DNA of 64,000 nucleotides. Origin: Candidatus Aquiluna sp. UB-MaderosW2red. Lineage in GTDB: Bacteria; Actinomycetota; Actinomycetes; Actinomycetales; Microbacteriaceae. Positions within the stretch are counted from its first letter, which is position 1; every line of letters begins with the position of its first letter. Below, piece by piece: positions 1-64,000 of the stretch. Below the pieces are notes generated by a model. That model was given only the letters and a program-made list of their open reading frames with translations, did no database searches and was not told where the DNA came from. The position numbers and the translations under genes are program-made. Where the stretch lies: positions 248,001 through 312,000 of the forward strand of contig NZ_LT627734.1 in assembly GCF_900100865.1 (NCBI RefSeq), read 5' to 3'.

Positions 1-2
1 TA

Positions 3-356
3 ACAGAGGGCGGCTACGCCAAGCGCACAGCCGCCGATCAATACCGCGTTCAAAAACGTGGCGGTATTGGAATTAAAGTTGCCAAGCTGGATGAAAAGCG
101 AGGCGATCTAATTGGTGCACTGATTGTTGAGGACACTGATGAGGTTTTGGTGGTGCTTGCTTCGGGCAAGGTAATCAGAACCAATGCCAGTGAGGTCCCG
201 GCCAAAGGTAGAGACACAATGGGAGTAGTCTTTGCTCGATTCGAAGATTCTGATTCGGTTTTGTCACTTGCAAAAAATGCGGAGCGTAATCTAGAAGGCT
301 CGGGAGATCCAGAAGGAGAGGGAGAAGCAGTTGACATCACTGTTCAACCGGAATAA
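3..356 (+). CDS. gyrA: DNA gyrase subunit A, C-terminal end (partial)
   Basis: This is the last 117 codons of GyrA; the 5' part lies outside the window. GyrA is the breaking and rejoining subunit of gyrase, and this end belongs to the DNA-wrapping beta-propeller. Visible blade-type motifs are GGYAKRT, followed by a Val/Ile-rich strand (EVLVVLASGKVIRT) and KGRDTMGV. The tail is acidic and Gly/Glu-rich, as in other actinobacterial GyrA proteins. The stop at 354-356 lies inside the next gene, which overlaps by 26 nt. Family and context (DUF3566 plus tRNA-Ile and tRNA-Ala downstream) agree, so the identification is firm even without the breakage-reunion domain. Confidence 0.95.
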   Translation, partial: TEGGYAKRTAADQYRVQKRGGIGIKVAKLDEKRGDLIGALIVEDTDEVLVVLASGKVIRTNASEVPAKGRDTMGVVFARFEDSDSVLSLAKNAERNLEGSGDPEGEGEAVDITVQPE

Positions 357-732
357 AGGCCCCAAGGAGCAGACCAAGCAGGTCAGGCTAAAACTCCGCA
401 GCATAGACATATGGTCCGCGGTAAAAGCCGGCTTCCTGGTGTCTATCGCCTTGGGTATTGCGACAATCATTGGTGCTTGGTTGATCTGGGCAGTTCTGGC
501 CAACTCGGGCATCTTCTCCTCATTCGGTGATCTACTCGGGAGCATCTTGGGTGATGGCAGCACCTTGAACATCGAGGAACAGTTCTCTTTTGGCAGCGTT
601 ATGTCTACCGCGCTCACCTTGGCACTTTTAAATATCGCGCTCACCACAGCCTTGGTGGCGATTTGGGCAGCACTTTTCAACCTAATTTCGAAGATTATTG
701 GCGGGGTTTCGGTAACCTTTACAAACAACTAG
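331..732 (+). CDS. DUF3566 transmembrane protein downstream of gyrA
   Basis: A 133-residue membrane protein with a basic N-terminus and two hydrophobic segments at about residues 31-55 and 88-118. It matches the DUF3566 family, which in actinobacteria is characteristically the gene after gyrA. Its molecular role is not established. The start is TTG at 331, chosen because a purine-rich site (AGAAGGAGAGGGAG, 311-324) lies just upstream. The gene begins 26 nt before the gyrA stop, so it is probably translationally coupled to gyrA and controlled by the gyrBA promoter. It ends 50 nt before tRNA-Ile. Confidence 0.85.
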   Translation: MTSLFNRNKGPKEQTKQVRLKLRSIDIWSAVKAGFLVSIALGIATIIGAWLIWAVLANSGIFSSFGDLLGSILGDGSTLNIEEQFSFGSVMSTALTLALLNIALTTALVAIWAALFNLISKIIGGVSVTFTNN

Positions 733-784
733 CAACTTTGGTTTGTTTAGTTGGCTTTTCTTTAGTAATGTTGCACTGCTCTAT

Positions 785-858
785 GGGCCTATAGCTCAGG
801 TGGTTAGAGCGCTTCACTGATAATGAAGAGGTCGGAGGTTCAAGTCCTCCTAGGCCCA
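785..858 (+). tRNA. tRNA-Ile (GAT)
   Basis: A 74-nt cloverleaf. The acceptor stem is GGGCCTA (785-791) pairing with TAGGCCC (851-857), with discriminator A858. The anticodon loop CTGATAA gives GAT, and the T-arm is GGAGGTTCAAGTCCTCC. CCA is not encoded. It is paired with tRNA-Ala 34 nt downstream, the usual arrangement after gyrA in actinobacteria. Confidence 0.97.
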
Positions 859-892
859 CGGTGATGACTTTCCTAAAGGGAAGTCTCGCTTT

Positions 893-965
893 GGGGACTT
901 AGCTCAGTTGGTAGAGCACCTGCTTTGCAAGCAGGGGGTCAGGGGTTCGACCCCCCTAGTCTCCA
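893..965 (+). tRNA. tRNA-Ala (TGC)
   Basis: A 73-nt cloverleaf. The acceptor stem GGGGACT (893-899) pairs with AGTCTCC (958-964) with one G-T wobble, and the discriminator is A965. The anticodon loop is TTTGCAA with anticodon TGC, and the T-arm is GGGGTTCGACCCC. CCA is not encoded. A strong terminator follows after 7 nt. Confidence 0.97.
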
Positions 966-972
966 CAAAGTG

Positions 973-1000
973 AAAAACCCTCCCGGAAGGGAGGGTTTTT
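973..1000 (+). terminator. Intrinsic terminator after the tRNA pair
   Basis: Perfect hairpin: AAAAACCCTCCC (973-984) and GGGAGGGTTTTT (989-1000) around a GGAA tetraloop, followed by CCTTTTTCC. It ends the gyrA-tRNA transcription unit. Confidence 0.93.
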
Positions 1001-1182
1001 CCTTTTTCCTGAGGTTTCTAGCCAGAGAAATTTGAAAGGGTATTGAAAATCCCACCGGCTCACCGTCTTTGAAAACGAGCAAACCGGTGGGATATTATTA
1101 AACGTTCTGGGTCACAGCCTCAAGCGCCTTGGCGTGAGGGGCATTTACTCGGTAATCTTCGTGTGTTACCGGGGAGTAGGAC
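1001..1182. other. Gene-free stretch with several predicted hairpins
   Basis: No gene is recognised here. The stretch carries a perfect 10-bp inverted repeat, ATCCCACCGG (1049-1058) with CCGGTGGGAT (1084-1093), around a 25-nt loop. Two further hairpins follow: CCTCA-AG-CGCC-TT-GGCG-TGAGG (about 1110-1140) and GGTAA/TTACC (about 1151-1170). Read on the minus strand, the first repeat lies downstream of the DoxX gene and is followed by TTTTC, so a terminator for that gene is one reading. A structured small RNA is the other. Confidence 0.5.
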
Positions 1183-1587
1183 CTAAAAGTTAGGCAGAAT
1201 CGCCCAGAGCACCGCCGCAATAACGGCGGGCACTAGAAGCTTAAGGTTCATTTTAAGGGTGAACTTGGCCTCGCCGCGGGCGCCGTGCACCCAAATTGCA
1301 CCAACCATAGTTAGCGCCAGGCCGGCGGCAGCTGCAACCGCTACCCAAATTGCCCACTCGAATCCTAAGAAGTATCCGATTGGTGCCAGAACAATTCCAA
1401 TCGCACCAAGGATCTCAAGCCAAGCAATCAGTCTTACCGCTGCAAAGGGTATTTTCTCAATCCAACCAAAGCCGGCTCCCAAAAGAGCTTCTTTGGACGA
1501 GGTGGCCTTGAACTTACCAGCTTTAAAAAAGCCAAAGGCAAGGAATACGGATATGACTGCGGCGACTACGCCAATTGCAATGTTCAT
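1183..1587 (-). CDS. DoxX/DUF4281-like small membrane protein
   Basis: A 134-residue protein with four hydrophobic helices and a conserved K-F-K patch after the first helix, resembling the DoxX-like family. Family members are integral membrane proteins, some linked to redox or thiol stress, but no activity can be read from this sequence. The start is ATG at 1585-1587, preceded by GGAGA five nt upstream. A longer frame reaching 1644 lacks a ribosome site and reads through the intergenic region, so it was not used. The gene is monocistronic and its downstream side holds the hairpins at 1049-1180. Confidence 0.7.
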   Translation of the reverse strand: MNIAIGVVAAVISVFLAFGFFKAGKFKATSSKEALLGAGFGWIEKIPFAAVRLIAWLEILGAIGIVLAPIGYFLGFEWAIWVAVAAAAGLALTMVGAIWVHGARGEAKFTLKMNLKLLVPAVIAAVLWAILPNF

Positions 1588-1675
1588 TAGAGTTCTCCAT
1601 AAGTAAAGTGGTACTAGACAAAGAATTTCTAGCACACTTGGCAAAAATTGTCTAGCCAGCCTGCGTTTGCCTTGG

Positions 1676-1681
1676 TATTCT
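1676..1681 (+). promoter_or_regulatory. -10 box, leaderless start of 1688 gene
   Basis: TATTCT, then exactly 6 nt (TACTAA) to the ATG at 1688. There is no Shine-Dalgarno sequence. The spacing places the transcription start on the A of the start codon. Confidence 0.6.
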
Positions 1682-1687
1682 TACTAA

Positions 1688-2053
1688 ATGGAAATTAAAG
1701 CTGAGTGTGAGCGCAAGGGTGGGGCCTGGAGGGTCCGAGTGCCCCAGCTAGATAACCTCTTAATTTCAACTAAGCGGCTGGATATTGCGACTGAGCAAAT
1801 CAAGGATTTAGTTCACGAGTTTCAAGGTGTAGATCGCTGCGATGTGATTGTTAAGGTCGAAACCTCGATGCCGGGAATCATTTGTGATCTCGAGAGCGCT
1901 CAGGTCAAGATGCGCGAAGCTAATCGCCTCCAGGAGGAGTCCTCCAGAGAAATTCGCTCAGTAGTTGCAAGATTGCGCGAAGAGGGTTTGAGCATGAGGG
2001 ACATAGGTGTGCTTTTGCAGGTGTCTCCGCAGCGAGTGGCACAACTTACCTAA
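1688..2053 (+). CDS. HicB-like domain plus C-terminal helix-turn-helix protein
   Basis: A 121-residue soluble protein. Residues 1-55 resemble the HicB antitoxin fold (WRVRVPQLDN, then a helix of the ATEQIKDLV type). The C-terminal third (LREEGLSMRDIGVLLQVSPQRVAQL) is a clear helix-turn-helix of the sigma-70 region 4 or Xre type. No HicA-like toxin gene lies beside it, so this is more likely a stand-alone regulator or orphan antitoxin. The ATG at 1688 sits 6 nt after a TATTCT box. It is not co-directional with a close upstream gene. The function is unknown. Confidence 0.65.
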   Translation: MEIKAECERKGGAWRVRVPQLDNLLISTKRLDIATEQIKDLVHEFQGVDRCDVIVKVETSMPGIICDLESAQVKMREANRLQEESSREIRSVVARLREEGLSMRDIGVLLQVSPQRVAQLT

Positions 2054-2110
2054 ACCGTCTTGGGTCGCCATCTTTTTGGGCAAAGACTTTCCTGAATCAA
2101 GAACAAGGGA

Positions 2111-2116
2111 TAACCT
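2111..2116 (+). promoter_or_regulatory. -10 box, leaderless start of DUF4287 gene
   Basis: TAACCT followed by 6 nt (TTTTGC) and the ATG at 2123. No ribosome-binding site is present. Confidence 0.6.
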
Positions 2117-2122
2117 TTTTGC

Positions 2123-2329
2123 ATGTCTGAGCAGCTAAAGGGCCCACAAAGCTATTTCCCAGCCATTGTGTCCAAGTACCAGCACCCAGTGGAACACTGG
2201 TTCACGCTTTTAGCTCTGATAGACAACCTCACTCACATGCAACAGGTCGCATTTTTAAAGAATGATCACAGTATGGGCCATGGTCATGCCAACGCGCTGG
2301 TTGCTTATTTCAGGGCAAGACAGGCTTGA
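2123..2329 (+). CDS. DUF4287 small protein
   Basis: A 68-residue soluble protein recognised by the DUF4287 signature: KGPQSYFP near the N-terminus, a helical HWFTLLALID core, and the C-terminal MGHGHANALVAYF motif. The family is common in actinobacteria and proteobacteria and has no established biochemical function. The length agrees with single-domain members. The gene has its own -10 box 6 nt upstream. Two hairpins (2351-2373 and 2416-2443) separate it from the convergent fasciclin gene. Confidence 0.8.
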   Translation: MSEQLKGPQSYFPAIVSKYQHPVEHWFTLLALIDNLTHMQQVAFLKNDHSMGHGHANALVAYFRARQA

Positions 2330-2350
2330 GAGAGAGCACTTTAGGATTCG

Positions 2351-2373
2351 AACAAAAGATTGTGTCTTTTGTT
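2351..2373. repeat. AT-rich perfect hairpin
   Basis: AACAAAAGA (2351-2359) and TCTTTTGTT (2365-2373) form a 9-bp stem with a 5-nt loop, 22 nt after the DUF4287 stop. It could assist 3'-end formation ahead of the stronger hairpin at 2416. Confidence 0.5.
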
Positions 2374-2415
2374 ATTCAATTTGTCTGGGCAACAGGTTGC
2401 CAAAGTTCATAAAAA

Positions 2416-2443
2416 ATGAGCCAGGAATTTCTTCCTGGCTCAT
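2416..2443. terminator. Bidirectional intrinsic terminator
   Basis: ATGAGCCAGGAA (2416-2427) and TTCCTGGCTCAT (2432-2443) form a perfect 12-bp stem with a TTTC loop. It has A-rich and T-rich flanks on both sides and lies between convergent genes. Confidence 0.88.
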
Positions 2444-2465
2444 TAATTTTTAGATTACTTATGAA

Positions 2466-2906
2466 TTATGCAAGCAACGCTGCTGGGTCAATTCCTGCTG
2501 GAACTAGCACTGAGTCAATTACGTGGATAACACCGTTTGATGCTGCGATGTCGGTTGCGGTTACCTTGGCGGTGCCATTGATAACTACACCATCTGCAGT
2601 GTCCACGGCGAATGTAGAGCCCTGAACGGTTGGAACATCACCGGTTGTGACGTCTGCTGCATGTACCTGGCCAGCTACTACGTGGTAGGTAAGAATCGCC
2701 TTTAGGGCGTCAACGTTTTCTGGTAGCAATAGTGCTGCTACTAGACCCTCTGGAAGGGCTGCGAATGCATCGTCGGTTGGTGCGAAGACGGTGAATGGAC
2801 CTGCGCCCTGCAATGTCTCGACTAGGCCTGCTGCACCAAGGGCTGCTGCCAAAGTGGTGAATGATCCGGCCTCTACTGCTACTTCTACTATGTTCTTGTC
2901 TGTCAT
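2466..2906 (-). CDS. Fasciclin (FAS1) domain protein without signal peptide
   Basis: A 146-residue protein consisting almost entirely of one FAS1 domain, with the two conserved blocks [14 protein letters not shown] and [14 protein letters not shown]1 domains act in adhesion or ligand binding, normally outside the cell. The start is ATG at 2904-2906 with GAGGAAATC directly upstream. From this start there is no signal peptide or lipobox, and the open frame further upstream (to 2993) has no hydrophobic segment either. Either the protein is cytoplasmic or it leaves by a route not visible here. It is a close paralogue of the lipoprotein at 3827-4414. Confidence 0.85.
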
Positions 2907-3142
2907 GATTTCCTCAATGATTCGATCTCGGTGGAATACGGAACGAAAGACTCGAGACGTACCTTTACTACAACAGGGGTACTGGGTATTCATTCCACCC
3001 CGTGGCCGATGTTCACTGTAAGCACATAATTTGGCCTGGGGATCCTATGGGTAGCGCGCAATGAAGGGTTTTACCTTCCTCCTTGGGGGCCTAGCATTGG
3101 AGTTGTGGCTGTGGCTTGGTCACCGTGATTTAGGGAGGTGCT

Positions 3143-3751
3143 TTGAAAAGGCAAATTTTTCTTATTGCACTCCCAATAATTTTTCTAGCTGGTTGCAGTT
3201 CGAGCCCGGTAGCCCCAGGGGCCAGCCAAACACCAACTCAGACTCCGACCGAATCGCGCCAGAGCTACTCGGCCAGTGACTTCAGGTCGGTCGCTGATGA
3301 GAGCTGTGGCCGCGCCCTCGAATTTGGGGTCTCTGAAATAGAAGTCGGGCTGGTCGGCTTCGAGCAGGTTCTGGTTCCCAAAGACGAAGGCTATGAAGGC
3401 TACAGCGCCGCGTATTTTCAGCCCGAAGACACCTACGAGTTAATTTATGAAACCGACTGGTTCGCAGTTTGTGCGGCAAGCAATACCTATGCTCTGTCTG
3501 AAGAGGCGGGGGCTGAGGCTGGTATCGCGGTTGAATACTTGGCCGAAGAGGAAGTCTTTGAAACCACCCAGGACTTTGGTGAGTTTGGAGTCAGCGTCGT
3601 TAGGTACAGCGTGGTAGATGGCTACTTTGACGAGGTCACATTTGTTGAAGCCGGTGAATCCGGGGTGGTATCGATTAGCTACGGCCCGCTTTCCGAGGAC
3701 CAGAAGCAGATTATCAAGACGGCAGTAGATCGCCTGGAGCCTGTCGAATAA
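3143..3751 (+). CDS. Predicted lipoprotein of unknown function
   Basis: A 202-residue protein with an N-terminal signal (KRQIFLIALPIIFLAGC). The LAGC lipobox places the acylated Cys at about residue 18, followed by a Ser/Thr/Pro linker. The mature part is acidic and rich in Tyr, Glu and Val with no recognised domain. The start is TTG at 3143, chosen because AGGGAGG sits 4-10 nt upstream and the signal peptide begins there. It lies between two divergent-facing fasciclin paralogues, which suggests but does not show a shared cell-surface role. It is followed by a bidirectional terminator. Confidence 0.7.
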   Translation: MKRQIFLIALPIIFLAGCSSSPVAPGASQTPTQTPTESRQSYSASDFRSVADESCGRALEFGVSEIEVGLVGFEQVLVPKDEGYEGYSAAYFQPEDTYELIYETDWFAVCAASNTYALSEEAGAEAGIAVEYLAEEEVFETTQDFGEFGVSVVRYSVVDGYFDEVTFVEAGESGVVSISYGPLSEDQKQIIKTAVDRLEPVE

Positions 3752-3777
3752 ATACTTTATTGAAATTTTGTTAAAGC

Positions 3778-3809
3778 AATAGAGCCGGAGATTTCTCTCC
3801 GGCTCTATT
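3778..3809. terminator. Bidirectional intrinsic terminator
   Basis: AATAGAGCCGGAG (3778-3790) pairs perfectly with CTCCGGCTCTATT (3797-3809) around ATTTCT. It lies between the lipoprotein gene and the convergent fasciclin gene. Confidence 0.88.
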
Positions 3810-3826
3810 GGAACTAGCTTTTCGAA

Positions 3827-4414
3827 TTAGCCAAGCAATGGCGTTACATCAAGCCCTGGTGGCAAGATGACCGCATCAATCACGTGGATGACACCGTTTG
3901 AGGCCATGATGTCGGTCGCTGTGACATTTGCTGTTCCGTTTAGGACAACACCCATTGAGGTGTCAACTGAGATGTTTGAACCCTCGACAGTTGGGACATC
4001 ACCGGTAGTGACATCAGCTGCAAGAACGGTTCCAGACACTACGTGGTAGGTAAGGATTGACTGCAATACTCCAATGTTTTCTGGAAGAAGCAGTGCGTCT
4101 AACAGTCCAGCTGGCAATGCCGCAAAGGCTTCGTCAGTTGGAGCAAAAACGGTGAATGGACCATCGCCCTGCAGGGTGGTAACTAGGTCAGCGGCTGTTA
4201 AAGCTGCTGCCAAAGTCGTGAATGTTCCTGCACCTACGGCTACATCAATAATGTTGCCTGGAGTCTCCATTGTGGCTTCCTCGGTTGGTGTCTCATCAAC
4301 CGTTGAAGTCTCCGCTGGGGTAGCCGTCTCTTCATCCGCTGGGGCACATCCGGTCAGAGCAAGGGCCGCAATGGCGACTCCTGCAAGGGCTGTCATAGTC
4401 TTCGCTTTTATCAT
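3827..4414 (-). CDS. Fasciclin (FAS1) domain lipoprotein
   Basis: A 195-residue protein with a lipoprotein signal peptide (LTGC lipobox, Cys at about residue 23). A Thr/Glu/Pro linker of about 30 residues follows, then one FAS1 domain with [14 protein letters not shown] and [12 protein letters not shown]. The expected location is the outer face of the membrane, where FAS1 domains mediate adhesion or ligand binding. The ATG at 4412-4414 is preceded by GAAAGAAG. Its FAS1 domain closely resembles that of the gene at 2466-2906, so the two probably arose by local duplication, with only this copy keeping or gaining an export signal. Confidence 0.9.
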
Positions 4415-4595
4415 GATGATCTTCTTTCGGCTTGAAGTGCTTCCGATGCGACAATTTCACATCAGGCCCCAAAACTAACAAGGGCAATCGCTTATCCCGT
4501 GTGTAAAGAGTGGGACTTCACTGGCAATCCTCTGAGTAGTTACCGAGGGAACGGCCTAGTTCTGAAAAGTGTTTTGCTTCTGGGTTTGGCAATGC

Positions 4596-4633
4596 AAAAA
4601 CCCAGCCCCCTTAGTTTTTGAAGGCTGGGTTTT
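4596..4633 (-). terminator. Intrinsic terminator of the nitroreductase gene
   Basis: AAAAACCCAGCC (4596-4607) and GGCTGGGTTTT (4623-4633) form an 11-bp stem with a 15-nt loop, lying 20 nt after the minus-strand stop. The rest of the 4415-4652 gap shows no other feature. Confidence 0.8.
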
Positions 4634-4652
4634 GAGTTAGTGGGGCGTCTGT

Positions 4653-5345
4653 CTAGCTATTAGAGGGTCTGATCAACAGCTCTTCCAGAGGCAAGCGCTC
4701 AGCCTGCCAGCCATTAATTGGGTGTTCCGATGGGTAGCCAATGGACATGCCGCAAACCAGCGCGTAGTCATCGCTGACATCGAACTCGCTTCTAATAATG
4801 TCAGGGTAGTTGCCTAGGTAGCCCTGTGCGCAAGTGCCAAGACCGTTTGCGGTGGCGGCTAACATGGTGGCCTGCATGTATAGACCAAGATCCAGGGTCC
4901 CAAATTGGTCGAGACCGCGGTGGGTGAAAAAGAACAGTGCGGTAGGTGCTCCAAAAAACTCGTAGTTCCGCTCTAGGAAATTAAAGCGGGCTTTCGAGTC
5001 GGTGCGATCAATTTGAAGAGTGTCGTAGATTCCTTTACCAACCCTTTGGCTTCTCTGCAAGAGCACCTCTGGGTAGGGGTTTTGGTGGGTGAAATCTGGG
5101 TTGCCCCCCATGCCTGGAAGTTCTGCCGAGTCCCGCAATCTGTCGACTAGCGCTTTGCTGAGTCGATCGCGCTGCTCGTGCTGCGCTATCGCGATCATAA
5201 AGGGTCTGGTGTTGGACCAGCTAGGTGCGGTTAGGCCAGTGGATAGAACTTTATCAAGAAGCTCTGGGGCTATCGGTGTTGTAAGGAAGTCTCTGGTTGA
5301 GCGCCTGGACTGAGCAAGCTCATGGAATTGTTCATAACTGGTCAT
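4653..5345 (-). CDS. Nitroreductase-family FMN oxidoreductase
   Basis: A 230-residue protein of the nitroreductase family, which are FMN-dependent NAD(P)H oxidoreductases acting on nitro compounds, quinones or enones. Visible motifs are RRSTRDF near residue 15 (FMN phosphate binding), TAPSWSNTRPFMI around residue 40, and the C-terminal ALVCGMSIGYPSEHP block that contacts FMN. The length fits the family. Two adjacent ATG codons occur. The second (5343-5345) lies exactly 6 nt after a TAGCAT -10 box (5352-5357) and is preferred as a leaderless start. The substrate cannot be deduced. Confidence 0.85.
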   Translation of the reverse strand: MTSYEQFHELAQSRRSTRDFLTTPIAPELLDKVLSTGLTAPSWSNTRPFMIAIAQHEQRDRLSKALVDRLRDSAELPGMGGNPDFTHQNPYPEVLLQRSQRVGKGIYDTLQIDRTDSKARFNFLERNYEFFGAPTALFFFTHRGLDQFGTLDLGLYMQATMLAATANGLGTCAQGYLGNYPDIIRSEFDVSDDYALVCGMSIGYPSEHPINGWQAERLPLEELLIRPSNS

Positions 5346-5382
5346 CATTGAATGCTAGGCCAGAATGGTCAGCCCCTCTTAC

Positions 5383-5412
5383 CCATTGACCGGAGTTTGA
5401 ATTAGATAAACT
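5383..5412 (+). promoter_or_regulatory. Promoter with -35 and -10, leaderless OmdA gene
   Basis: TTGACC (5383-5388), an 18-nt spacer, then TAAACT (5407-5412), followed by 6 nt and ATG at 5419. It is one of the clearest complete promoters in the window. Confidence 0.75.
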
Positions 5413-5418
5413 CCCACA

Positions 5419-5685
5419 ATGGGTTCTCGAGAGATGCGAAATAAAAAAGGTGCCCTTCGCGCAAGAGCCCCAGAGATGCCGGCCGATGTGAAATTGGAGC
5501 TTGAGCAACGTGGGTTGCGGGCCGATTTTGACCACCGACCCAGCTACCAAAGAAACGACTACCTCAATTGGATTACCCGCGCCGAGCGTAATGAAATTCG
5601 TCAAAAACGGCTCAAGCAAATGCTAGACGAACTAGAAAAGGGGGGAGTCTTTATGCGAGCGGACCACCCTGCCTCGCGGAAATAA
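5419..5685 (+). CDS. Small OmdA/YdeI-type protein
   Basis: An 88-residue basic soluble protein. The segment YLNWITRAERNEIRQKRLKQMLDEL matches the C-terminal helical signature of the OmdA family (described as bacteriocin-protection, YdeI or OmpD-associated). The function of single-domain members is unknown. The N-terminus is rich in Lys and Arg. The ATG at 5419 is 6 nt after the -10 box of a well-formed promoter. No partner gene is adjacent. Confidence 0.65.
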   Translation: MGSREMRNKKGALRARAPEMPADVKLELEQRGLRADFDHRPSYQRNDYLNWITRAERNEIRQKRLKQMLDELEKGGVFMRADHPASRK

Positions 5686-6013
5686 CAACCCTGTTCTGTA
5701 AATAAGCTGGTCGGCCTAACTTCAATCAATGCATCAACGGCATGGTTTGCATTAAAAACCTCGTTACTTGCCGGCGACATCGGCTCTGCGAGGACAGAGA
5801 ACGGTAAAGAAAAAAAGACAAAATTCTTATCTTGGACCCTCCCAAGAATCCTCTAGCGTAGGAAATTTCAATTGCGGTTTTTGCCGAAAATTGAGAGCGA
5901 ATGTTAGCTTTGTTCCCAACGCACGGCCACGGATTCATTACGTATTTTTGCGACACGAATTAATCTTTCTTCAACCCTCTTGTGCTTTAGCATTCGCGGA
6001 CGCACACTGTATC
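5686..6013 (+). other. Gene-free leader region before the EamA gene
   Basis: A stretch of 328 nt without a supportable gene. The EamA frame is open through it from 5768, but the translated part is not membrane-like and looks unlike any DMT family N-terminus. Two hairpins are visible: CCTCG (5759-5763) with CGAGG (5789-5793) enclosing GCCG/CGGC (5770-5773 and 5781-5784), and TCTTGG/CCAAGA near 5831-5848. It may be a long 5' leader. Confidence 0.5.
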
Positions 6014-7012
6014 GTGCGCAGAACAATCAACCCACCTAACGGTTGGGTACTTCAGTACTTTTTGCTTGCTTTCGTGTGGGGTTCTTCGTTCGCCTACACC
6101 GAGGCTGGCCTTTCTATAACAAGCCCAATTGGGATAACTGCCACGAGGCATATCATCGGATCTTTGGCACTTGCGGTGCTGTTGTTGATTCTTGGACAGC
6201 TTCCTCGGTTGAGGAAATTACCGAGCCAGCTAGTGCGAAGACTCTTTGTGCTCGCAATGCTTTTGAACGTTATTCCCGGAACACTCTTTGCTTTTGCTCA
6301 AAACCACGTATCGACGGTTATTGCCGCCATTATCAACTCGGCAACGCCAATCATGACCCTTGTGATGATTGCTGTTGTCTTCCGGCAAGAAAAGCTAATT
6401 CCAAGGCAGATTATTGGTCTTTTTACTGGCCTAGTAGGCGCGCTGATTGCTCTCGGAGTCGGTTTTAGCGACCTTGGCGAAAACGAGCCGATTGGCGTGC
6501 TGGCCCTAATCCTGGCCATCAGTTGCTATGGATTCGCAATTCCGTATGCCAGAAATAAGGTTACTCCGCTTGGATTTTCACCAATGATTATGGCTCACGT
6601 GCAGGTGCTTTTGGCTGCCGTGGTTCTAACGGTGCTTTTTGTCATAGAGGTCAGCTTTTTGGGGGTTCCCGCATTCACCACTCCAAGCAGCCCCTTGATT
6701 CTTGGGCAAGTTTTGATTCTCGGGCTGGGAACGGGAATTGCTTATATTTGGCACTTCCAAGTCCTAGAACGCGCCGGATCGGCAATCGCTAGCTCGATAA
6801 CTTACCCAACCCTGGTGGTATCTCTAATTATTGGTTGGGTTGTGCTTTCTGAACCGTTCAGTTGGAATATGCCACTGGGAGCCCTGGTAATCGCGTTGGG
6901 CTCGGTTATTACTCAACGTATCCGAGTTGTGCGGAGGCGGCAGCGCTCACCTGCTTCACGATCTCACCAACCTGGTGAAGGTGGGGCCCAATTCGAGTCT
7001 TTGGAGCACTGA
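6014..7012 (+). CDS. EamA/DMT-family transporter
   Basis: A 332-residue inner-membrane protein with ten hydrophobic helices in two EamA repeats, beginning at NGWVLQYFLLAFVWGSSF. That opening is typical of drug/metabolite-transporter proteins that export amino acids or other metabolites. The start GTG at 6014 is chosen because the helix begins about 10 residues later; upstream in-frame sequence is not membrane-like. The C-terminal 30 residues (Arg-rich, then RSHQPGEGG) extend beyond the last helix and overlap the convergent IclR gene by 104 nt. The substrate is unknown. Confidence 0.8.
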   Translation: MRRTINPPNGWVLQYFLLAFVWGSSFAYTEAGLSITSPIGITATRHIIGSLALAVLLLILGQLPRLRKLPSQLVRRLFVLAMLLNVIPGTLFAFAQNHVSTVIAAIINSATPIMTLVMIAVVFRQEKLIPRQIIGLFTGLVGALIALGVGFSDLGENEPIGVLALILAISCYGFAIPYARNKVTPLGFSPMIMAHVQVLLAAVVLTVLFVIEVSFLGVPAFTTPSSPLILGQVLILGLGTGIAYIWHFQVLERAGSAIASSITYPTLVVSLIIGWVVLSEPFSWNMPLGALVIALGSVITQRIRVVRRRQRSPASRSHQPGEGGAQFESLEH

Positions 7013-7766
7013 CGTTTATGACTGCAACAATCAGACCGGTGGCGTCTCTGATTGGTGCAGAAGCCCCAACCAGGCCTGGCTCAAATTCCTCATCCACTAG
7101 CGCATAGCCCTGTCGCCTCACCACCGTTAGTTCCTTCAATAGGTCTTCGAGGTTTCTGACCTTGGATTTTATTAACGGAATTGGGTTGTCCACTGAATTC
7201 ATTGCGGCGATTCCCGGGGGCAGTGCATTTTCGGATCGGACCACCAGGGTGTCACCTGCATGATCGGCATACCATCTTCTCACTTCGGGCTCCGACCAGT
7301 CGCTCAGCAAAGCGCGACCTGATGAGGTTGGGGCAGCCGCAACGGAGACGCCCTCCCAACCCACACCACGAAAAGCACTGGGAGACAGTTCCGACTTCAG
7401 GGTGAGTACGTTTCCACCCCTTAGGACGCAAAGATGAGCGGTTTCATGGGTGAGACCCACCACCTGCTTTAAATATTTGCTGGCCTGCTTGACCAAATTC
7501 GCTTCACTAGTTTTAGCCGCCAGAGCATAAATTTGATAACCCAGGCTGTATTTGCCTGACTCGCGGTCGCGCTCCACGAATCCCGAGTCCGCCAAGGTCG
7601 CAAGTGTCCTAGAGATTTGACCCTTATCTCTGGCCGAAAGCTCAGCCACTCGATTTACACCCAAACCAACGGAGTCGATGGCCTCTCTCGAGCCGAGAAC
7701 CTCTAAAACCTCCAGATCGCGAATTAGCCCAGAGACGTTTCTTCTTTGACTCACGGCGCTTGGCAT
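6909..7766 (-). CDS. IclR-family transcriptional regulator (module 1)
   Basis: A 285-residue regulator. The N-terminal winged helix (about residues 12-75) carries GLGVNRVAELSARDKGQISR, and a C-terminal IclR effector (GAF-like) domain follows. IclR proteins typically control a neighbouring catabolic operon through a small-molecule effector. The ATG at 7764-7766 is preferred because GGTGGGG lies 6-12 nt upstream; ATG 7781 has no such site. It is divergent from the OpuC-type importer and catabolic genes starting at 7893, which are its probable targets. It is clearly paralogous to the IclR gene at 31773-32612. Confidence 0.85.
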   Translation of the reverse strand: MPSAVSQRRNVSGLIRDLEVLEVLGSREAIDSVGLGVNRVAELSARDKGQISRTLATLADSGFVERDRESGKYSLGYQIYALAAKTSEANLVKQASKYLKQVVGLTHETAHLCVLRGGNVLTLKSELSPSAFRGVGWEGVSVAAAPTSSGRALLSDWSEPEVRRWYADHAGDTLVVRSENALPPGIAAMNSVDNPIPLIKSKVRNLEDLLKELTVVRRQGYALVDEEFEPGLVGASAPIRDATGLIVAVINVSAPKTRIGPHLHQVGEIVKQVSAAASAQLGYVE

Positions 7767-7838
7767 TAGTTCCCCACCCATCTTGTTTATGCGATTGTTA
7801 CCTAATTATGATGACATACTAACAACTCCAATTGCGTC

Positions 7839-7869
7839 AGTTGCAACTCCTACCTAGATTCCCTATATC
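7839..7869 (+). promoter_or_regulatory. Promoter and palindrome ahead of importer 1
   Basis: TTGCAA (7841-7846), a 17-nt spacer and TATATC (7864-7869) form a candidate promoter. The -35 lies inside the perfect palindrome AGTTGCAACT (7839-7848). The overlap suggests a regulator site, plausibly for the divergent IclR protein. Confidence 0.5.
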
Positions 7870-7892
7870 TAATCAATGAGGAGGTGGGGCCA

Positions 7893-8558
7893 GTGGGAAA
7901 TTACGACCTAGGGCTTTGGATCCCTTTCATGATTGACAAGTTCGATGAGATCCTCGAACTCAGTGCAGAGCACGTGATTGCCGTTCTTGTTTCGCTCTCA
8001 ATCGCGGCTGTCTTCGGCGTAGCAACCGGCTTGCTTGTTTGGCAACGACCGATTGCTCGTTCTCTTGCAATCGCCACAACCGGCGTGATCCTCACAATCC
8101 CCTCGATGGCCCTTTTGGCACTGATGATTCCAACATTCGGGCTCGGTTGGCTTCCAACGATTGTGGCCTTGAGCCTCTACTCACTTTTGCCAATCGTTCG
8201 AAACACCGTGGTTGGCCTTCGTGAAGTACCACTTGCCGTTATGGAGTCGGCCAAGGGAATGGGCATGAGCAAGACCAAGGTCCTTTTTAAGATTCAGCTC
8301 CCAATGGCTTGGCCTGTGATCATCACCGGGCTTCGAGTTGCCACCCAGCTAGCCATCGGGATCGCAGCAATCGCAGCTTATGTGGCCGGCCCCGGACTTG
8401 GCGAATACATCTTCAAAGGCCTTTCGAGCCTCGGAGCAAAAAACGCCTTGAACTTCGCCCTCACCGGCACTGTAATGATTGTGATCATCGCCTTGTTGTT
8501 CGACGCCTTGTTTGCCGCAATATCCAGACTAACCACCTCAAAGGGGATTCGTGCCTGA
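7893..8558 (+). CDS. OpuC/ProU-type ABC importer permease (1a)
   Basis: A 221-residue inner-membrane permease with about six helices and the binding-protein-dependent loop VMESAKGMGMSKTKVLFKIQLPMAWPVI that docks on the ATPase. It belongs to the quaternary-amine or osmolyte (OpuC, ProW, YehW) group. The start GTG at 7893 follows GAGGAGG with an 8-nt gap; GTG at 7884 would lie within that site. It is the first gene of the importer set, and its stop overlaps the ATPase start by 8 nt, indicating coupling. Placement before catabolic enzymes suggests uptake of a growth substrate rather than only an osmolyte. Confidence 0.87.
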   Translation: MGNYDLGLWIPFMIDKFDEILELSAEHVIAVLVSLSIAAVFGVATGLLVWQRPIARSLAIATTGVILTIPSMALLALMIPTFGLGWLPTIVALSLYSLLPIVRNTVVGLREVPLAVMESAKGMGMSKTKVLFKIQLPMAWPVIITGLRVATQLAIGIAAIAAYVAGPGLGEYIFKGLSSLGAKNALNFALTGTVMIVIIALLFDALFAAISRLTTSKGIRA

Positions 8559-9543
8559 GAAAAAAGCCACCAGTGGAGCATCCATTGAACTAATTGATGT
8601 ATCAAAGGTTTATCCAAACCAGCCAGAACCTGCGGTTGAGAACTTCAACATGCTGGTCAACCCGGGTGAGTTAGTGATGCTGGTTGGACCCTCGGGTTGC
8701 GGCAAGACCACCACCATGAAGATGATCAACCGCATCATTCAGCCAAGCTCGGGGGTCATCAAAATTGACGGCGAAGACACCGCCTCTTTGGATGAGAATC
8801 TTTTGCGACGCCGCATCGGATACGTCATTCAGCAAATTGGTCTTTTCCCGCACCTAACTATTGCCGAGAACGTCGCAATCGTCCCGAAACTTTTGGGCTG
8901 GACCAAGGATGAAACCCACTCTCGTGTCGATGAAATGCTGGCACTGGTCGAGTTGGATCCTAAGGAATTCGGGGGTCGCTACCCTCGCCAGCTCTCTGGC
9001 GGACAGCAACAAAGAGTCGGAGTCGCCAGGGCTTTGGCAGCCGACCCGCCCGTGATGTTGATGGATGAACCATTTGGCGCGACTGACCCGATTACTCGCG
9101 AGAAACTGCAGCAAGAGTTTCTCAGACTTCAGGCGTCAATCGGCAAAACCATAGTATTTGTGACCCACGACTTTGAAGAGGCAATCAAGCTTGGTGACCG
9201 GATCGCGGTCTTGTCAAAACGCAGCAAGATCGAGCAGTTTGACACCCCTGCAAACATTTTGACCAACCCCGCTTCCGATTATGTTGCTTCGTTTATCGGT
9301 GAGGGTGCGGCGCTAAAGCGCCTCGCCTTGATGTCGGTGGATTCGGCCATGCGCACTGGAGGCGCGGAATCGAAGATCTCCGTTTTGGCCGACTCTAACC
9401 TGAGGGCGGCCCTGGATGCGATTGTTCTTTCGGGTGGTAGGGCAGTGTCAGTCAAGGATGCGAGCGGCAAAATTATCGGAAACATCTCTGTGGAGGCAAT
9501 TTCTAATGCCCTGGGTGCGGACGTCTCAGGAATCGGCCGCTAA
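8551..9543 (+). CDS. OpuC/ProV-type ABC importer ATPase (1)
   Basis: A 330-residue ABC ATPase energising the importer. It shows Walker A (GPSGCGKTT), Q-loop (IQQIGLFPH), signature (LSGGQQQR), Walker B (VMLMDEPF) and H-loop (VTHDFEEA). After residue 240 only a short tail remains that resembles half of a CBS pair. The paralogue at 34330 has a longer C-terminal regulatory region, so this copy seems reduced. In OpuC-type systems CBS domains sense ionic strength; their reduction would fit a nutrient transporter. The start is GTG 8551, overlapping the permease. Confidence 0.9.
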   Translation: MPEKKATSGASIELIDVSKVYPNQPEPAVENFNMLVNPGELVMLVGPSGCGKTTTMKMINRIIQPSSGVIKIDGEDTASLDENLLRRRIGYVIQQIGLFPHLTIAENVAIVPKLLGWTKDETHSRVDEMLALVELDPKEFGGRYPRQLSGGQQQRVGVARALAADPPVMLMDEPFGATDPITREKLQQEFLRLQASIGKTIVFVTHDFEEAIKLGDRIAVLSKRSKIEQFDTPANILTNPASDYVASFIGEGAALKRLALMSVDSAMRTGGAESKISVLADSNLRAALDAIVLSGGRAVSVKDASGKIIGNISVEAISNALGADVSGIGR

Positions 9544-9545
9544 TT

Positions 9546-10334
9546 ATGGAAATCCAGGCAGCCAAAGACGTATCAACCGCCTACTCCCAGCCTTCTGATA
9601 GAAGAGGTAAGTACTTCACAGCCAAAAGATTTGGCACGCCGGTCCTGATTTTGGTCGCCCTCGGGTCACTTTTAGCATTTTTATACCTGCGCGGTGAACC
9701 GGATGCCATTGAGATCTTTGCGCTGAACTGGGAATACATGCTCGCTCGAGTCGACGAGCATATCCGAATCTCGGTCTTCTCCGCAGTCGTAGTAGCTGCG
9801 ATTGCCGTTCCACTGGGTATCGCAGTGAGCCGGTCCAAGTCCAAGGTCGCCACCGTAGTTGTTTTAGGGTTGGCAAATATCGGGCAGGCCACCCCTGCAG
9901 TTGGCGTAATCATTTTGCTGGCTTTGATCCTGGGAATCGGCTGGCCCACCGCAGTGATTGCACTGGTGCTTTACGGCCTATTGCCGGTATTGCGAAACAC
10001 CATTGTTGGAATCTCGCAGATCGACCCGAATATCGTCGAGAGTGCCAGGGGAATGGGCATGCGCAGCTCGCAGGTTCTGTTTCGCGTCGAATTACCACTT
10101 GCGGTGCCAGTGATCTTGGCTGGCTTTAGGACCGCTTTGGTTTTTAGTGTTGGTGTGGCAACTATTGCCACATTCATCAATGCCGGTGGCTTGGGGGAGG
10201 TAATCGTGGTGGGCCTGAAGCTCTCCCGACCTGCAGTGCTGCTCACCGGTGCAGTAGTGGTTTCTTGCATCGCCTTATTACTTGACTGGATAGCCGGTCT
10301 GGTGGAAGACGCGCTGAGACCAAAAGGCGTTTAG
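9546..10334 (+). CDS. OpuC/ProU-type ABC importer permease (1b)
   Basis: A 262-residue second permease. A cytoplasmic N-terminal stretch of about 35 residues precedes six or so helices. The ATPase-docking loop reads IVESARGMGMRSSQVLFRVELP. It is paralogous to the permease at 7893 and forms the heterodimeric channel with it. It starts with ATG two nt after the ATPase stop. The arrangement permease-ATPase-permease-binding protein differs from the binding-protein-first order of the second importer at 32709-36219. Confidence 0.88.
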   Translation: MEIQAAKDVSTAYSQPSDRRGKYFTAKRFGTPVLILVALGSLLAFLYLRGEPDAIEIFALNWEYMLARVDEHIRISVFSAVVVAAIAVPLGIAVSRSKSKVATVVVLGLANIGQATPAVGVIILLALILGIGWPTAVIALVLYGLLPVLRNTIVGISQIDPNIVESARGMGMRSSQVLFRVELPLAVPVILAGFRTALVFSVGVATIATFINAGGLGEVIVVGLKLSRPAVLLTGAVVVSCIALLLDWIAGLVEDALRPKGV

Positions 10335-10398
10335 CAACAAGCACTTCGATAGATAGTTCCACTTAAACACCAACCCAACTAATAAACAAGGAGCATTC

Positions 10399-11361
10399 AT
10401 GAATAGCGTCAAATCCGCTTGGGCCGCGTCAGCGTTAGTCGCCTCCCTAGCACTACTTACTGGTTGTGCCGCAGGCACAACCACCGCTGAAACCACAGCT
10501 GCTGGCGAGACCGAAACGGCAGCAGAGGCACTTCCTCTAGAGGGGCTATCCGGGACAATTGGTGCCAAGGACTTCTCTGAGCAGTACATCCTGGGCAACA
10601 TGGTCAGCATTCTTCTAAACGAGAATGGTGCATCAACTGACTACTCGACGATCGTTGGTTCAGCAAACGTTCGAACCGCGCTAGAGGCTGACGAGTTCTT
10701 GGGCTACTGGGAATACACCGGAACCTCATGGTTGTCATATAACTTGCAGGATGCACCAGTGGTCGGAGTTCAGGCTCAATACGACGCAGTTGTTGAGCTA
10801 GATGCTGCCAAGGGCATTGCCTGGTTAAACGGCGCCGCCTTTAACAACACCTATGCATTTGCAATCAGGTCCGAGAAGGCCGCAGAGCTTGGAGTTACCA
10901 AGCTTTCCGACCTTGCTGCCCTTGATGCTGCGGAGCAGACCTTCTGCATCGAGTCCGAGTTCGCGGCCCGCCCAGATGGTTGGGCCGGAGTTCAGACTGC
11001 TTATGGTCTAGCCAATGCGAAGACCGTAACCTTGGATACCGGTGCGATTTATGCGGTAACCGATGAGGGCAAGCAGTGCAACTTTGGTGAGGTATTTGCA
11101 ACTGACGGACGCATCGCGGCCCTAGACCTATTGGTCTTGACCGACGACAAGTCCTTCTTCCCTGTTTACCAGGGCGCATTCACCTTGAAGCAGTCAACCC
11201 TGGACGCCTACCCAGCACTAGCTGATATCGTCAACGGCTTGACCGCTTTGCTCACCGATCAGGTAATGCAGTCACTGAACGCAAAAGCTGATGTTGATGG
11301 CGAAGACCCAGAAGACATCGCTCGTCAGTTCTTGATCGAGCAAGGCCTAATCCAGGGCTAA
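10399..11361 (+). CDS. OpuC-type substrate-binding lipoprotein (1)
   Basis: A 320-residue binding protein with a lipoprotein signal (LLTGC, Cys at about residue 23), a Thr/Ala/Glu linker, and the OpuAC/OsmF-type fold. Motifs include GTIGAKDFSEQYILGNM, GYWEYTGTSW and FGEVFATDGRIAALDL. It would sit on the outer membrane face and deliver substrate to the two permeases. A clear AAGGAG lies 8 nt before ATG 10399. Aromatic residues near the EYTGT motif fit a cationic (quaternary-amine-like) ligand, but the ligand is not determined. Confidence 0.88.
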   Translation: MNSVKSAWAASALVASLALLTGCAAGTTTAETTAAGETETAAEALPLEGLSGTIGAKDFSEQYILGNMVSILLNENGASTDYSTIVGSANVRTALEADEFLGYWEYTGTSWLSYNLQDAPVVGVQAQYDAVVELDAAKGIAWLNGAAFNNTYAFAIRSEKAAELGVTKLSDLAALDAAEQTFCIESEFAARPDGWAGVQTAYGLANAKTVTLDTGAIYAVTDEGKQCNFGEVFATDGRIAALDLLVLTDDKSFFPVYQGAFTLKQSTLDAYPALADIVNGLTALLTDQVMQSLNAKADVDGEDPEDIARQFLIEQGLIQG

Positions 11362-11392
11362 TAAGCCTTCAAACAATAAGTAAGGAACTGAG

Positions 11393-11902
11393 ATGACCCT
11401 CAAAATGCAGATCGGCGAATCATTCGTTGGAGAAGGCGTGAACGCCGCACACATCAACACCGTGTTCGGTGATCGTGAGGGTCCCACGGGAGTGGCTTGG
11501 GCTACGGCCTTAGCCACTCCCTCTCAGGGACACGTTCCATTTGTGGCAATTCTTCGGCCCTCGTTGCCGGTGAAGCCACTCACCCTTTTTGTCACCAAAG
11601 CCGCACCCGGCAGTGACACCCACGGCAACATGATTTGGGGCCCGGCTCAGGCCGGTGTGTCTTCAGGGGTGGCTGACGCGGTAGAGGCCGGTCATATAAA
11701 TAAAGACGAGGTAGACCTGGGTTGCATAATCGTTGCGGTTTGGGTAAACCCAGAAGCTAATGATGCCGACTTGGTCTATAAAAATAATCGAGAAGCAACT
11801 TTCACGGCACTGAAAAATGGCGCTGGTGCGCTGCCGAGTATCGAAGATGTCCTTGCCAACAAGGCTTTACCGTTCAACCCCTTCTACACCGCAAAGGACT
11901 AG
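11393..11902 (+). CDS. Formaldehyde-activating-enzyme (Fae)-like protein
   Basis: A 169-residue soluble protein with the full length and fold signature of Fae. The N-terminal QIGESFVGEG is followed by AAHIN with the conserved catalytic-type His (residue 20), then HVPFVAILRPSLPVKP, WGPAQAGVSSGVADAV and the C-terminal NREATFTALKNG helix. Authentic Fae condenses formaldehyde with tetrahydromethanopterin. No methanopterin gene is visible here and actinobacteria are not known for that cofactor, so the chemistry is probably different: another C1 carrier, or a lyase or aldolase step. AAGGAA precedes ATG 11393. It lies between the importer and the dehydrogenases, separated from the next gene by 3 nt. 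Confidence 0.8.
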   Translation: MTLKMQIGESFVGEGVNAAHINTVFGDREGPTGVAWATALATPSQGHVPFVAILRPSLPVKPLTLFVTKAAPGSDTHGNMIWGPAQAGVSSGVADAVEAGHINKDEVDLGCIIVAVWVNPEANDADLVYKNNREATFTALKNGAGALPSIEDVLANKALPFNPFYTAKD

Positions 11903-11905
11903 ATT

Positions 11906-13009
11906 TTGAAGATCACCGACATCAAGCTCACACGGATGCGCTTGCCACTTGACCCACCCTTTTTTGCAGCTTGGGACCCAAACCCTAGAACCGAGTTCCT
12001 CGCGACATTGGTCGAGGTTCACACCGACCAGGGCGTGGTGGGCTACGGATCTGGTGACAGCATGGATGGCTTTGAGGGCTACCAGCATCTATTTATCGGC
12101 ACCAACCCGATGGAAATTCTGAATCAGGTCAAAAGAATCGAAACAATTAATTTTCACGGTGGCCGCTACTGGCCTCTTGAGGCGGCCTTCTGGGACATCA
12201 TCGGCAAGGTAGCAAACTTGCCAGTCGCAACATTATTTGGCGGATCCACGGATCGGTTATTGGCCTACGCCTCATTTGGTGAATTGCGTAAGCCTAAAGA
12301 CCGTGCACTGGCAGCTGAAAAAGCCCGCGAAAAGGGTTTCAGGGCATGCAAGATTCGCATCGCCCGAGACCAATTGGATGAAGGTATCGAAGCGGTCGCC
12401 GCAACAAGAAAAGCCCTCGGAGAGGACTTCGAGATAGCAGTAGATATGAATCAGATGTGGCGAATGTCGGGAGATATCGAAAACGCCCTCCCGCTATCGA
12501 AGGTTCGAAGCGTCGCGCAAAGGCTTAGTGAACTCGGTGTGCTGTGGATTGAAGAACCGCTTCCACAAACCGACATAGCGGGCATTAAATCGATTCGTCA
12601 AGCGCTGGGTGTTCAAATTTCTGGCGGTGAGATGGTTCGCTCTATGGCTGAGCTCGCTCACCTGATTGAGCAAGACACTTTTGATATTTACCAGCCAGAC
12701 GTTGTCCTGGCGGTTGGAATGTTGCGTGCTCGCCAGGCTTCGGAAATGGCTGCCTTGAAGCACCGCAGATTCACGCCACACTCTTGGACAAACGGCCTGG
12801 GTGTTTTGGCGAATCTTCAAGTGGCCGCCGGTGTTGGCTCAGGGCCATACTTCGAATTCCCCTATGATCCGCCGGGTTGGACCATCGAGCGGAGGGACTT
12901 TTTTATAAAACCGATTGATATTGATTCAGAGGGCTATGTTCACGTGCCAAAAGCACCGGGTCTTGGTGCCGAAATTGATCTTGACGCTGTGCAAAGGTTT
13001 AGGGTCTAG
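11906..13009 (+). CDS. Mandelate racemase/enolase-superfamily enzyme
   Basis: A 367-residue enzyme of the MR subgroup. Metal ligands are at D180 (VDMNQ), E216 (WIEEP) and E242 (GGE), with a His-Asp dyad at H292 (PHSWT) and D265 (QPDVV). The other catalytic face reads K149-I-R151, where many members have K-x-K. These enzymes abstract the alpha proton of a carboxylate and then racemise, epimerise or dehydrate. Likely substrates are a hydroxy acid, sugar acid or betaine. The start TTG at 11906 follows the Fae-like stop by 3 nt and ends two nt before the aldehyde dehydrogenase, so it is firmly within the operon. The specific reaction is unknown. Confidence 0.82.
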   Translation: MKITDIKLTRMRLPLDPPFFAAWDPNPRTEFLATLVEVHTDQGVVGYGSGDSMDGFEGYQHLFIGTNPMEILNQVKRIETINFHGGRYWPLEAAFWDIIGKVANLPVATLFGGSTDRLLAYASFGELRKPKDRALAAEKAREKGFRACKIRIARDQLDEGIEAVAATRKALGEDFEIAVDMNQMWRMSGDIENALPLSKVRSVAQRLSELGVLWIEEPLPQTDIAGIKSIRQALGVQISGGEMVRSMAELAHLIEQDTFDIYQPDVVLAVGMLRARQASEMAALKHRRFTPHSWTNGLGVLANLQVAAGVGSGPYFEFPYDPPGWTIERRDFFIKPIDIDSEGYVHVPKAPGLGAEIDLDAVQRFRV

Positions 13010-13011
13010 GG

Positions 13012-14520
13012 ATGAATAAATTTACGAAAGAGCAATGGCTCCAAAAAGCCAAAGACCTAAAACCTAAAGCAGACTTATTTATTAATGGTGAATTTGTTCC
13101 GGCAGCCTCCAACGAGCGGTTTGAAACCCTCTCACCAAGAGATGGATCGGTTATAACTACCGTTGCGCGTGGCGCAGAAATAGACATCGATAACGCAGTC
13201 CGGATCGCCCATCAGCGTTTCGAAGAGGGTGTTTGGTCGAGGATAGACCCTAGAGAGCGCCAAAAGGCCCTTTATCGACTGAGCGAATTAATGCTGGAAA
13301 ATGCAGCCGAGCTTGCTCTTTTAGAAGCCATCGAAACAGGGCACCCAATTGGTGATGCGCTCAACGTCGATGTCCCATCGGCAGCGAGAACCTATCGTTG
13401 GTATGCAGAAGCAATCGACAAGGTTTATGACCAGATCGCCCCGGCACCAGTCTCGGCACTCGCCCTCATCTCAAGAGAGCCGTTGGGAGTTATCGGGGCG
13501 GTTGTGCCATGGAACTATCCGCTAATTATTTCTGCTTGGAAGCTGGCTCCAGCGCTAGCCGCTGGCAACTCCGTGGTTCTAAAGCCCTCGGAAGACACCA
13601 ACTTATCTTCACTTCGTTTAGCAGAATTGGCGATTGAAGCGGGGATTCCAGCCGGAGTACTAAATGTTGTCACCGGCTACGGAGCCGAAGCCGGGCAGGC
13701 GCTTGGGCGACACCCGCTAGTTGACAAAATAACCTTCACAGGGTCGCCTGGAGTCGGAAAGATGTTCCAGAAATACGCTGGTGAATCTAACGGCAAGCAG
13801 GTGGCGCTTGAGCTGGGTGGAAAATCCCCACACATAGTTTTTGAGGATGTTGAAGATATCGAAGCCTGCGCCTCGGCAATTGCTTGGGGCATATTTTATA
13901 ACGCTGGACAAACCTGCCACGGTGGTTCTCGATTGCTGGTTCACGAGGCAATAAAGGACCGCTTATTAGAAGCCGTCATCAGGGTTGGCGCAGCTTTGGT
14001 AACTGGGGATCCCATGGATCCCAAGACCCAGGTGTCAGCAATCGTAAACAAAAAACAGCACACTCGGGTTCTGGAATATTTGGAGATAGCAAAACAAGAA
14101 AACGCCAACGTGATATTTGGCGGCAATGCTCATCAGCCGGTGGCCGGTGGCTACTTTATTGAGCCCACGATTCTAGATAACGTGAAGATAAACAGCCGAA
14201 TTGCTCAAGAGGAAATATTCGGCCCCGTGCTAGCAGTCACAACCTTCAAGACTGCTAAAGAAGCGGTGGAGCTCGCCAATGGAACCGAATATGGTTTGGC
14301 CGCGAGTGTTTGGACCCAAGACATCACCCTTGCTCATAAGGTGGCCAAAGCTGTTCGAGCCGGCACCGTTTGGGTAAATACCTACGATGTCTCAGATATC
14401 ATCGTGCCCTTTGGTGGCTTCAAGAACTCTGGTTTTGGCAGGGACCGCTCACTACATGCACTCGATTCTTATACCGCACTAAAAACAACCTGGATAAACC
14501 TAGGCAACGAACCCATCTAA
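13012..14520 (+). CDS. Aldehyde dehydrogenase, PuuC-like
   Basis: A 502-residue NAD(P)-dependent aldehyde dehydrogenase. The active-site Cys lies in NAGQTCHGG and the general-base Glu in LELGGKSP, with the cofactor motif FTGSPGVGK. The N-terminal block (LFINGEF) and the C-terminal block (GFGRDRSLHALDSYTALKT) strongly resemble gamma-glutamyl-gamma-aminobutyraldehyde dehydrogenase (PuuC), a family that also oxidises 3-hydroxypropionaldehyde and other small aldehydes. ATG 13012 follows the previous stop by two nt. It probably converts an aldehyde intermediate of the imported compound to the acid. Confidence 0.88.
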   Translation: MNKFTKEQWLQKAKDLKPKADLFINGEFVPAASNERFETLSPRDGSVITTVARGAEIDIDNAVRIAHQRFEEGVWSRIDPRERQKALYRLSELMLENAAELALLEAIETGHPIGDALNVDVPSAARTYRWYAEAIDKVYDQIAPAPVSALALISREPLGVIGAVVPWNYPLIISAWKLAPALAAGNSVVLKPSEDTNLSSLRLAELAIEAGIPAGVLNVVTGYGAEAGQALGRHPLVDKITFTGSPGVGKMFQKYAGESNGKQVALELGGKSPHIVFEDVEDIEACASAIAWGIFYNAGQTCHGGSRLLVHEAIKDRLLEAVIRVGAALVTGDPMDPKTQVSAIVNKKQHTRVLEYLEIAKQENANVIFGGNAHQPVAGGYFIEPTILDNVKINSRIAQEEIFGPVLAVTTFKTAKEAVELANGTEYGLAASVWTQDITLAHKVAKAVRAGTVWVNTYDVSDIIVPFGGFKNSGFGRDRSLHALDSYTALKTTWINLGNEPI

Positions 14521-14543
14521 TAACGCCAACCTAAAGGGACAAA

Positions 14544-15500
14544 ATGTTCGACAATCAAAACGCAGTTATCGGGTTTATCGGCCTCGGGAACATGGGTAGC
14601 GGTATGACCAAAAATCTGCAAAAAAACGGCTTCAAGCTAATCGTTCACGACGTGCGCAAGGAGGCTGCGGCAGACCTATTAGCGGCCGGGGCAGTTTGGG
14701 CCGATACTCCAGCAGAAGTCGCTGCTCATAGTGACGTGGTTATCACAATGCTGCCAACCCCAAAGCTGCTCGATTTTGTGGCAATGGGGCCCGATGGAAT
14801 ATTGACCGGTATGAAAAAAGATGGCTGGTGGGTCGACATGTCAACCTCGGTCCCCGAGGTGACCGAGCGAGCTCGCAGTTTCTCGGAGGAGTTGCAAGTA
14901 CACATCGTTGATGCGCCTGTGGCCGGCATGTCGGCTGGAGCTCGCAATGGCACATTGCAGATTTTTGTGGGATCCACAGAAGAAGAGTTTTTGGCCTTAA
15001 AGAACGTTTTCGAGGGCATGGGTGACCCTAAGAAAATACTCCACGTTGGCAAGGCGGGCGCAGGCTACGCAGTGAAGTTAATGATTAATCAACTATGGTT
15101 TTCCCACCTGGTTGCAACCGCTGAAGTGCTGGCAATTGGGGTCAAGGCCGGGGTCGAACTTGATGTTTTGGTGAAGTCTCTAGTTGCGTCTCCTGCCAAC
15201 TCTAACTTTTTAGAACACGATGTTCTAAGCGTTCTGAACCACTCAGATTACGACGAGGGATTTGCCATCGACCTTGCCTGCAAGGACCTCGGTCTATCGA
15301 TCGACCTTGCGCGTTCTGTTTCGGTGCCAGTTGAACTATCGGCAGTTGTTGAACAGATTTATCGCAGAGCAAAGTCTCAATATGGTGATAAGGCTGGAGA
15401 GATGACACCGATCAAACTTTATGAAGATCTAATTGGCCAAGATTTGAGGATGGCAATCCACGAAGATATAATTGGTCAAGATTTGAGGCTGGCAATATGA
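14544..15500 (+). CDS. 3-Hydroxyisobutyrate-dehydrogenase-like enzyme
   Basis: A 318-residue beta-hydroxyacid dehydrogenase. The N-terminal Rossmann motif is GFIGLGNMGSG (residues 10-20), the substrate loop is DAPVAGMSAGARNGTL, and the catalytic Lys lies in GKAGAGYAVKLM. The family oxidises 3-hydroxyisobutyrate, tartronate semialdehyde, sulfolactaldehyde or similar compounds. AAAGGGA precedes ATG 14544. The C-terminus is odd: the last 26 residues are two near-identical 13-residue units (EDLIGQDLRMAIH, then EDIIGQDLRLAI and the stop), from a 39-bp tandem duplication. The stop overlaps the next start (ATGA), so the genes are coupled. Confidence 0.87.
   Translation: MFDNQNAVIGFIGLGNMGSGMTKNLQKNGFKLIVHDVRKEAAADLLAAGAVWADTPAEVAAHSDVVITMLPTPKLLDFVAMGPDGILTGMKKDGWWVDMSTSVPEVTERARSFSEELQVHIVDAPVAGMSAGARNGTLQIFVGSTEEEFLALKNVFEGMGDPKKILHVGKAGAGYAVKLMINQLWFSHLVATAEVLAIGVKAGVELDVLVKSLVASPANSNFLEHDVLSVLNHSDYDEGFAIDLACKDLGLSIDLARSVSVPVELSAVVEQIYRRAKSQYGDKAGEMTPIKLYEDLIGQDLRMAIHEDIIGQDLRLAI
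15423..15500 (+). repeat. 39-bp in-frame tandem duplication
   Basis: Copy 1 spans 15423-15461 and copy 2 spans 15462-15500, both starting GAAGAT, with only a few base differences. The second copy ends exactly at the stop codon of the host gene and contains the start of the next gene. Confidence 0.85.
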
Positions 15501-16672
15501 GTGAAGGTCGAAACCTTTCTGATTACGAACTCTTTTTAGACCCAAAACCACCCACCCACTTTGGTGTCGGAGCCGTTACTAAGGTTGGAGATTTAGCTAA
15601 GTCCCAAGGGGCAACGAAGGCCCTGATAGTTACAGATTCCTTTTTGGCTAAGTCGGAGATCTTACTAAAGGTCGAAGCTTCACTCAGGGCCAGTGGAATC
15701 TCTGTTCAGGTGTTCGACGGTGTAACGCCGAACCCAACCACAGCTTGCGTGGACGCGGGATCCGATGTTGCAAGGGATTCAGGTTGCGATATTTTGATTG
15801 CGTTGGGCGGGGGATCTTCCATGGATACCGCAAAGGGCGTCTCGCTCGGAGCACTTAACCCGCAACGCGGACTCGGCCTTGACTATAGGACTGAGTTTGA
15901 GCAGCCGGGTTTACCAATCATTGCAATTCCAACCACGGCCGGAACCGGGTCTGAGGTGAATGCTTTTGGAGTTATCACCGATGAGGCCAGCCACACACGC
16001 TTTTATGTTGGACATTCTTCGGCCTTGGCGAAAGCGGCAATCCTTGATCCAGAACTAACTTTGGGCCTGCCTCCAAAATCAACCGCAGCTACCGGCATGG
16101 ACGTATTGGTTCATGCTGTCGAGTCATATATATCAATTAGGTCTAATCCATATTCGGATGGTATTGCGCTAAAGACAATAGAAACCGTGAATCAGTTTCT
16201 TGAAATTGCAGTTAGTGATGGCTCAGATTTAGAAGCCAGATCTCAGATGCTTTTGGCTTCGCACGTGGTCGGAGTTGGTTTCTCACACACCGGTTTGGGC
16301 CTAGTCCACGGGATCGGCCACTCTCTTGGAGGGCACTTCAATATTCCACACGGAGTAGCCCTTTGTTTAGTTCTAGAAGAGACCCTGAAATTCAATCTTT
16401 CTAATTGCACTGTCCGGATGGCACAGATTAGCTTCGCTTTGGGGGTAGGAAGCACTCAATCCGACGACGCAGCAAATGCTTCGGCAAGCATCGAGCGCAT
16501 TGCGGATTTAGTGGAAAAGGTCGGCCTCAAGGCCAGGCTGTCCGATTTTGGAATCACCGCCTCCGATATTCCGATGATTGCTCAGACTGCGGCGATGGAC
16601 GCGGTAACTCTAAACAATCCAATCAATCCCACAGTTCAGCAAATTCAAGAGATTCTAGAAAGAGTGTTATGA
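15497..16672 (+). CDS. Iron-type (group III) alcohol dehydrogenase
   Basis: A 391-residue alcohol dehydrogenase of the iron-activated family. The nucleotide-binding motif is GGGSSMDTAKG. Metal-ligand histidines appear in GMDVLVHAVESY and in GLVHGIGHSLGGHFNIPHG. Family members act on 4-hydroxybutyrate, 1,3-propanediol, lactaldehyde or 3-hydroxypropionate-type substrates. Paired with the SSADH-like gene that follows, a hydroxyacid-to-semialdehyde-to-diacid route is plausible. Both ends overlap the neighbours by 4 nt (ATGA), so it is co-translated with them. Confidence 0.88.
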   Translation: MSEGRNLSDYELFLDPKPPTHFGVGAVTKVGDLAKSQGATKALIVTDSFLAKSEILLKVEASLRASGISVQVFDGVTPNPTTACVDAGSDVARDSGCDILIALGGGSSMDTAKGVSLGALNPQRGLGLDYRTEFEQPGLPIIAIPTTAGTGSEVNAFGVITDEASHTRFYVGHSSALAKAAILDPELTLGLPPKSTAATGMDVLVHAVESYISIRSNPYSDGIALKTIETVNQFLEIAVSDGSDLEARSQMLLASHVVGVGFSHTGLGLVHGIGHSLGGHFNIPHGVALCLVLEETLKFNLSNCTVRMAQISFALGVGSTQSDDAANASASIERIADLVEKVGLKARLSDFGITASDIPMIAQTAAMDAVTLNNPINPTVQQIQEILERVL

Positions 16673-18147
16673 GCATCAGCCAGGCGCAAGAGCAGAGCGT
16701 TTTAGACCTAGTTCCTACCGGCGTATACATTTCGGGAATCTGGCGCGATTCATCGGATGGAAAGACAATCAACGTAGAGGATCCAGCAACCGGGAAGACC
16801 CTGGTAAAAGTCGCCGATGCCTCTTATGAGGATGGCCAAGAGGCAATTAGCGCCGCCCATGAAGCTCAAGAGGCTTGGGGTAGAACCGCACCTCGCTTCC
16901 GGGCAGAGATTCTTCGCTCAGCTTTCGAGAGAGTGACTGAACTCAGTGATGAGTTCGCGACCCTAATGTCCTTAGAGATGGGTAAGCCTTTTGCGGAGGC
17001 CAAGGGTGAGGTTGCCTATGGCAGCGAGTTCCTTAGGTGGTTTTCTGAGGAGGCGGTTCGGGCCTACGGTCGCTATTCAATTGCACCCGATGGCAACAAC
17101 CGAATTATGGTGCTTAAAAAGCCGGTTGGCCCAAGTCTGTTTATCACTCCGTGGAACTTCCCACTGGCGATGGCCACTCGTAAGATTGCGCCTGCGATTG
17201 CTGCCGGTTGCACAATGATTTTGAAGCCCGCCGCCCTTACTCCCCTCACCTCCCTTTTATTTGCCAAGGTTCTCGAAGAAGTCGGACTTCCGAAGGGCGT
17301 CCTGAACATAATCACGACCTCAAGGCCGGGTGAGGTAACTGGCCCAATTATTAAAGACGAGCGACTCAGGAAACTTTCTTTCACTGGCTCAACCCAGGTT
17401 GGCCGAAAATTAATAGCCGATTCCGCGGACCAGGTGTTGAGGGTCTCAATGGAACTTGGTGGTAACGCCCCGCTCTTGGTTTTCGAGGACGCGGACATTG
17501 ATAAGGCGGTTGAGGGGACCATCATCGCGAAGCTTAGAAATATGGGAGAGGCTTGCACCGCCGCTAACCGCATTCTGGTTCACGAATCTATTGCCGCAGA
17601 GTTCTCCCAAAAGCTAGTCAACAAAATGAGCACCCTAAAACTGGCCCGAGGCCTCGAAGAGGGCGCGAATATTGGCCCGCTTATCGAAGAGAAGGCACGC
17701 GTTGCAGTCCACGCGCTAGTGCAGGAGGCTGTGGCAAAGGGGGCAACGGTGCTCACGGGTGGTCAGATTCCGGAGGGTGAAGGATTCTTCTATCCGCCAA
17801 CCGTGCTGACAAACGTCCCAGCCACCGCGAGCATTCTTAGAAACGAAATCTTTGGCCCAGTCGCGCCGATCATAACTTTCAAAGATGAGGCGGAGGCAAT
17901 AGCTATTGCCAACGACACCGAATACGGCCTGGTTGCATATGCCTTTACTAACGATCTAAATCGCGGCCTGCGCTTGGCTGAGAAATTAGAGGTTGGGATG
18001 TTGGGTTTGAACACCGGCCTGGTTTCAAACGCCGCAGCACCTTTTGGTGGTGTGAAATCCTCCGGCATGGGTCGTGAGGGTGGAGCGGAAGGTATCTCCG
18101 AGTACCTGGAAACCGTTTATGTCGGGATTGCTAACCCGATGGCTTAG
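16669..18147 (+). CDS. Succinate-semialdehyde-dehydrogenase-like enzyme (GabD type)
   Basis: A 492-residue aldehyde dehydrogenase of the GabD class. The catalytic Cys is in GEACTAANR, the base Glu in MELGGNAP, the cofactor motif is FTGSTQVGR, and the C-terminal signature is APFGGVKSSGMGREGG. It is expected to oxidise a semialdehyde (succinate or a related 3- or 4-carbon semialdehyde) to the diacid. The N-terminal leader of about 15 residues is longer than in E. coli GabD. It overlaps the alcohol dehydrogenase gene by 4 nt and is the last gene of the coupled set. The GabD lookalike sulfolactaldehyde dehydrogenase is an alternative identity. Confidence 0.87.
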   Translation: MSISQAQEQSVLDLVPTGVYISGIWRDSSDGKTINVEDPATGKTLVKVADASYEDGQEAISAAHEAQEAWGRTAPRFRAEILRSAFERVTELSDEFATLMSLEMGKPFAEAKGEVAYGSEFLRWFSEEAVRAYGRYSIAPDGNNRIMVLKKPVGPSLFITPWNFPLAMATRKIAPAIAAGCTMILKPAALTPLTSLLFAKVLEEVGLPKGVLNIITTSRPGEVTGPIIKDERLRKLSFTGSTQVGRKLIADSADQVLRVSMELGGNAPLLVFEDADIDKAVEGTIIAKLRNMGEACTAANRILVHESIAAEFSQKLVNKMSTLKLARGLEEGANIGPLIEEKARVAVHALVQEAVAKGATVLTGGQIPEGEGFFYPPTVLTNVPATASILRNEIFGPVAPIITFKDEAEAIAIANDTEYGLVAYAFTNDLNRGLRLAEKLEVGMLGLNTGLVSNAAAPFGGVKSSGMGREGGAEGISEYLETVYVGIANPMA

Positions 18148-18162
18148 ACCCGAACAAGGGCC

Positions 18163-18168
18163 TAATCT
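18163..18168 (+). promoter_or_regulatory. -10 box, leaderless ABM gene
   Basis: TAATCT, then TGACAC (6 nt) and ATG 18175. The same hexamer and spacing recur before the prephenate dehydratase and methyltransferase genes. Confidence 0.6.
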
Positions 18169-18174
18169 TGACAC

Positions 18175-18459
18175 ATGCCTAATTGCACGGTGGTCGCCAC
18201 CTTTAGTCCAAAACCTGAGCACCTTCAAGCGGTATCTGAATTTCTCCTTGAGATTGCTAAAGAGGTTAGACAAGAGCCTGGCTGCGAGTACTACGACCTC
18301 TATCAAGAGGTCTCGGGAAGGCTAATGTTCATTGAGGCCTGGGAATCTAGAGAGTTGTGGCAAAACCACAACGATGCCCCGTCGGTGGCAAAGCTGCGTG
18401 CCTTCATTGAAAACAAGCTGCTTGAGCCACTTCTGGTTCAAGAAATGTATCGACTTTAA
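18175..18459 (+). CDS. Antibiotic biosynthesis monooxygenase (ABM)-domain protein
   Basis: A 94-residue dimeric alpha/beta-barrel protein of the ABM/YgiN type: a CTVVATFSPKPEHLQAV strand-helix start, EPGCEYYDLYQE, and FIEAWESRELWQNH with the conserved Trp and His. Members are small quinol oxygenases or haem-type oxygenases, and many have no known substrate. It follows the catabolic operon by 27 nt but has its own TAATCT box 6 nt before ATG 18175, so its link with that pathway is positional only. It converges with the Blh gene. Confidence 0.8.
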   Translation: MPNCTVVATFSPKPEHLQAVSEFLLEIAKEVRQEPGCEYYDLYQEVSGRLMFIEAWESRELWQNHNDAPSVAKLRAFIENKLLEPLLVQEMYRL

Positions 18460-18478
18460 GCTTCGAGCATGCAGAACG

Positions 18479-19456
18479 CTAGTTCGTATTAACCACGGAC
18501 TTTTTCTTAGAAAAGCCCATAGCTTTGGCGTCTAGCCTTGAGGTTAGGGCCATGTGTGGGATCGTGAGTGCCCAAACCACAGCCAATAAGAGCCACAATA
18601 GGTCGGCACCGAGGTCAAAGTTTCCGGTGATGCCCAAAACTACTGTGAATCCAATCACGATGGCTAGTGCTGGAAGCCCTGCCGCCACTGCCAACCAAAA
18701 TGCCCTAAGGGGTTTTTGGCGCTCATGGGCCTTGATAGAGCTAGGAAGTTCTAGGGTCAGCCTGCCGGTGTGTCTAAGCGCGTGCCAAAAACCAAAATAA
18801 AAGGCGAAGGCTACAAGTGGGGGTGCTATCAAGCTAATCGCCAAGAGCGCCGCCAGGTCTATTGCCTCAGCGCGGCGACCCTTGAAGAGCATTACTGAAG
18901 TGACAAATAGATTTAGAGTCACCACCACCCAGAAAAGCTGCTCTGTGATCGGGTTGGCCCAGCCACTAAGAATTGGATTTACAGTCTCGAGTGCCTCGGT
19001 TGACCGCGAGTTCAATAATGGGATAAAGACCGGCGTGAAGCCTGCCGCCAAGGCAAATAAGACCTTCGGAAAGCCAGTTCTATTTGAGCGAGCATCCATC
19101 TCAGAAATAAATGAGGCGTCTCCAATTCCGAAGTGCAATGCGCTGATCAGGACAATCAGTTGAAAACCGATCAGATTATTGGACAAAATGAACCAAATGC
19201 ACAGGCCGGTGACCGTTAGATAGCCAATTAGAAAAAGCGCCATTTTGAAAAATTTAAACTTAGGCACAGTGATCAGGTGGTCAACCGCTCCATGCGGGAT
19301 GCCTATAGCCAGTGCGGTGATGGCTAACACCACCTGCCAGGAAATGCTGTGTGGCAACAAAATATTTAGAGGGATGGAAATAATGATTCCAGCGAAAATG
19401 CTGTATCGGGAGACGGTCCGAAGCTGAACCAATAGCCTTAGTTGAGACTCAAGCAC
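18479..19456 (-). CDS. blh: Brp/Blh-type beta-carotene 15,15'-dioxygenase
   Basis: A 325-residue multi-helix membrane protein with the Blh signature GIPHGAVDH near residue 54 and further His residues (ALHFGIGD, FWHALRHTG) that bind iron. It cleaves beta-carotene into two retinals, the chromophore of microbial rhodopsins. The GTG start at 19454-19456 is supported by a TAGAAT box (19463-19468) exactly 6 nt upstream. It is divergent from the lycopene cyclase genes with only 26 nt between starts, so precursor cyclisation and cleavage are encoded back to back. No rhodopsin gene lies in the window. Family assignment is firm. Confidence 0.9.
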   Translation of the reverse strand: MLESQLRLLVQLRTVSRYSIFAGIIISIPLNILLPHSISWQVVLAITALAIGIPHGAVDHLITVPKFKFFKMALFLIGYLTVTGLCIWFILSNNLIGFQLIVLISALHFGIGDASFISEMDARSNRTGFPKVLFALAAGFTPVFIPLLNSRSTEALETVNPILSGWANPITEQLFWVVVTLNLFVTSVMLFKGRRAEAIDLAALLAISLIAPPLVAFAFYFGFWHALRHTGRLTLELPSSIKAHERQKPLRAFWLAVAAGLPALAIVIGFTVVLGITGNFDLGADLLWLLLAVVWALTIPHMALTSRLDAKAMGFSKKKSVVNTN

Positions 19457-19462
19457 GAGTTG

Positions 19463-19468
19463 ATTCTA
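19463..19468 (-). promoter_or_regulatory. -10 box of the Blh gene
   Basis: On the minus strand TAGAAT is followed by 6 nt and the GTG start. It lies in the 26-nt gap shared with the divergent cyclase gene. Confidence 0.55.
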
Positions 19469-19482
19469 GCCTTGGGAGTAAA

Positions 19483-19833
19483 TTGTTTGGACAGTGGTCC
19501 TACGCAGCAATGCTTTTATTCGTGATCGGCGCTTCCTGGTGGCTTGAGTTGGCGTTCAGGCTTCGAGTTTTGAGAAACCCGAAGCGGCTTTTTTTGACTA
19601 TTGGATTAGTCTCACCCTGGTTTGTGATTTGGGACGCTTATGCAACAGCACAAGGACACTGGTTCTTTGACCGAAGCCTCACTCTGGGTATCTATGGGCC
19701 TTTCGGCCTGCCGCTTGAAGAGTATCTGTTTTTTGTTTTCATTCCAATCGCTGCACTGCTCACCCTCGAGGGAGTCGAGTCGGTAATGCGAACGCTCAAA
19801 AAACTAGCGACTAGAAAAAAGGTGACACCTTGA
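19483..19833 (+). CDS. crtYc: Lycopene cyclase subunit, CrtYc/CrtYe type
   Basis: A 116-residue membrane protein with three helices and the signature FGLPLEEYLFFVFIP of heterodimeric lycopene cyclases. With the next subunit it closes the ring or rings of lycopene (or of a C50 carotenoid precursor) in the membrane. The start TTG 19483 is chosen because GGGAG lies 5-9 nt upstream. The following subunit overlaps by 4 nt. Next to a Blh dioxygenase, beta-carotene formation is the likelier activity, though the family also contains C50 epsilon/beta cyclases. Confidence 0.88.
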   Translation: MFGQWSYAAMLLFVIGASWWLELAFRLRVLRNPKRLFLTIGLVSPWFVIWDAYATAQGHWFFDRSLTLGIYGPFGLPLEEYLFFVFIPIAALLTLEGVESVMRTLKKLATRKKVTP

Positions 19834-20174
19834 GCTACAGCGCCTTGGCAATAATTTCGGTAGTGGTGTCATTATTTCTAGAAGCCAGAGTAATTAGGTC
19901 CGGAATTTTCAAAAGGCCAAGCTTCTACATGGCTTATCTAATCGTGGTTTTCTTTCAGCTTCTCACAAACTCCTACCTGACCTCCAGCGGCATAGTGACC
20001 TATTCACCCGAGGCAATATTTGGCTTTAGAGTCGCAAACGCTCCCGTGGAGGATCTGCTTTTTGGTTTTAGCCTCGTAGTTTTAACGATGGCGGTTTGGG
20101 TTCGCTTATCAAGATTCGGCACTAGTCCAAAAGAAAAAACTAGCTCCTCGTCCGATGAAAAGCAGCATGATTAA
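19830..20174 (+). CDS. crtYd: Lycopene cyclase subunit, CrtYd/CrtYf type
   Basis: A 114-residue membrane protein with three helices and the paired signature VANAPVEDLLFGFSLVV. It is the second half of the heterodimeric lycopene cyclase; neither subunit is active alone in characterised systems. TTG 19830 overlaps the stop of the first subunit (TTGA), so translation is coupled. A polar Lys/Ser/Asp tail of about 20 residues follows the last helix. The small membrane protein at 20178 begins three nt downstream. Confidence 0.88.
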   Translation: MSYSALAIISVVVSLFLEARVIRSGIFKRPSFYMAYLIVVFFQLLTNSYLTSSGIVTYSPEAIFGFRVANAPVEDLLFGFSLVVLTMAVWVRLSRFGTSPKEKTSSSSDEKQHD

Positions 20175-20177
20175 GAC

Positions 20178-20429
20178 ATGGAAGATCTAGCAATCACGGC
20201 AGCCGCGCTCTTTGGCGGTCTCATTTTTTTATCGGTTGTTGATTTGATTCTGGCGGTGCTGGCCAGAAAAAAGGTAATCAAATTCTGGATTGCAATATTG
20301 ATGAACACGGTGCTTGGATTATTGGCAATTTTGGGCATTAGTGTGGCATGGGCGTTGGGCATGGTTCCGTTTGTTGCAGTAGCAGTCTCTTCGATCATAT
20401 TGACTTGGCCTGCCAAACGGAAAAAATAG
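20178..20429 (+). CDS. Small two- or three-helix membrane protein
   Basis: An 83-residue hydrophobic protein with helices at about residues 5-27, 36-56 and 60-77 and a basic tail (AKRKK). I do not recognise a family. It starts with ATG 20178, three nt after the lycopene cyclase subunit, so it should be on the same mRNA. A membrane accessory role in carotenoid or retinal metabolism is possible but only positional. An independent -10 box of the next gene follows at 20468. Confidence 0.55.
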   Translation: MEDLAITAAALFGGLIFLSVVDLILAVLARKKVIKFWIAILMNTVLGLLAILGISVAWALGMVPFVAVAVSSIILTWPAKRKK

Positions 20430-20467
20430 CCGCCAGCATCCGATTGGCGCAACCCACTCAAACCCTT

Positions 20468-20473
20468 TAGTCT
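20468..20473 (+). promoter_or_regulatory. -10 box of the enoyl-CoA hydratase gene
   Basis: TAGTCT followed by 7 nt and ATG 20481. There is no ribosome-binding site. Confidence 0.5.
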
Positions 20474-20480
20474 TTCGGAC

Positions 20481-21260
20481 ATGTCAAATTCGACCAAGAT
20501 AACGCTAGAAACTCGCGGCCATGTTTTGTTGATCGGCCTAAATCGCCCAGACAAACTCAATGCCGCAGATCTTGAAATGCTGCACGCGCTCTCAACGGCT
20601 TACGGTCAGTTGGACAGCGACCCCAGCCTTAGAGTCGGCCTGGTCTACGCCCACGGTGATCACTTCACCGCCGGTCTCGATCTAGTGGATATTGGACCCA
20701 AGATGACGAGCGGGCAACTAAACCTGATTCCAGAGGGTGGCCTTGACCCTTGGGGAATTGCCACAAGGCAAGTATCAAAGCCGGTGGTCATGGCAATTCG
20801 CGGCACTTGCTACACCCTTGGAGTCGAGCTGGCGTTGGTATCTGATGTTGTGGTGGCCGCGGCTGACACAAAATTCGCACAACTCGAAGTAACTCGAGGA
20901 ATCCTGCCCTTTGGCGGCGGTAGTTTTAGGTTTCCTCAAGCAGCCGGTTGGTCTAACGCGATGCGCTATTTACTAACGGGTGATGGTTTTGGGGCTCAGG
21001 ATGCGCATCGATTTAACATCGTGACCGAGGTGGTAGAAGTCGGCCAGGAATTTGATCGAGCATTGGAGTTGGCGACGAAGATTGCAAACCAGGCTCCCTT
21101 GGCTGTGCAGGCAACCCTGGCTTCGGCCCGGGCCGGTGACACCTCAAAGGAGAAGGCCCAGTTGATGCTGAGATTGGGCGAGCTTATGAAATCGAATGAT
21201 GTGATGCGTGGCATGGAGGCTTTCATGACCAAGCGGCCCGCGAAATTCGAGGGTGATTAG
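20481..21260 (+). CDS. Enoyl-CoA hydratase/isomerase-family protein
   Basis: A 259-residue crotonase-fold protein. The oxyanion-hole segments are GDHFTAGLDLVDI and CYTLGVELALVSD, and the second active-site block is EVTRGILPFGGGSFRFP. It would hydrate or isomerise an enoyl-CoA in beta-oxidation. The length is standard. Its own TAGTCT box lies 7 nt before ATG 20481. It precedes the acyl-CoA oxidase, thiolase and FadB-like genes by 145 nt and is probably part of the same fatty-acid pathway, though it may form a separate transcript. Confidence 0.85.
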   Translation: MSNSTKITLETRGHVLLIGLNRPDKLNAADLEMLHALSTAYGQLDSDPSLRVGLVYAHGDHFTAGLDLVDIGPKMTSGQLNLIPEGGLDPWGIATRQVSKPVVMAIRGTCYTLGVELALVSDVVVAAADTKFAQLEVTRGILPFGGGSFRFPQAAGWSNAMRYLLTGDGFGAQDAHRFNIVTEVVEVGQEFDRALELATKIANQAPLAVQATLASARAGDTSKEKAQLMLRLGELMKSNDVMRGMEAFMTKRPAKFEGD

Positions 21261-21404
21261 CTTTTGTGGGTTAGCTGAGAATTTGAGGCTAGTTTTTTGT
21301 AGGTTAACTACAAGACCCTGGGCACAATATTGGCTTTATTGTCTTGACTCACGAAATTTCAGCATTGGCTAGCTTCGTAAGCTTTCTTGTGGCTCACTTA
21401 GGGC

Positions 21405-23366
21405 ATGGATATCAATGCGGACGTTCAATTAGACCAGGCTGAAATTGGCGAAATGATTTTGGGCCGTTGGGCCGAAGTGCGCCGCCATACTCGAAGCGTC
21501 ATCACCCAAAATAAACTATTTAAAATTGAGGGAATGCCCTACGAAAAGCACCGTGAGCGGGTCATGGATCAGCTTCGGGTTCTCGGAAAGGCCGGCGCCA
21601 CCCAGCACGGGTTCCCCGAGTTCGCCGGCGGTAAGGGTGACCCTGGTGGAGGACTGGCCAGCTTCGAGGAGCTTGTGTTTGCAGACCCTTCGCTTCAAAT
21701 CAAATACGGTGTACAGATTGGGCTGTTTAGCTCGGCAATTGGCTACCTGGGCACCGAGTATCACCTGAAGAATCTTTTGCCAGCCGCCATATCCCTTGAG
21801 GTTCCTGGCGCTTTTGCCATGACCGAGACCGGCCATGGCTCGGATGTCGCCTCTATCGGCACCACCGCTACCTATGACTCGGATTCAAAAGAGTTCGTTA
21901 TTCACACGCCAGATCGTCACAGCTATAAGGACTACCTGGGCAACGCGGCAATGCACGGTGAAGCTGCTGTCGTTTTTGCTCAGCTTTATACCGACGGTGA
22001 GAATCAGGGTGTGCACGCTTTTTATGTGCCAATACGCAAAAAGGGCAAGCTATTGCCGGGTGTGGGTTCGCAGGATGATGGTCTCAAAGGTGGGCTGAAC
22101 GGAATCGATAACGGAAGGTTATTTTTCAACCAGGTTCGAGTCCCAAGGCGCAACCTGCTCAACCGTTACGCAGATGTTTTAGAAGACGGCACCTACACCT
22201 CAACAATCGAATCTCCCGGCCGCAGGTTTTTTACCCAGCTTGGAGCTTTGGTTCAGGGTCGAGTCTCACTCACCGGAGCCGTTACCAATGCTCAGAAACT
22301 CGCTCTGGATATCGCGGTTCGCTACAGCGAGGAGCGCAAGCAGTTTCACGGGCCAGATGGTCAAGAAAAGACCCTGATGGATTACGGTCGCCATCAGCGC
22401 CGTCTAATTCCCTTGATTGCCAGAACATATGCTCAAATTTTTATGCACCACGAACTTCTCGAGTCCTTTCACGGGGTCTTTTCGGGAGAGAACGACACCG
22501 ATGAAACCCGCCAGGACCTCGAGACAGTTGCGGCGGCCGGTAAGGCACTCAGCAGTTGGTATGCACTAGAAACCATCCAGCAGTGCCGTGAAGCTTGCGG
22601 TGGCCAAGGTTTTATGGCGGAGCACCGGATGACCGGTTTGCGCGCAGACCTAGATGTGTATGTGACATTCGAGGGCGACAACAACGTTTTGCTACAGCTA
22701 GTTGCCAAAAGGTTATTGGGTGACTACGCCAAGGCGTTCAAGTCACCAGATTTTTCCACCCTTGCGCAATTTGTGGCAGGCCAGGTCGGTGAAGCAACCA
22801 TCAACCGAGGCGGCCTCAGGGGCTTGGCTCAGAACTTGATTGACTTTGGTTCAACAGCCCGTTCGGTTGGGTTTGTGAAGGAGCAAGAGCACCAGCACCA
22901 GCTGCTTACCGACCGAGTCCACACCATGGTTGCAAAGTTGGCAAACGCTCTCAAAGCCGGCGGCAAGGACAAGCTCAAGCAGGCTGAACTCTTCAACCGC
23001 TACCAAAACGACATCATCTTGGCCGCTAAGGCTCATGGCGAATTGATTCTTTGGGAAGCATTCACCGATGCTTTGGGAACCATCAAAGACCAGGACTCCA
23101 AAAAAATCCTAACTTGGCTCAGAGATCTTTATGGCTTCACCATTTTGGAGGAGAACATGGCCTGGTACTTGATTAATGGCCGAATCAGCTCCTCTCGAGC
23201 AGAAGCCATCACCGAATACATTGACACCAGGCTGCTTCCAAGGCTCAGGCCGCACGTTATTAGCTTGGTTGACGCCTTTGAGTTAGATGAGTCTCTAGTT
23301 AGAAGCACGCTGGCCAAAGATGAAGCCGAACGCCGCGCCACAATCAACACCCTAGTGAGGAAATAA
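21405..23366 (+). CDS. Acyl-CoA dehydrogenase/oxidase
   Basis: A 653-residue flavoprotein of the acyl-CoA oxidase type: a long N-terminal helical part, FAMTETGHGSDVASIGT (FAD and acyl binding), ERKQFHGPDGQEKTLMDY, then QCREACGGQGFMAEHR and the catalytic-Glu block TFEGDNNVLLQLVAKRL. It introduces the trans-2 double bond in the first beta-oxidation step. The C-terminal 200 residues form the second oxidase domain, explaining the length relative to 380-residue dehydrogenases. ATG 21405 has no clear ribosome site. The stop shares one base with the thiolase start, so these genes form an operon. Confidence 0.88.
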   Translation: MDINADVQLDQAEIGEMILGRWAEVRRHTRSVITQNKLFKIEGMPYEKHRERVMDQLRVLGKAGATQHGFPEFAGGKGDPGGGLASFEELVFADPSLQIKYGVQIGLFSSAIGYLGTEYHLKNLLPAAISLEVPGAFAMTETGHGSDVASIGTTATYDSDSKEFVIHTPDRHSYKDYLGNAAMHGEAAVVFAQLYTDGENQGVHAFYVPIRKKGKLLPGVGSQDDGLKGGLNGIDNGRLFFNQVRVPRRNLLNRYADVLEDGTYTSTIESPGRRFFTQLGALVQGRVSLTGAVTNAQKLALDIAVRYSEERKQFHGPDGQEKTLMDYGRHQRRLIPLIARTYAQIFMHHELLESFHGVFSGENDTDETRQDLETVAAAGKALSSWYALETIQQCREACGGQGFMAEHRMTGLRADLDVYVTFEGDNNVLLQLVAKRLLGDYAKAFKSPDFSTLAQFVAGQVGEATINRGGLRGLAQNLIDFGSTARSVGFVKEQEHQHQLLTDRVHTMVAKLANALKAGGKDKLKQAELFNRYQNDIILAAKAHGELILWEAFTDALGTIKDQDSKKILTWLRDLYGFTILEENMAWYLINGRISSSRAEAITEYIDTRLLPRLRPHVISLVDAFELDESLVRSTLAKDEAERRATINTLVRK

Positions 23367-24556
23367 TGAAGGCTCAGGAAGTTTATTTTGTGGATGGCGT
23401 TAGAACCCCATTTGGCAAAGCCGGAGAAAAGGGTGCTTACTGGAACACCAGAGCCGATGACTTGGTGGTCAAGGCGATGATTGGTCTTTTGGAGCGCCAC
23501 CCAGATTTTCCCTTAGATGCGATAGATGACGTGGCAATCGCTGCCACCACCCAGCAGGGCGATCAAGGTTTGACGATCGGGAGAACCGCCAGCATTTTGG
23601 CGGGCCTCCCGAACACCGTTCCGGGTTTTGCAATTGACCGGATGTGTGCTGGCGCAATGACTGCTGTAACCACCACCGGATCGGGCATCGGCTTTGGTGC
23701 CTATGACCTGGTTCTTGCCGGCGGAGTTGAGCACATGGGTAGACACCCGATGGGCTTTGATTCTGACCCAAACCCCAGATTCCTCTCCGAGAAGCTGGTC
23801 TCGCCAGACGCACTAAACATGGGTTGCACAGCAGAAAAAATTCACGACCGCTTCCCCCACCTCACCAAAGAGCGGGCCGATGCATTTGCAGTTGGCAGCC
23901 AGCAAAAGGCGGCCAAGGCTTATAAAGAAGGCAAGATTCAAAAAGACCTAATTCCAGTTTCGGCTGGCAGCGCAGCCGGTTGGAACTTGGTCACTCAGGA
24001 TGAACTAATGCGACCAGAGTCAACACTCGAAGGCATGAAAGATCTAAAGACCCCATTCAGAGCCCACGGCAAAGTAACTGCTGGAAACGCATCACCACTG
24101 ACTGACGGCGCGACCATTGCGCTTTTGGCATCCGGTGATGCTGTGAAAAAGCACAACCTAAAGCCAAGAATGAAAATGGTTAGTTTCGCCTTTGCCGGAG
24201 TGGAGCCAGAGATCATGGGCATAGGTCCAATTCCCTCCACCGAAAAGGCGCTTGAAAAAGCCGGGCTTACCATAAAGGACATCGGGCTCCTTGAGCTAAA
24301 CGAAGCTTTTGCGGTGCAAGTTTTGTCCTTTTTGGATCACTTTGGAATTGCCGATGACGACCCAAGGGTCAATCAATACGGCGGCGCCATTGCCTTTGGT
24401 CACCCCCTTGCATCAAGCGGAGTAAGGCTGATGAATCAGCTGTCTAGACAATTCGAAGAGCACCCAGAGGTCAAGTACGGAGTAACAGCAATGTGCATCG
24501 GGCTTGGCATGGGTGGAACAATAATCTGGGAAAACCTAAGCCATGGAGGCAAATAA
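23366..24556 (+). CDS. fadA: Acetyl-CoA C-acyltransferase (thiolase)
   Basis: A 396-residue thiolase, the last step of beta-oxidation. The nucleophilic Cys is C94 (IDRMCAGAM), with NEAFAVQ, the His block GHPLASSG and the second Cys in AMCIGLGMGG. The His block has Leu-Ala in place of the common x-Gly, a modest variation. ATG 23366 overlaps the oxidase stop by one base (TAATG) and the same occurs at its end with the FadB-like gene, a strictly coupled trio. It is cytoplasmic, with 3-ketoacyl-CoA as the likely substrate. Confidence 0.92.
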   Translation: MKAQEVYFVDGVRTPFGKAGEKGAYWNTRADDLVVKAMIGLLERHPDFPLDAIDDVAIAATTQQGDQGLTIGRTASILAGLPNTVPGFAIDRMCAGAMTAVTTTGSGIGFGAYDLVLAGGVEHMGRHPMGFDSDPNPRFLSEKLVSPDALNMGCTAEKIHDRFPHLTKERADAFAVGSQQKAAKAYKEGKIQKDLIPVSAGSAAGWNLVTQDELMRPESTLEGMKDLKTPFRAHGKVTAGNASPLTDGATIALLASGDAVKKHNLKPRMKMVSFAFAGVEPEIMGIGPIPSTEKALEKAGLTIKDIGLLELNEAFAVQVLSFLDHFGIADDDPRVNQYGGAIAFGHPLASSGVRLMNQLSRQFEEHPEVKYGVTAMCIGLGMGGTIIWENLSHGGK

Positions 24557-26676
24557 TGGAGCGCTTCGCACCCCTTTTGGCTGACACTGATGAAATTATC
24601 ACCCACTCTTATGTTTCGGATGTAAATCTTGCCTCAGGAAAAATAATCGCACTAATCACCCTGGATAACGGCAAAGACCACACCAGGCCAAACACCCTTG
24701 GTCCCCACACCCTGCTCGAATTTGCAACCAAGCTCGATGAACTAAAGGCTCGCGCTGCAAATAAGGAAATTCACGGCGTCGCCGTAACCGGCAAGCCATA
24801 TTATTTGGCAGCGGGTGTTGACCTAACCAAGGTTCAGGGTCTGCAAGATCGCCACTCTGGCCGCCTGATTGGCGAGATGGGCCACTGGGCGCTGGATAAA
24901 CTCTCCGACTTAGGTGTTCCCAGCTTTGTCTTTATCAACGGCCTGGCGCTTGGCGGCGGACTAGAGGTTGCACTGAATGCTGATTACCGAACTGTCAACC
25001 AAGCAGCGCCAGCAATAGCACTGCCCGAGGTGTTCCTCGGGCTGATTCCGGGTTGGGGTGGAGCATACCTGCTGCCGAATTTGATCGGCATCAAAAACGC
25101 CCTCAAGGTGATGCTGGAGAATCCGCTCAAGCAAAACCGCATGCTAAAGCCCCAAGAAGCCTTTGAGCTCGGGATCGCCGATGCGATATTTGACTCCCCT
25201 AGATTCTTAGAGCAATCCTTAGCCTGGGCCGATGAGGTCTTGGGCGGCAAAAAAATAAAGCGCAAAAACGAGCCTGGCGCAATCGAGAAAGCCACTATCT
25301 GGGGACCGGCTGTCTCAATAGCAAGGTCCATGGTCGAAGAAAAACTCGGCAAGGTGCCACTTGCCCCCTACCGAGTGCTTGATTTGATTGGCGCTGCAAA
25401 ATCTGGCAGCAAAAAAGACGCCTTCGAGCGCGAAGACCAGGCAATTGAAGACCTCAGCGCTTCTGACCAGTTCCGAGCCTCAATCTACGCATTTAATCTT
25501 GTTCAAAAACACGCCAAAAAGCCTCAGGGCGCACCTGACTCCAAGCTAGCTAAACCAGTCACCAAGGTTGGTGTGGTTGGGGCTGGGCTAATGGCCTCGC
25601 AGTTTGCCTTGTTGTTTTTACGCAGGCTCGAGGTGCCGGTGGTTATTACCGACATCTCGCAAGATCGAATCGATAAGGGTCTTTCGTATATCGTTTCAGA
25701 GCTGGACAAGCTGGTTGAAAAAGGCCGACTTTCCTCGGACGACCGCAATCGCTATGTCGGTAACCTGTCCGGGTCTTTGGACTACGCGGCATTTGCGAAC
25801 TGCGACTGGGTTATCGAGGCAGTGTTCGAAGAGCTATCCATCAAACAGGAAGTCTTTAGCGCCATTGAAAAGGTAGTGCGCGAGGATTGCATCCTCGCCA
25901 CCAACACCTCTTCGTTGTCGGTGGACGCAATTGGGTCGGCATTGAAAAACCCAGAGCGCCTTATTGGCTTTCACTTCTTCAACCCCGTGGCAGTTATGCC
26001 GCTGGTCGAGGTAGTAAGGGCCAAAAACTCTGGTGACGAGGCGATTGCTACCGCAATGAAGGTGGCCAGGGGTCTAAAAAAGACCGCCGTCATCACTTCT
26101 GATTCGGCAGGCTTTGTTGTAAACCGCCTGCTCGGTTACCTTCTCGGAGAAGCCATGCGTGCAGTCGATGAGGGCGCCAGCTTCGATCAGGTAACAAGCG
26201 CGATTGCCCCACTTGGTTTGCCAATGAACCCTTTTGATCTATTGGAGTTGGTAGGGCTCAAAGTCGGTGCTCACGTTTTGGACTCGATGCACGCGTTCAA
26301 CTCTGAGCGCTTCTATGCAAGTGCAAACCTTCACAAACTTGCCGAATACGGCAAGCTATTAGAGCGTGACTCCAAGGGCAAGATCAAGGGTTATGACAAA
26401 AGGGCCATTGAGATTGTCGGCAACTCGGCGAATAAGGGCCGCTCGGAGCAGGAGATATTTGAGGCAGTGAATGTTGGTCTGGCCAAGGAGATCAAGTTAA
26501 TGCTTGAAGAGGGTGTCGTGCAATCGGCCGAAGACATCGACCTTTGCATGATCATGGGTGCCGGTTGGCCATTCCACCTAGGTGGAATTACCCCTTATCT
26601 TGATCGTTCTGGTTCTTCTGAGAAGGCATTTGGTTCAAGCTTCCACACACCAATGATTATCGGGGTTAGAGACTAG
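24556..26676 (+). CDS. fadB: FadB-like multifunctional beta-oxidation enzyme
   Basis: A 706-residue fusion. An N-terminal enoyl-CoA hydratase domain (about 20-280) contains AAGVDLTKVQ, LALGGGLEVAL and PEVFLGLIPGWGG. A 3-hydroxyacyl-CoA dehydrogenase follows, with the NAD motif VGVVGAGLMAS (about 352) and the catalytic His in GFHFFNPVAVMPLVEVV; C-terminal dehydrogenase repeats close the protein. It pairs with the upstream thiolase as the trifunctional beta-oxidation complex. The start is ATG 24556 (TAATG overlap with the thiolase stop); a longer frame from 24493 lies inside the thiolase gene and is rejected. A DnaA-box-like TTATCCACA follows the stop. Confidence 0.92.
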   Translation: MERFAPLLADTDEIITHSYVSDVNLASGKIIALITLDNGKDHTRPNTLGPHTLLEFATKLDELKARAANKEIHGVAVTGKPYYLAAGVDLTKVQGLQDRHSGRLIGEMGHWALDKLSDLGVPSFVFINGLALGGGLEVALNADYRTVNQAAPAIALPEVFLGLIPGWGGAYLLPNLIGIKNALKVMLENPLKQNRMLKPQEAFELGIADAIFDSPRFLEQSLAWADEVLGGKKIKRKNEPGAIEKATIWGPAVSIARSMVEEKLGKVPLAPYRVLDLIGAAKSGSKKDAFEREDQAIEDLSASDQFRASIYAFNLVQKHAKKPQGAPDSKLAKPVTKVGVVGAGLMASQFALLFLRRLEVPVVITDISQDRIDKGLSYIVSELDKLVEKGRLSSDDRNRYVGNLSGSLDYAAFANCDWVIEAVFEELSIKQEVFSAIEKVVREDCILATNTSSLSVDAIGSALKNPERLIGFHFFNPVAVMPLVEVVRAKNSGDEAIATAMKVARGLKKTAVITSDSAGFVVNRLLGYLLGEAMRAVDEGASFDQVTSAIAPLGLPMNPFDLLELVGLKVGAHVLDSMHAFNSERFYASANLHKLAEYGKLLERDSKGKIKGYDKRAIEIVGNSANKGRSEQEIFEAVNVGLAKEIKLMLEEGVVQSAEDIDLCMIMGAGWPFHLGGITPYLDRSGSSEKAFGSSFHTPMIIGVRD

Positions 26677-26731
26677 TTATCCACAGCCCCAAATAATCTA
26701 TTGCTTCAGGGTTTGGCGTGAGCTAAACGGC

Positions 26732-26753
26732 GTACCTAATCCCGTACGTTAGG
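26732..26753 (+). promoter_or_regulatory. Candidate YefM-YoeB operator
   Basis: Two GTAC cores (26732-26735 and 26744-26747) lie within an inverted repeat CCTAA (26735-26739)/TTAGG (26749-26753) immediately before the antitoxin start. Characterised yefM operators contain TGTACA palindromes, which fits autoregulation. Confidence 0.5.
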
Positions 26754-26760
26754 AACCTGA

Positions 26761-27048
26761 GTGGCAATCTCACTGACAGCATTTCGCCAGAACATCTACC
26801 AGCACGTGAAACAAGTGCTGGCAGATGATTCCGGAAGTCTAATAATCAACACAAAAGACGGGGATGTGGAGCTGGTTAATAGTGCGGAACTGCGGAGTCT
26901 GCGAGAGTTCAACCACCTATTTTCATCACCGGCTAATGCGAGCCGATTACTTGCCAGTATTGAGCGGGCCAAAAAGGGCGAAACAGTCGAGGTTACCCTT
27001 GAGGATATTGACAAGCTGATGACAAAGAATAATGAAGCTGTCGTTTGA
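26761..27048 (+). CDS. yefM: YefM/Phd-family antitoxin
   Basis: A 95-residue antitoxin. The N-terminal Phd/YefM DNA-binding fold (ISLTAFRQNIYQHVKQV and LVNSAELRSLREF) is followed by an acidic C-terminal tail that would wrap the toxin. It neutralises YoeB and represses its own operon. The start GTG 26761 directly follows the operator. The gene overlaps the toxin gene by 17 nt, the usual coupling in this family. It sits between the fatty-acid operon and unrelated genes, as expected for a mobile or stand-alone module. Confidence 0.9.
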   Translation: MAISLTAFRQNIYQHVKQVLADDSGSLIINTKDGDVELVNSAELRSLREFNHLFSSPANASRLLASIERAKKGETVEVTLEDIDKLMTKNNEAVV

Positions 27049-27286
27049 GGCAAGTGCTTGGGAGGATTTGCAGTGGTGGATCGAACACGACAGACGGATT
27101 GCAAAACAGATTAGGAAGCTTTTAGACGCCGTCCTCAGACAACCACGAGAGGGTATCGGTAAGCCCGAGCCACTGCGGGGTTTAGGGGCAGAGATCTTCT
27201 CCCGGAGAATAACGCTGGAGCACCGACTTGTTTACGGGGTTTTGCCTGGTGAAATCAAAATCCTAAGTTGCCGCCACCATTACTAA
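27032..27286 (+). CDS. yoeB: YoeB-family mRNA interferase toxin
   Basis: An 84-residue toxin, exactly the length of E. coli YoeB. The residues known to be catalytic there are all present at the same positions: E46 (KPEPLRG), R65 (LEHRLVY) and the C-terminal H83-Y84. It cleaves mRNA at the ribosomal A site when freed from YefM. ATG 27032 overlaps the antitoxin gene. The sequence appears intact, so the pair should be functional. Its TAA overlaps the stop of the convergent oxidoreductase gene by 4 bp. Confidence 0.95.
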   Translation: MKLSFEASAWEDLQWWIEHDRRIAKQIRKLLDAVLRQPREGIGKPEPLRGLGAEIFSRRITLEHRLVYGVLPGEIKILSCRHHY

Positions 27287-28302
27287 AAGACGCTAGCTCC
27301 AATTTGCCGACATATTTCGTGAGCGACCTCGATGTTGGCAACTACATCGGATGAGCTGTGAACTGGTGACTCAATCAGCCCTTCACCAACGTATTGGGCA
27401 AACGCGGTTGCCTGGTAGCTCAGGCCCTCGTGGCCCAAGATTCCGGTTTCGTCTTTCCAGGTGTCCTCCGAAAAATAAAACTCTTTATCTCGAACAGATA
27501 TTGCCGAAGGCGCCAAGAATGGTTCGGCAATCTTTACCAAACCATTTTCGAATGAGCAGTTGGCCTCGATTGGCAGCGAGGAGATGCCAGACATTGTGAT
27601 GTTGGCCCGAGAGCCATTGGCGTACTCCATTACGACGTAGCTTTCCTCGTCCATGCCGTCCGCCCTCACTTTGCCTTGGGCGTGTATTTTCACCGGGTTA
27701 CCCATGAATTGTTGGGCCATTGCGATTGGGTAGATGCCCATATCGAATATGACGCCCCCGCCACCTTTTTCCCATAGCCGACCAACTGCTCGGTTATCGG
27801 TGCAAAAGGCTGCGGTGAATAGTTGCGGATCGCCGAGTGATTCATCGGTCAAGAGTTGCTGAAGAATTGTGGACTGTGGCAAATACCTGGTCCACATCGC
27901 TTCCATCGCCAATAGACCCTTTGATTTAGCAACCTCGAAGATCTCCTTGGCGTGCTCAGGCAAATAAGTGATTGGCTTCTCAACTAGAACGTGCTTGCCG
28001 GCAGTTAGCGCCAATAGGGCGTGAGCGTGGTGGTCTGCCGGATAGCTGGCGATGTATATGGCGTCTAAATCAGGGTCGTCGGCTAGGTCCTGATAGCTGG
28101 CATAGGTTTTTGGGATTTTAAATTTATCCGCAAACTCTTGCGCCCTTCCCGGGGTTCGAGATGCGACAGCGTGAAACTCCTGCTTGGTGTGGTTTTGAGT
28201 CGCGCCCACAAAGGTCTCTGCGATACTTCCCGGGCCAATGATCCCCCACCGAAGAACTGGGACTGATGCTGGATCGATGATTTTGGGGACAGGTAGTTTC
28301 AT
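27283..28302 (-). CDS. Gfo/Idh/MocA-family oxidoreductase
   Basis: A 339-residue NAD(P)-dependent oxidoreductase. The N-terminal Rossmann motif is WGIIGPGSIAETF (about residues 20-32), followed by YIASYPADHHAHALLAL and the dinucleotide-binding EKP motif (LVEKPITY). The C-terminal alpha/beta substrate domain contains DMGIYPIAMAQ. Members oxidise sugars, inositols or trans-dihydrodiols; the substrate is unknown here. ATG 28302 lies 6 nt after a TAAACT box. Its stop overlaps that of the toxin gene by 4 bp, with no room for a terminator. It is divergent from the O-antigen-ligase-like gene. Confidence 0.85.
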   Translation of the reverse strand: MKLPVPKIIDPASVPVLRWGIIGPGSIAETFVGATQNHTKQEFHAVASRTPGRAQEFADKFKIPKTYASYQDLADDPDLDAIYIASYPADHHAHALLALTAGKHVLVEKPITYLPEHAKEIFEVAKSKGLLAMEAMWTRYLPQSTILQQLLTDESLGDPQLFTAAFCTDNRAVGRLWEKGGGGVIFDMGIYPIAMAQQFMGNPVKIHAQGKVRADGMDEESYVVMEYANGSRANITMSGISSLPIEANCSFENGLVKIAEPFLAPSAISVRDKEFYFSEDTWKDETGILGHEGLSYQATAFAQYVGEGLIESPVHSSSDVVANIEVAHEICRQIGASVF

Positions 28303-28308
28303 CCTTTG

Positions 28309-28314
28309 AGTTTA
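28309..28314 (-). promoter_or_regulatory. -10 box, leaderless oxidoreductase gene
   Basis: TAAACT on the minus strand, 6 nt (CAAAGG) before ATG 28302. The divergent box TATTCT (28321-28326) on the plus strand lies 6 bp away. Confidence 0.6.
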
Positions 28315-28449
28315 GAACTGTATTCTTGAAAGGCCCTTCAAACGGAGATAATCATCACAAATACAATCCCGATCACTCAACCGATTCGAATCCCCTTCGA
28401 CTCGCGACAGCCGCGCTATCGCGCCGGCCGTTGGCTTGCCTACCCTGGG

Positions 28450-29724
28450 TTGTTTGTAATTACCGCCGGTGACGCGGTTCGTTATTCGGTGGGCTGGGTT
28501 GGTTGGGGCATAATCGTCGGAGTCTTGGCGGTGGTTTTAGTAATCACTCTTTTAGCCACCAATCCCAGAAGAACTTTTTTGCGAGTGCCAATCCCACTCG
28601 CTCTACTTCTGGCCTTGATGGCGCTGAGCGTTATTTGGTCTCAGTATCGCGAGGCTACCTATTTGGGTTTAGCACTGCAGTTCATCTCAACATTGTTTGC
28701 AATATTCTTAGCCAATCAATTCGGATGGCGTCAACTACTAAACATCTTTGGCAATCTGATTCGCTTCATTTTGGTGACCTCCCTGGTTTTCGAGATTGTG
28801 GCCGGAATCTTTGGACCAATCAAACCGATATTCCCTAATTACCAGGGCGAAACCCCGCCAAGCGCTTCATATCTATGGAGCCAGGGCAACCTTTTTGATT
28901 CACAAAGAATTCAGGGAATTGTTGGAAACGCAAATCTCTTAGCGTTTATCGCAGTCCTTGGAGCTTTGCTGTTTTTAGTCGAATACATCGTGACAAACCG
29001 CTCAAAGAAAATCCCCATAGCATCCATGGGTCTGGCAATCTTGCTGGCCGTTTTGGCGAAATCCGGCGGGATGACGTTGGCGGTTTTTGTAATAGTGTTT
29101 GCGGCTGCAATTGCAATCCTGGCTGAGGGAAGGGCTCGCTCAACAAGGCATCGGATTTATCGGATTGCACTCGGGCTTTTGGGCTTTATCGCTCTGGTGG
29201 CGCTGGTTTATCGGGTGGAACTTTTTGACCTCCTCGGTAAATCAGCGGACGCTTCGGGCCGGTTTTATATTTGGGAAACAGTGCTCGGTTTGATTTGGGA
29301 AAAACCAATCGAAGGCTGGGGTTGGATCAGTTATTGGATTCCTGGGGTGGAGCCGTTTGACGGTTTGATTGTGATTAATGGTGTTCCGATGTATCAGGCT
29401 CATAACGCGTATCTCGACACCTGGTTGCAAGTCGGGATATTTGGTCTAATTTTGCTCGGGTGGTTAATGATCGCAACCTTTGTGAGGTTGTGGCGAGTTG
29501 CCGTAAGACACACCAACCCGCTGTACCTTTACCCACTATTTATTTTCTTGGTGATTGCTGCGCAATCTCTAACCGAATCAAGGCTTTTGGTTGAAATCAG
29601 CTGGGTGCTTTTGGTGCTGGTGGCAACTAAATCCAGAGAACCTTTCGCCGAGCTGGAGCCACTTGGGCGAACCTCAAAACTGCGCAAGCTTTTTAGACTC
29701 AAGCGCAAGCCGGCAAAGCGTTAG
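28450..29724 (+). CDS. O-antigen ligase/polymerase-like membrane protein
   Basis: A protein of at least 424 residues with about eleven helices and a large periplasm-side loop (LFDLLGKSADASGRFYIWETVLGLIWEKPIEGWGW) containing the Wzy_C-type motif. It is likely to polymerise or ligate a cell-surface glycan. The listed TTG start has no ribosome site. The frame continues protein-like back to 28354, where GGAG (28344-28347) stands 6 nt before an ATC codon and a TATTCT box is at 28321-28326. The real start may therefore be the non-standard AUC, giving 456 residues. A tRNA-Gly follows. Confidence 0.75.
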   Translation: MFVITAGDAVRYSVGWVGWGIIVGVLAVVLVITLLATNPRRTFLRVPIPLALLLALMALSVIWSQYREATYLGLALQFISTLFAIFLANQFGWRQLLNIFGNLIRFILVTSLVFEIVAGIFGPIKPIFPNYQGETPPSASYLWSQGNLFDSQRIQGIVGNANLLAFIAVLGALLFLVEYIVTNRSKKIPIASMGLAILLAVLAKSGGMTLAVFVIVFAAAIAILAEGRARSTRHRIYRIALGLLGFIALVALVYRVELFDLLGKSADASGRFYIWETVLGLIWEKPIEGWGWISYWIPGVEPFDGLIVINGVPMYQAHNAYLDTWLQVGIFGLILLGWLMIATFVRLWRVAVRHTNPLYLYPLFIFLVIAAQSLTESRLLVEISWVLLVLVATKSREPFAELEPLGRTSKLRKLFRLKRKPAKR

Positions 29725-29738
29725 AATCAAATAGTTTT

Positions 29739-29812
29739 GCGAGTGTAGTTCAGTGGTAGAACTCCAGCTTCCCAAGCTGGTAGCGCGGGTCCGATTCCCG
29801 TCACTCGCTCCA
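29739..29812 (+). tRNA. tRNA-Gly (CCC)
   Basis: The acceptor stem GCGAGTG (29739-29745) pairs with CACTCGC (29802-29808), followed by an encoded TCCA. The anticodon stem CCAGC/GCTGG encloses TTCCCAA with anticodon CCC. The T-arm is CGGGTCCGATTCCCG. Unlike the Ile and Ala tRNAs in this window, the 3' CCA is encoded. Confidence 0.95.
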
Positions 29813-29871
29813 ATTGTGAAACCAGCGACCAAGTTGATCTTTTCAGAGGCCCCCCTGGCATTTCCCGGTGT

Positions 29872-29877
29872 TACTGT
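29872..29877 (+). promoter_or_regulatory. -10 box, leaderless dienelactone hydrolase gene
   Basis: TACTGT, then 6 nt (TTCCAA) and ATG 29884. No ribosome-binding site is visible. Confidence 0.55.
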
Positions 29878-29883
29878 TTCCAA

Positions 29884-30588
29884 ATGAAGCTAAAAGACAT
29901 TCAGATCAATGACGAGCTAGCTGGAGTTCTTGCAATCCCAGAGGGCCCCGGCCCATTTCCTTCGGTAGTTATGGTGCATGAGGTTTTTGGCGTCGATAAG
30001 GTCATGCGGGCTCAAATTGAACGCTTGGCAGGCGCTGGCTATGTGGTTTTGATGCCAGACCTATTTAGTCGTGGTGGTCTTAGGAAATGCCTAACCGCCA
30101 CCTTCAAGTCTTTGGCATCTGGATCGGGCCAGGCTTTTGAAGATATTCAGGCAGCCAAAGATCTAGTTCTGGGGATGGATGAGACCACCGACCAGGTCGG
30201 GGTAATCGGGTTTTGCATGGGTGGTGGATTTGCGCTCTTGCATGCCAATAAGGGCTATGGAGCTTCAGTCTCGAACTACGGCATGCTGCCCAAGGACCTC
30301 GATGCCGCCCTTTTGGGCGCCTGCCCAATTCTTGGGAATTACGGGGGTAGAGACGGGCAGCTAAAAGGCGCTACTAAAAAGCTCAAACAGGCAGCAAACA
30401 ACCAAGGTGTTGTGAATGACATCAAGGAATACCCGAGTGCTGGTCACGCTTTCATGAATCCTGAGCAAGCCGGTGGTCCAGTGTTTGGAACCATTCTTCG
30501 CATCTCTGGCGCTAGGCCAGAACCCGAAGCGGCTAAGGACGCCTGGCTAAGAATCGAAGATTTCTTCGCAGAACACCTAAGAAGCTAG
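29884..30588 (+). CDS. Dienelactone-hydrolase-family protein
   Basis: A 234-residue alpha/beta hydrolase with the DLH triad Cys111 (GFCMGGGF), Asp157 (YGGRDG) and His188 (SAGHAF). Classical members open dienelactone to maleylacetate in chlorocatechol breakdown, but most actinobacterial homologues have no assigned substrate. The length is typical. A -10 box lies 6 nt before ATG 29884. The stop (CTAG) is shared palindromically with the convergent DoxX-like gene. Confidence 0.87.
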   Translation: MKLKDIQINDELAGVLAIPEGPGPFPSVVMVHEVFGVDKVMRAQIERLAGAGYVVLMPDLFSRGGLRKCLTATFKSLASGSGQAFEDIQAAKDLVLGMDETTDQVGVIGFCMGGGFALLHANKGYGASVSNYGMLPKDLDAALLGACPILGNYGGRDGQLKGATKKLKQAANNQGVVNDIKEYPSAGHAFMNPEQAGGPVFGTILRISGARPEPEAAKDAWLRIEDFFAEHLRS

Positions 30589-30962
30589 CTTTTCACCGGT
30601 GACCTGAGCGCCCAAATAATTAGGGGAATTTGCAGAGGTAATCTGGCCCAGGCGATGATCGTGGCAAGAAGGTCCCCACTAGCGGTTGTGTCAATGGCGA
30701 ACCATAAGTTAGCCGGCCAAACTGCCGACAGCACCAGGGCGGTGAAAATAGGGGCCCACTTGAGTCGCAAAATGAGGCCAAGAGCTGCCAACAGTTCTGC
30801 CACCCCGGATGCGTAAACCAAAAGCAGGGGCTCCGGTGCCCAGCTTGGAAGCAAGCCAAGGAAAGCGTTCGGGTTTAATAGGTGCAGGATTCCCGAACTT
30901 GTGAATGCAAAAATTACGACCCAGGAACCCCAGTGCCGCTTTGTCAGCGTTTCGCGAGCCAC
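30585..30962 (-). CDS. DoxX-like membrane protein
   Basis: A 125-residue protein with four helices and the DoxX-family features SSGILHLLNPNAFLGLLP and VYASGVAELLAALGLIL. The function is unknown; relatives are associated with redox or sulfur metabolism. It overlaps the upstream SDR gene by 19 nt on the same strand, so it is probably co-transcribed with it. The stop codons of this gene and the convergent hydrolase share CTAG. Confidence 0.72.
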   Translation of the reverse strand: MARETLTKRHWGSWVVIFAFTSSGILHLLNPNAFLGLLPSWAPEPLLLVYASGVAELLAALGLILRLKWAPIFTALVLSAVWPANLWFAIDTTASGDLLATIIAWARLPLQIPLIIWALRSPVKS

Positions 30963-31759
30963 AAAATCACTGAGTCGGTCAGCCTTCGGCCAAACAGGTT
31001 GAAGACCACCTTTAGCGCCCTAACGTCCCAGCTCGCCGGATACATTGGCGCGGGGTTCTTTACCGTCGATGCCCGGAGCATCTTTTTGACTACCTGTTTG
31101 GGTCCGGGTGAAGCCTTATAAAGCTTGCCAAGCCACTTGCCGGAGCCGGCCATGATCTTGTCGTAATCACCTAGCCCGCGAGACTCTGCCAAATTATTGA
31201 ATGCCACCGCATCGAAGCCGGTCTTAGAGGTGCCAGGTTCGACCACGGTTATCTTGATTCCAAGGTCTTTCACCTCGTGACGGAGGGCGTTGGCGACCGC
31301 CTTCACGGCGTGCTTAGTGGCGGCATACCAACCAAGACCAGCCAGTGAAACCGTGCCTACGACTGAGGTGACCAAGAGGATTCTGCCAGATCGCTGTTTG
31401 CGCATCTGAGGCAAAACCGCCCTAATAGAGCGTTCAACCCCGAAGACATTCACTTCAAAGAGCTGCCGGACCTTTTCGGGTGAGGTCTCCTCCACCGCGC
31501 TAAAGCTTCCAAAGCCCGCGTTCGCGACCATAAGGTCGATGCGGCCCTGGTCTTTGATTACCTTTTTCACGACCTTGTCAAAGTCAGCATCGAGGGTGAC
31601 GTCAAGCTTCATGGGAATTGCGCCGTGTTCGGCTATGGCAGCCAGGGCTTCTTTATTCACATCGGTGGCATAGACCACCCAGCCCAAGCCGAGGAGTTTT
31701 TTAGAAAGTTCGAACCCGAATCCAGAGGCTGCTCCGGTGATGATGGCGACATTGCTCAT
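30944..31759 (-). CDS. Short-chain dehydrogenase/reductase
   Basis: A 271-residue classical SDR. The cofactor motif is TGAASGFG near the N-terminus, followed by VANAGFGS and the active-site YAATK in GWYAATKHAVKAV. ATG 31757-31759 is preferred over the longer frame to 31798 because it begins the family's N-terminal strand and follows a TAGAGT box by 7 nt. It is adjacent to an IclR regulator gene on the same strand (13 nt) and may be co-regulated with the second importer. The substrate is unknown. Confidence 0.85.
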   Translation of the reverse strand: MSNVAIITGAASGFGFELSKKLLGLGWVVYATDVNKEALAAIAEHGAIPMKLDVTLDADFDKVVKKVIKDQGRIDLMVANAGFGSFSAVEETSPEKVRQLFEVNVFGVERSIRAVLPQMRKQRSGRILLVTSVVGTVSLAGLGWYAATKHAVKAVANALRHEVKDLGIKITVVEPGTSKTGFDAVAFNNLAESRGLGDYDKIMAGSGKWLGKLYKASPGPKQVVKKMLRASTVKNPAPMYPASWDVRALKVVFNLFGRRLTDSVILWLAKR

Positions 31760-31766
31760 AGGTAAA

Positions 31767-31772
31767 ACTCTA
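31767..31772 (-). promoter_or_regulatory. -10 box of the SDR gene
   Basis: TAGAGT on the minus strand, 7 nt before ATG 31759, immediately after the stop of the IclR gene. Confidence 0.45.
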
Positions 31773-32612
31773 CTAAGCCGGTCCAATAATCGGGGCACCC
31801 AGGTCGGCAGAGAATTTCAACGCCGCAGCTGAAACCAATTGACCAATCGAGTCGAACTGTTCTCCGACTCTCTGTTTGGGAACACCGGTGCTGATAGCTG
31901 CGACAATCTTGTTGCTCGAGTCTCTAATTGGCGCTGCCGCATCAACGATGCCCGGCTGAAACTCACCATCACTGATTGCGTAGCCAAGATCCCTAATCTC
32001 CTGCATCATTACCAAAAATGTCCTCAGGTTCTTGGCCGGTTGCTGTCTTTTGAATTCGGTGTTTATTGGCTCAAGAGCTCGAGGTAGTTTGCTTTTGGCG
32101 ACCGGTAGCGGAGCGTCTTGGGCGTGTTCGTACCACCACAGCGACACCTCTTCATCGCTCAGACCGGCAAGAATTGCACGGCCCGAAGCTGTGTTGCCCG
32201 CTGCGATAATCAACCCGTCCCAACCAGACCTTCTGAGAGCGTTTGCCGCGACCACCGTCTTGGTGGTTAGTAATCGGCCTCCTCTTAGGACATTTAGGTG
32301 AGCAGATTCTTGGGTTTGAGCGACGAGCTCGAATAACCTTGGTTCAGCAAGGGATGCCAGGTGGGCCTCCTTGGTGCGCATCGCCATCGAGTATATCTTT
32401 GAGCCCAATGAATATTTGAGGGTTGCTGAGTCGCGATCTACTAGTTGGCTCTGTGACAGTGTCTTTAGAACTCTAGATATTTGGCCTTTGTCCCGCTCGG
32501 TGATTTCCGCAATTCTGTTCACGCCCAAACCGCCGTTTGTAAAAGCCTCAGCCATCGATAGGGCTTCAAGGACTTCAAGGTCCCTCGCCAAGCCTGATGT
32601 GTGGGTCCTCAT
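31773..32612 (-). CDS. IclR-family transcriptional regulator (module 2)
   Basis: A 279-residue IclR protein. The winged helix contains GLGVNRIAEITERDKGQISR and the C-terminal effector domain includes NTASGRAILAG. It resembles the regulator at 6909-7766 throughout, including the NVLRGG.LLT segment, so the two are paralogues. The ATG at 32612 is leaderless, 6 nt after TATTGT, with TTGACC 17 nt further up. That -35 lies inside the palindrome GTTGACCTATGGTCAAC, which suggests autoregulation and control of the divergent importer. Confidence 0.87.
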   Translation of the reverse strand: MRTHTSGLARDLEVLEALSMAEAFTNGGLGVNRIAEITERDKGQISRVLKTLSQSQLVDRDSATLKYSLGSKIYSMAMRTKEAHLASLAEPRLFELVAQTQESAHLNVLRGGRLLTTKTVVAANALRRSGWDGLIIAAGNTASGRAILAGLSDEEVSLWWYEHAQDAPLPVAKSKLPRALEPINTEFKRQQPAKNLRTFLVMMQEIRDLGYAISDGEFQPGIVDAAAPIRDSSNKIVAAISTGVPKQRVGEQFDSIGQLVSAAALKFSADLGAPIIGPA

Positions 32613-32618
32613 GAGGCA

Positions 32619-32648
32619 ACAATACCGAGTAGTTGACCTATGGTCAAC
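32619..32648 (-). promoter_or_regulatory. Promoter of IclR gene 2 with overlapping operator palindrome
   Basis: On the minus strand TTGACC (32642-32647), a 17-nt spacer and TATTGT (32619-32624). The perfect 7-3-7 inverted repeat GTTGACC-TAT-GGTCAAC (32632-32648) covers the -35 and lies between the divergent genes. Confidence 0.72.
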
Positions 32649-32708
32649 CCAATTAGGCGCAGGCGGAACTACCTCTTTACCCTTAGCAAATACCTTAAGG
32701 AGAGATAT

Positions 32709-33668
32709 ATGAAGCAGAGAACTAAATTTTCTATGTTTGCAATCGGAGCCGTGTCGGCTCTAGTACTCGCAGGCTGCGCAGCAGCTGAGACCGAGACAAG
32801 TTCGGGCGGAAGCCTTGCAGAGTACGATTTGACAGGCATTTCGATTGCCGTTGGATCAAAAGATTTTGATGAGCAGTTGATTCTTGGCGAGATGCTAGTG
32901 GCCGCGTTTGAAGCAGCCGGCGCTACAGTCGACAATAAAGTAGACCTCGGTGGCACCAACGTGGCTCGTGCAGCTCTCGAGTCCGGTGAAATTGACATTT
33001 ACATGGAGTACAACGGAACCGGTTGGGCTGTGCACTTGGGCCTTCCAGATCCTAGCTTTGACCCAGCAGAGCTAACAGCTGGCGTGAAAGAGCGCGACCT
33101 AGCGGAGAACCAAATTGTGTGGGTTGGTATGTCACAATTTATCAACACCTACGGATTTACATCCAGCCCAGAGCGCACTGAGGCCAATGGTGGCCCATTC
33201 ACATTGACCACCATGATGGAGTATGTAAAGGCAAACTCCGATGCGATTGTTTGCATGGAGGCTGAGTTCCCATCGCGTGAAGATGGTCTGATCTTGACTG
33301 AGAACCACACTGGAATCGAACTTCCAGACAATCAGCAGTTGATTCTTGACACTGGAATCATCTACACCGAGACCGCAGCTAATAACTGCGACTTCGGCGA
33401 GGTCTACACAACTGACGGCCGCATCCCAGCCCTAGGTTTGACCCTTGTTGAAGATCCAGGCGTCAACCTCTTGTATAACGTCTCTGGAACAATGGGCGCT
33501 GACAAGTACAACGAAGCCCCAGAAGCTTTTGACGCAATCATCGAGGCAATCCTTGCTCCGTTGGACAACACCCGCATGGCAGAGCTAAACGGCTTTGTTT
33601 CGGCCGATGGCCGACCCGCAGCTGATGTTGCCAAGGAGTACTTGGTTTCTGAAGGTCTGATCGACTAA
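32709..33668 (+). CDS. OpuC-type substrate-binding lipoprotein (2)
   Basis: A 319-residue binding protein with a lipoprotein signal (VLAGC, Cys at about residue 23) and the OpuAC/OsmF fold. Motifs are ISIAVGSKDFDEQLILGEM, IDIYMEYNGTGW and FGEVYTTDGRIPALGL. It is paralogous to the binding protein at 10399. The start is ATG 32709 with AAGGAGAG 6-13 nt upstream; a longer frame from 32640 begins in the operator. It is the first gene of importer 2, unlike importer 1 where the binding protein is last. The ligand is probably cationic or zwitterionic but undetermined. Confidence 0.88.
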   Translation: MKQRTKFSMFAIGAVSALVLAGCAAAETETSSGGSLAEYDLTGISIAVGSKDFDEQLILGEMLVAAFEAAGATVDNKVDLGGTNVARAALESGEIDIYMEYNGTGWAVHLGLPDPSFDPAELTAGVKERDLAENQIVWVGMSQFINTYGFTSSPERTEANGGPFTLTTMMEYVKANSDAIVCMEAEFPSREDGLILTENHTGIELPDNQQLILDTGIIYTETAANNCDFGEVYTTDGRIPALGLTLVEDPGVNLLYNVSGTMGADKYNEAPEAFDAIIEAILAPLDNTRMAELNGFVSADGRPAADVAKEYLVSEGLID

Positions 33669-33676
33669 GGAACCCC

Positions 33677-34333
33677 ATGGACTTTTTATTAAGCCTGATT
33701 GATTTCGCGCTTGCTCGTCAAGAGCAGGTATTAGAAGGTCTTGCCCAGCACACCGTGTACGTGGTTTCGGTGCTGGTGACGGCTGGCTTATTTGCCATCG
33801 TCACCGGCGTCGTGACCCGGCGCAATGTACTTGCCAAGGAGCTTGCGCTAGCAATCGCATCGGTGTTCTTGACAATTCCTTCGCTCGCGCTTTTCGTTGT
33901 TTTTATTCCACTGGTTGGACTGGGCTTCGCCCCTTCCTTCATCGCACTGTTTCTATATTCGTTGCTACCAATCTTGCGTAACACGATTACTGGACTCGAT
34001 GGAATAGACCTAGGCGTCCTTGACGCCGCCAAAGGGATGGGCCTATCGCCCGCCCAAGTTCTAATCAAGGTTCAGCTTCCGCTGGCATGGCCGGTAATAC
34101 TGGCCGGTGTTCGAGTTTCATCAATGCTGGTTGTTGGAATTGCCGCTATCGCAACATTGGTTGCCGGTGGCGGGCTAGGTGATTTCATAAAGAGCGGTCT
34201 TGCCAGGCTGCCACTGCCAAATTCTCTGGAGTCGATATGGCTGGGCACAATTCTGTGTCTGCTACTCGCTCTAGTTATTGACTTGATTCTCCAGGCCCTT
34301 AAATTGGCCACTATCTCGAAGGGTATTCGATGA
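33677..34333 (+). CDS. OpuC/ProU-type ABC importer permease (2a)
   Basis: A 218-residue permease with about six helices and the coupling loop VLDAAKGMGLSPAQVLIKVQLPLAWPVI. It closely resembles the permease at 7893, including the C-terminal SKGIR motif and the overlap into the ATPase gene. ATG 33677 follows the binding-protein stop by 8 nt with a weak AAGGA site. It forms the membrane channel with the permease at 35458. Confidence 0.88.
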   Translation: MDFLLSLIDFALARQEQVLEGLAQHTVYVVSVLVTAGLFAIVTGVVTRRNVLAKELALAIASVFLTIPSLALFVVFIPLVGLGFAPSFIALFLYSLLPILRNTITGLDGIDLGVLDAAKGMGLSPAQVLIKVQLPLAWPVILAGVRVSSMLVVGIAAIATLVAGGGLGDFIKSGLARLPLPNSLESIWLGTILCLLLALVIDLILQALKLATISKGIR

Positions 34334-35454
34334 ATGATGTATTAATTCGTCTAGAAAATGTAAGCAAGTCCTATGGCTCCGGCACGGAGCCAGCCGTTAG
34401 AAACCTCACTCTCGAGGTTATCCGCGGCGAAGTTCTTGTGTTGGTCGGCCCTTCCGGTTGCGGAAAGAGCACGACGCTTAGGCTGATCAATCGATTGATT
34501 GAGCCGACCTCTGGAAGCATGTTCATTGATGGTGAAGACGTAACCAAGGTAAACCCATCCGAACTTAGAAGAAAAATTGGCTACGTTATTCAGCAGGTGG
34601 GCCTATTTCCACACAGAACCATTGCTGAAAACATTGCGACAGTGCCTCAGCTTCTGGGCTGGAGCAAAGAAAAAGTTAATGCCCGCATTGACGAGTTGTT
34701 GGAACTTGTTTCCATGGACCCAGAGACTTATCGAGATCGGTACCCGAAGGAACTTTCTGGAGGGCAAGCCCAAAGAATCGGTGTTGCCAGGGCCCTGGCT
34801 GCCGATCCAGACATTCTTTTAATGGACGAACCTTTTGGGGCAATAGACCCTATTACTCGCGACCGGTTGCAGAATGAGTTTTTGAGACTCCAAAAAGAGG
34901 TCAAGAAGACAATCGTTTTTGTCACCCACGATATCGACGAGGCAATCAAGATGGGAAACCGGATCGCGATTTTGCGTGAAGGTTCCGAGATCGCTCAGCT
35001 GGATACGCCGGAGGCAATCTTGGCTCATCCAGCTGATGAGTTTGTCGAGAGCTTCTTGGGGTCTGGGGCGATTTTGAAGGGGCTTACCTTGCGGAAGGTA
35101 AGCGACATCGAACTGCACCAGGTCCCAACTCTCACTTCGCCAGTTTTGCGCGAGGAGGCTCTGAAGACTCTTCAGGATTCGCCTGACAAGGTCGCGCTCT
35201 TGCTCGATGGGAACAATCGGCCATTGAGATGGATTGATGAGCGAGCTTTGAACCGCACCAGCCAGCCGATTGAAAAATCTGGCCGACCAGTAACGGTTGA
35301 TCTTCAGCCTGAAGACACCTTGCAGGACGCCCTCACTGTGATGTTGCAATCCTCTGTAGGAATGGCATGCGTTACTGACCGAAAGGGTAAGTACCTCGGC
35401 TGCACAACAATTGAGAGCCTTGCCAAGTTGATTATGAGCGACGGGAAGGAGTAA
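34330..35454 (+). CDS. OpuC/ProV-type ABC importer ATPase with C-terminal CBS region (2)
   Basis: A 374-residue ATPase: Walker A GPSGCGKST, Q-loop IQQVGLFPH, signature LSGGQAQR, Walker B ILLMDEPF, H-loop VTHDIDEA. A C-terminal region of about 130 residues contains a CBS-like stretch (LQPEDTLQDALTVMLQSSVGMACVTD.KGKYLGC). CBS pairs in OpuA/OpuC ATPases act as ionic-strength sensors. The longer tail compared with the ATPase at 8551 suggests this importer is the osmoregulated copy. ATGA overlap with the permease gene indicates coupling. Confidence 0.9.
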   Translation: MNDVLIRLENVSKSYGSGTEPAVRNLTLEVIRGEVLVLVGPSGCGKSTTLRLINRLIEPTSGSMFIDGEDVTKVNPSELRRKIGYVIQQVGLFPHRTIAENIATVPQLLGWSKEKVNARIDELLELVSMDPETYRDRYPKELSGGQAQRIGVARALAADPDILLMDEPFGAIDPITRDRLQNEFLRLQKEVKKTIVFVTHDIDEAIKMGNRIAILREGSEIAQLDTPEAILAHPADEFVESFLGSGAILKGLTLRKVSDIELHQVPTLTSPVLREEALKTLQDSPDKVALLLDGNNRPLRWIDERALNRTSQPIEKSGRPVTVDLQPEDTLQDALTVMLQSSVGMACVTDRKGKYLGCTTIESLAKLIMSDGKE

Positions 35455-35457
35455 CCC

Positions 35458-36219
35458 TTGAGTACGGTAGCCCAACAAGCTAAGAGCCAATCTCCGATGA
35501 GCGCGCGGCTAGATCTCATTATCTCGCCGATATTTGCGGTTCTACTCGCGCTTCTGGGTCTTGCGGTCTGGCTCTACTCGGATTTGGATCAAACGACACT
35601 GAACATTTTGGAACCGGTGAAAATTCAACGGCAAATCGGAGAAACTCTAGTTCTGGGCCTCACCTCCTCGCTGCTGGTTATTTTGATTGCGGTACCCATC
35701 GGCATTCTGGTTACCCGTAAGGGTTTTCCTCGACTGAAGACCTTTTTGGTCAACACCCTTGGATTGGCCCAATCACTGCCCGCATATGGACTGATTGTAA
35801 TTTTCTTCTCCTTTATGGGTTCTGGAATCCTCACCGTGATTCTTGCGTTGGCGACCTTCTCTTTACTTCCGGTTCTTAGAAACACCATCGTTGGCTTGGA
35901 GCAGGTAGACAAGTCGGTAATCGACGCGGGACGTGGCATGGGATTCACTTCAGCACAGATTTTGTTCAAGATCGAACTACCGCTATCGGTTGAAGTGATT
36001 GTCTCTGGCATCAGGACAGCAATTGTTATTAACGTCGGCATGTCAGCACTGGCATTCCTAGTTGGTGGTGGTGGACTCGGGGAAACAATAAACTCCGGCC
36101 TAAAGCTAGACCGTGGACCGGCTATCTTGATTGGCGCTGTAATGGTGGCAATTCTGGCGCTGCTGTTTGATTTCTTGAGTGCACTGGCTCAGAAATACTT
36201 AAAGCCAAAGGGCCTCTAA
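35458..36219 (+). CDS. OpuC/ProU-type ABC importer permease (2b)
   Basis: A 253-residue permease with a polar N-terminal stretch of about 20 residues and six or so helices. The ATPase-docking loop is VIDAGRGMGFTSAQILFKIELPLSVEVI. TTG 35458 follows the ATPase stop by three nt. It is paralogous to the permease at 9546 and shares its C-terminal LKPKG motif. It is the last gene of the importer set, followed by a strong terminator. Confidence 0.88.
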   Translation: MSTVAQQAKSQSPMSARLDLIISPIFAVLLALLGLAVWLYSDLDQTTLNILEPVKIQRQIGETLVLGLTSSLLVILIAVPIGILVTRKGFPRLKTFLVNTLGLAQSLPAYGLIVIFFSFMGSGILTVILALATFSLLPVLRNTIVGLEQVDKSVIDAGRGMGFTSAQILFKIELPLSVEVIVSGIRTAIVINVGMSALAFLVGGGGLGETINSGLKLDRGPAILIGAVMVAILALLFDFLSALAQKYLKPKGL

Positions 36220-36230
36220 CAGTTAGTAAT

Positions 36231-36262
36231 AAGCACCGGCTCCCATCTGGGCGCCGGTGCTT
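36231..36262. terminator. Intrinsic terminator after importer 2
   Basis: AAGCACCGGC (36231-36240) and GCCGGTGCTT (36253-36262) form a 10-bp stem, followed by TTTTATAA. It can serve both the importer and the convergent ABC-2 gene. Confidence 0.9.
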
Positions 36263-36277
36263 TTTTATAACCTTGGA

Positions 36278-37054
36278 CTACTCAACATCTCTTTTCATGC
36301 TGGTGAATAGTGAGATGGCCGAAAATACCAACCCGTAACCGAGTAGCAACAGCATTGCTGGAATCGGCTGAAGGTATGAGGACGTATCAAAGCCAAACTC
36401 TGGTGCTTGAACATCGATTGCCAGCATCCCAGTAATTAGGCCACCCGGTAAGAACTTGCCAACATCAGAGAACAGCACCAACAACAGTGGGTCAATCACA
36501 AAAAGATATATCAACGCAAAGACAATTGCGAGCATCTGGTTTTTCAGAAGTGCACCCACCGAGACCCCGATGACCCCGAACACCACCCCTGAGACCAAGG
36601 CCGCCAAGCTGAGATTCAGAAATAAATCAGATGAAGGGCTAACCGCCTCTTCGAAGCTTGCAAGCGTTATAACGCCAGCAAGAATCGAAAGCCAGGCGGT
36701 GATCAACATGAATAGTGCACCCACCAGTGCCGCCACTCCGAGTTTTGCAAACAGTACAAACTCACGTTTAGGGCTGGTTAGAAATGTCGCAGCTGCTGTG
36801 CCATGACGGTATTCGCCCGCCATAAGCATGATGCCCAGGATGATCACAAAGATATAACCGGATATCGCGTTGGCGAAAACGCCGTCAACACCATCGACCG
36901 TGTTGACGCCAAAAGCTGGACCCAATTGGGCGGCCTCATAGATAAAAGGTGTGGTCACTACGGAAACTACCGAAATCGCGATTCCCGCAATCAGGATTCC
37001 CCAGTTGGCTCTGGCATAGATAACTTTCCGAAGTTCAGACTTGATTAGCGCCAT
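36278..37054 (-). CDS. ABC-2 type transporter permease
   Basis: A 258-residue membrane protein with about six helices and the gene organisation of ABC-2 exporters. It starts with a short cytoplasmic segment (IKSELRKVIYARANWG), typical of permeases that pair with a NatA/BcrA-type ATPase. ATG 37054 overlaps the ATPase stop by one base (TAATG), so the two are coupled. The exported substrate (lipid, peptide or drug) cannot be told. Confidence 0.85.
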   Translation of the reverse strand: MALIKSELRKVIYARANWGILIAGIAISVVSVVTTPFIYEAAQLGPAFGVNTVDGVDGVFANAISGYIFVIILGIMLMAGEYRHGTAAATFLTSPKREFVLFAKLGVAALVGALFMLITAWLSILAGVITLASFEEAVSPSSDLFLNLSLAALVSGVVFGVIGVSVGALLKNQMLAIVFALIYLFVIDPLLLVLFSDVGKFLPGGLITGMLAIDVQAPEFGFDTSSYLQPIPAMLLLLGYGLVFSAISLFTSMKRDVE

Positions 37055-37764
37055 TAGTCGGTTCCCGCTGTTAGCTCGAGGAACGCTTCTTCTAAGGTCC
37101 CAGTTCCAATAATTTGCTTCATCTCGCCGGCGGCAATCAGCCTGCCCTTATGCATGATGATGACATCGTCAACCGTGTTCTGCATTTCGGCCAGCTGGTG
37201 GGAAGAAACCAAGATTGTCCTGCCGGATATCGCGAGTGAACGCAAGAACTTGCGAAGCCAAGCTATGCCCAGGGGATCTAGGCCATTGGCCGGCTCATCC
37301 AGGATTAGAACATCCGGGTCACCCAGAATTGCCCCAGCCAATGCCAAGCGCTGCTTCATGCCGAGCGAGTAGTTTTTAGTGCGCTTGTTTTTCGCATCTC
37401 CTAGCTCAACCAGTTCGAGCACCTCATCGACTCGAGCATCTGGGATGTTGCCCGCAGCCGCCATAACCCTTAGGTTTTGACGGCCCGTTAGTGATGCGTG
37501 AAAGCCCCGGGAATCTAAAACACAGCCGACTTCAGAAATGGGGTTCCTGAGTTCTCGGTAGCTAGCGCCGAGAATAGCAACCGAGCCGCTGGTTGGTTTT
37601 GCTAAACCAACCAGGCACCGAAGGGCCGTGGATTTGCCAGCACCATTCGGGCCTAAAAAGCCTGTGATTCGGCCCTGTTTGATTTCAATACTCAAATCGT
37701 TTACGGCGATTTGTTTGCCGTAGGTCTTCACCAGATTGGTAAAGGTGATTGCTTGGGTCATCAT
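37054..37764 (-). CDS. ABC-2 type transporter ATPase
   Basis: A 236-residue ATPase: Walker A GPNGAGKST, signature YSLGMKQRLALAGA, Walker B VLILDEPANGLDP, H-loop VSSHQLAEM. It energises the adjacent ABC-2 permease, with which it overlaps by one base. The start is ATG 37764 (or the adjacent ATG 37761), preceded by GTGGGGG. The open frame extending to 37962 has no domain features and overlaps the opposite cyclophilin gene, so it is rejected. The lack of a C-terminal extension is normal for BcrA-type ATPases. Confidence 0.88.
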   Translation of the reverse strand: MMTQAITFTNLVKTYGKQIAVNDLSIEIKQGRITGFLGPNGAGKSTALRCLVGLAKPTSGSVAILGASYRELRNPISEVGCVLDSRGFHASLTGRQNLRVMAAAGNIPDARVDEVLELVELGDAKNKRTKNYSLGMKQRLALAGAILGDPDVLILDEPANGLDPLGIAWLRKFLRSLAISGRTILVSSHQLAEMQNTVDDVIIMHKGRLIAAGEMKQIIGTGTLEEAFLELTAGTD

Positions 37765-37903
37765 GCCCCCACTTTCTTTTGAGCAAACTGCTCCTAAAGA
37801 GTATGGCACCCTAAATAAATCTCCGGTCTTCATGATTGCATCTGGAGGGGTTTTTGCGCGGCAAGCCCATGCAACCTTGGAGATGCTGTGGCACAATATA
37901 GGG

Positions 37904-38434
37904 ATGACATCTCCTACAGCTATCGCAACCCTGCACACCAACCACGGCGCCATCAAGCTCAACCTCTTTGGGCTTCACGCTCCAAAGACCGTTGAAAACT
38001 TTGTGGGCTTGGCAACCGGCACCATAGAGTGGAAAGATCCGCGCACTGGAGCAACCCATAACGGAAAGTCCCTTTACGAGGGCGTAATATTTCACCGCAT
38101 TATCGCGGGCTTCATGCTTCAATCTGGAGACCCAGCCGGCACCGGCATGGGAGGCCCCGGTTATCAGTTTGGCGACGAAATCCACCCGGAACTCAATTTC
38201 AATGACCCATACATGCTTGCCATGGCAAATGCCGGCCCCAGCACCAACGGTTCACAGTTCTTCATCACCGTTGCTCCAACCTCCTGGTTGCAAGGCAAGC
38301 ACACTGTTTTTGGTGAGGTAGCAGACGACGTGAGCCGCAAGGTGGTAGACAAGATTGGTGCCGTCGCAACCGATGGTCGTGACAAGCCCCTGGAGGAAGT
38401 TGTAATCGAGTCGATTAGCATCGAAACTCTCTAA
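37904..38434 (+). CDS. ppiA: Peptidyl-prolyl cis-trans isomerase, cyclophilin type
   Basis: A 176-residue cytoplasmic cyclophilin: FHRIIAGFMLQSGDPAGTGMGGPGYQFGDE and MANAGPSTNGSQFFITVAPTSWLQGKHTVFGEV, holding the catalytic Arg, Gln and Phe and the cyclosporin-site Trp. It assists folding by isomerising prolyl bonds. ATG 37904 starts the fold; a longer frame from 37736 is not cyclophilin-like. An AT-rich CACAATATA lies just upstream. It is the first gene of the conserved actinobacterial ppiA-rhomboid-crgA block. Confidence 0.92.
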   Translation: MTSPTAIATLHTNHGAIKLNLFGLHAPKTVENFVGLATGTIEWKDPRTGATHNGKSLYEGVIFHRIIAGFMLQSGDPAGTGMGGPGYQFGDEIHPELNFNDPYMLAMANAGPSTNGSQFFITVAPTSWLQGKHTVFGEVADDVSRKVVDKIGAVATDGRDKPLEEVVIESISIETL

Positions 38435-39085
38435 ATGGCAATTCGCCTGAGGCTTCCTCAAGCATCCCCAGTCACCAGCACATTGCTGGCGATAAATGTT
38501 TTGATCTGGTTGGGACAGATATCCCCGGTTGGATATCTGTTCACAAACCAGATGTTTTTTGCTCCACTATTCGCCCCTTGGGAACCCTGGAGGATGCTCA
38601 CAGCGGGCTTTGTGCACGACTGGTCATCGCCCTGGCACATTCTTCTAAATTCCTACGCGATCTGGATATTTGGTAGACAGCTAGAGCCCATGGTCGGCAA
38701 GGTTCGCTTTTTGGTGCTCTACCTAACCTCGATTATCGGCGGTTCGGTGGCTGTCTTATGGTTGTCTGATCCGCAAACCCCAGTGGTTGGGGCCTCCGGC
38801 GCACTATTTGGCTTGATGGGTGCATATTTCATCATCATCCGGACGATGGGTGGCAACAGCTCAACAATTTTTGGCCTAATCGCAATCAACTTGGCGATGG
38901 GGTTCTTTGTTTCGGGAATCTCGTGGGAGGGCCACCTGGGTGGTCTAATCACCGGGTTAGCGATCGCTCTAATTTACTCAAAAACCAGAAAGCCCAGTCA
39001 AAAGTCAATGCAGCTTATTAGCTTGACTGCTGTTTGGGGGGCACTCGCACTCTTGACAGTGCTGAGAATTAATCAGTGGGTTTAG
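38435..39085 (+). CDS. Rhomboid-family intramembrane serine protease
   Basis: A 216-residue protein with six helices. The nucleophile Ser lies in GASGALFGLMG (about residue 121), the catalytic His in EGHLGGLITG, and the HILLNSYAIWIFG segment supplies the conserved His/Asn. It cleaves membrane-protein substrates within the bilayer. It starts with ATG immediately after the ppiA stop, a zero-gap arrangement usual for this block in actinobacteria. Its natural substrate is unknown. Confidence 0.9.
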   Translation: MAIRLRLPQASPVTSTLLAINVLIWLGQISPVGYLFTNQMFFAPLFAPWEPWRMLTAGFVHDWSSPWHILLNSYAIWIFGRQLEPMVGKVRFLVLYLTSIIGGSVAVLWLSDPQTPVVGASGALFGLMGAYFIIIRTMGGNSSTIFGLIAINLAMGFFVSGISWEGHLGGLITGLAIALIYSKTRKPSQKSMQLISLTAVWGALALLTVLRINQWV

Positions 39086-39358
39086 TTATTTCCACTTAGT
39101 GGTCATAACAAAGCCAACCATCGCGAACCCGAACCCAATCAGAATGTTCCAGTTTGCTAGGTCGATTGGGGATGCGCTTCCCAGCGGCCAGCGGGCACTC
39201 GAGATGTAGAAGGTTAGGATCCAGATCAAACCGAAAACCATAAAGCCGAACATCACGGCTTTATACCAAGTCGGATTTTCTGCCTCGGCATCCCCAGCTA
39301 TAACTGGTTTTAGTGGTTCGACAGAGTTGGCTTTGCGTCTTGATCTTGATTCAGGCAT
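39086..39358 (-). CDS. crgA: Cell division protein CrgA
   Basis: A 90-residue protein with a basic N-terminus (PESRSRRKA) and two transmembrane helices at about 33-53 and 68-86, the CrgA architecture, with the conserved NPTWYKAVMFG and ANWNILIGFGFAMVGFVMTTKWK stretches. In mycobacteria and Streptomyces CrgA binds FtsZ and septal proteins and regulates division. ATG 39358 lies 6 nt after a TAAACT box. It is divergent from the glutamine amidotransferase gene, the conserved placement. Confidence 0.92.
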   Translation of the reverse strand: MPESRSRRKANSVEPLKPVIAGDAEAENPTWYKAVMFGFMVFGLIWILTFYISSARWPLGSASPIDLANWNILIGFGFAMVGFVMTTKWK

Positions 39359-39364
39359 GAATGC

Positions 39365-39370
39365 AGTTTA
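39365..39370 (-). promoter_or_regulatory. -10 box, leaderless crgA
   Basis: TAAACT on the minus strand, then 6 nt (GCATTC) and ATG 39358. Confidence 0.6.
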
Positions 39371-39414
39371 TTACGCGATTCAGATAAAGCTAGTCCGATT
39401 AGGCTATTAGCATC

Positions 39415-40053
39415 ATGGTGCGCATTCTTGTTTTAGATAATTACGACAGCTTCGTCTACACCCTAAATGGCTATCTTAGGCAGCTGGGGGCCCAGACCGA
39501 GGTGTTCAGGAACGACGCTTTTTCCGAAGCCGAACTGCCTGAAATGCTTTCAAGATTCGATGCGGTGCTGATTTCTCCGGGTCCGGGCACTCCGGCCTCA
39601 GCCGGGCTATCTATCCCAACCGTTCGTTTCGCCCTGGAAACCAACTACCCGGTATTTGGCGTGTGTCTGGGTCATCAAGCAATCGCCGAGGCCATGGGGG
39701 CGGTTGTGCAAAGCGCCCCCGAGCTAATGCACGGCAAGGTTTCATCGGTAAATCACAAGGGCAGCCTAATTTTTGAGGGGTTACCGCAGGGCTTTAGTGC
39801 CACGAGGTATCATTCGCTCGCAGTGGTGCCAGAGTCTGTCCCCGAGGACCTTGTGATAACCGGCCAAACCGAATCTGGTGTGATCATGAGTTTGCAGCAC
39901 AAGACCAAGCCTATTTACGGCGTTCAGTTTCACCCCGAATCCGTGATGACTCAAGGTGGCTACACCATGCTTGCCAATTGGCTAGAAACCCTGGGACTCA
40001 AGGGTGCCAGAGAAAAAGCACTCAGCCTGAGCCCCAGGCTGGAAAACTCTTAG
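39415..40053 (+). CDS. pabA: Glutamine amidotransferase, anthranilate/aminodeoxychorismate synthase component II
   Basis: A 212-residue class-I glutamine amidotransferase: DNYDSFVYTL at the N-terminus, nucleophile Cys in GVCLGHQA, and the His-Glu pair in GVQFHPESVMT. It releases ammonia from glutamine for anthranilate or 4-amino-4-deoxychorismate synthesis; its location away from trp genes, beside crgA and pknB, is common for the trpG/pabA copy of actinobacteria. TAGGCT lies 9 nt before ATG 39415. It converges with the kinase gene, leaving 16 nt. Confidence 0.87.
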   Translation: MVRILVLDNYDSFVYTLNGYLRQLGAQTEVFRNDAFSEAELPEMLSRFDAVLISPGPGTPASAGLSIPTVRFALETNYPVFGVCLGHQAIAEAMGAVVQSAPELMHGKVSSVNHKGSLIFEGLPQGFSATRYHSLAVVPESVPEDLVITGQTESGVIMSLQHKTKPIYGVQFHPESVMTQGGYTMLANWLETLGLKGAREKALSLSPRLENS

Positions 40054-40069
40054 TTTGCTCTAGTGGCCT

Positions 40070-41893
40070 CTAGGGTGTAGCGGTCGGGGTTGGCGTTGGG
40101 GATCCAGTGACGGTCGGGGTTGGGGTCGGAGATGGCGTAACCGCCCCAACACACTCGACATAGAGGATTATGTTCTGCAACTGCCTGGCGTCTCCAGGCG
40201 CAATTGACTGCTGAAGCACAACCGTTCCCGGTCTCCCGGTACAGCTTGCTTCATCTAAAATCTCAACCGAAACCGTGAAGCCAATCGCGGGCGCGGTCAG
40301 AATTGATCTTGCCTCTAAGACATCGAGATTTCTGACATCCGGCACGGAAACCGTTCCATCGGAAAGCACTAGGTTCACTACCGAACCAACTGGGAGCTGC
40401 TGATTGGTAACCGGATCGGAAGCTACAACAGTGCCCTCGGGCACGGTCGCACTGCCGACCACTGAAATTGTTCCCACCACCAAACCCTGGGCTTCTATTT
40501 GAAGCACGGCATCGGCTTCTGTGCGACCAATCACGTTTGGCACGGTGACCTCGGTGGCGCCACTGGAAACATAAACCGTAACCGGAGTCTTACTCAAGAC
40601 CGAGGTCCCAGCAGCAGGTTCTTGACGAATTACAACGCCCTCGGGCACGCTTTCACTTTTCTCATAGACCCTCAGGACCAGAAGGTCTTGAGCAGTCAGG
40701 GTGTTGAAGGCGTCCTCATAGAGAGAGCCCTCTACGCTTTGCACCTGGATACCGGTATCGGGGTTGATCGGCGAACCTCCGCCTCCAAGGTTCATGACCC
40801 AAAACAAAAGCCCAATCAAGATAACTGCAACTCCGGTGCCCAAGCCCCAAATAACTCCCGAACCAATCTTGCTGGTCGAGTTGGTGGCGGTAGTTACTTT
40901 CTCATTGGGTAACGTCTCGAAGCCCTCCAAGAGTGAGGTGGGTGAGGTATCAATTGGCCTTGGTCGGCTAATTAGCTCTGTTGCATCGCCGGAACCGACA
41001 TTTGACCCGGTGGTTGGCACCAGTGCCGCCGCCGCTTTAGTGCCCGCTACCGCAGCGTTTAGATGTTCGCGGAACTCCTCAGCGTTTTGGAAGCGTTGAT
41101 CTCGATCTTTGGCCATGGCTCGCATCACAACGGCGTCTAGTTCTGAAGAAATTTGCGGATTGTATTTTGAAGGCAGTTCCGCCACTTCAGATACGTGCTG
41201 GTAGGCGACCGATACGGCGCTTTCCCCCTGGAATGGCGGCCTTCCAGCCAGCAGCTCATAAAGAATCACACCTGTTGAATACAAATCGGTTCTACCGTCG
41301 ACCGCATCACCACGAGCTTGCTCGGGTGAGAAATATTGCGCGGTGCCGATGATGCCGCCGGTGGCGGCTTGGGTGGCTGAGTTGTCTGAGACAGCCCGAG
41401 CGATACCAAAGTCCATCACTTTGATGCTGTCGCCATCGCCAATCATTACGTTGGCAGGTTTGATGTCACGGTGCACAACTCCGGCGCGGTGGGAAACCTC
41501 TAAGGCTGTGAGAATTCCGTTCACAAACTTGATGCTCCGGCTCACCTCGATTTCGTCATCGTGAATCAGTTCGCGCAGCAGACGACCTTTGACAAATTCC
41601 ATGACTATGAATGGAGTTTTTTTGGTTGAGCCGTTTTCGTCTATCGTCTCTTCTTCGCCAGCGTCGTAGACGCGAACAATGGTCGGGTGAGCCATGCGGG
41701 CGGAGGCTTGAGCCTCTTGGCGGAACTTCGCTTCGAAGCTCGCATCATTGGCCAAGTCGGATTTCAGCAATTTAATTGCGACAGTGCGCCCGAGGCGGGT
41801 GTCATATCCTTCAAAAACCTCGGCCATGCCGCCGCGACCAACAAGTTTACCCAGTCGATAGCGCCCGGCGATTAGTCTTTCATTCTCGTTCAA
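40070..41893 (-). CDS. pknB: Ser/Thr protein kinase PknB with three PASTA repeats
   Basis: A 607-residue receptor-type kinase. The cytoplasmic kinase domain (about 10-275) has the P-loop GRGGMAEV, catalytic HRDIKPANVM and the metal-binding DFG motif. A transmembrane helix lies near 350-370, followed by three extracellular PASTA repeats (about 385-585) and a low-complexity Pro/Thr tail. PASTA domains bind peptidoglycan fragments, and the kinase regulates growth and division. The start TTG 41893 begins the fold. It follows pknA by 72 nt at the end of the division cluster. Four PASTA repeats are usual in mycobacterial PknB, so this one is shorter. Confidence 0.93.
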   Translation of the reverse strand: MNENERLIAGRYRLGKLVGRGGMAEVFEGYDTRLGRTVAIKLLKSDLANDASFEAKFRQEAQASARMAHPTIVRVYDAGEEETIDENGSTKKTPFIVMEFVKGRLLRELIHDDEIEVSRSIKFVNGILTALEVSHRAGVVHRDIKPANVMIGDGDSIKVMDFGIARAVSDNSATQAATGGIIGTAQYFSPEQARGDAVDGRTDLYSTGVILYELLAGRPPFQGESAVSVAYQHVSEVAELPSKYNPQISSELDAVVMRAMAKDRDQRFQNAEEFREHLNAAVAGTKAAAALVPTTGSNVGSGDATELISRPRPIDTSPTSLLEGFETLPNEKVTTATNSTSKIGSGVIWGLGTGVAVILIGLLFWVMNLGGGGSPINPDTGIQVQSVEGSLYEDAFNTLTAQDLLVLRVYEKSESVPEGVVIRQEPAAGTSVLSKTPVTVYVSSGATEVTVPNVIGRTEADAVLQIEAQGLVVGTISVVGSATVPEGTVVASDPVTNQQLPVGSVVNLVLSDGTVSVPDVRNLDVLEARSILTAPAIGFTVSVEILDEASCTGRPGTVVLQQSIAPGDARQLQNIILYVECVGAVTPSPTPTPTVTGSPTPTPTATP

Positions 41894-41965
41894 AATTGCT
41901 CTTTCTGCCGTCTCAAAGTCTAGTTTTCAAAAGTGGTTTTTCCTGCAAGGCTCGATTTAGTGTTA

Positions 41966-43396
41966 CTAACCCGTTGTACCCGAATCTAGGGACCCGTCGG
42001 GGTTAGCCGGTTCCCCTTCAGTAGGCGTATCGGTTGGTGCTGGTTCTGGTTCTGGAATCACAACGGGAACTTCCTCAACCTTTTCGACGAAGTAGGTAAC
42101 ATCGATCACGGTGCCTACCTCAATGTTGCCGGTTGGGGAAACCGCATATACAGTTCTGGCCCTCGGGTCATTGCCCGGCACCGACTCACCCGGAATGGCG
42201 TTTACCGTCATTCCCAGCTCGGTGAGCCTTGCTGTAACAACCGATAGATTCTCCCCAATAATGTCCGAGCGCAATAGCAGCACTGGCCGAACCTCTTCGG
42301 TTTCAGTTGGAACCGGCTCAACTGTTTGTGAAGCGCTCGGGCTTGGTGAAACCGGTGCAGTCGGGGCTGGGGTCTCCATCTCGGAGATGTTTGGCTCAGA
42401 AAGAATCGCGACAATCACCACGATTGCGGTTATACCCAATAGCCCAAGAGTTGCAATCCAAGGCCAAACAATAGGAGCCCTAGGGAGCTCGGCGGTGTCG
42501 GTGCTGATTATTTCGGTCAGTGCAGAATCTTCCCCGCCGAAACCCTTAGCGGTGGTCATTGCGGGAACGCCGCGGCGCTTTTCTTTCAAAAGACCCTCCG
42601 CCCTAATCGCCAAAGAACTGGCCGATTCGGGTCGTTGGGTGGGTTTTTTGGCTAAACAGCTCAGCACCAGGTTTTGCACTCTCGGGTCTATGGACTCGGG
42701 CAGTGCGGGCGGCATCTCGTTGATGTGCGCCATAGCGATGGCCATCTGATTCTCACCCGTGAATGGTCTTCTGCCACTTAGTGCCTCGTAAGCTACCACC
42801 CCGAGCGAATAGAGATCAGTAGCAGGTGTCGAGGCCTTGCCGGTGGCTTGCTCGGGAGCTAAGTACTGCACGGTGCCCATCACCTGGCCGGTTTTAGTGA
42901 GCGGCACCTGATCCCCCACTCGGGCAATGCCAAAATCAGTGATCTTAACTTTGCCATCGGGTGTGATCAAAAGATTTCCCGGTTTGATATCTCTGTGCAC
43001 AAGGCCCCTGGCGTGGGCCGCAGCGAGCGCCCGCGAAGTCTGCGCAACTATGTCTAAGACCCTGATTTCGCTGAGCTTTTTCTCTCTTTCTATCAGTCTA
43101 GAAAGTGATTCACCCGGCACCAGTTCCATCACCAGATACGCGGCACCGGTGTCTTCGCCATAATCAAATACGTTGGCAATGCCCTCGTGTTCGACCAGCG
43201 CGGCCGCCCTAGCCTCGGATCGAAAGCGCTCTAAAAAGGCCGGGTCAGCCAAATACTCCTGCTTGAGAATCTTGATCGCCACGACGCGCAGAATGAGCTC
43301 ATCCTCCGCTTGCCAAACCTCGCCCATGCCGCCAATTGCAATGCGCAATTGCAGGCGATAGCGATCGCCATAAAGCTGCCCTACCGCCGGCTTCAC
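41966..43396 (-). CDS. pknA: Ser/Thr protein kinase PknA with a PASTA-like extracellular part
   Basis: A 476-residue kinase. The kinase domain (about 10-270) has [19 protein letters not shown] and DFGIARV. One transmembrane helix lies near 315-340, then an extracellular segment with one PASTA-like unit ([23 protein letters not shown]) and an acidic Pro/Glu/Thr tail. Mycobacterial PknA lacks PASTA domains, so this arrangement differs. GTG 43396 overlaps the transpeptidase stop by 4 nt. It should phosphorylate cell-wall and division proteins and be dephosphorylated by the PstP encoded nearby. Confidence 0.9.
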
Positions 43397-44844
43397 TTGG
43401 AAAGCACCGCCTCAAGAACAGCTTTGGCAATGGGAGCTGCAAGCTGGTTGCCGGTGCCAGATTGGCCAATACCACCGCCATCTTCTAAGACAACTGCAAC
43501 TGCGACTCGGGGAGCTTCGGCAGGAGCAAAACCCGTGAACCAAAGGGTGTAAGGGTCATCCGGCCCATTTTGAGCGGTGCCGGTTTTTCCGGCCACCGCG
43601 ACCTGGGATATTCCCGCTCGTCCCGCCACGCCCGTTTCTACCGAATCAACCATCATTCTGGTTAAAAAGCCCGCTGTGCTTCGAGAAATGGGTGCGGAAA
43701 GCACTTTCGGGGCTGGTTGGCTCAGGACGTTTAGGTTGCTTGCCACGACCAAGTCAATCAGCTGCGGTTGCATCATGACGCCCTGGTTGGCTATTGCCGC
43801 AGAAATCATTGCCATCTGAAGCGGTGTGACTCGAACATCGAATTGACCAAAGCCACTGAGTGCAGTTTGCGCCTGGTCCATGTCATCCGGATAAATCGAA
43901 GGAGTCACGCTCATTGGGATGCTGAGCTCCTTACCAAAACCCATTAGCTGCGCCTGGGCGCGGATTCGGTCTTGGCCTAATTGAACTGCTAGCTCTGCGA
44001 ACGGAATATTGCAAGAGTGAATCAAGGCGTATTCCAGGGTGACCAAGTCACCCTCGCCACAGGTCTTTCTCGTGGAATTAAATATCTTGGTAAACGTGCC
44101 TGGCAACACGTATTCTGCGAGGTTGGGCAAGGATGAGGTGGCCGTATATCTGCCAGATTCTAAAGCCGCAGCGGCGACCACGAGTTTGAATACCGAGCCC
44201 GGGGCATACAGGTCCCCCGCGATTGCCCGATTTATTAGCGGTTTATCGGAATCTTCCATATAGCCTCGGTAGGCCTTGGTCACCGGCCCATAGAGGTGGG
44301 TGGCCAGGTTATTCGCGTCGTAGGTTGGCTTCGAGACCATCGCAAGAATCCTGCCGGTGGCAGGCTCAATTGCGACAACAGAACCCTTGCGATTTCCCAA
44401 TGCATCCCAGGCAGCTCGCTGGACATCGGGGTCCAATGTCAGCTCCACCGCCGCCCCGGTCACCGGCTTGCCATCCAGTAGAGCGTTGATTTGTTCAAAA
44501 AACTGGGCTGAGGATTGGCCCGACAGGTAGCTATTCATCGAGCGTTCAATGCCTTCGGAACCCGAGAATAAGCTGAAATACCCGATTACCGGGGTGTAAA
44601 GCACTGAAGAATATGCGCGTTCGAAACGGTAGGCATCATTTACCGGGATGCTCTCAACCACTGGCACTCCACCAACCAAAATTGGGCCACGCTGAGTCTT
44701 ATAGGTTTCATAAGAAGCCCTCACGTTGCGCTCATCGTCGTAAAGCGAGCTTGCCCTTAGGACCTGGATCGAGCTCGCCATGGCAAATAGCGCTAAGAAC
44801 ATGATTGTTAGTGCCAGCCCGACTCTTCTAACCTGTCGGTTCAA
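43393..44844 (-). CDS. pbpA: Penicillin-binding protein PbpA (class B transpeptidase)
   Basis: A 483-residue transpeptidase with an N-terminal membrane anchor ([20 protein letters not shown]). The acyl-enzyme Ser lies in SVFK, with SCN and KTGT following in order. It crosslinks peptidoglycan together with the SEDS protein encoded just upstream, with which it overlaps by 4 nt. The order pstP-rodA-pbpA-pknA-pknB is the conserved actinobacterial growth cluster. The length and motif spacing are normal. Confidence 0.93.
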
Positions 44845-46205
44845 GACACCACCTTCTTAGAAGATGAATCAGAGATAACAAGAAGAAGTGCGACTATCGC
44901 CCAGTTGGCCAAAAGTGATGAACCACCGGCTGCCAAAAATGGAGTCGTCAGACCGGTTAGCGGCAGCATCCCCATCACGCCACCGGCAACAACAAAAACC
45001 TGCAGCGCGATAATGAAAGAGAGCCCAATTGCCAAAAGCTTTGAAAAGTCGTCGGGGTGCGAGTTGGAGACTCTAAGACCACGATAAACCAGCAGCAAAA
45101 ACAGGGACAAAATAGCAAAAATACCAGCCAGACCGAGCTCTTCGCCGAGCGCTGCAAATATAAAATCGGACTCGGCTAGCGGGATGAGCTGAGGAAAGCC
45201 GCCCCCTAGCCCGGCACCAATCACGTCACCATTGGCCATGCCAAATAACCCCTGCACGATTTGGTAGCTGCCGCCGGCTGCGCTGTAGTTGAGGCTCGAA
45301 AGCGGGTCCAGCCAAGCATCGAATCTTCTGCCGACATAATCGAATAATCTTGATGCCACAAGAGCACCGGTGACCATCATCACCAACCCGGCACCAACAT
45401 AAAAACCCCGGCCGGTAGCCGTATAGATCATCACCAGGAACAGCCCGAAGTACAAAATCGAACTACCCAGGTCTCGTTGCGCAACCAGCACGCCAACCGA
45501 AGCCAACCAAAATAGCAAAATTGGGCCCAGATCCTTAGCGCGAGGAACTCTAAAGCCTGCCACTCGAGAGCCAATCTCTGAAAGCGAGTCCTTGCGGGAA
45601 ACCAAATAACCGGCGAAAAAGATGGCTAAAAAGATTTTCGCTAATTCGCCTGGCTGAAAACTAATTCCCCCGACTCCAACCCAGAGCGTCGCCCCATTAA
45701 TAGTTTTGCCAATTACTGGAGCCAGTGGCAACAAAAGCAGTAAGACTGCGGCAGCACCAGCTATGTAGGGGAACTTGCGCAAAATCATGTGGTTTGGAAT
45801 CACCCGGACAATAACGGCGCCGATCAGCATCGCAAAGCAGGTGAGCCAGATTTGGCGAACCCCAAACAAATTTGAGCCGCCGGTTGCAATCTCCGCCAAA
45901 TCTAAGCGGTAGATCATGGCTATTCCGAGGCTATTGAGAAGGTATGCCAAAGGCAGAATCAGGCCATCGGCACTAACCGCGTGCTTGCGCAGTATGTAGT
46001 GGAACAGCCCAGCTGCAAGAGCCGGCGGAGCCCAGTAGTAGAGCATGTCAATGGTGAGTTTCTGAGTGACCGCTAATTGCACCTGGGCAAGAGCAAAGGC
46101 CGAGATACCTGCCACCCAAAAAAGCAGTACGGCTTCGAAGTTGCGAGAACGCGGGACTGCCTTGAGAAGTTTTGGGATTGCGCTTGTGAGCGAGAGGTTA
46201 CTCAT
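44841..46205 (-). CDS. rodA: FtsW/RodA/SpoVE-family SEDS glycosyltransferase
   Basis: A 454-residue protein with about twelve helices and SEDS-family motifs: QPGELAKIFLAIFFAGYL, AQRDLGSSILYFGLF, and the C-terminal GVMGMLPLTGLTTPFLAAGGSSLLANW. It polymerises lipid II into glycan strands. Adjacent pbpA supplies the transpeptidase. It overlaps the PstP gene by 8 nt and pbpA by 4 nt. Naming as RodA rather than FtsW rests on the cluster context. Confidence 0.92.
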   Translation of the reverse strand: MSNLSLTSAIPKLLKAVPRSRNFEAVLLFWVAGISAFALAQVQLAVTQKLTIDMLYYWAPPALAAGLFHYILRKHAVSADGLILPLAYLLNSLGIAMIYRLDLAEIATGGSNLFGVRQIWLTCFAMLIGAVIVRVIPNHMILRKFPYIAGAAAVLLLLLPLAPVIGKTINGATLWVGVGGISFQPGELAKIFLAIFFAGYLVSRKDSLSEIGSRVAGFRVPRAKDLGPILLFWLASVGVLVAQRDLGSSILYFGLFLVMIYTATGRGFYVGAGLVMMVTGALVASRLFDYVGRRFDAWLDPLSSLNYSAAGGSYQIVQGLFGMANGDVIGAGLGGGFPQLIPLAESDFIFAALGEELGLAGIFAILSLFLLLVYRGLRVSNSHPDDFSKLLAIGLSFIIALQVFVVAGGVMGMLPLTGLTTPFLAAGGSSLLANWAIVALLLVISDSSSKKVVS

Positions 46206-47451
46206 TCAAACTCTCTTTCAGCTGCGCCAAGATGCGCTCAGCATCCGCTAAGGACTCTGCCGAAATTGAACGCTCAATCAAGGTCTGCTGAAAGGTCGAG
46301 AGCTCGCTCACCGAAACATCGCTGATAACAAAAGGGGTCGAGAAGCTCAATGGCCCCAGAGACTCGCGGATGCCCTGAAAAATCGTCACTTGGCCCTGGT
46401 AGGTATCCACGTAATAACGTGTCTGAGTGTATTGATATGCCACAAAACCGATACCGGCAATAATTCCGGCCAGAAGCATCCAGCTTGCGATTATGCGAAC
46501 CCCACGCCAGCGAATCTTGCGCCTGGTCTCCGAAAGGATCTTATTTAGAAGTTCCTCCGACTCCGGGGCGTACCTTGCCTCGTCTTCTGCAGGCTGCAAA
46601 AGGTCCAAAAGGTTTCTTGGTGAGAACAACCTAAGAATTTTGCCACCACGACGCTCTTCGATAACAACCTCGCTGGCGGCGGAGCCAACAAACTGAGCAC
46701 TCGGTTCAAATTCAACTTTCACCGAGGGTCTTATGACATCTGCAATCACCACGGTCACATTGTCGGGTGCTCCAAATTCAAGAGCCTCCCCAACCAATAA
46801 GGCTGCGGCCTCTTCGGTGGGAATCTTTGAGGCCAGAATCCTGCCCATCACCTCATCTGGCACCACTCCGCACAACCCGTCACTACATACCATCCAGCGA
46901 TCCCCGGGCAGTGTGTCGTAGATAGCTATATCAATCTCGGGCTCACCTGAGACATCTCCCAGCACTCGCATCAAAACACTTCTTCTGGGGTGGGTCAGGG
47001 CTTCAGCGGGGGTAATGCGCCCTAGGTCAACAAGCTTCTGCACAAAAGTGTGGTCTTTGGTGATTTGGGTAACCTCGCCACCTGAGGCTCGGTAAACCCG
47101 TGAGTCTCCGATGTGAGCGATGATCACTTGGTTGCCATAAAACAGCACTCCGGAAAAAGTGGTTCCCATGCCTTCAAGCTCCGGATGTTCTGCAACGGTT
47201 GCCGAGAGCATGGAGTTTGCCTCAAGAACGCCGTTTCGCAGCGAATCAATCGCCTCTTCGATGGAGTCGTACTTGCTATCGGTCAGCGCAATTCTTTGGG
47301 AGGCAATCGCGGAAGCGATATCCCCACCGGCGTGACCACCCATGCCGTCCGCCACAAAAAACAGCTGATAACCCGAATAGCCAGAGTCCTGATTGGAGCT
47401 TCGGTGTTTGCCGATATCGCTGGCTGCATAGCTAATTGTTTTAACACTCAA
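46198..47451 (-). CDS. pstP: PP2C-family Ser/Thr phosphatase PstP
   Basis: A 417-residue phosphatase. The catalytic domain (about 1-240) has the metal-binding motifs RSSNQDS, VADGMGGHAGGD, HIGDSRVYR, CSDGL and GAPDNVTVV. One transmembrane helix lies near residue 325, followed by an extracellular segment of about 75 residues. It reverses phosphorylation by PknA and PknB. TTG 47451 is used because it begins the fold three nt after the FhaB-type gene; no ATG is nearby. It overlaps rodA by 8 nt. Confidence 0.92.
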   Translation of the reverse strand: MSVKTISYAASDIGKHRSSNQDSGYSGYQLFFVADGMGGHAGGDIASAIASQRIALTDSKYDSIEEAIDSLRNGVLEANSMLSATVAEHPELEGMGTTFSGVLFYGNQVIIAHIGDSRVYRASGGEVTQITKDHTFVQKLVDLGRITPAEALTHPRRSVLMRVLGDVSGEPEIDIAIYDTLPGDRWMVCSDGLCGVVPDEVMGRILASKIPTEEAAALLVGEALEFGAPDNVTVVIADVIRPSVKVEFEPSAQFVGSAASEVVIEERRGGKILRLFSPRNLLDLLQPAEDEARYAPESEELLNKILSETRRKIRWRGVRIIASWMLLAGIIAGIGFVAYQYTQTRYYVDTYQGQVTIFQGIRESLGPLSFSTPFVISDVSVSELSTFQQTLIERSISAESLADAERILAQLKESLNE

Positions 47452-47454
47452 GCG

Positions 47455-47940
47455 CTACGCCCTCAGCTCGAAGGTTGTGGTGCCAATCCGGATGGTCATA
47501 CCGGGGCCGATGGTTGCCGGCGTGCCGATTTTTTTGCCATCCAAAAACGTTCCGTTGGTGGAGTTCAAATCTTGTAAAACCCAGTCTTGACCAACGTGCA
47601 CAAACTTGGCGTGCATGTTCGACGCGAATTCATCGTTGATTACTAGATCAGAGCCCGAGCTGCGACCAACCAAGACTTCTTTTTTGCCATCAATGAAAAG
47701 GGAGCTGCCGGCATTTCTTCCGGTAATCATGGCGATGTGGGTTGGTTCAAACTCTTCGCCATCTTCGATCCCGAGCGATGCCACCGAACCTGCTAACTGT
47801 GGAGCATTCTGCCTGGCAATCTTGCTCATCACGCGGCGCCCGTAGAGGTCTGCCCGGATTACTGACAGCAAGCTCAGGATAAAGATCCAGAGCACCGCAA
47901 CGAACCCGATGCGTATTAGAAATAGTGCCAGCTCACTCAC
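47455..47940 (-). CDS. fhaB: FHA-domain protein FhaB (FipA type)
   Basis: A 161-residue protein with an N-terminal transmembrane helix (ALFLIRIGFVAVLWIFILSLL) and a C-terminal FHA domain (LVGRSSGSDLVI, NMHAKFV, LNSTNGTFLDG). FHA domains bind phosphothreonine, so it reads PknA/PknB phosphorylation at the division site. It overlaps the FhaA gene stop by one base and precedes pstP by three nt. Confidence 0.92.
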   Translation of the reverse strand: MSELALFLIRIGFVAVLWIFILSLLSVIRADLYGRRVMSKIARQNAPQLAGSVASLGIEDGEEFEPTHIAMITGRNAGSSLFIDGKKEVLVGRSSGSDLVINDEFASNMHAKFVHVGQDWVLQDLNSTNGTFLDGKKIGTPATIGPGMTIRIGTTTFELRA

Positions 47941-48611
47941 TAACCAACCGCCTTAGCCGAAAGCTCGAATAGGAACTCGGTGCGCCCCGCGGTAATCATG
48001 CTTCCAGAGTGCAAAACAATCTCCGAAATCCTGACGCCATCCACAAAACTTCCGTTGGTGGATCCAAGATCCCGAATTGCGGCCAGATCACCGGTCCAGG
48101 CAATTTCAAAGTGAACGCGAGACAGCCCGCGATCTTCGACCATGACATCGGCGCTCGCGTCTCTGCCGAAGGTGAGCTTCCCGACTCCGAGCTCAATTCT
48201 TTGGCCATTGAATACAACCGATGGAGACCAAGCCACTTGGGTCTCGACTTTTGCCGCGCCCACCTTGATCTGACCCCTGGCAATCTTGGAGTCGACTCTC
48301 AAAGACAGCTCAAGTTCACCAGTGAGTCGATACCCCTGCTTGGTGGCATGTCTTGCTACCTCGGATCGGATGGCGGCAATAATTGCTGGAGTCACCCGCT
48401 CAGCGTCGTTGGCACAAACCAATAAAAGATAGCGATGAGGCGCCAAGACTCGGTCTGAATCAGTCGCTGTAGCGGCCTGATCCATAGCAACCCGAACCGC
48501 TTGAGTAATCTCAACCGGCTGCAGTTCGGCTTTGCTGAGCCTGGAGAACAGTCCGCTGACTGATGCTTCTATCCGCTCTTCTGCCTTTTCGAGAAAGCCC
48601 ATGTAGCTCAC
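47940..48611 (-). CDS. fhaA: FhaA: DUF3662 plus FHA-domain protein
   Basis: A 223-residue cytoplasmic protein. The N-terminal DUF3662 domain (about 1-115) carries GFLEKAEERIEASVSGLFSR, and the C-terminal FHA domain has FGRDASADVMVEDRGLSRVHFEI and DLGSTNGSFVDG. It binds kinase-phosphorylated partners. Mycobacterial FhaA is over twice as long owing to a disordered Pro/Gly-rich linker; here that linker is essentially absent. It is the first gene of the seven-gene minus-strand cluster; its ATG 48611 follows a leader of unknown length. Confidence 0.92.
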   Translation of the reverse strand: MSYMGFLEKAEERIEASVSGLFSRLSKAELQPVEITQAVRVAMDQAATATDSDRVLAPHRYLLLVCANDAERVTPAIIAAIRSEVARHATKQGYRLTGELELSLRVDSKIARGQIKVGAAKVETQVAWSPSVVFNGQRIELGVGKLTFGRDASADVMVEDRGLSRVHFEIAWTGDLAAIRDLGSTNGSFVDGVRISEIVLHSGSMITAGRTEFLFELSAKAVG

Positions 48612-48721
48612 TTCTGGTTGGTTTTGAAGGTGAACCTAAGTCTACCCAGCACCTAAAGGAACCAAGGGTTTTCTCCCTGCTAATCTGAACCTAGTAATAA
48701 CGCTAAAGATTTGGTTTTTTA

Positions 48722-48804
48722 GCGCGAGTGGCGAAATGGTAGACGCGCTGGCTTCAGGTGTCAGTGTCCTTTGGGACGTGCGGGTTCAAGTCCCGCCTCG
48801 CGCA
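48722..48804 (+). tRNA. tRNA-Leu (CAG)
   Basis: An 83-nt class-II tRNA. The acceptor stem GCGCGAG (48722-48728) pairs with CTCGCGC (48797-48803), with discriminator A48804. The anticodon loop TTCAGGT gives CAG. The long variable arm is GTGTCCTTTGGGACG and the T-arm CGGGTTCAAGTCCCG. It has the conserved position upstream of the fhaA cluster, on the opposite strand. Confidence 0.95.
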
Positions 48805-48954
48805 CAAATCGATATCTCGGAATTCTTTTTCGGGATTCTGGGGGGAGAAGTGGCTGAAGCTTCTCAGCAGCTGGCGCTATGCCGGAATTTGTTGGGGTGG
48901 CCAAAGCGTTGGCCACTCTGGCAAGATTAATACTTCTCAACCCCAAAGGCCCAA

Positions 48955-49581
48955 TTGCTAATTAATAATTTTCTGATAGCCCTCGAGGCAATTGGAGTTT
49001 TAGCGTTCGCTCTTTCGGGCATCATCGAAGCAGCTAGAAAGCACTTTGATGTTGTGGGTGTTGTGATGGTCGGGGCAATTGCCGCCTTTGGCGGAGGAAC
49101 CCTGAGAGATGTCTTACTCGATCGCAGGCCCTTTTTCTGGGTGGAACAAGAGGTTTGGGTTTGGGTGCTCCTCGGTGTTGGGGTGGCACTCCCATTTTTT
49201 ATTAAGGCCAACCACATCGCTCTAACTGAAAGGGCAATCCTGGTTCCAGATGCTTTCGGGCTTGGAATTTTCGCGGCCGGTGGAACCCACATCGCACTTA
49301 TCTCTGGCTCAACCCCGATGATCGCGGTTTTGATGGGTGTTATAACCGCGGTTGTGGGTGGAGTCCTAAGAGATGTTTTGGTGAATGAAGTTCCGCGAGC
49401 GTTCCATGATCACCAGCCCTATGCAGTCCTGGCCTTTGCTGGTTCCTGGGTGGTTGTTCTTTTGAGCTACCTAGAAACCCCGAAGTCGATTGATGTGCTG
49501 GCGGGCGCAGGCTTCATAATCGTGCTTCGCTTACTTGCAATTAAGTTTGGCTGGGAGCTCAAGCGCTTCAGGTTTCTCTAA
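48955..49581 (+). CDS. TRIC-like cation channel protein (UPF0126, YicG type)
   Basis: A 208-residue protein with about seven helices and two homologous halves, each ending in a G-x-L-R-D-V-L motif (GGTLRDVLL, GGVLRDVLV). This is the UPF0126 family, now linked structurally to trimeric intracellular cation channels. Bacterial homologues conduct K+ or Na+ in vitro; the physiological role here is unknown. TTG 48955 is used, with an AAAGG-like site 8 nt before it. The 150-nt gap to tRNA-Leu shows no other feature. Confidence 0.85.
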   Translation: MLINNFLIALEAIGVLAFALSGIIEAARKHFDVVGVVMVGAIAAFGGGTLRDVLLDRRPFFWVEQEVWVWVLLGVGVALPFFIKANHIALTERAILVPDAFGLGIFAAGGTHIALISGSTPMIAVLMGVITAVVGGVLRDVLVNEVPRAFHDHQPYAVLAFAGSWVVVLLSYLETPKSIDVLAGAGFIIVLRLLAIKFGWELKRFRFL

Positions 49582-49659
49582 TACAAATCTGGCAAGAAGC
49601 TGAGAGTTGGGTATGCACTTGCTGTTTTTAGGCTCGTCCAGGTCTTGCGAGAGGTAACT

Positions 49660-49783
49660 TTTTCATTGTCACAGGATGGAATCAGAAATAATTTCGAGTG
49701 TGAAGTCTCTAGATTTTCCCCCAATCTCTAGGGACACCTCCTTTGTAGTAGAGGAAAACCTCGGTCCTTTGGTCCGAGGTTTT
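49660..49783 (+). ncRNA. Candidate small RNA ending in a terminator hairpin
   Basis: A 205-nt gene-free gap. It contains an 11-bp bulged hairpin with arms GTCTCTAGATT (about 49706-49716) and AATCT-CT-AGGGAC (about 49724-49736), followed within 20 nt by a terminator hairpin. It could be an independent short transcript or only the 3' UTR of the channel gene. No known RNA family is recognised. Confidence 0.35.
49755..49783. terminator. Intrinsic terminator between convergent genes
   Basis: AAAACCTCGG (49755-49764) and CCGAGGTTTT (49774-49783) around a 9-nt loop, followed by TTTC. It serves the plus-strand transcript and lies just after the minus-strand TrhO stop. Confidence 0.85.
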
Positions 49784-49786
49784 TTC

Positions 49787-50695
49787 TTAACTTATTCTCG
49801 AGAGCTTTTTGCCGCGGGTGTGGGATTTATTACAAGCTAGGTTTTGTGAATCCTGCGCACAGTCATCGCAAAGCAGCACCAGGTCCTTGCATCCAAGCCC
49901 CGCACAATCCAAATAACTGGAGGTCGGGGCTTCGCATCTCTCACACTCGCCGATAGTCTTGGCATCTTTTGAAAAGTTGATATTCATCCGCCTATCAAAG
50001 ACGTATAGCGAGCCTTCCCAGAGGCCTTTGTCTTTGTACTTTTCGCCGTAGCGAACTATGCCGCCTTCCATTTGATAGACCTCTTGAAAGCCGCGATTCA
50101 GCATTACGGCACTCAAAATTTCGCAGCGGATGCCACCCGTGCAATATGTGACGATTGGCTTTTCCTTTAAGTGGTCGTACTTACCCGATTCAAGCTCAGC
50201 GATAAAGTCGTGAGTGGTTTGTACATCCGGTACAACCGCATTTTTGAATTTGCCAATCTTTGCCTCAAAGGCGTTCCTGCCATCAAAAAAGACCACCTCA
50301 TCGCCTCGACTAGCCACCAACTCGTTCACTTCGTGAGGCTTTAGGTGCTTGCCGCCGTTTTGAATACCAGCTACGTCCACCTCAATCTCATCGGGGGTTG
50401 TGAACGCGACAAGCTCCTTTTTCACCTTGACTGAGAGTTTTTGGAACTCATCGCCTTTACCACTGGCCCACTTGAAGTCGACCTTGGAAAATCCCGCATA
50501 CTCCTTGGTGGCGTGGGCGTAAGTCTTTAGAGCGCTCATTTTCCCACCCAGGGTGCCGTTGATACCGTGCTCAGAGATCAGGATTCGACCCTTGAGGTTC
50601 AAAGAGGTGCACAGGGTTCTCTGCCAGAGCATCACGGCTTTCGGGTCACGAACTGGAGCAAAGCCGTAATAAAGAATGATCTTGTTGAGTGACAT
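49787..50695 (-). CDS. trhO: TrhO/UPF0176 tRNA uridine-34 hydroxylase (rhodanese-like)
   Basis: A 302-residue protein with an N-terminal acylphosphatase-like domain, a central rhodanese domain with the active Cys in [10 protein letters not shown], and a C-terminal Cys-rich part ([29 protein letters not shown]) that may bind metal. TrhO proteins hydroxylate uridine 34 of tRNA using prephenate-dependent or O2-dependent chemistry. ATG 50695 follows TAAGCT by 7 nt. It is divergent from the M13 peptidase gene, with 42 nt between. Confidence 0.9.
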
Positions 50696-50702
50696 GTTCC
50701 CG

Positions 50703-50708
50703 AGCTTA
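50703..50708 (-). promoter_or_regulatory. -10 box of trhO
   Basis: TAAGCT on the minus strand, 7 nt before ATG 50695. Confidence 0.5.
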
Positions 50709-50725
50709 CTAATCCATGGGTTGCA

Positions 50726-50731
50726 TAGACT
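50726..50731 (+). promoter_or_regulatory. -10 box, leaderless M13 peptidase gene
   Basis: TAGACT, then 6 nt (AGAAGC) and ATG 50738. It lies 17 bp from the divergent trhO box. Confidence 0.58.
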
Positions 50732-50737
50732 AGAAGC

Positions 50738-52702
50738 ATGTCAATGCAACCAGGGCTTGATAAAGCCGGAATCAAACCATCAATCAGAGCTCAAGACGAC
50801 CTTTTTCGCCACGTGAACGGCGCCTGGTTTGATGAGACCGAAATCCCAGAGGACAAGGCCGTATACGGTTCCTTTCACATGCTCGCCGATGACTCTGAGC
50901 TAGCGGTCAGGGAGATTCTAGAAGAGGCATCAAAGAACCCCGGGCCCGGGGTGAGCCAGCAAATTGGTGACCTCTACGCAGCCTTTTTAGATCAAGAAAA
51001 AATCGACGACCAGGGCTCCGATCCGATTCGAGCGGACCTCGAGAGAATCAACCAGGTCAGCACTCTGACTGAATACTTTGTTTTATTGGCCCAACTAGAG
51101 CGCCAGGGAATCTCTGGTCTTTGGGGTAGCTACATCGATAACGATGCCGGCAACCCCGAGCGCTACTTGGCTCACCTTTACCAAGGGGGTCTCGGTTTGC
51201 CGGATGAAGATTACTATTTCAATGAAAAATACCAGGATATCCGAGATGAGTATGTTCCCCACTTGTCGAGGATGCTGATGCTCTCGGGAGTGGATGCCAG
51301 CGGTGCGATTTCGCAAGCCAAGGCCATCCTCGAATTAGAAACCAAGATCGCCAAGTTCCATTGGAACCGAGTTGAGGTTCGAGATGCCGAGAAGACCTAC
51401 AACCTCAAGAGCTTCGAGGATTTGAAAAGCCTTTCGCGAAATGTACCCTGGGATGAATACCTAAAAGCATCCAAACTTGAACCTTCATTCCTTGAATGGA
51501 ATGTAGTTGCAACACCATCGTTTTTTTGGGGCCTCGACTCAATCTTGATAATAGAAAACCTTGAGGCCTTGAAGTCTTGGCTGAGGCTTGGCTTGATTCG
51601 CGCTTATTCGCCATACCTAGCCAGCGAATTTGTCGATGAGCGCTTCTCTTTTTACGGCAAAAAGCTAACCGGTCAGCCAATGAACCGGCCACGCTGGAAG
51701 CGCGCGGTGACGCTGGTTGAAGGGGGGCTGGGCGAAGCAATCGGAGAGATCTATGTTCAAAAGCACTTCCCACCCACCTCCAAAGATCACATGGACAAAT
51801 TGGTCGGCCACCTTATTGAGGCTTATAGACAGAGCATCAGCGAACTCGACTGGATGACCCAGGAGACCAAATTGCGGGCCTTAGAAAAACTAGAGAAGTT
51901 CACGCCCAAGATTGGCTATCCGACCAAATTCAAGGACTACAGCGCAATAACAATCGATAAGGATGACTTGATCCAGTCGATCAAGAACATCAACTCTTTC
52001 GAATTTGACTACGAGGTGAAAAAGATTGGTTCGCCGATCGACAAAGAAGAGTGGCACATGACGCCACAAACCGTGAACGCTTATTACAATCCGGGCCTAA
52101 ACGAAATTGTTTTCCCAGCCGCAATCTTGCAGCCACCGTTTTTCTCCGACCGGGCCGATGATGCCGTTAACTTTGGCGGCATCGGAGCGGTGATCGGCCA
52201 CGAAATTGGCCATGGCTTTGATGACCAGGGCTCGAAATACGATGGCGATGGAAAGCTGGTCTCTTGGTGGAGCGAAAAAGACCGCACCGCCTTTGAAAAG
52301 CTAACCAAATCCCTTATCGATCAATACTCTGCGCTAACGCCCGAGCAGCTCGATGAAACTCACAAGGTCAACGGCGAGCTCACTATTGGTGAGAACATCG
52401 GAGACCTTGGCGGTTTGGGAATTGCATGGAAGGCCTATCAGCTTTCACTCGGAGCTAAAGAGCCCGAGGTGATCGATGGCTATTCGGCAGCTCAACGCTT
52501 CTTGATGTCCTGGGCGCAGTGCTGGCGCGGCATTAGCCGCGATGAGATTGCGATCCAAAGACTTGCAACCGATCCCCACTCTCCGCCGGAATTTAGGTGC
52601 AATCAGGTGGTGAAAAACCTAGACATCTACTACGAAGCTTTTGGGGTAACCGAGTCCGACCAAATGTGGCTTGAGCCCAAAAAGCGAGTGGTGATCTGGT
52701 GA
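50738..52702 (+). CDS. M13-family zinc metallopeptidase (neprilysin-like)
   Basis: A 654-residue M13 endopeptidase. The zinc motif is HEIGH ([14 protein letters not shown]) and the third ligand Glu lies in ENIGDLGG. It also has the conserved NAYYNP and the C-terminal [19 protein letters not shown] block. There is no signal peptide or membrane anchor, so unlike mammalian neprilysin it should be cytoplasmic, like many actinobacterial homologues. ATG 50738 follows a TAGACT box by 6 nt. The stop overlaps the thioesterase start by 4 nt (GTGA), so the two are co-expressed. Confidence 0.92.
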
Positions 52703-53250
52703 AACTCTGGTTCCGCATTCTCTACATCACTCTAAGTTGGCGCAGGCGCTCGAAGCTCGAGATTCACGAAGTATCTAAGGTCACCCTTCGAGTGATGCCC
52801 TCGGATCTCGATGTTTATAACCACATGAACAACGGGGTGTTTTTAACACTGATGGACATTGGTCGTTACGACCAAGGACTTAGAACGGGGTTCTGGCAGC
52901 TTTGGAAGAAAAAAGGCTGGTACCCAATCGTGGTGAATTCAACAATCAGCTACCGCAAGTCCTTAGAGCCTTGGCAGAAATTCGATCTCGAAACCAAGGT
53001 GCTGGGCTGGGATGAGGTGGCCGTCTACATTGAGCAGCGCTTTGTTAGAAACGGCGAGATTTATGCCAAGGCAGTCATGCGGGGCAGGTTTCTAAAAAAG
53101 AGCTGGGGCATTTTGACCCCCCAAGAGGTGATGGAGGGTTCGGGAGGCTGGAAAACAAAGGTCCCAGTGGTCCCAGAGTGGGTGCTCAGGTGGGCCAAAG
53201 ACACTCAGCTACCAAAGGGCAAAGAGCCAGCCCCGAGCACTTGGGACTAA
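52699..53250 (+). CDS. Acyl-CoA thioesterase-like hotdog protein
   Basis: A 183-residue single hotdog-fold protein with the 4HBT-type signature DLDVYNHMNNGVFLTLMDIGRYD and the central strand VVNSTISYRKSLEPW. It probably hydrolyses acyl-CoA or acyl-ACP thioesters; the substrate is not predictable. GTG 52699 overlaps the peptidase stop (GTGA). The C-terminal 40 residues after the fold are basic and Pro-rich. Confidence 0.83.
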   Translation: MKLWFRILYITLSWRRRSKLEIHEVSKVTLRVMPSDLDVYNHMNNGVFLTLMDIGRYDQGLRTGFWQLWKKKGWYPIVVNSTISYRKSLEPWQKFDLETKVLGWDEVAVYIEQRFVRNGEIYAKAVMRGRFLKKSWGILTPQEVMEGSGGWKTKVPVVPEWVLRWAKDTQLPKGKEPAPSTWD

Positions 53251-53267
53251 AAACCGGTTACCTTCGA

Positions 53268-53594
53268 CTAGACCCCTGGCCAACGACAGGCCGCAACCGC
53301 ATCTTCTATTGAGCCTTTAAGTAGGTCATGGGTTTCGGGGTGCTTCTCCATATATTTCACGGTGTAGGAGCAAATCGGTATCACCCGAAGGTTACCGATC
53401 TCCCTGATGCTCGCCAGGGATTCTCTAAGCAAAATTGCAGCCAAGTTTTTACCCTGCTGGGCAGGGTTTACTTCGGTGTGGACCAAGCTGATTTCGCCAG
53501 CCTCGATTGCATAGTCCATCAGTCCAACTCGGGTGCCTTCTAGATAGAGCTCATAACGATTATTTTGAGAGTCGTGTCTGACTTGAGTATCCAT
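53268..53594 (-). CDS. Small GNAT-type N-acetyltransferase (NATD1/YidJ-like)
   Basis: A 108-residue protein of the short GNAT branch: LVHTEVNPAQQGKNLAAILLRESL (acetyl-CoA binding) and VIPICSYTVKYMEKHPE. The length is typical. The substrate is unknown. ATG 53594 lies 17 nt from the start of the divergent methyltransferase gene, and the two appear to share a single AT-rich -10 core. Confidence 0.85.
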   Translation of the reverse strand: MDTQVRHDSQNNRYELYLEGTRVGLMDYAIEAGEISLVHTEVNPAQQGKNLAAILLRESLASIREIGNLRVIPICSYTVKYMEKHPETHDLLKGSIEDAVAACRWPGV

Positions 53595-53599
53595 GGTGT

Positions 53600-53605
53600 T
53601 AATCT
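53600..53605 (+). promoter_or_regulatory. -10 box of the methyltransferase gene, overlapped by the divergent one
   Basis: TAATCT, then 6 nt (TCTAAC) and GTG 53612. On the minus strand AAGATT (53601-53606) lies 6 nt before the divergent ATG 53594, so two -10 elements occupy the same bases. Confidence 0.5.
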
Positions 53606-53611
53606 TCTAAC

Positions 53612-54448
53612 GTGTCGAAGAATCAGTTATTCGTTGGTGACAACCTTGCCATACTCAAGGCGCTTCCCACTAGTGGCTTTCAGCTGATCTACATTGACCC
53701 ACCCTTTAACACCGGCCGAATGCAAGAACGAACCAATCGTTCATCCAGGCAAAGCGAGACTGGAAGGCTGGGTTTCCAAGGCAAGCTGTATGAGCAGATT
53801 GTCCAATCCGTGCTCTCCTACGACGATGCCTTTGCGGACTACTGGGCCTTTTTGGAACCAAGGCTCGAAGAGGCTTGGCGGTTATTGAATCACACCGGAA
53901 CTCTCTATTTGCATCTTGACTACCGTGAGGTTCACTACGCCAAAGTTCTGCTCGATGCACTTTTTGGCAGGGAGTGCTTTCTAAATGAAATTATTTGGGC
54001 TTATGACTACGGTGGAAAATCAAAGAGCCGCTGGCCTGCAAAGCATGACACCATCTTGGTTTATGTGAAGGACCCAAAAAGCTATTACTTCAATAACGAG
54101 GAAGTGGACAGAGAGCCCTACATGGCTCCGGGTCTAGTCACTAAAGAAAAAGTCGAACGTGGCAAATTGCCTACCGATGTTTGGTGGCACACAATTGTCT
54201 CGCCAACCGGAAAAGAAAAGACGGGCTATCCGACCCAAAAGCCCGAGGGCGTTCTCAGAAGAATCATTCAGGCATCTTCAAAACCAGGAGACACGGTGTT
54301 GGACTTCTTTGCCGGCTCAGGAACCACAGGGGCTGTTGCTCATAAACTCCATCGCCACTTTACTTTGGTTGATCAAAACCAAGAGGCGATAGAGGTCATA
54401 ACCAAAAGGCTCGATGCCATCGGTGCTAGCTATCAGGTTCTGCGCTAA
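53612..54448 (+). CDS. Orphan DNA methyltransferase (beta class, m6A or m4C)
   Basis: A 278-residue amino-methyltransferase. The catalytic motif IV is DPPFNTG near residue 29 and the SAM motif I block is LDFFAGSGTTGAVAHKL near residue 230; this IV-before-I order is the beta class. It also has LYLHLDYREVHYAKVLLD and YPTQKPE (motif X). No restriction-enzyme, specificity or translocase gene is adjacent, so it is probably a solitary epigenetic or cell-cycle methyltransferase like CcrM. GTG 53612 is fixed by the TAATCT box. The 3' end overlaps the convergent permease gene by 23 nt. The recognition site is unknown. Confidence 0.9.
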   Translation: MSKNQLFVGDNLAILKALPTSGFQLIYIDPPFNTGRMQERTNRSSRQSETGRLGFQGKLYEQIVQSVLSYDDAFADYWAFLEPRLEEAWRLLNHTGTLYLHLDYREVHYAKVLLDALFGRECFLNEIIWAYDYGGKSKSRWPAKHDTILVYVKDPKSYYFNNEEVDREPYMAPGLVTKEKVERGKLPTDVWWHTIVSPTGKEKTGYPTQKPEGVLRRIIQASSKPGDTVLDFFAGSGTTGAVAHKLHRHFTLVDQNQEAIEVITKRLDAIGASYQVLR

Positions 54449-55820
54449 CCAACCACACAACGTATGCCGCTAGAAGAATGAATAAAGTCGCTGCCGCCAT
54501 GGCCATACCGAGGTTCTCAGCACCGGGTCTCGAGGCCAGCCGAAACATCACCAACGGCAGAGTCTCATTTGAGCCGTAGGCTAAAAATGATGCGGCGCCG
54601 AATTCACCCAAAGATATTAAAGATCCAAAGGCTACGGTGATAGAAATAGGCCTACGCAAAGTTGGTAGTTCGATTGCCCAAAACCTTTGAGATTTCCCTG
54701 CTCCATCGACCTCAGCGGCATCCAGGATTTCCTGATCCATGCTCGCTCGTGCTGGTTGAATCACCTGATAGCAAAGCGGCACAACAAACAGCACCTGAAT
54801 TATCGGCACAAGTAACCAAGAGCTTGAAATGGTTATTGGTAGATAACCCGATAGCACTAAGAAAAAGAGACCAAAAACCACGGGCGATACCCCGAGTGGT
54901 AACAGCACCAGCGCGCGCAATCTAGAAAACCTTGCTAACCACCAGGTCAACGGTAGGGTAATCGCCAGAGTCACTAGCAAATTTCGCAAGCTGTTGCCAG
55001 CCGCTTCTAGAACGCTGAGGTTGAGTATCTCCCTGCTGCCTCGCCCTGCCAGATTCATGAAATTTTCTATTCCAGCACCAGTGAAAAATGCTCGATGAAA
55101 CACCCCGAGTAATAGGGCGACAACGGCCAGAGTGAATAGCCAACCAATTACCAATGACGTGGCTCCGGCTGATCGTTTTTGATATTCAAGAGCGCCAAAT
55201 AACGGCAGCGCCTCCTGGTTCTTTGGACGTGAGATAAGAACCAATCCCATGGTTAAGAGTGTTTGAAGTAGCGCAATGATTCCGGCTTGCTGAAGATCTA
55301 GCTTTTGCAGGGCAGAGACGTAAATTTCGGTTTCGAGGGTTTTTATTTTGCCTTGGCCGAGCATTCGAATCAACCCGAAGCTTGTGGCACTGTAGAGGGC
55401 GATTAATAGCGAACCGGCTGACAGTGCTGGAATTAGCTGGGGTAATGCAATGTATCTTCCAATTTGCGAGGCCGTTGCACCATCCAGCTCTGCGGCTTGA
55501 GCCTGATCCAGGGGCAGCCTATTGCTAAGAATCACCCTGGCAGCAAAGCCAGCATTCATCAGAACGTGGGCGGCCAAGATCCAGTAGATTCCAAATCTGG
55601 AATCTAAGTCAAGCTGATTTTGAATTGGTAGGAACGTCAGGCCAATCAGAAATGCAGGCAGCACAAATGGCAGTGTCAGAATTGCGGCAAGAATCCTTCG
55701 GGGTGTTCTTGCTAGCGAACCAAGCCAGTTTGCGATCGGAAAGCCTAGGGCCATCGCAACCACCGCACTCATCAGTGCGATGAATGCGGTGGTTGCGAGG
55801 AGCTCTAAGTTAGTTGTCAA
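54426..55820 (-). CDS. thiP: Thiamine-type ABC importer permease (ThiP-like)
   Basis: A 464-residue permease with about twelve helices in two halves, each with an ATPase-contact loop (AELDGATASQIGRYIALPQLIP and AAEVDGAGKSQRFWAIELPTLRRP). This fused-permease layout is typical of ThiP and iron(III)-type importers. It overlaps the binding-protein gene by 11 nt and lies under the TPP riboswitch, so thiamine or a derivative is the likely cargo. No ATPase gene follows; the next gene is on the opposite strand. Confidence 0.85.
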   Translation of the reverse strand: MTTNLELLATTAFIALMSAVVAMALGFPIANWLGSLARTPRRILAAILTLPFVLPAFLIGLTFLPIQNQLDLDSRFGIYWILAAHVLMNAGFAARVILSNRLPLDQAQAAELDGATASQIGRYIALPQLIPALSAGSLLIALYSATSFGLIRMLGQGKIKTLETEIYVSALQKLDLQQAGIIALLQTLLTMGLVLISRPKNQEALPLFGALEYQKRSAGATSLVIGWLFTLAVVALLLGVFHRAFFTGAGIENFMNLAGRGSREILNLSVLEAAGNSLRNLLVTLAITLPLTWWLARFSRLRALVLLPLGVSPVVFGLFFLVLSGYLPITISSSWLLVPIIQVLFVVPLCYQVIQPARASMDQEILDAAEVDGAGKSQRFWAIELPTLRRPISITVAFGSLISLGEFGAASFLAYGSNETLPLVMFRLASRPGAENLGMAMAAATLFILLAAYVVWLVSAEPDS

Positions 55821-56766
55821 ACAGCGCTGACCAGCTGGTTAGCCACTTGGCGCGATCCTTTGCGAAATCCAAATCTTCGCCAATGGTTGATTCGGCAGGG
55901 AGGGCGAATGCGGCCCATGATTCAGGTAGTACTGTCCCTGTCACACTCGGGTAGACATACATTGCCTCTGGAACTGAGCGCTGAAATGAGTCGCTTTGAA
56001 GGAATTCAATCAGCGCTTTGGCACCCGGCTGGTTGGCGGAATTGGTTAGCACGCCAGCATATTCAATTTGTCTAAAGCACTCTTGAGTTAGTGCTTTGGT
56101 GCCGGCTTTACCATTTTCGCCCACCTCTGCCGCGGGACTAGAGGCGTAGCTTAGAACAATCGGCCTGGTGCCGCCGTAGCGCGTGAAATCAACAAAGTAG
56201 GCGTCCTCCCAGCTGCCAGCAACTTTTAGGTCATTGCTCTTAAGGTTTGCCCAGTAGTTGAATGTTTCGATCTCAGAGTCAAAGCCCGCGATTGTTGTGG
56301 CGAGAAACGCCAGCCCTGGTGAGGATAGGTTTGGGTTGCTGACCACGGTAAGCGAGCGGTATTGCTCTAGCGCTAAGTCACGCCAAGACGAGGGTGCTTG
56401 AATTTGGTTTTCTTCAAACCAAGCGATGTCGTAATTGAAACAAACATCGGAGTAGTTGATTTCGGTTAGATTGCCATCGACTATCTCGTTCTCGGTAGCT
56501 ATTGAGGCAAAGGTGTTGTCGATGCCGTAAAAAGCATCGGCTACTGGAGCATTTTTAGTCAGCACCAGCTGGTTGGTTAGGGAGCCAGTGTCACCGAGGC
56601 GAAGTATCTCTAATTGGTAGCCGGTCTCTGATTCGAATTCTGCAATTAACTCATCGCTGATTGCAAATGAGTCGTGTGTGGCGATTCTCACCAGCGTATT
56701 TTCGGTAGCGGTGCAGCCGGTTAGGGCCAGGGCCGCAAGTGCTGCCACTGTGATTAGTTTTTTCAT
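55810..56766 (-). CDS. thiB: Thiamine-type substrate-binding lipoprotein (ThiB-like)
   Basis: A 318-residue binding protein with a lipoprotein signal (ALTGC, Cys at about residue 18). Motifs include VRIATHDSFAISDELIAEFESETGY, FYGIDNTFAS and SDVCFNYDIAWFEENQI, typical of the ThiB/TbpA group. It captures thiamine outside the membrane and passes it to the ThiP-like permease. ATG 56766 is preceded by AGAAAGG, which can pair in a hairpin in the leader. The TPP riboswitch at 56809-56897 supports the assignment. Confidence 0.88.
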   Translation of the reverse strand: MKKLITVAALAALALTGCTATENTLVRIATHDSFAISDELIAEFESETGYQLEILRLGDTGSLTNQLVLTKNAPVADAFYGIDNTFASIATENEIVDGNLTEINYSDVCFNYDIAWFEENQIQAPSSWRDLALEQYRSLTVVSNPNLSSPGLAFLATTIAGFDSEIETFNYWANLKSNDLKVAGSWEDAYFVDFTRYGGTRPIVLSYASSPAAEVGENGKAGTKALTQECFRQIEYAGVLTNSANQPGAKALIEFLQSDSFQRSVPEAMYVYPSVTGTVLPESWAAFALPAESTIGEDLDFAKDRAKWLTSWSALFDN

Positions 56767-56769
56767 TTC

Positions 56770-56796
56770 GTGCCTTTCTAATTATTAGTTAGGCAC
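56770..56796 (-). promoter_or_regulatory. Hairpin covering the thiB ribosome-binding site
   Basis: GTGCCT (minus strand of 56791-56796) can pair with AGGCAC (minus strand of 56770-56775), enclosing or overlapping the AGAAAGG site just before ATG 56766. This fits a translational expression platform for the riboswitch. Confidence 0.5.
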
Positions 56797-56808
56797 GGGT
56801 TTTATTAA

Positions 56809-56897
56809 GAGTTGTCTCCTTGCGCTGGCATTATCCAGATCAAGTTTGACGGTCGAAGACAAATTAGTCTTCCTCTCAGTCTGGTTTACCCAAACTC
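56809..56897 (-). promoter_or_regulatory. TPP riboswitch (THI element)
   Basis: On the minus strand the conserved blocks occur in order: GGGT, CTGAGAGG, a variable P3 hairpin (GAAGAC/GTCTTC), then CTTGATCTGGATAATGCCAGCG and AAGGAGAC. GAGTT/AACTC (ends near 56897 and 56809) forms P1. It senses thiamine pyrophosphate and should switch off the importer genes when TPP is abundant. Confidence 0.95.
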
Positions 56898-56911
56898 CCG
56901 TGTTGCTTCCA

Positions 56912-56917
56912 ATTATA
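56912..56917 (-). promoter_or_regulatory. -10 box of the thiamine importer operon
   Basis: Consensus TATAAT on the minus strand, 14 nt before the riboswitch. The -35 is weak and lies within the end of the MFS gene. Confidence 0.65.
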
Positions 56918-56927
56918 GGCGCAGGGT

Positions 56928-58559
56928 TTAGGCTCCTTGCGCGGCCGCCTCGGCGTTCTCCTGGGAGGCACTCTTGGAGCGAAGCGGGACCTCTTTAATA
57001 AAGAAAGTAATCACAAACGCGATTGCCGTTGCAATCGCCGCTCCCAAAAACACTCCGTAGGCCGATTCCACAAATCCGATTCTAAAAGGCAGCGAAAGCC
57101 TCTCATCAACACCAATCAGGAATGAACTGTCCGAGGTGATGCCTGCCGCCGCCGCACCGGGATCTCCGGTCAGCAACTCGATGATGGCGTTATTTGCAGG
57201 ATTGGCTTGCACTAGGGGGTCTTGTAAAGCGGCACTGACCCCGGCTTGAACATCGGCACGGCCAAAGCTTCCAGCAATCTTGTCCGCGACCTGGCCAAAC
57301 AGAATCGACATGAAGACTGCGACCCCAAGGGTTCCACCCATCTGGCGAAAGAAGGTCGCTGAGCTGGTTGCAACGCCGATGTCTTTTGATTCAACGGCGT
57401 TTTGGCTTGAGACCATGATGGTCTGCATCAGCTGGCCGAGGCCCAAACCAATCAACACCATGCCAATTGACATAACCCAAATTGGGCTATCGGCCGTGAG
57501 AAGAACAAGCATGTAGAGATAGCCAGCGAATAGAGTCGCGGTTCCCACATTCATAAAGATGCGGTACTTGCCGGTCTTTGATGTGTAGCGACCGGAGAGA
57601 ATTGTTGCGGTCATCATCCCGCCAACCATTGGCAACATCAAAAAGCCCGCCTGGGTTGGGTTGGCGCCATAGGCAACTTGAATAATCAACGGCAACGTGA
57701 TCATTCCGCCAAACATGCCAAGACCCACGATCACTCCGAGAATCTGGGTCCTTGCAAACACCTTGTTCTTGAATAATGACAGTGGAATAAGGGCCGCCTC
57801 GCCCATTTTTTTCTCGACCAAAATAAACGCAATGATTCCAGAAATTCCAAGCACATACATACCGATTGCAAGCGGTGAGTCCCAGCCCCAGCTGCGACCC
57901 TGCTCGGCAACCAACAAGATTGGCACAACACCCATAATGATCGTGACGGCTCCCCACCAGTCGATTTTTTGAGGTCTAGGGGTGTGTGGCACGTGCAAAA
58001 AGGTAAGCACCATAAACATTGAGATAGCACCGATTGGAAGGTTGATTAAAAATACCCAACGCCAGCCATCAATCCAAAGAATCTGATCCACCCCGGCAAA
58101 GAGCCCACCAACAATCGGGCCGATAACCGAGGAGGTTCCAAAGACCGCTAGGAACATGCCCTGGTAGCGAGCCCTTTCTCGAGGCGGCACGATGTCCGCC
58201 ACGATTGTTAGGGCCAACGAGAATAACCCTCCGGCACCTAGGCCCTGAAGCGCTCGGAAACCGGCCAGCTCAATCATGCTGGTTGCGAAGCCAGAGGTCA
58301 GTGAGCCAATCACAAATATGGTGATGGCAACCATAAATAGCGGCCGTCGACCAAAGATGTCCCCGAGCTTGCCGTAAATAGGGGTGGAGATGGTGGAAGT
58401 GATCAAATAGGCGGTTGTTGCCCAAGCTTGAAGGGCAAGACCATCTAAGTCATCGGCGATGGTACGCATCGCCGAACCGACCACCGATTGGTCCAATGCG
58501 GCCAGGAACATGCCGGACATGAGTCCCGCAAGTACCAAAAGAATCTGTTTATGTGACAT
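56928..58559 (-). CDS. MFS drug-efflux transporter, DHA2 (14-helix) family
   Basis: A 543-residue proton-coupled exporter with about fourteen helices. Motifs are GMFLAALDQSVVGSAMRTI in helix 1, GKLGDIFGRRPLF (motif A) and GPIVGGLFAGVDQILWIDGWRWVFLINLPIG (motif C and the next helix), as in the EmrB/QacA group. The start ATG 58559 (SHKQILLVLAG) is preferred over TTG 58613 because the family begins there and TAATTC lies 7 nt upstream. It probably exports drugs or metabolites. The C-terminal tail is Ala/Glu/Gln-rich. Confidence 0.88.
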   Translation of the reverse strand: MSHKQILLVLAGLMSGMFLAALDQSVVGSAMRTIADDLDGLALQAWATTAYLITSTISTPIYGKLGDIFGRRPLFMVAITIFVIGSLTSGFATSMIELAGFRALQGLGAGGLFSLALTIVADIVPPRERARYQGMFLAVFGTSSVIGPIVGGLFAGVDQILWIDGWRWVFLINLPIGAISMFMVLTFLHVPHTPRPQKIDWWGAVTIIMGVVPILLVAEQGRSWGWDSPLAIGMYVLGISGIIAFILVEKKMGEAALIPLSLFKNKVFARTQILGVIVGLGMFGGMITLPLIIQVAYGANPTQAGFLMLPMVGGMMTATILSGRYTSKTGKYRIFMNVGTATLFAGYLYMLVLLTADSPIWVMSIGMVLIGLGLGQLMQTIMVSSQNAVESKDIGVATSSATFFRQMGGTLGVAVFMSILFGQVADKIAGSFGRADVQAGVSAALQDPLVQANPANNAIIELLTGDPGAAAAGITSDSSFLIGVDERLSLPFRIGFVESAYGVFLGAAIATAIAFVITFFIKEVPLRSKSASQENAEAAAQGA

Positions 58560-58628
58560 TTGGCCTGAATTAGCAGCCAATTTTGCGGCTTCCCGCCGAG
58601 TTTTCGCGGACAAATAAGCTCCAAGACT

Positions 58629-58634
58629 TAGGGT
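58629..58634 (+). promoter_or_regulatory. -10 box deciding the start of the VanY-type gene
   Basis: TAGGGT, then 6 nt (TGTTAG) and GTG 58641. It favours the GTG over the later ATG 58659. Confidence 0.5.
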
Positions 58635-58640
58635 TGTTAG

Positions 58641-59477
58641 GTGGGAAAGTATACATCTATGAGACGCAATCCCATATTCATTTTTGCACCGGCTATGGTG
58701 ATGCTTATTTTCGGTCTATCCCTGATTTCTCAGCCACAGGCCTTTGGCAAGCAACACGAAATAATCAAAGAGCAGATTCTTCGAACCGAAGCTAAGACCT
58801 CAATCGTTCAGGCCCAATCCTTCGACAGCTTCCTCTATCAAAGATTCTTGACCGATATCGCAGGCAGTGAAGCCGTGGTGGTAAATAAGCTACGACCACT
58901 AAACCCGCTTGACTTTGCACCCTTAGAAATGCGTGAGCTAAAAAGTTCCGAATCGCTGGAGAACCCTCGCTCACTAAAGATGGTCGCCACGGCAGCAACC
59001 GCATTGGAGGCCCTGGCCAATGAGATGTTTTTAGCCAAAGCCGGCCAGCTGTTCATGAACTCTGGTTACCGCTCTTACGATTATCAGCTCGAGTTATTTG
59101 AATCCAAAACCGAGCAGTACGGCCTGGCTGGGGCTCTTATTAGAAGCGCCAAAGCCGGGCACTCTGAACACCAGACGGGCCTCACCATGGATGTTTCGGT
59201 TCAGGCCCAGGGCTGCGCAATCATGCAGTGCTTTGGCGAAACCAAAGGGGGAAAGTGGTTGGCCGATAACGCTTGGCAGTTTGGCTTTATTGTTCGTTAC
59301 GAAGATGGCACCCAGGCCGTCACCGGATATACCTATGAGCCTTGGCACCTGAGATTTGTTGGAAAAAACATCGCCAAGCTCTACCACGAGGGTGACTTCA
59401 GCACCCTCGAGGAATTTTGGGGATATCCTGCGGCCGAGTTTTACGAAGAAGAAATAACCGAATCAACAATCGATTGA
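58641..59477 (+). CDS. M15 (VanY-type) D-alanyl-D-alanine carboxypeptidase
   Basis: A 278-residue exported peptidase. A signal or anchor helix ([16 protein letters not shown]) lies at about residues 11-30. The catalytic zinc motif is [13 protein letters not shown] (His, then Asp seven residues later), and EPWHLRFVG carries the last His ligand. It trims D-Ala from peptidoglycan stem peptides. GTG 58641 is supported by a TAGGGT box 6 nt upstream; ATG 58659 is an alternative. The 3' end overlaps the convergent phosphoglucomutase gene by 37 nt. Confidence 0.87.
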
Positions 59478-61069
59478 GCCTCATCCAAGACCCGCTCTAG
59501 GTGCTCTTCGCTTAGAAATGATTCGCCATAAATCTTGTAGACGTTCTCGGTCCCCGAGGGCCTGGCTGCAAACCAGGCATTTTGGGTGGAGACCTTAACG
59601 CCACCGAGAGCACCGCCGCTAGGAGCCGAGGTCTCGATTCGGGTAATGGTTTCGCCGGCCAGCCCACTTACCAAAACATCGGACTCCGAGAGCTTGCCAA
59701 GCTTTGCTTTCTGCTCAAGGCTTGCCGGAGCATCAACCCTTTTATAGCTTGGGTAACCGTGGAGCTGGGTTAGGGAGGCGTAGCGCTCAGAGGGGCTGTC
59801 ATTCGTCACAGCCTCAATCTCAGCCGCCAATAAGGCCATGATGATGCCGTCTTTATCGGTCGACCAGGCTTGCCCATTAAGTCTGAGAAATGACGCGCCG
59901 GCCGACTCCTCTCCACCAAAACCAAGGCTGCCATTTGTCAGCCCTGGCACAAACCACTTGAATCCCACTGGCACCTCAACAAGCTTTCGCCCAAGAGACG
60001 AAACAACCTTGTTGATCATGGAAGAAGAAACCATAGTTTTACCAACGCCGGCTTCAGAATCCCAGCCATCACGCTCACCGAAAAGATAGTCAATCGAAAC
60101 TGCGAGGAAATGGTTGGGATTCATGAGCCCGGAGTCTGCCGTTACTATTCCATGTCGGTCGGCATCCGCATCATTTCCGATTGAAATATCGAAACTGCTG
60201 CGGTTTTCAATCAGCGCTGCCATCGCAAACTTAGAGGAGCAGTCCATGCGAATTTTGCCATCCCAATCAAGGCTCATAAAACCAAACTGAGGGTCAACGG
60301 TGTTACTAATCACCTTGAGGTTCAGATCGTATCGGTCAGCTATCTCACCCCAATAATCAACCGATGCACCTCCCATTGGGTCGGCTCCGATTCTGACGTC
60401 GGCGCTTTTGATCGCGTGCAGTTTGAGCACCTGGTCTAATTGCGAAATGTAGTTGTTTTTAAAATCAAAATGTTTTGGATTCGGCTTGGCTCTTTTCACT
60501 TCTCTAAGGTTTGTGATTAGTAGCTCGTTGGCTCGATTAGCAATCCAGTTGGTAGCGACAGAGTCTGCTGGGCCGCCGTGCGGCGAGTTGTACTTGATTC
60601 CACCATCTTGGGGCGGATTGTGACTCGGAGTGATGACAAGCCCATCGGCTAGAGCGGCTGAGCCTCTTGGAATTTGATTATTGTGATCGATGATGGCCAC
60701 CGAGACCGCGGGGGTTGGGGTGAAGCGATCATGAGAGTCAATCAGTGCCACGACATCGTTGCCGGCCAGTACCTCGAGCACCGAAAGCTGAGCCGGCTCA
60801 CTGAGCGCGTGGGTATCGCGGCCGATGTAGATCGGGCCTTCGATGCCTTCGGCTGCCCGGTACTCCACCACTGCCTGAGTAATCGCCAGAATGTGGTTCT
60901 CATTGAATGAACCATTCAGCGCTGTGCCGCGGTGGCCAGATGTGCCAAAGTTCACCCTTTGCTCGAGAAGAGTTGCATCAGGCTTATTCTCGAAATAGCT
61001 CGAACTAAGGAGCGCTAAATCGACCAGATCCGATTCTCGAGCCAATTGCCCAGCTCTATCGTGACTCAT
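59441..61069 (-). CDS. pgm: Phosphoglucomutase (alpha-D-glucose-specific)
   Basis: A 542-residue enzyme interconverting glucose-1-phosphate and glucose-6-phosphate. The active-site phosphoserine lies in [11 protein letters not shown], the metal loop is [12 protein letters not shown] and the sugar-binding loop is [14 protein letters not shown]; the C-terminal phosphate-binding loop is [12 protein letters not shown]. The length matches bacterial Pgm. ATG 61069 overlaps the stop of the upstream membrane-protein gene by 4 nt. It supports glycogen, trehalose and cell-wall sugar supply. Confidence 0.95.
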
Positions 61070-61461
61070 TTGGTGACCCTGAGCTGAATAATTAGATAGG
61101 TATACACGAAGCTAAAGCCGAAGCCAATCGCGGCATATCCCAAAACAAATAGGTTTGGGTTTACCGGTATCAAAAGAGTGATTATGCCTAATCCAAAGGC
61201 TGCAATCTGCATCACCGAAGCTGAAACTAAGACCCCACGTTCGTTACCGAACATCGAAACAGAAAACATCTGCCCGCAAAGTGCCACAAGCGTTATGCCT
61301 ATCATTCGCATTGCCCAGTCGAGGTCCTCGGTGCCAACTAGACCGAGCAAATCGGTAAATACCCTCGGCACTGCCAAAAGCGCAAGGGCGCTGAGGCCAA
61401 AGACGGTTGCGCCGAACTTGAGAACTAACCTGAGGGCTCTGATTTGCTTGGATTCATCCAT
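61066..61461 (-). CDS. Small four-helix membrane protein
   Basis: A 131-residue hydrophobic protein with helices at about 12-30, 45-65, 75-95 and 102-125. I do not recognise a characterised family. ATG 61461 is 6 nt after a TACCAT box (61468-61473). The stop overlaps the phosphoglucomutase start by 4 nt, so both should be on one mRNA, but no link in function is evident. Confidence 0.6.
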
Positions 61462-61499
61462 AACAGCATGGTATTGCCTATAAGCCTCCCCGGCTGTCC

Positions 61500-61505
61500 T
61501 AATCT
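61500..61505 (+). promoter_or_regulatory. -10 box, leaderless pheA
   Basis: TAATCT, then TGAGAC (6 nt) and ATG 61512, nearly identical to the arrangement at 18163-18175. Confidence 0.62.
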
Positions 61506-61511
61506 TGAGAC

Positions 61512-62435
61512 ATGTCTACTCCGCAAATAATTGCCTACCTGGGTCCAGCCGGAACCTTCACTGAAATGGCAGTTCGACAAATGCCTGAGGCGGCCAGCGC
61601 AACACTCATGCCTGTAGCTTCAGTGGTTGAGGCGCTGGATGCTGTTTTATCGGGTGTGGCAGACCGGGCTGTGGTTCCGATTGAGAATTCGATTGAGGGT
61701 GGCGTGAGCGCAACCTTGGATGCCCTAGCAACAACCCCCGGTGTGCAAATATTCGGTGAATACCTGGTACCGGTCAGCTTTAACCTGCTAGCACTAAAAG
61801 GCAAAAGGCTTTCAGACATAAAGGTCGTGCTAACCCACCCGGTGGCCTATGCCCAGTGTCGCAGTTGGCTGGCTAAAAACATTTCAGACCACAGCCACAT
61901 TCCAGCTAGCTCAACCGCTTCGGCAGCTAGGGCGCTAACTGATGGTAGTAATGCCGATGCCGCAATTGCCCCGGCCATTGCGGCCGAACTTTACGGGCTG
62001 GAAACCCTAGCCAGCGATATCGGCGATAATAAAAATGCCCAAACCAGATTTATAGAAATCGGCAAGTCGGCAAAGCCCAACCCAAAAACCGGCTCCGATA
62101 AAACCAGCGTGATTGTTGAGTTGCCGGATGATCGACCCGGAGGTCTATTGGGGCTTTTGGAGCAGTTCGCGGCCAGGGGGGTAAATCTTTCTCGCATCGA
62201 ATCAAGACCGGTTGGTGACCACTTTGGTAGGTATCGCTTTAATCTTGACGCTCAGGGCCACATTGAAGATGAGGCAATAGCCGAGGCTCTCATGGGGCTG
62301 CATCGCTTCAGCCCGAAGGTCATTTATTTGGGTTCTTATAAAAAAGCCGATCAGACCGAGTCTGTTCATTTAGGAAATAACGCCGATAGTGACTACACCT
62401 CGGCCCAAGCCTGGCTCAATTCGCTAAGGAGCTAA
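61512..62435 (+). CDS. pheA: Prephenate dehydratase
   Basis: A 307-residue monofunctional enzyme converting prephenate to phenylpyruvate for phenylalanine synthesis. The catalytic domain begins YLGPAGTFTEMA, contains VPIENSIEGGV and ends with the TRF motif (QTRFIEIG). The ACT regulatory domain follows (about 200-280) with IESRPVGDHFGRYRFNLD, the Phe-binding signature. A short tail follows. ATG 61512 is leaderless. The stop overlaps that of the convergent kinase gene by 4 bp. It is beside serS, a common actinobacterial arrangement. Confidence 0.94.
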   Translation: MSTPQIIAYLGPAGTFTEMAVRQMPEAASATLMPVASVVEALDAVLSGVADRAVVPIENSIEGGVSATLDALATTPGVQIFGEYLVPVSFNLLALKGKRLSDIKVVLTHPVAYAQCRSWLAKNISDHSHIPASSTASAARALTDGSNADAAIAPAIAAELYGLETLASDIGDNKNAQTRFIEIGKSAKPNPKTGSDKTSVIVELPDDRPGGLLGLLEQFAARGVNLSRIESRPVGDHFGRYRFNLDAQGHIEDEAIAEALMGLHRFSPKVIYLGSYKKADQTESVHLGNNADSDYTSAQAWLNSLRS

Positions 62436-63373
62436 ACCCTAAGAATCAGCGCCTTTGGTAGAACGTAGAAATCAACTTCAAGAACTTCACCAATTGGGTC
62501 GCCATCAAGCTGCATTGAAACTGGGTTGTGAGGTCGGACCCTAATCCGAGCCCCGTGCAGGTTTTCAATGGTTTTCAAATTCTGGGTTAGGTCAAGCAGC
62601 TTTCTCCCCAGAACCAATGGCCTAACTATCTTGTTCTGCCAAGTGATGCGGGACAGTAAATCGACCCAGTTCCATAGCCCTCGGGGCCCAATTGCCGCGA
62701 TGTCCAATCGCCCATCATCCAAACTCGCGTCGGGCATCATCGAAATCTGACCCGGCAGCCAGCCAGCATTGCCCACTAAAAACGAGTAACTCTTGAGGGT
62801 TCGGGGCTCCTGGTCATCGACCGTCACATCAAATTTCTCAAACTTCAACGGCAGCGATAAAAACCCGCCTTCCACATAGGCAAACCAACCAACTCTGCGC
62901 TTTCTTTCCGGAGTGGTTTGCTGCATGATCTTGGCGTCTAGGCCAAGGCCGGCAATACCGGTGAAGTAATACTCAGTGATGGTGCCATCGTGCTTCAGAA
63001 CCCTGGCAAACCCTATATCCACCGGATACCGGCTGGATTTGGCAACTCTTCTGGAGGCAGCATCAAGGCTATTGATTGGAAGCTTTAGGTTTCTGGCCAA
63101 AACATTGCCCGTGCCGATCGGTAAAATTCCCAGCTCACAAGGCTGGCCAGATTCGAGGATGGCCTCGGCGACTTCGCGAAGTGTGCCATCGCCGCCGGCC
63201 ACCGCAAATTTTCTATGGCCGGCCGCAATCGCTCTGGCAGTTGTACCTTTTCCGTGAGTTGCAGCATCGGTTGGAAAGAACACGGGTTTTTTCAGACCGG
63301 CCTTTATCAGGCTACGTTTGAGCTTCACTTCGGTGATTTTCTCTGGGTTGAAGATAACGGCTAGCTCTTGCAC
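62432..63373 (-). CDS. Diacylglycerol-kinase-family lipid kinase
   Basis: A 313-residue cytoplasmic kinase of the DAGK_cat family: GGDGTLREV (nucleotide-binding), GTGNVLARNL, and GIAGLGLDAKIM. Members phosphorylate diacylglycerol, sphingoid bases or phosphatidylinositol-like lipids. GTG 63373 follows a TAGGCT box by 6 nt. It lies between pheA and serS, its usual neighbours in Microbacteriaceae-type genomes. Confidence 0.88.
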   Translation of the reverse strand: MQELAVIFNPEKITEVKLKRSLIKAGLKKPVFFPTDAATHGKGTTARAIAAGHRKFAVAGGDGTLREVAEAILESGQPCELGILPIGTGNVLARNLKLPINSLDAASRRVAKSSRYPVDIGFARVLKHDGTITEYYFTGIAGLGLDAKIMQQTTPERKRRVGWFAYVEGGFLSLPLKFEKFDVTVDDQEPRTLKSYSFLVGNAGWLPGQISMMPDASLDDGRLDIAAIGPRGLWNWVDLLSRITWQNKIVRPLVLGRKLLDLTQNLKTIENLHGARIRVRPHNPVSMQLDGDPIGEVLEVDFYVLPKALILRV

Positions 63374-63379
63374 CGCTAA

Positions 63380-63385
63380 AGCCTA
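63380..63385 (-). promoter_or_regulatory. -10 box, leaderless lipid-kinase gene
   Basis: TAGGCT on the minus strand, then 6 nt (TTAGCG) and GTG 63373. It lies 16 bp from the divergent serS box. Confidence 0.58.
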
Positions 63386-63401
63386 TGCCTTCTTCGGCGG
63401 G

Positions 63402-63407
63402 TAGGCT
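63402..63407 (+). promoter_or_regulatory. -10 box of serS
   Basis: TAGGCT followed by 7 nt and GTG 63415. There is no ribosome-binding site. Confidence 0.5.
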
Positions 63408-63414
63408 TGGTAAC

Positions 63415-64000
63415 GTGATTGACCTAAACCTCTTTAGAGAAAACCCAGAGCAAATTATCGCTTCTCAGCGCGCCCGCGGCAAAGAGGCTTCCTTGGTTTC
63501 TAAGGTCGTCGAGCTAGATCAGATCAAGCGCACAGCGCTGGCAGAATTCGAAACCCTAAGAGCAGCTCAAAACGCCCACGGGAAGTTAGTAGCCCAAGCT
63601 TCGAAAGAAGAAAAGGCGAATCTTGTCGCTCAGGCTCAAAAGCTCGCAAGCGACGTGAAGGAAGCCGATGCCAAGGCCAAACTCGCCGATGAAGAGCTTA
63701 TTAAAGTCGTGTTTCAAATTGAGAACGTGGTCATGGAGGGTGTTCCAGAAGGCGGAGCAGATAACTTTGTGGTTCTCAAAGAAGTTGGCAAAAAGCCAGA
63801 GTTTTCGTTTGAACCAAAAGACCACACCCAGCTCGGTGAGGCGCTGGATATTATTGACATTGCTCGCGGCGCCAAGATATCGGGCTCGCGTTTCTATTTT
63901 CTAAAAGGGCTCGGCGCTCGCCTGGAACTAGCGATGATGCAGATGGCTTTGGACCAAGCTTCAGAGGCGGGCTTCACCGCATTGATCACTCCGACTTTGG
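63415..64000 (+). CDS. serS: Seryl-tRNA synthetase, N-terminal part (runs off the window)
   Basis: The first 195 codons of SerRS. It opens IDLNLFRENPEQIIASQRARG, then the two-helix antiparallel coiled-coil arm (about residues 28-110) that grips the long variable arm of tRNA-Ser. The start of the catalytic domain follows (HTQLGEALDIIDI, ISGSRFYFLKG). GTG 63415 is chosen because it begins the family N-terminus and follows TAGGCT by 7 nt. The class-II active-site motifs lie beyond the window edge. Confidence 0.95.
   Translation, partial: MIDLNLFRENPEQIIASQRARGKEASLVSKVVELDQIKRTALAEFETLRAAQNAHGKLVAQASKEEKANLVAQAQKLASDVKEADAKAKLADEELIKVVFQIENVVMEGVPEGGADNFVVLKEVGKKPEFSFEPKDHTQLGEALDIIDIARGAKISGSRFYFLKGLGARLELAMMQMALDQASEAGFTALITPTL

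Follow-up and report, generated by a model that had tools for sequence, protein, structure and literature searches.

OpuAC-type importers usually serve osmoprotection, and GbsB and GbsA of Bacillus oxidise choline, a quaternary amine alcohol. Betaine lipids replace phospholipids under scarce phosphate in many algae, fungi and bacteria; glyceryl-N,N,N-trimethylhomoserine is the deacylated headgroup of one of them, DGTS. One bacterial case of such a replacement is reported in PMC10132767. Homoserine betaine is described as a measured sea-water exometabolite, its uptake lying outside the tests of that study (PMC13403184), and a study of related aquatic actinobacteria interprets their opuABDC genes as osmoadaptation (PMC12422013). 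In a literature search that covered titles and abstract beginnings, with most subscription papers and preprints outside it, we recognised no paper describing the gene set reported here or the catabolism of betaine-lipid headgroups, and found no catabolic route for betaine lipids or homoserine betaine. This agrees with an earlier sequence-only reading of this DNA, which knew of no described pathway with this enzyme set.

Gene cluster and its conservation

ORF and profile searches of the window (the whole 64,000-nucleotide stretch of DNA that was analysed) revealed ten co-directional ORFs with named families at positions 7893-18147, all present and in the order and families that the sequence-only reading had given. 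Together with the divergent regulator the features are:

6909..7781, minus strand: IclR-type regulator, divergent from the operon (PF01614 75.9 bits, PF09339 22.2 bits)
7782..7892, no strand: intergenic region between the divergent regulator and permease 1, carrying CAAC-N5-TTG at 7823-7834 (motif count versus shuffles)
7893..8558, plus strand: importer permease 1 (BPD_transp_1)
8551..9543, plus strand: importer ATPase, ProV-like (TIGR01186 319.4 bits, cut-off 326.6)
9546..10334, plus strand: importer permease 2 (BPD_transp_1)
10399..11361, plus strand: binding lipoprotein, OpuAC family (PF04069 172.4 bits; predicted aromatic cage Y106, Y152, F233, Y257 plus R191)
11393..11902, plus strand: Fae-like protein, non-canonical subfamily by its residues (PF08714 170.2 bits; TIGR03126 148.6 bits, cut-off 118.05)
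11906..13009, plus strand: enolase-superfamily (MR) enzyme (MR_MLE_C 167.2 bits)
13012..14520, plus strand: aldehyde dehydrogenase (ALDH), KauB/PuuC type (best PDB match KauB 6b4r, E 7e-169)
14544..15500, plus strand: 3-hydroxyisobutyrate-dehydrogenase-family enzyme (HIBADH; PF03446, PF14833; PDB 2i9p, E 3e-44)
15497..16672, plus strand: iron-type (group III) alcohol dehydrogenase (FeADH; PF00465, PF25137; PDB 8zwd, E 2e-75; lactaldehyde reductase 1rrm, E 1.5e-71)
16669..18147, plus strand: succinate-semialdehyde-dehydrogenase-type ALDH, GabD-like (SSADH; TIGR01780 559.4 bits, cut-off 646.35; PDB 3jz4, E 1e-145)

From permease 1 to SSADH the intergenic gaps are -8, 2, 64, 31, 3, 2, 23, -4 and -4 nt, the wider ones lying before the binding protein (64 nt) and before the Fae-like gene (31 nt); the last five, among the enzyme genes, fit the earlier description of 2-23 nt or ATGA overlaps. 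The permease 1 ORF opens at GTG 7884, and because AGGAGG lies eight bases upstream of GTG 7893 the start at 7893, also chosen in the sequence-only reading, is the likelier one. That reading had listed ten genes and left out the IclR gene, which is part of the unit. A further candidate member, the small ABM protein encoded at 18175-18459 (E 1e-8), is not counted because no similar protein was found in the other loci.

The IclR-type protein would regulate the operon. CAAC-N5-TTG occurs in 16 of 25 divergent intergenic regions, with 0.2 expected from shuffles and the motif having been chosen after 14 of the 25 had been viewed; ten further copies lie elsewhere in the window. Consensus scans of 6800-18600 gave 7 promoter-like sites (8.5 in shuffles) and 22 terminator-like sites (12.8 in shuffles, sd 3.4), the latter located on both strands and mostly within genes, with one at 18481-18501 downstream of the operon.

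Among 150 genomes of the family, orthologues of the MR enzyme are present in 11, the ten others being 66-77% identical to the window protein, and nine of these ten other loci were fetched for comparison of gene order. The order IclR // permease 1-ATPase-permease 2-binding protein-Fae-MR-ALDH-HIBADH-FeADH-SSADH is identical in eight of the nine, the IclR orthologue being at the same place in eight of nine as well, so that, with its own genome counted, the ten genes and the regulator keep the same order in nine of the 11 MR-carrying genomes. The ninth fetched locus, G419, is rearranged, and the tenth relative, G195, has the same order but no SSADH in the stretch fetched. The Fae-like gene lies inside the cluster in all 11. 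The ten-gene order conserved in nine family genomes therefore indicates that the importer belongs to the catabolic cassette, supporting the earlier suggestion that an OpuC/ProU-type importer is tied to a degradation pathway here, and we consider it highly probable that the locus is a cassette for the catabolism of some betaine-type compound.

Binding protein and enzymes

By Pfam the importer is complete, comprising two BPD permeases, the ATPase and the OpuAC binding protein. Y106, Y152, F233 and Y257 of the latter align to Tyr63, 111, 190 and 214 of A. fulgidus ProX, which we take to be the cage tyrosines of that protein, and each cage residue is kept in at least 19 of the 20 rows of an alignment that holds the window's second importer once and the G419 protein twice. 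As judged from this alignment, a quaternary-amine cage of four aromatic residues is conserved in the binding protein, in line with the betaine-like or cationic ligand that had been suggested for the importer.

The KauB/PuuC-type ALDH scores 581.7 with PRK09847, below the cut-off of 850, and SSADH likewise stays below its TIGR01780 subfamily cut-off, yet its best PDB match is GabD. The Arg residues of 'TRK' (30) and 'R[NG]xG' (28), which presumably bind a C4 semialdehyde through its carboxylate, are found in every pattern-matched SSADH row of the 32 rows aligned. K149-x-R151, D180, E242, D265 and H292 of the MR enzyme are invariant in 26 of 26 rows from 25 genomes, and we assume that they represent the metal ligands, the strand-2 Lys and the His-Asp dyad. 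The best solved match of this enzyme is the functionally unassigned 3sjn (E 5e-34); it also matches 3,6-anhydro-L-galactonate cycloisomerase 5xd9 (E 6e-17), which we take to be an ether-opening member of the enolase superfamily. A literature search for this cycloisomerase precedent found none.

Interchangeable modules and proposed route

Comparison of 43 loci identified a common core of the Fae-like gene, an alcohol dehydrogenase and SSADH; in G195, G062 and G364 the fetched stretch contains no SSADH gene. Module A (FeADH, ALDH and MR) is complete in 23 loci and module B (an SDR, an FGGY sugar kinase and an AGPS-like FAD enzyme) in 4; no locus has both complete, and 16 have neither complete. 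These 16 are four proteobacterial plasmids with Fae-like, SSADH and aldo/keto reductase genes, six loci where a HalD-like 2OG oxygenase (with HxD in the two read) adjoins the Fae-like gene, and six others. In G528 module B stands apart, accompanied by an MFS-like gene (identified by eye), and is for this reason regarded as a unit; G419 has module B and MR, with neither ALDH nor FeADH nearby. A Rubrobacter-like genus carries two complete module-A loci without HIBADH, which adjoin arginase-family (agmatinase model), GABA-permease and GABA-transaminase genes and could serve another substrate.

With a Sinomonas protein as the sole query, a PDB search gave AGPS (alkyldihydroxyacetonephosphate synthases) as the best solved relatives of the module B FAD enzyme (E 6e-46), and glycolate oxidase at 2e-31. 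Its HHHG[IV]GK tail lies at AGPS H615-617 in six of six rows from 4 genomes. Of 394 class genomes a single one encodes the enzyme, and this genome also carries the Fae-like gene; the search of genome contigs, which found only Sinomonas, used a single-protein query, and an alignment query would reach further. Both modules would, as we propose, be chemically coherent for cutting a glyceryl ether.

Based on the observed gene content, order, conservation, families, cage residues, absence of MCH and module swap we infer substrate, reactions, their order and regulation, and tentatively favour the operon being an uptake and catabolism unit for a betaine in which a C4 hydroxy-betaine forms an ether with glycerol; glyceryl-N,N,N-trimethylhomoserine is the likeliest such compound. 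The Opu-type importer would take up the betaine, FeADH would oxidise the terminal CH2OH of the glyceryl group, and the KauB-like ALDH would convert the resulting aldehyde to a 3-O-alkylglycerate. The MR enzyme would then abstract the alpha proton and expel the ether oxygen, yielding pyruvate and free homoserine betaine, which the HIBADH-family enzyme would oxidise to 4-oxo-2-(trimethylammonio)butanoate. In the weakest step the Fae-like protein would act as a C-N lyase, taking trimethylamine off the semialdehyde to give fumaric semialdehyde; as this elimination may need no enzyme, the Fae-like protein could have a different role. Finally, the GabD-like enzyme would turn fumaric semialdehyde into fumarate, the predicted end products being pyruvate, fumarate and trimethylamine. 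In loci with module B the SDR would convert the C2 hydroxyl to a ketone, the kinase would form an alkyl-DHAP, and the AGPS-like step would release DHAP and ROH. Several observations count against this reading: the 16 loci in which neither module is complete, the Rubrobacter-like loci with their GABA-related surroundings, the three loci lacking SSADH, the gene content of G419, and the replacement of the importer by MFS proteins that resemble aromatic-acid transporters most.

The route had originally been called branched on account of its two alcohol/aldehyde pairs; both pairs are present, but are better read as belonging to a two-part substrate, one pair per part. Carnitine, DMSP, hydroxyproline betaine and sulfonates, proposed at the same time as substrates, leave the module swap across the loci unexplained.

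Several other candidates were set aside. DGTA, whose headgroup resembles 3-hydroxyisobutyrate, is the less likely source of the substrate, since the GabD-like enzyme suits a C4 chain and favours DGTS. A GABA or guanidinobutanoate pathway fits the Rubrobacter-like loci only, oxidation of a 1,4-diol through two pairs of ADH and ALDH would give MR and the importer nothing to do, and the known enzymes of the trigonelline, carnitine, DMSP, ergothioneine and hydroxyproline-betaine routes are unmatched by this set.

Alternative explanations

Best surviving among the alternatives, although in our view unlikely, is another quaternary or guanidino C4 compound (carnitine-, butyrobetaine- or guanidinobutanoate-like): FeADH and ALDH would turn an amino-alcohol into its acid, as GbsB and GbsA do with choline, MR would racemise or dehydrate, and HIBADH and SSADH would finish the C4 chain. 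This is consistent with the ALDH being closest to KauB, with the 297.9 bits of FeADH to the model of the choline dehydrogenase GbsB (below the cut-off of 550), and with the GABA-related surroundings of the Rubrobacter-like loci. Among the neighbours read, however, GABA genes adjoin the cluster only in that genus, and the AGPS-like enzyme, kinase and SDR that replace FeADH, ALDH and MR are given no role.

The Fae-like protein passes the Fae equivalog cut-off, and an improbable second alternative is that it captures N-methyl-derived formaldehyde for transfer to tetrahydrofolate or another amine, with the other enzymes processing the demethylated skeleton; the HalD-like oxygenase beside it in six loci could demethylate. 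None of the ten operon genes belongs to a demethylase or oxygenase family, however, and the residues mark the protein as a distinct, non-canonical subfamily: position 22 (window protein numbering) is Asn in 42 of 43 Fae-like proteins versus Asp in all six canonical Fae (from five sources), and P43, H77, W82, W117 and N162 take the place of N, Q, F, F and H. MCH (methenyl-H4MPT cyclohydrolase, PF02289), whose gene lies near canonical fae in Azoarcus, was detected in none of 39 genomes, of which 37 carry the Fae-like gene and 2 are congeners (among 14 control genomes, 3 archaea were positive). Its absence from all 37 Fae-like-carrying genomes makes the known formaldehyde (H4MPT) pathway unlikely, and this, together with the separate subfamily, leaves the C1-releasing route considered earlier unsupported; the protein may yet have a C1 role by another route. 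Phage records contained no match to the Fae-like protein at E 1e-5.

We consider it quite improbable that the operon encodes a sugar-acid or polyol pathway, with MR as an ordinary acid-sugar dehydratase and an importer that drifted to a neutral ligand. The NCBIfam models nearest to MR are indeed those of the talarate/galactarate, arabinonate and galactonate dehydratases, and MR stays far short of the cut-off of each (best named dehydratase model 109.1 bits, cut-off 500; 0 of the 17 models listed reach theirs), and the module B kinase matches xylulokinase and AI-2 kinase, also below cut-off. Against this stand the conserved quaternary-amine cage and the neighbouring genes, among which no sugar-acid aldolase was noticed by eye in clipped sequences.

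That an osmoprotectant importer, in keeping with the usual role of this type and the interpretation of opuABDC, just happens to precede an enzyme operon with which it has nothing to do is very improbable in view of the conserved order, the MFS gene that replaces the importer in eight loci of one family, and G062, G364 and G403, where the OpuAC protein of the cluster is the sole one found in the genome. The MFS proteins scanned reach no model cut-off; their best match is the aromatic-acid model, and the one for organic cations comes third for L028 and second for L018.

Significance and comparison with known systems

If glyceryl-N,N,N-trimethylhomoserine is the substrate, the genes would provide a marker set for the carbon and nitrogen flux of betaine-lipid headgroups and homoserine betaine, and would reveal a new source of trimethylamine. 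Because the only OpuAC protein found in G062, G364 and G403 is that of the cluster, the Opu genes that are assigned to osmoadaptation in streamlined aquatic actinobacteria may sit in a catabolic operon. More doubtful is the full claim: that this is the first pathway by which microbes consume betaine-lipid headgroups, whether as glyceryl-trimethylhomoserine or as free homoserine betaine; that at least two modules for cleaving the ether, one with an enolase-superfamily lyase and one with a kinase and an AGPS-like enzyme, can stand in for each other; and that a Fae-family member has given up its C1 function to become a trimethylamine lyase, its pocket lined by Trp.

The importer resembles the OpuC/ProU/OsmF-type osmoprotectant importers in its two permeases, ATPase and OpuAC binding protein with an aromatic cage, but is locked in a catabolic operon with a divergent IclR gene, and the window proteins fall below the cut-offs of the OsmF and proV models (131.4 of 400; 319.4 of 326.6). 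An iron-type ADH and an ALDH for a quaternary amine alcohol also share one operon in the GbsB/GbsA system of Bacillus, whereas here they are joined by MR, Fae-like, HIBADH and SSADH genes. MR has the metal-ligand and His-Asp positions, in the roles that we assume for them, in common with 3,6-anhydro-L-galactonate cycloisomerase and the acid-sugar dehydratases; with the cycloisomerase, a distant relative at the E value given above, it would share an ether-opening beta-elimination. The Fae-like protein retains His20, Thr64, Lys69, Gly83 and Gln86, common to six of six canonical Fae, but the window protein is 33% identical to the solved enzyme. The module B FAD enzyme, finally, shares HHHG[IV]GK and an Arg at the place of Arg419 with AGPS, but is a short bacterial form (486 aa versus a 658-residue chain), is clustered with a kinase and an SDR, and is proposed to work in the ether-cleaving direction.

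Organization and conservation of the operon

The sequence-only reading had described ten co-directional genes, and both their identity and their order were borne out: permease, ATPase, permease, OpuAC lipoprotein, Fae-like protein (formaldehyde-activating family), MR-superfamily enzyme, aldehyde dehydrogenase (ALDH), HIBADH-family enzyme, iron-type alcohol dehydrogenase (FeADH) and GabD-like aldehyde dehydrogenase (SSADH), separated by -8, 2, 64, 31, 3, 2, 23, -4 and -4 nt. A divergent IclR gene completes the unit, which lies in a single-contig genome of 1.66 Mb (G+C content of the window, 52%). Judged by size, composition and gene context, the bacterium is probably an aquatic member of the Microbacteriaceae of the Luna-1 type.

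6909-7781, - strand, IclR gene
7893-18147, + strand, ten-gene operon

An MR orthologue (E 1e-80 or better) was found in 11 of 150 family genomes, own genome counted, and the order of IclR and all ten genes is identical in eight of the nine newly fetched family genomes. In the relative G195 the order is kept as far as FeADH and SSADH is absent from the stretch. The two congeners listed, G406 and G485, have neither an MR gene in the family survey nor an OpuAC protein, indicating a patchy occurrence of the cassette among congeners.

Among importer-first loci, 12 of 14 have the motif CAAC-N5-TTG in the divergent region, as do 4 of the 11 loci that begin with the Fae-like gene, in total 16/25 regions vs 0.2 expected from single-base shuffles; as it was picked after viewing the first 14 loci, only the 4/11 (expected about 0.08) are a partly independent check. 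Ten further copies lie within the 64-kb window. Terminator-like sites between 6800 and 18600 number 22, compared with 12.8 (sd 3.4) in shuffles, and are found on both strands, mostly within genes. A small ABM-domain protein (18175-18459; PF03992, 56.3 bits) is encoded 27 nt downstream of SSADH; at E 1e-8 none of the other loci has a similar protein. The product of 18479-19456 resembles by eye a Blh/Brp-type beta-carotene dioxygenase, which would suit a rhodopsin-bearing aquatic actinobacterium.

Importer and binding protein

Alignment of the binding protein to A. fulgidus ProX places Y106, Y152, F233 and Y257 at Tyr63, Tyr111, Tyr190 and Tyr214, which we take to be the cage of ProX. These residues are kept in 20, 19, 19 and 20 of 20 binding-protein rows, respectively, a set that includes the window's second importer once and the protein of the relative G419 twice. 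Retention of the cage argues for a quaternary amine as the likely ligand. In three genomes (G062, G364, G403) the OpuAC protein of the cluster is the only one found.

The second Opu-type importer (SBP, permease, ATPase, permease) lies in the region 29884-36219 and has its own divergent IclR gene (31773-32612); IclR (44%), SBP (34%) and ATPase (61%) are identical to this extent to their counterparts in the operon. The importer adjoins SDR, DoxX-like and dienelactone-hydrolase-like genes, named by eye, and may be a sister system that takes up a different betaine. A DMT/EamA-like exporter gene, recognized by eye, is convergent to IclR in the window (5768-7012) and two relatives (L030:3465-4391, L031:15629-16591; mutual identity 44-51%), and a different one adjoins HIBADH in the loci L024 and L026; such exporters might remove a waste product, e.g. 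an amine.

Two alternative modules around a common core

Across relatives the Fae-like gene may be accompanied by module A (MR, ALDH and FeADH) or module B (SDR, an FAD enzyme and an FGGY kinase). Our module table covers 44 stretches of up to 20 kb plus the window (44 rows from 43 genomes or records, G147 giving two rows), with identity limits of our own choice. Module A is complete in 23/43, a count biased upward because nine genomes were recruited by their MR gene (module A in eight of these, module B in one), module B in 4/43 (Sinomonas, G147, G419, G977), both in 0/43 and neither in 16/43. HIBADH or an aldo/keto reductase (AKR) is present in 31/43 and SSADH in 30/43, including one fragment (L058). 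In the rearranged locus of G419, a cluster of 12.5 kb holds module B and MR together with the importer, the Fae-like gene, HIBADH and SSADH.

The nearest solved proteins to the FAD enzyme are alkyldihydroxyacetonephosphate synthases (AGPS), enzymes of ether-lipid synthesis, and HHHG[IV]GK is kept in 6/6 rows from four genomes. At E 1e-100 the FAD enzyme was detected in 1/394 class genomes, namely G147, itself a carrier of the Fae-like gene, and in 4/36 carriers (G147 again among them), three times within the Fae cluster. In the fourth, G528, it lies away from a Fae cluster that has module A in a full ten-gene operon. There the gene order is FAD enzyme, SDR, kinase and then an MFS-like gene (L059:9317-13024), perhaps representing a general glyceryl-ether pathway.

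Class-wide, 13/394 genomes matched the Fae-like query, ten of them strongly, with E of at most 1e-50; the other three matches were weak and partial (E from 4.5e-5 to 8e-4), two of them contained a stop, and all three were excluded. The strong carriers have HIBADH in the stretch in 9/10 cases, FeADH, ALDH and MR in 7/10, module B in 1/10, an OpuAC protein in 5/10 and an MFS transporter in 3/10. Surveys that share some genomes gave matches in 12/346 (phylum), 10/200 (family of G057), 3/39 (class of G715) and 2/297 (order). Among 72,556 plasmid records 68 match at E 1e-5, 40 of the 68 being listed, and 25 match a Caballeronia Fae-like query at E 1e-25, including 16 from Streptomyces clavuligerus. 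In one S. clavuligerus plasmid a short piece 40% identical to the operon ALDH lies between the Fae-like and HIBADH genes (L015:10999-11232) and looks like what is left of a former module A.

Proposed chemistry

As AGPS acts at the ether on C1 of DHAP, we read SDR, kinase and AGPS-like enzyme as an ether-cleaving route, in which module B would convert a glyceryl ether via glycerone ether and alkyl-DHAP to DHAP and ROH. Module A (FeADH, ALDH, MR) would yield 3-O-alkyl-glyceraldehyde, 3-O-alkylglycerate and finally pyruvate and ROH, the MR step being the α-proton abstraction and β-elimination usual for the superfamily, here expelling an alkoxide. A precedent for ether opening is 3,6-anhydro-L-galactonate cycloisomerase, which is among the distant matches of the operon enzyme. 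Both modules would release ROH, which HIBADH (AKR in plasmids) may oxidize to a semialdehyde, the GabD-like enzyme acting on a C4 semialdehyde. The DGTS headgroup, glyceryl-trimethylhomoserine, is a natural betaine in which glycerol is ether-linked to a C4 hydroxy acid; with this substrate ROH would be homoserine betaine. Its oxidation would place an acidic C-H beside the carbon bearing trimethylammonium, so that trimethylamine could leave, a step we propose for the Fae-like protein as a relative of an enzyme that joins nitrogen to the carbon of an aldehyde.

Several loci count against a glyceryl-ether betaine: Rubrobacter-like loci (our guess at the genus) lie among GABA genes and have no HIBADH, plasmid loci have neither module, three module A stretches have no SSADH, module B and MR co-occur in G419, and the MFS protein replacing the importer best matches an aromatic-acid model. 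With these weighed, the operon is very probably a betaine-catabolic cassette, and a glyceryl-ether betaine is put forward tentatively as its substrate. In the Rubrobacter-like loci (L043:6712-12791, L044:30-9950) arginase-family, GABA-permease and GABA-transaminase genes flank the Fae-like and SSADH genes.

A HalD-like 2OG-Fe(II) oxygenase gene (Pfam for 3/6) directly adjoins the Fae-like gene in six genomes from other classes, where the stretch contains no HIBADH:

L042:8970-9683, HalD-like oxygenase
L045:2774-3604, HalD-like oxygenase
L046:8987-9817, HalD-like oxygenase
L047:10308-11102, HalD-like oxygenase
L048:5541-6383, HalD-like oxygenase
L049:1754-2593, HalD-like oxygenase

HxD is present in both sequences read, suggesting perhaps hydroxylases rather than halogenases; oxidative ether cleavage would yield the semialdehyde directly, which is compatible with the scheme but no proof of it.

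Comparison with known systems

A literature search for the gene set and betaine-lipid headgroup catabolism, judged by titles and abstract beginnings, revealed no recognizable description. In the excerpts available, opuABDC of Luna-1 bacteria is interpreted as osmoadaptation (PMC12422013), homoserine betaine is an exometabolite whose uptake is left aside (PMC13403184), DGTS replaces phospholipids in Phaeobacter (PMC10132767) and the role of Fae is treated (PMC8153426); the glutathione-dependent enzyme of PMC5209427, likewise excerpted, was set aside as not relevant.

The Fae-like protein scores above the curated Fae equivalog cut-off. A search of 39 genomes, 37 of which carry the Fae-like gene, found no methenyl-H4MPT cyclohydrolase (MCH). 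In the tree six canonical Fae proteins from five sources group together at the end of a long branch (clade support 1.0). The Fae-like proteins (n=43) have N22 (42), P43 (43), H77 (42), W82 (40), W117 (40) and N162 (42), whereas canonical Fae carries D, N, Q, F, F and H at these positions (6/6). On these grounds the Fae-like protein is different from known Fae; if they line the pocket, the two Trp residues in place of Phe would be apt for binding quaternary ammonium.
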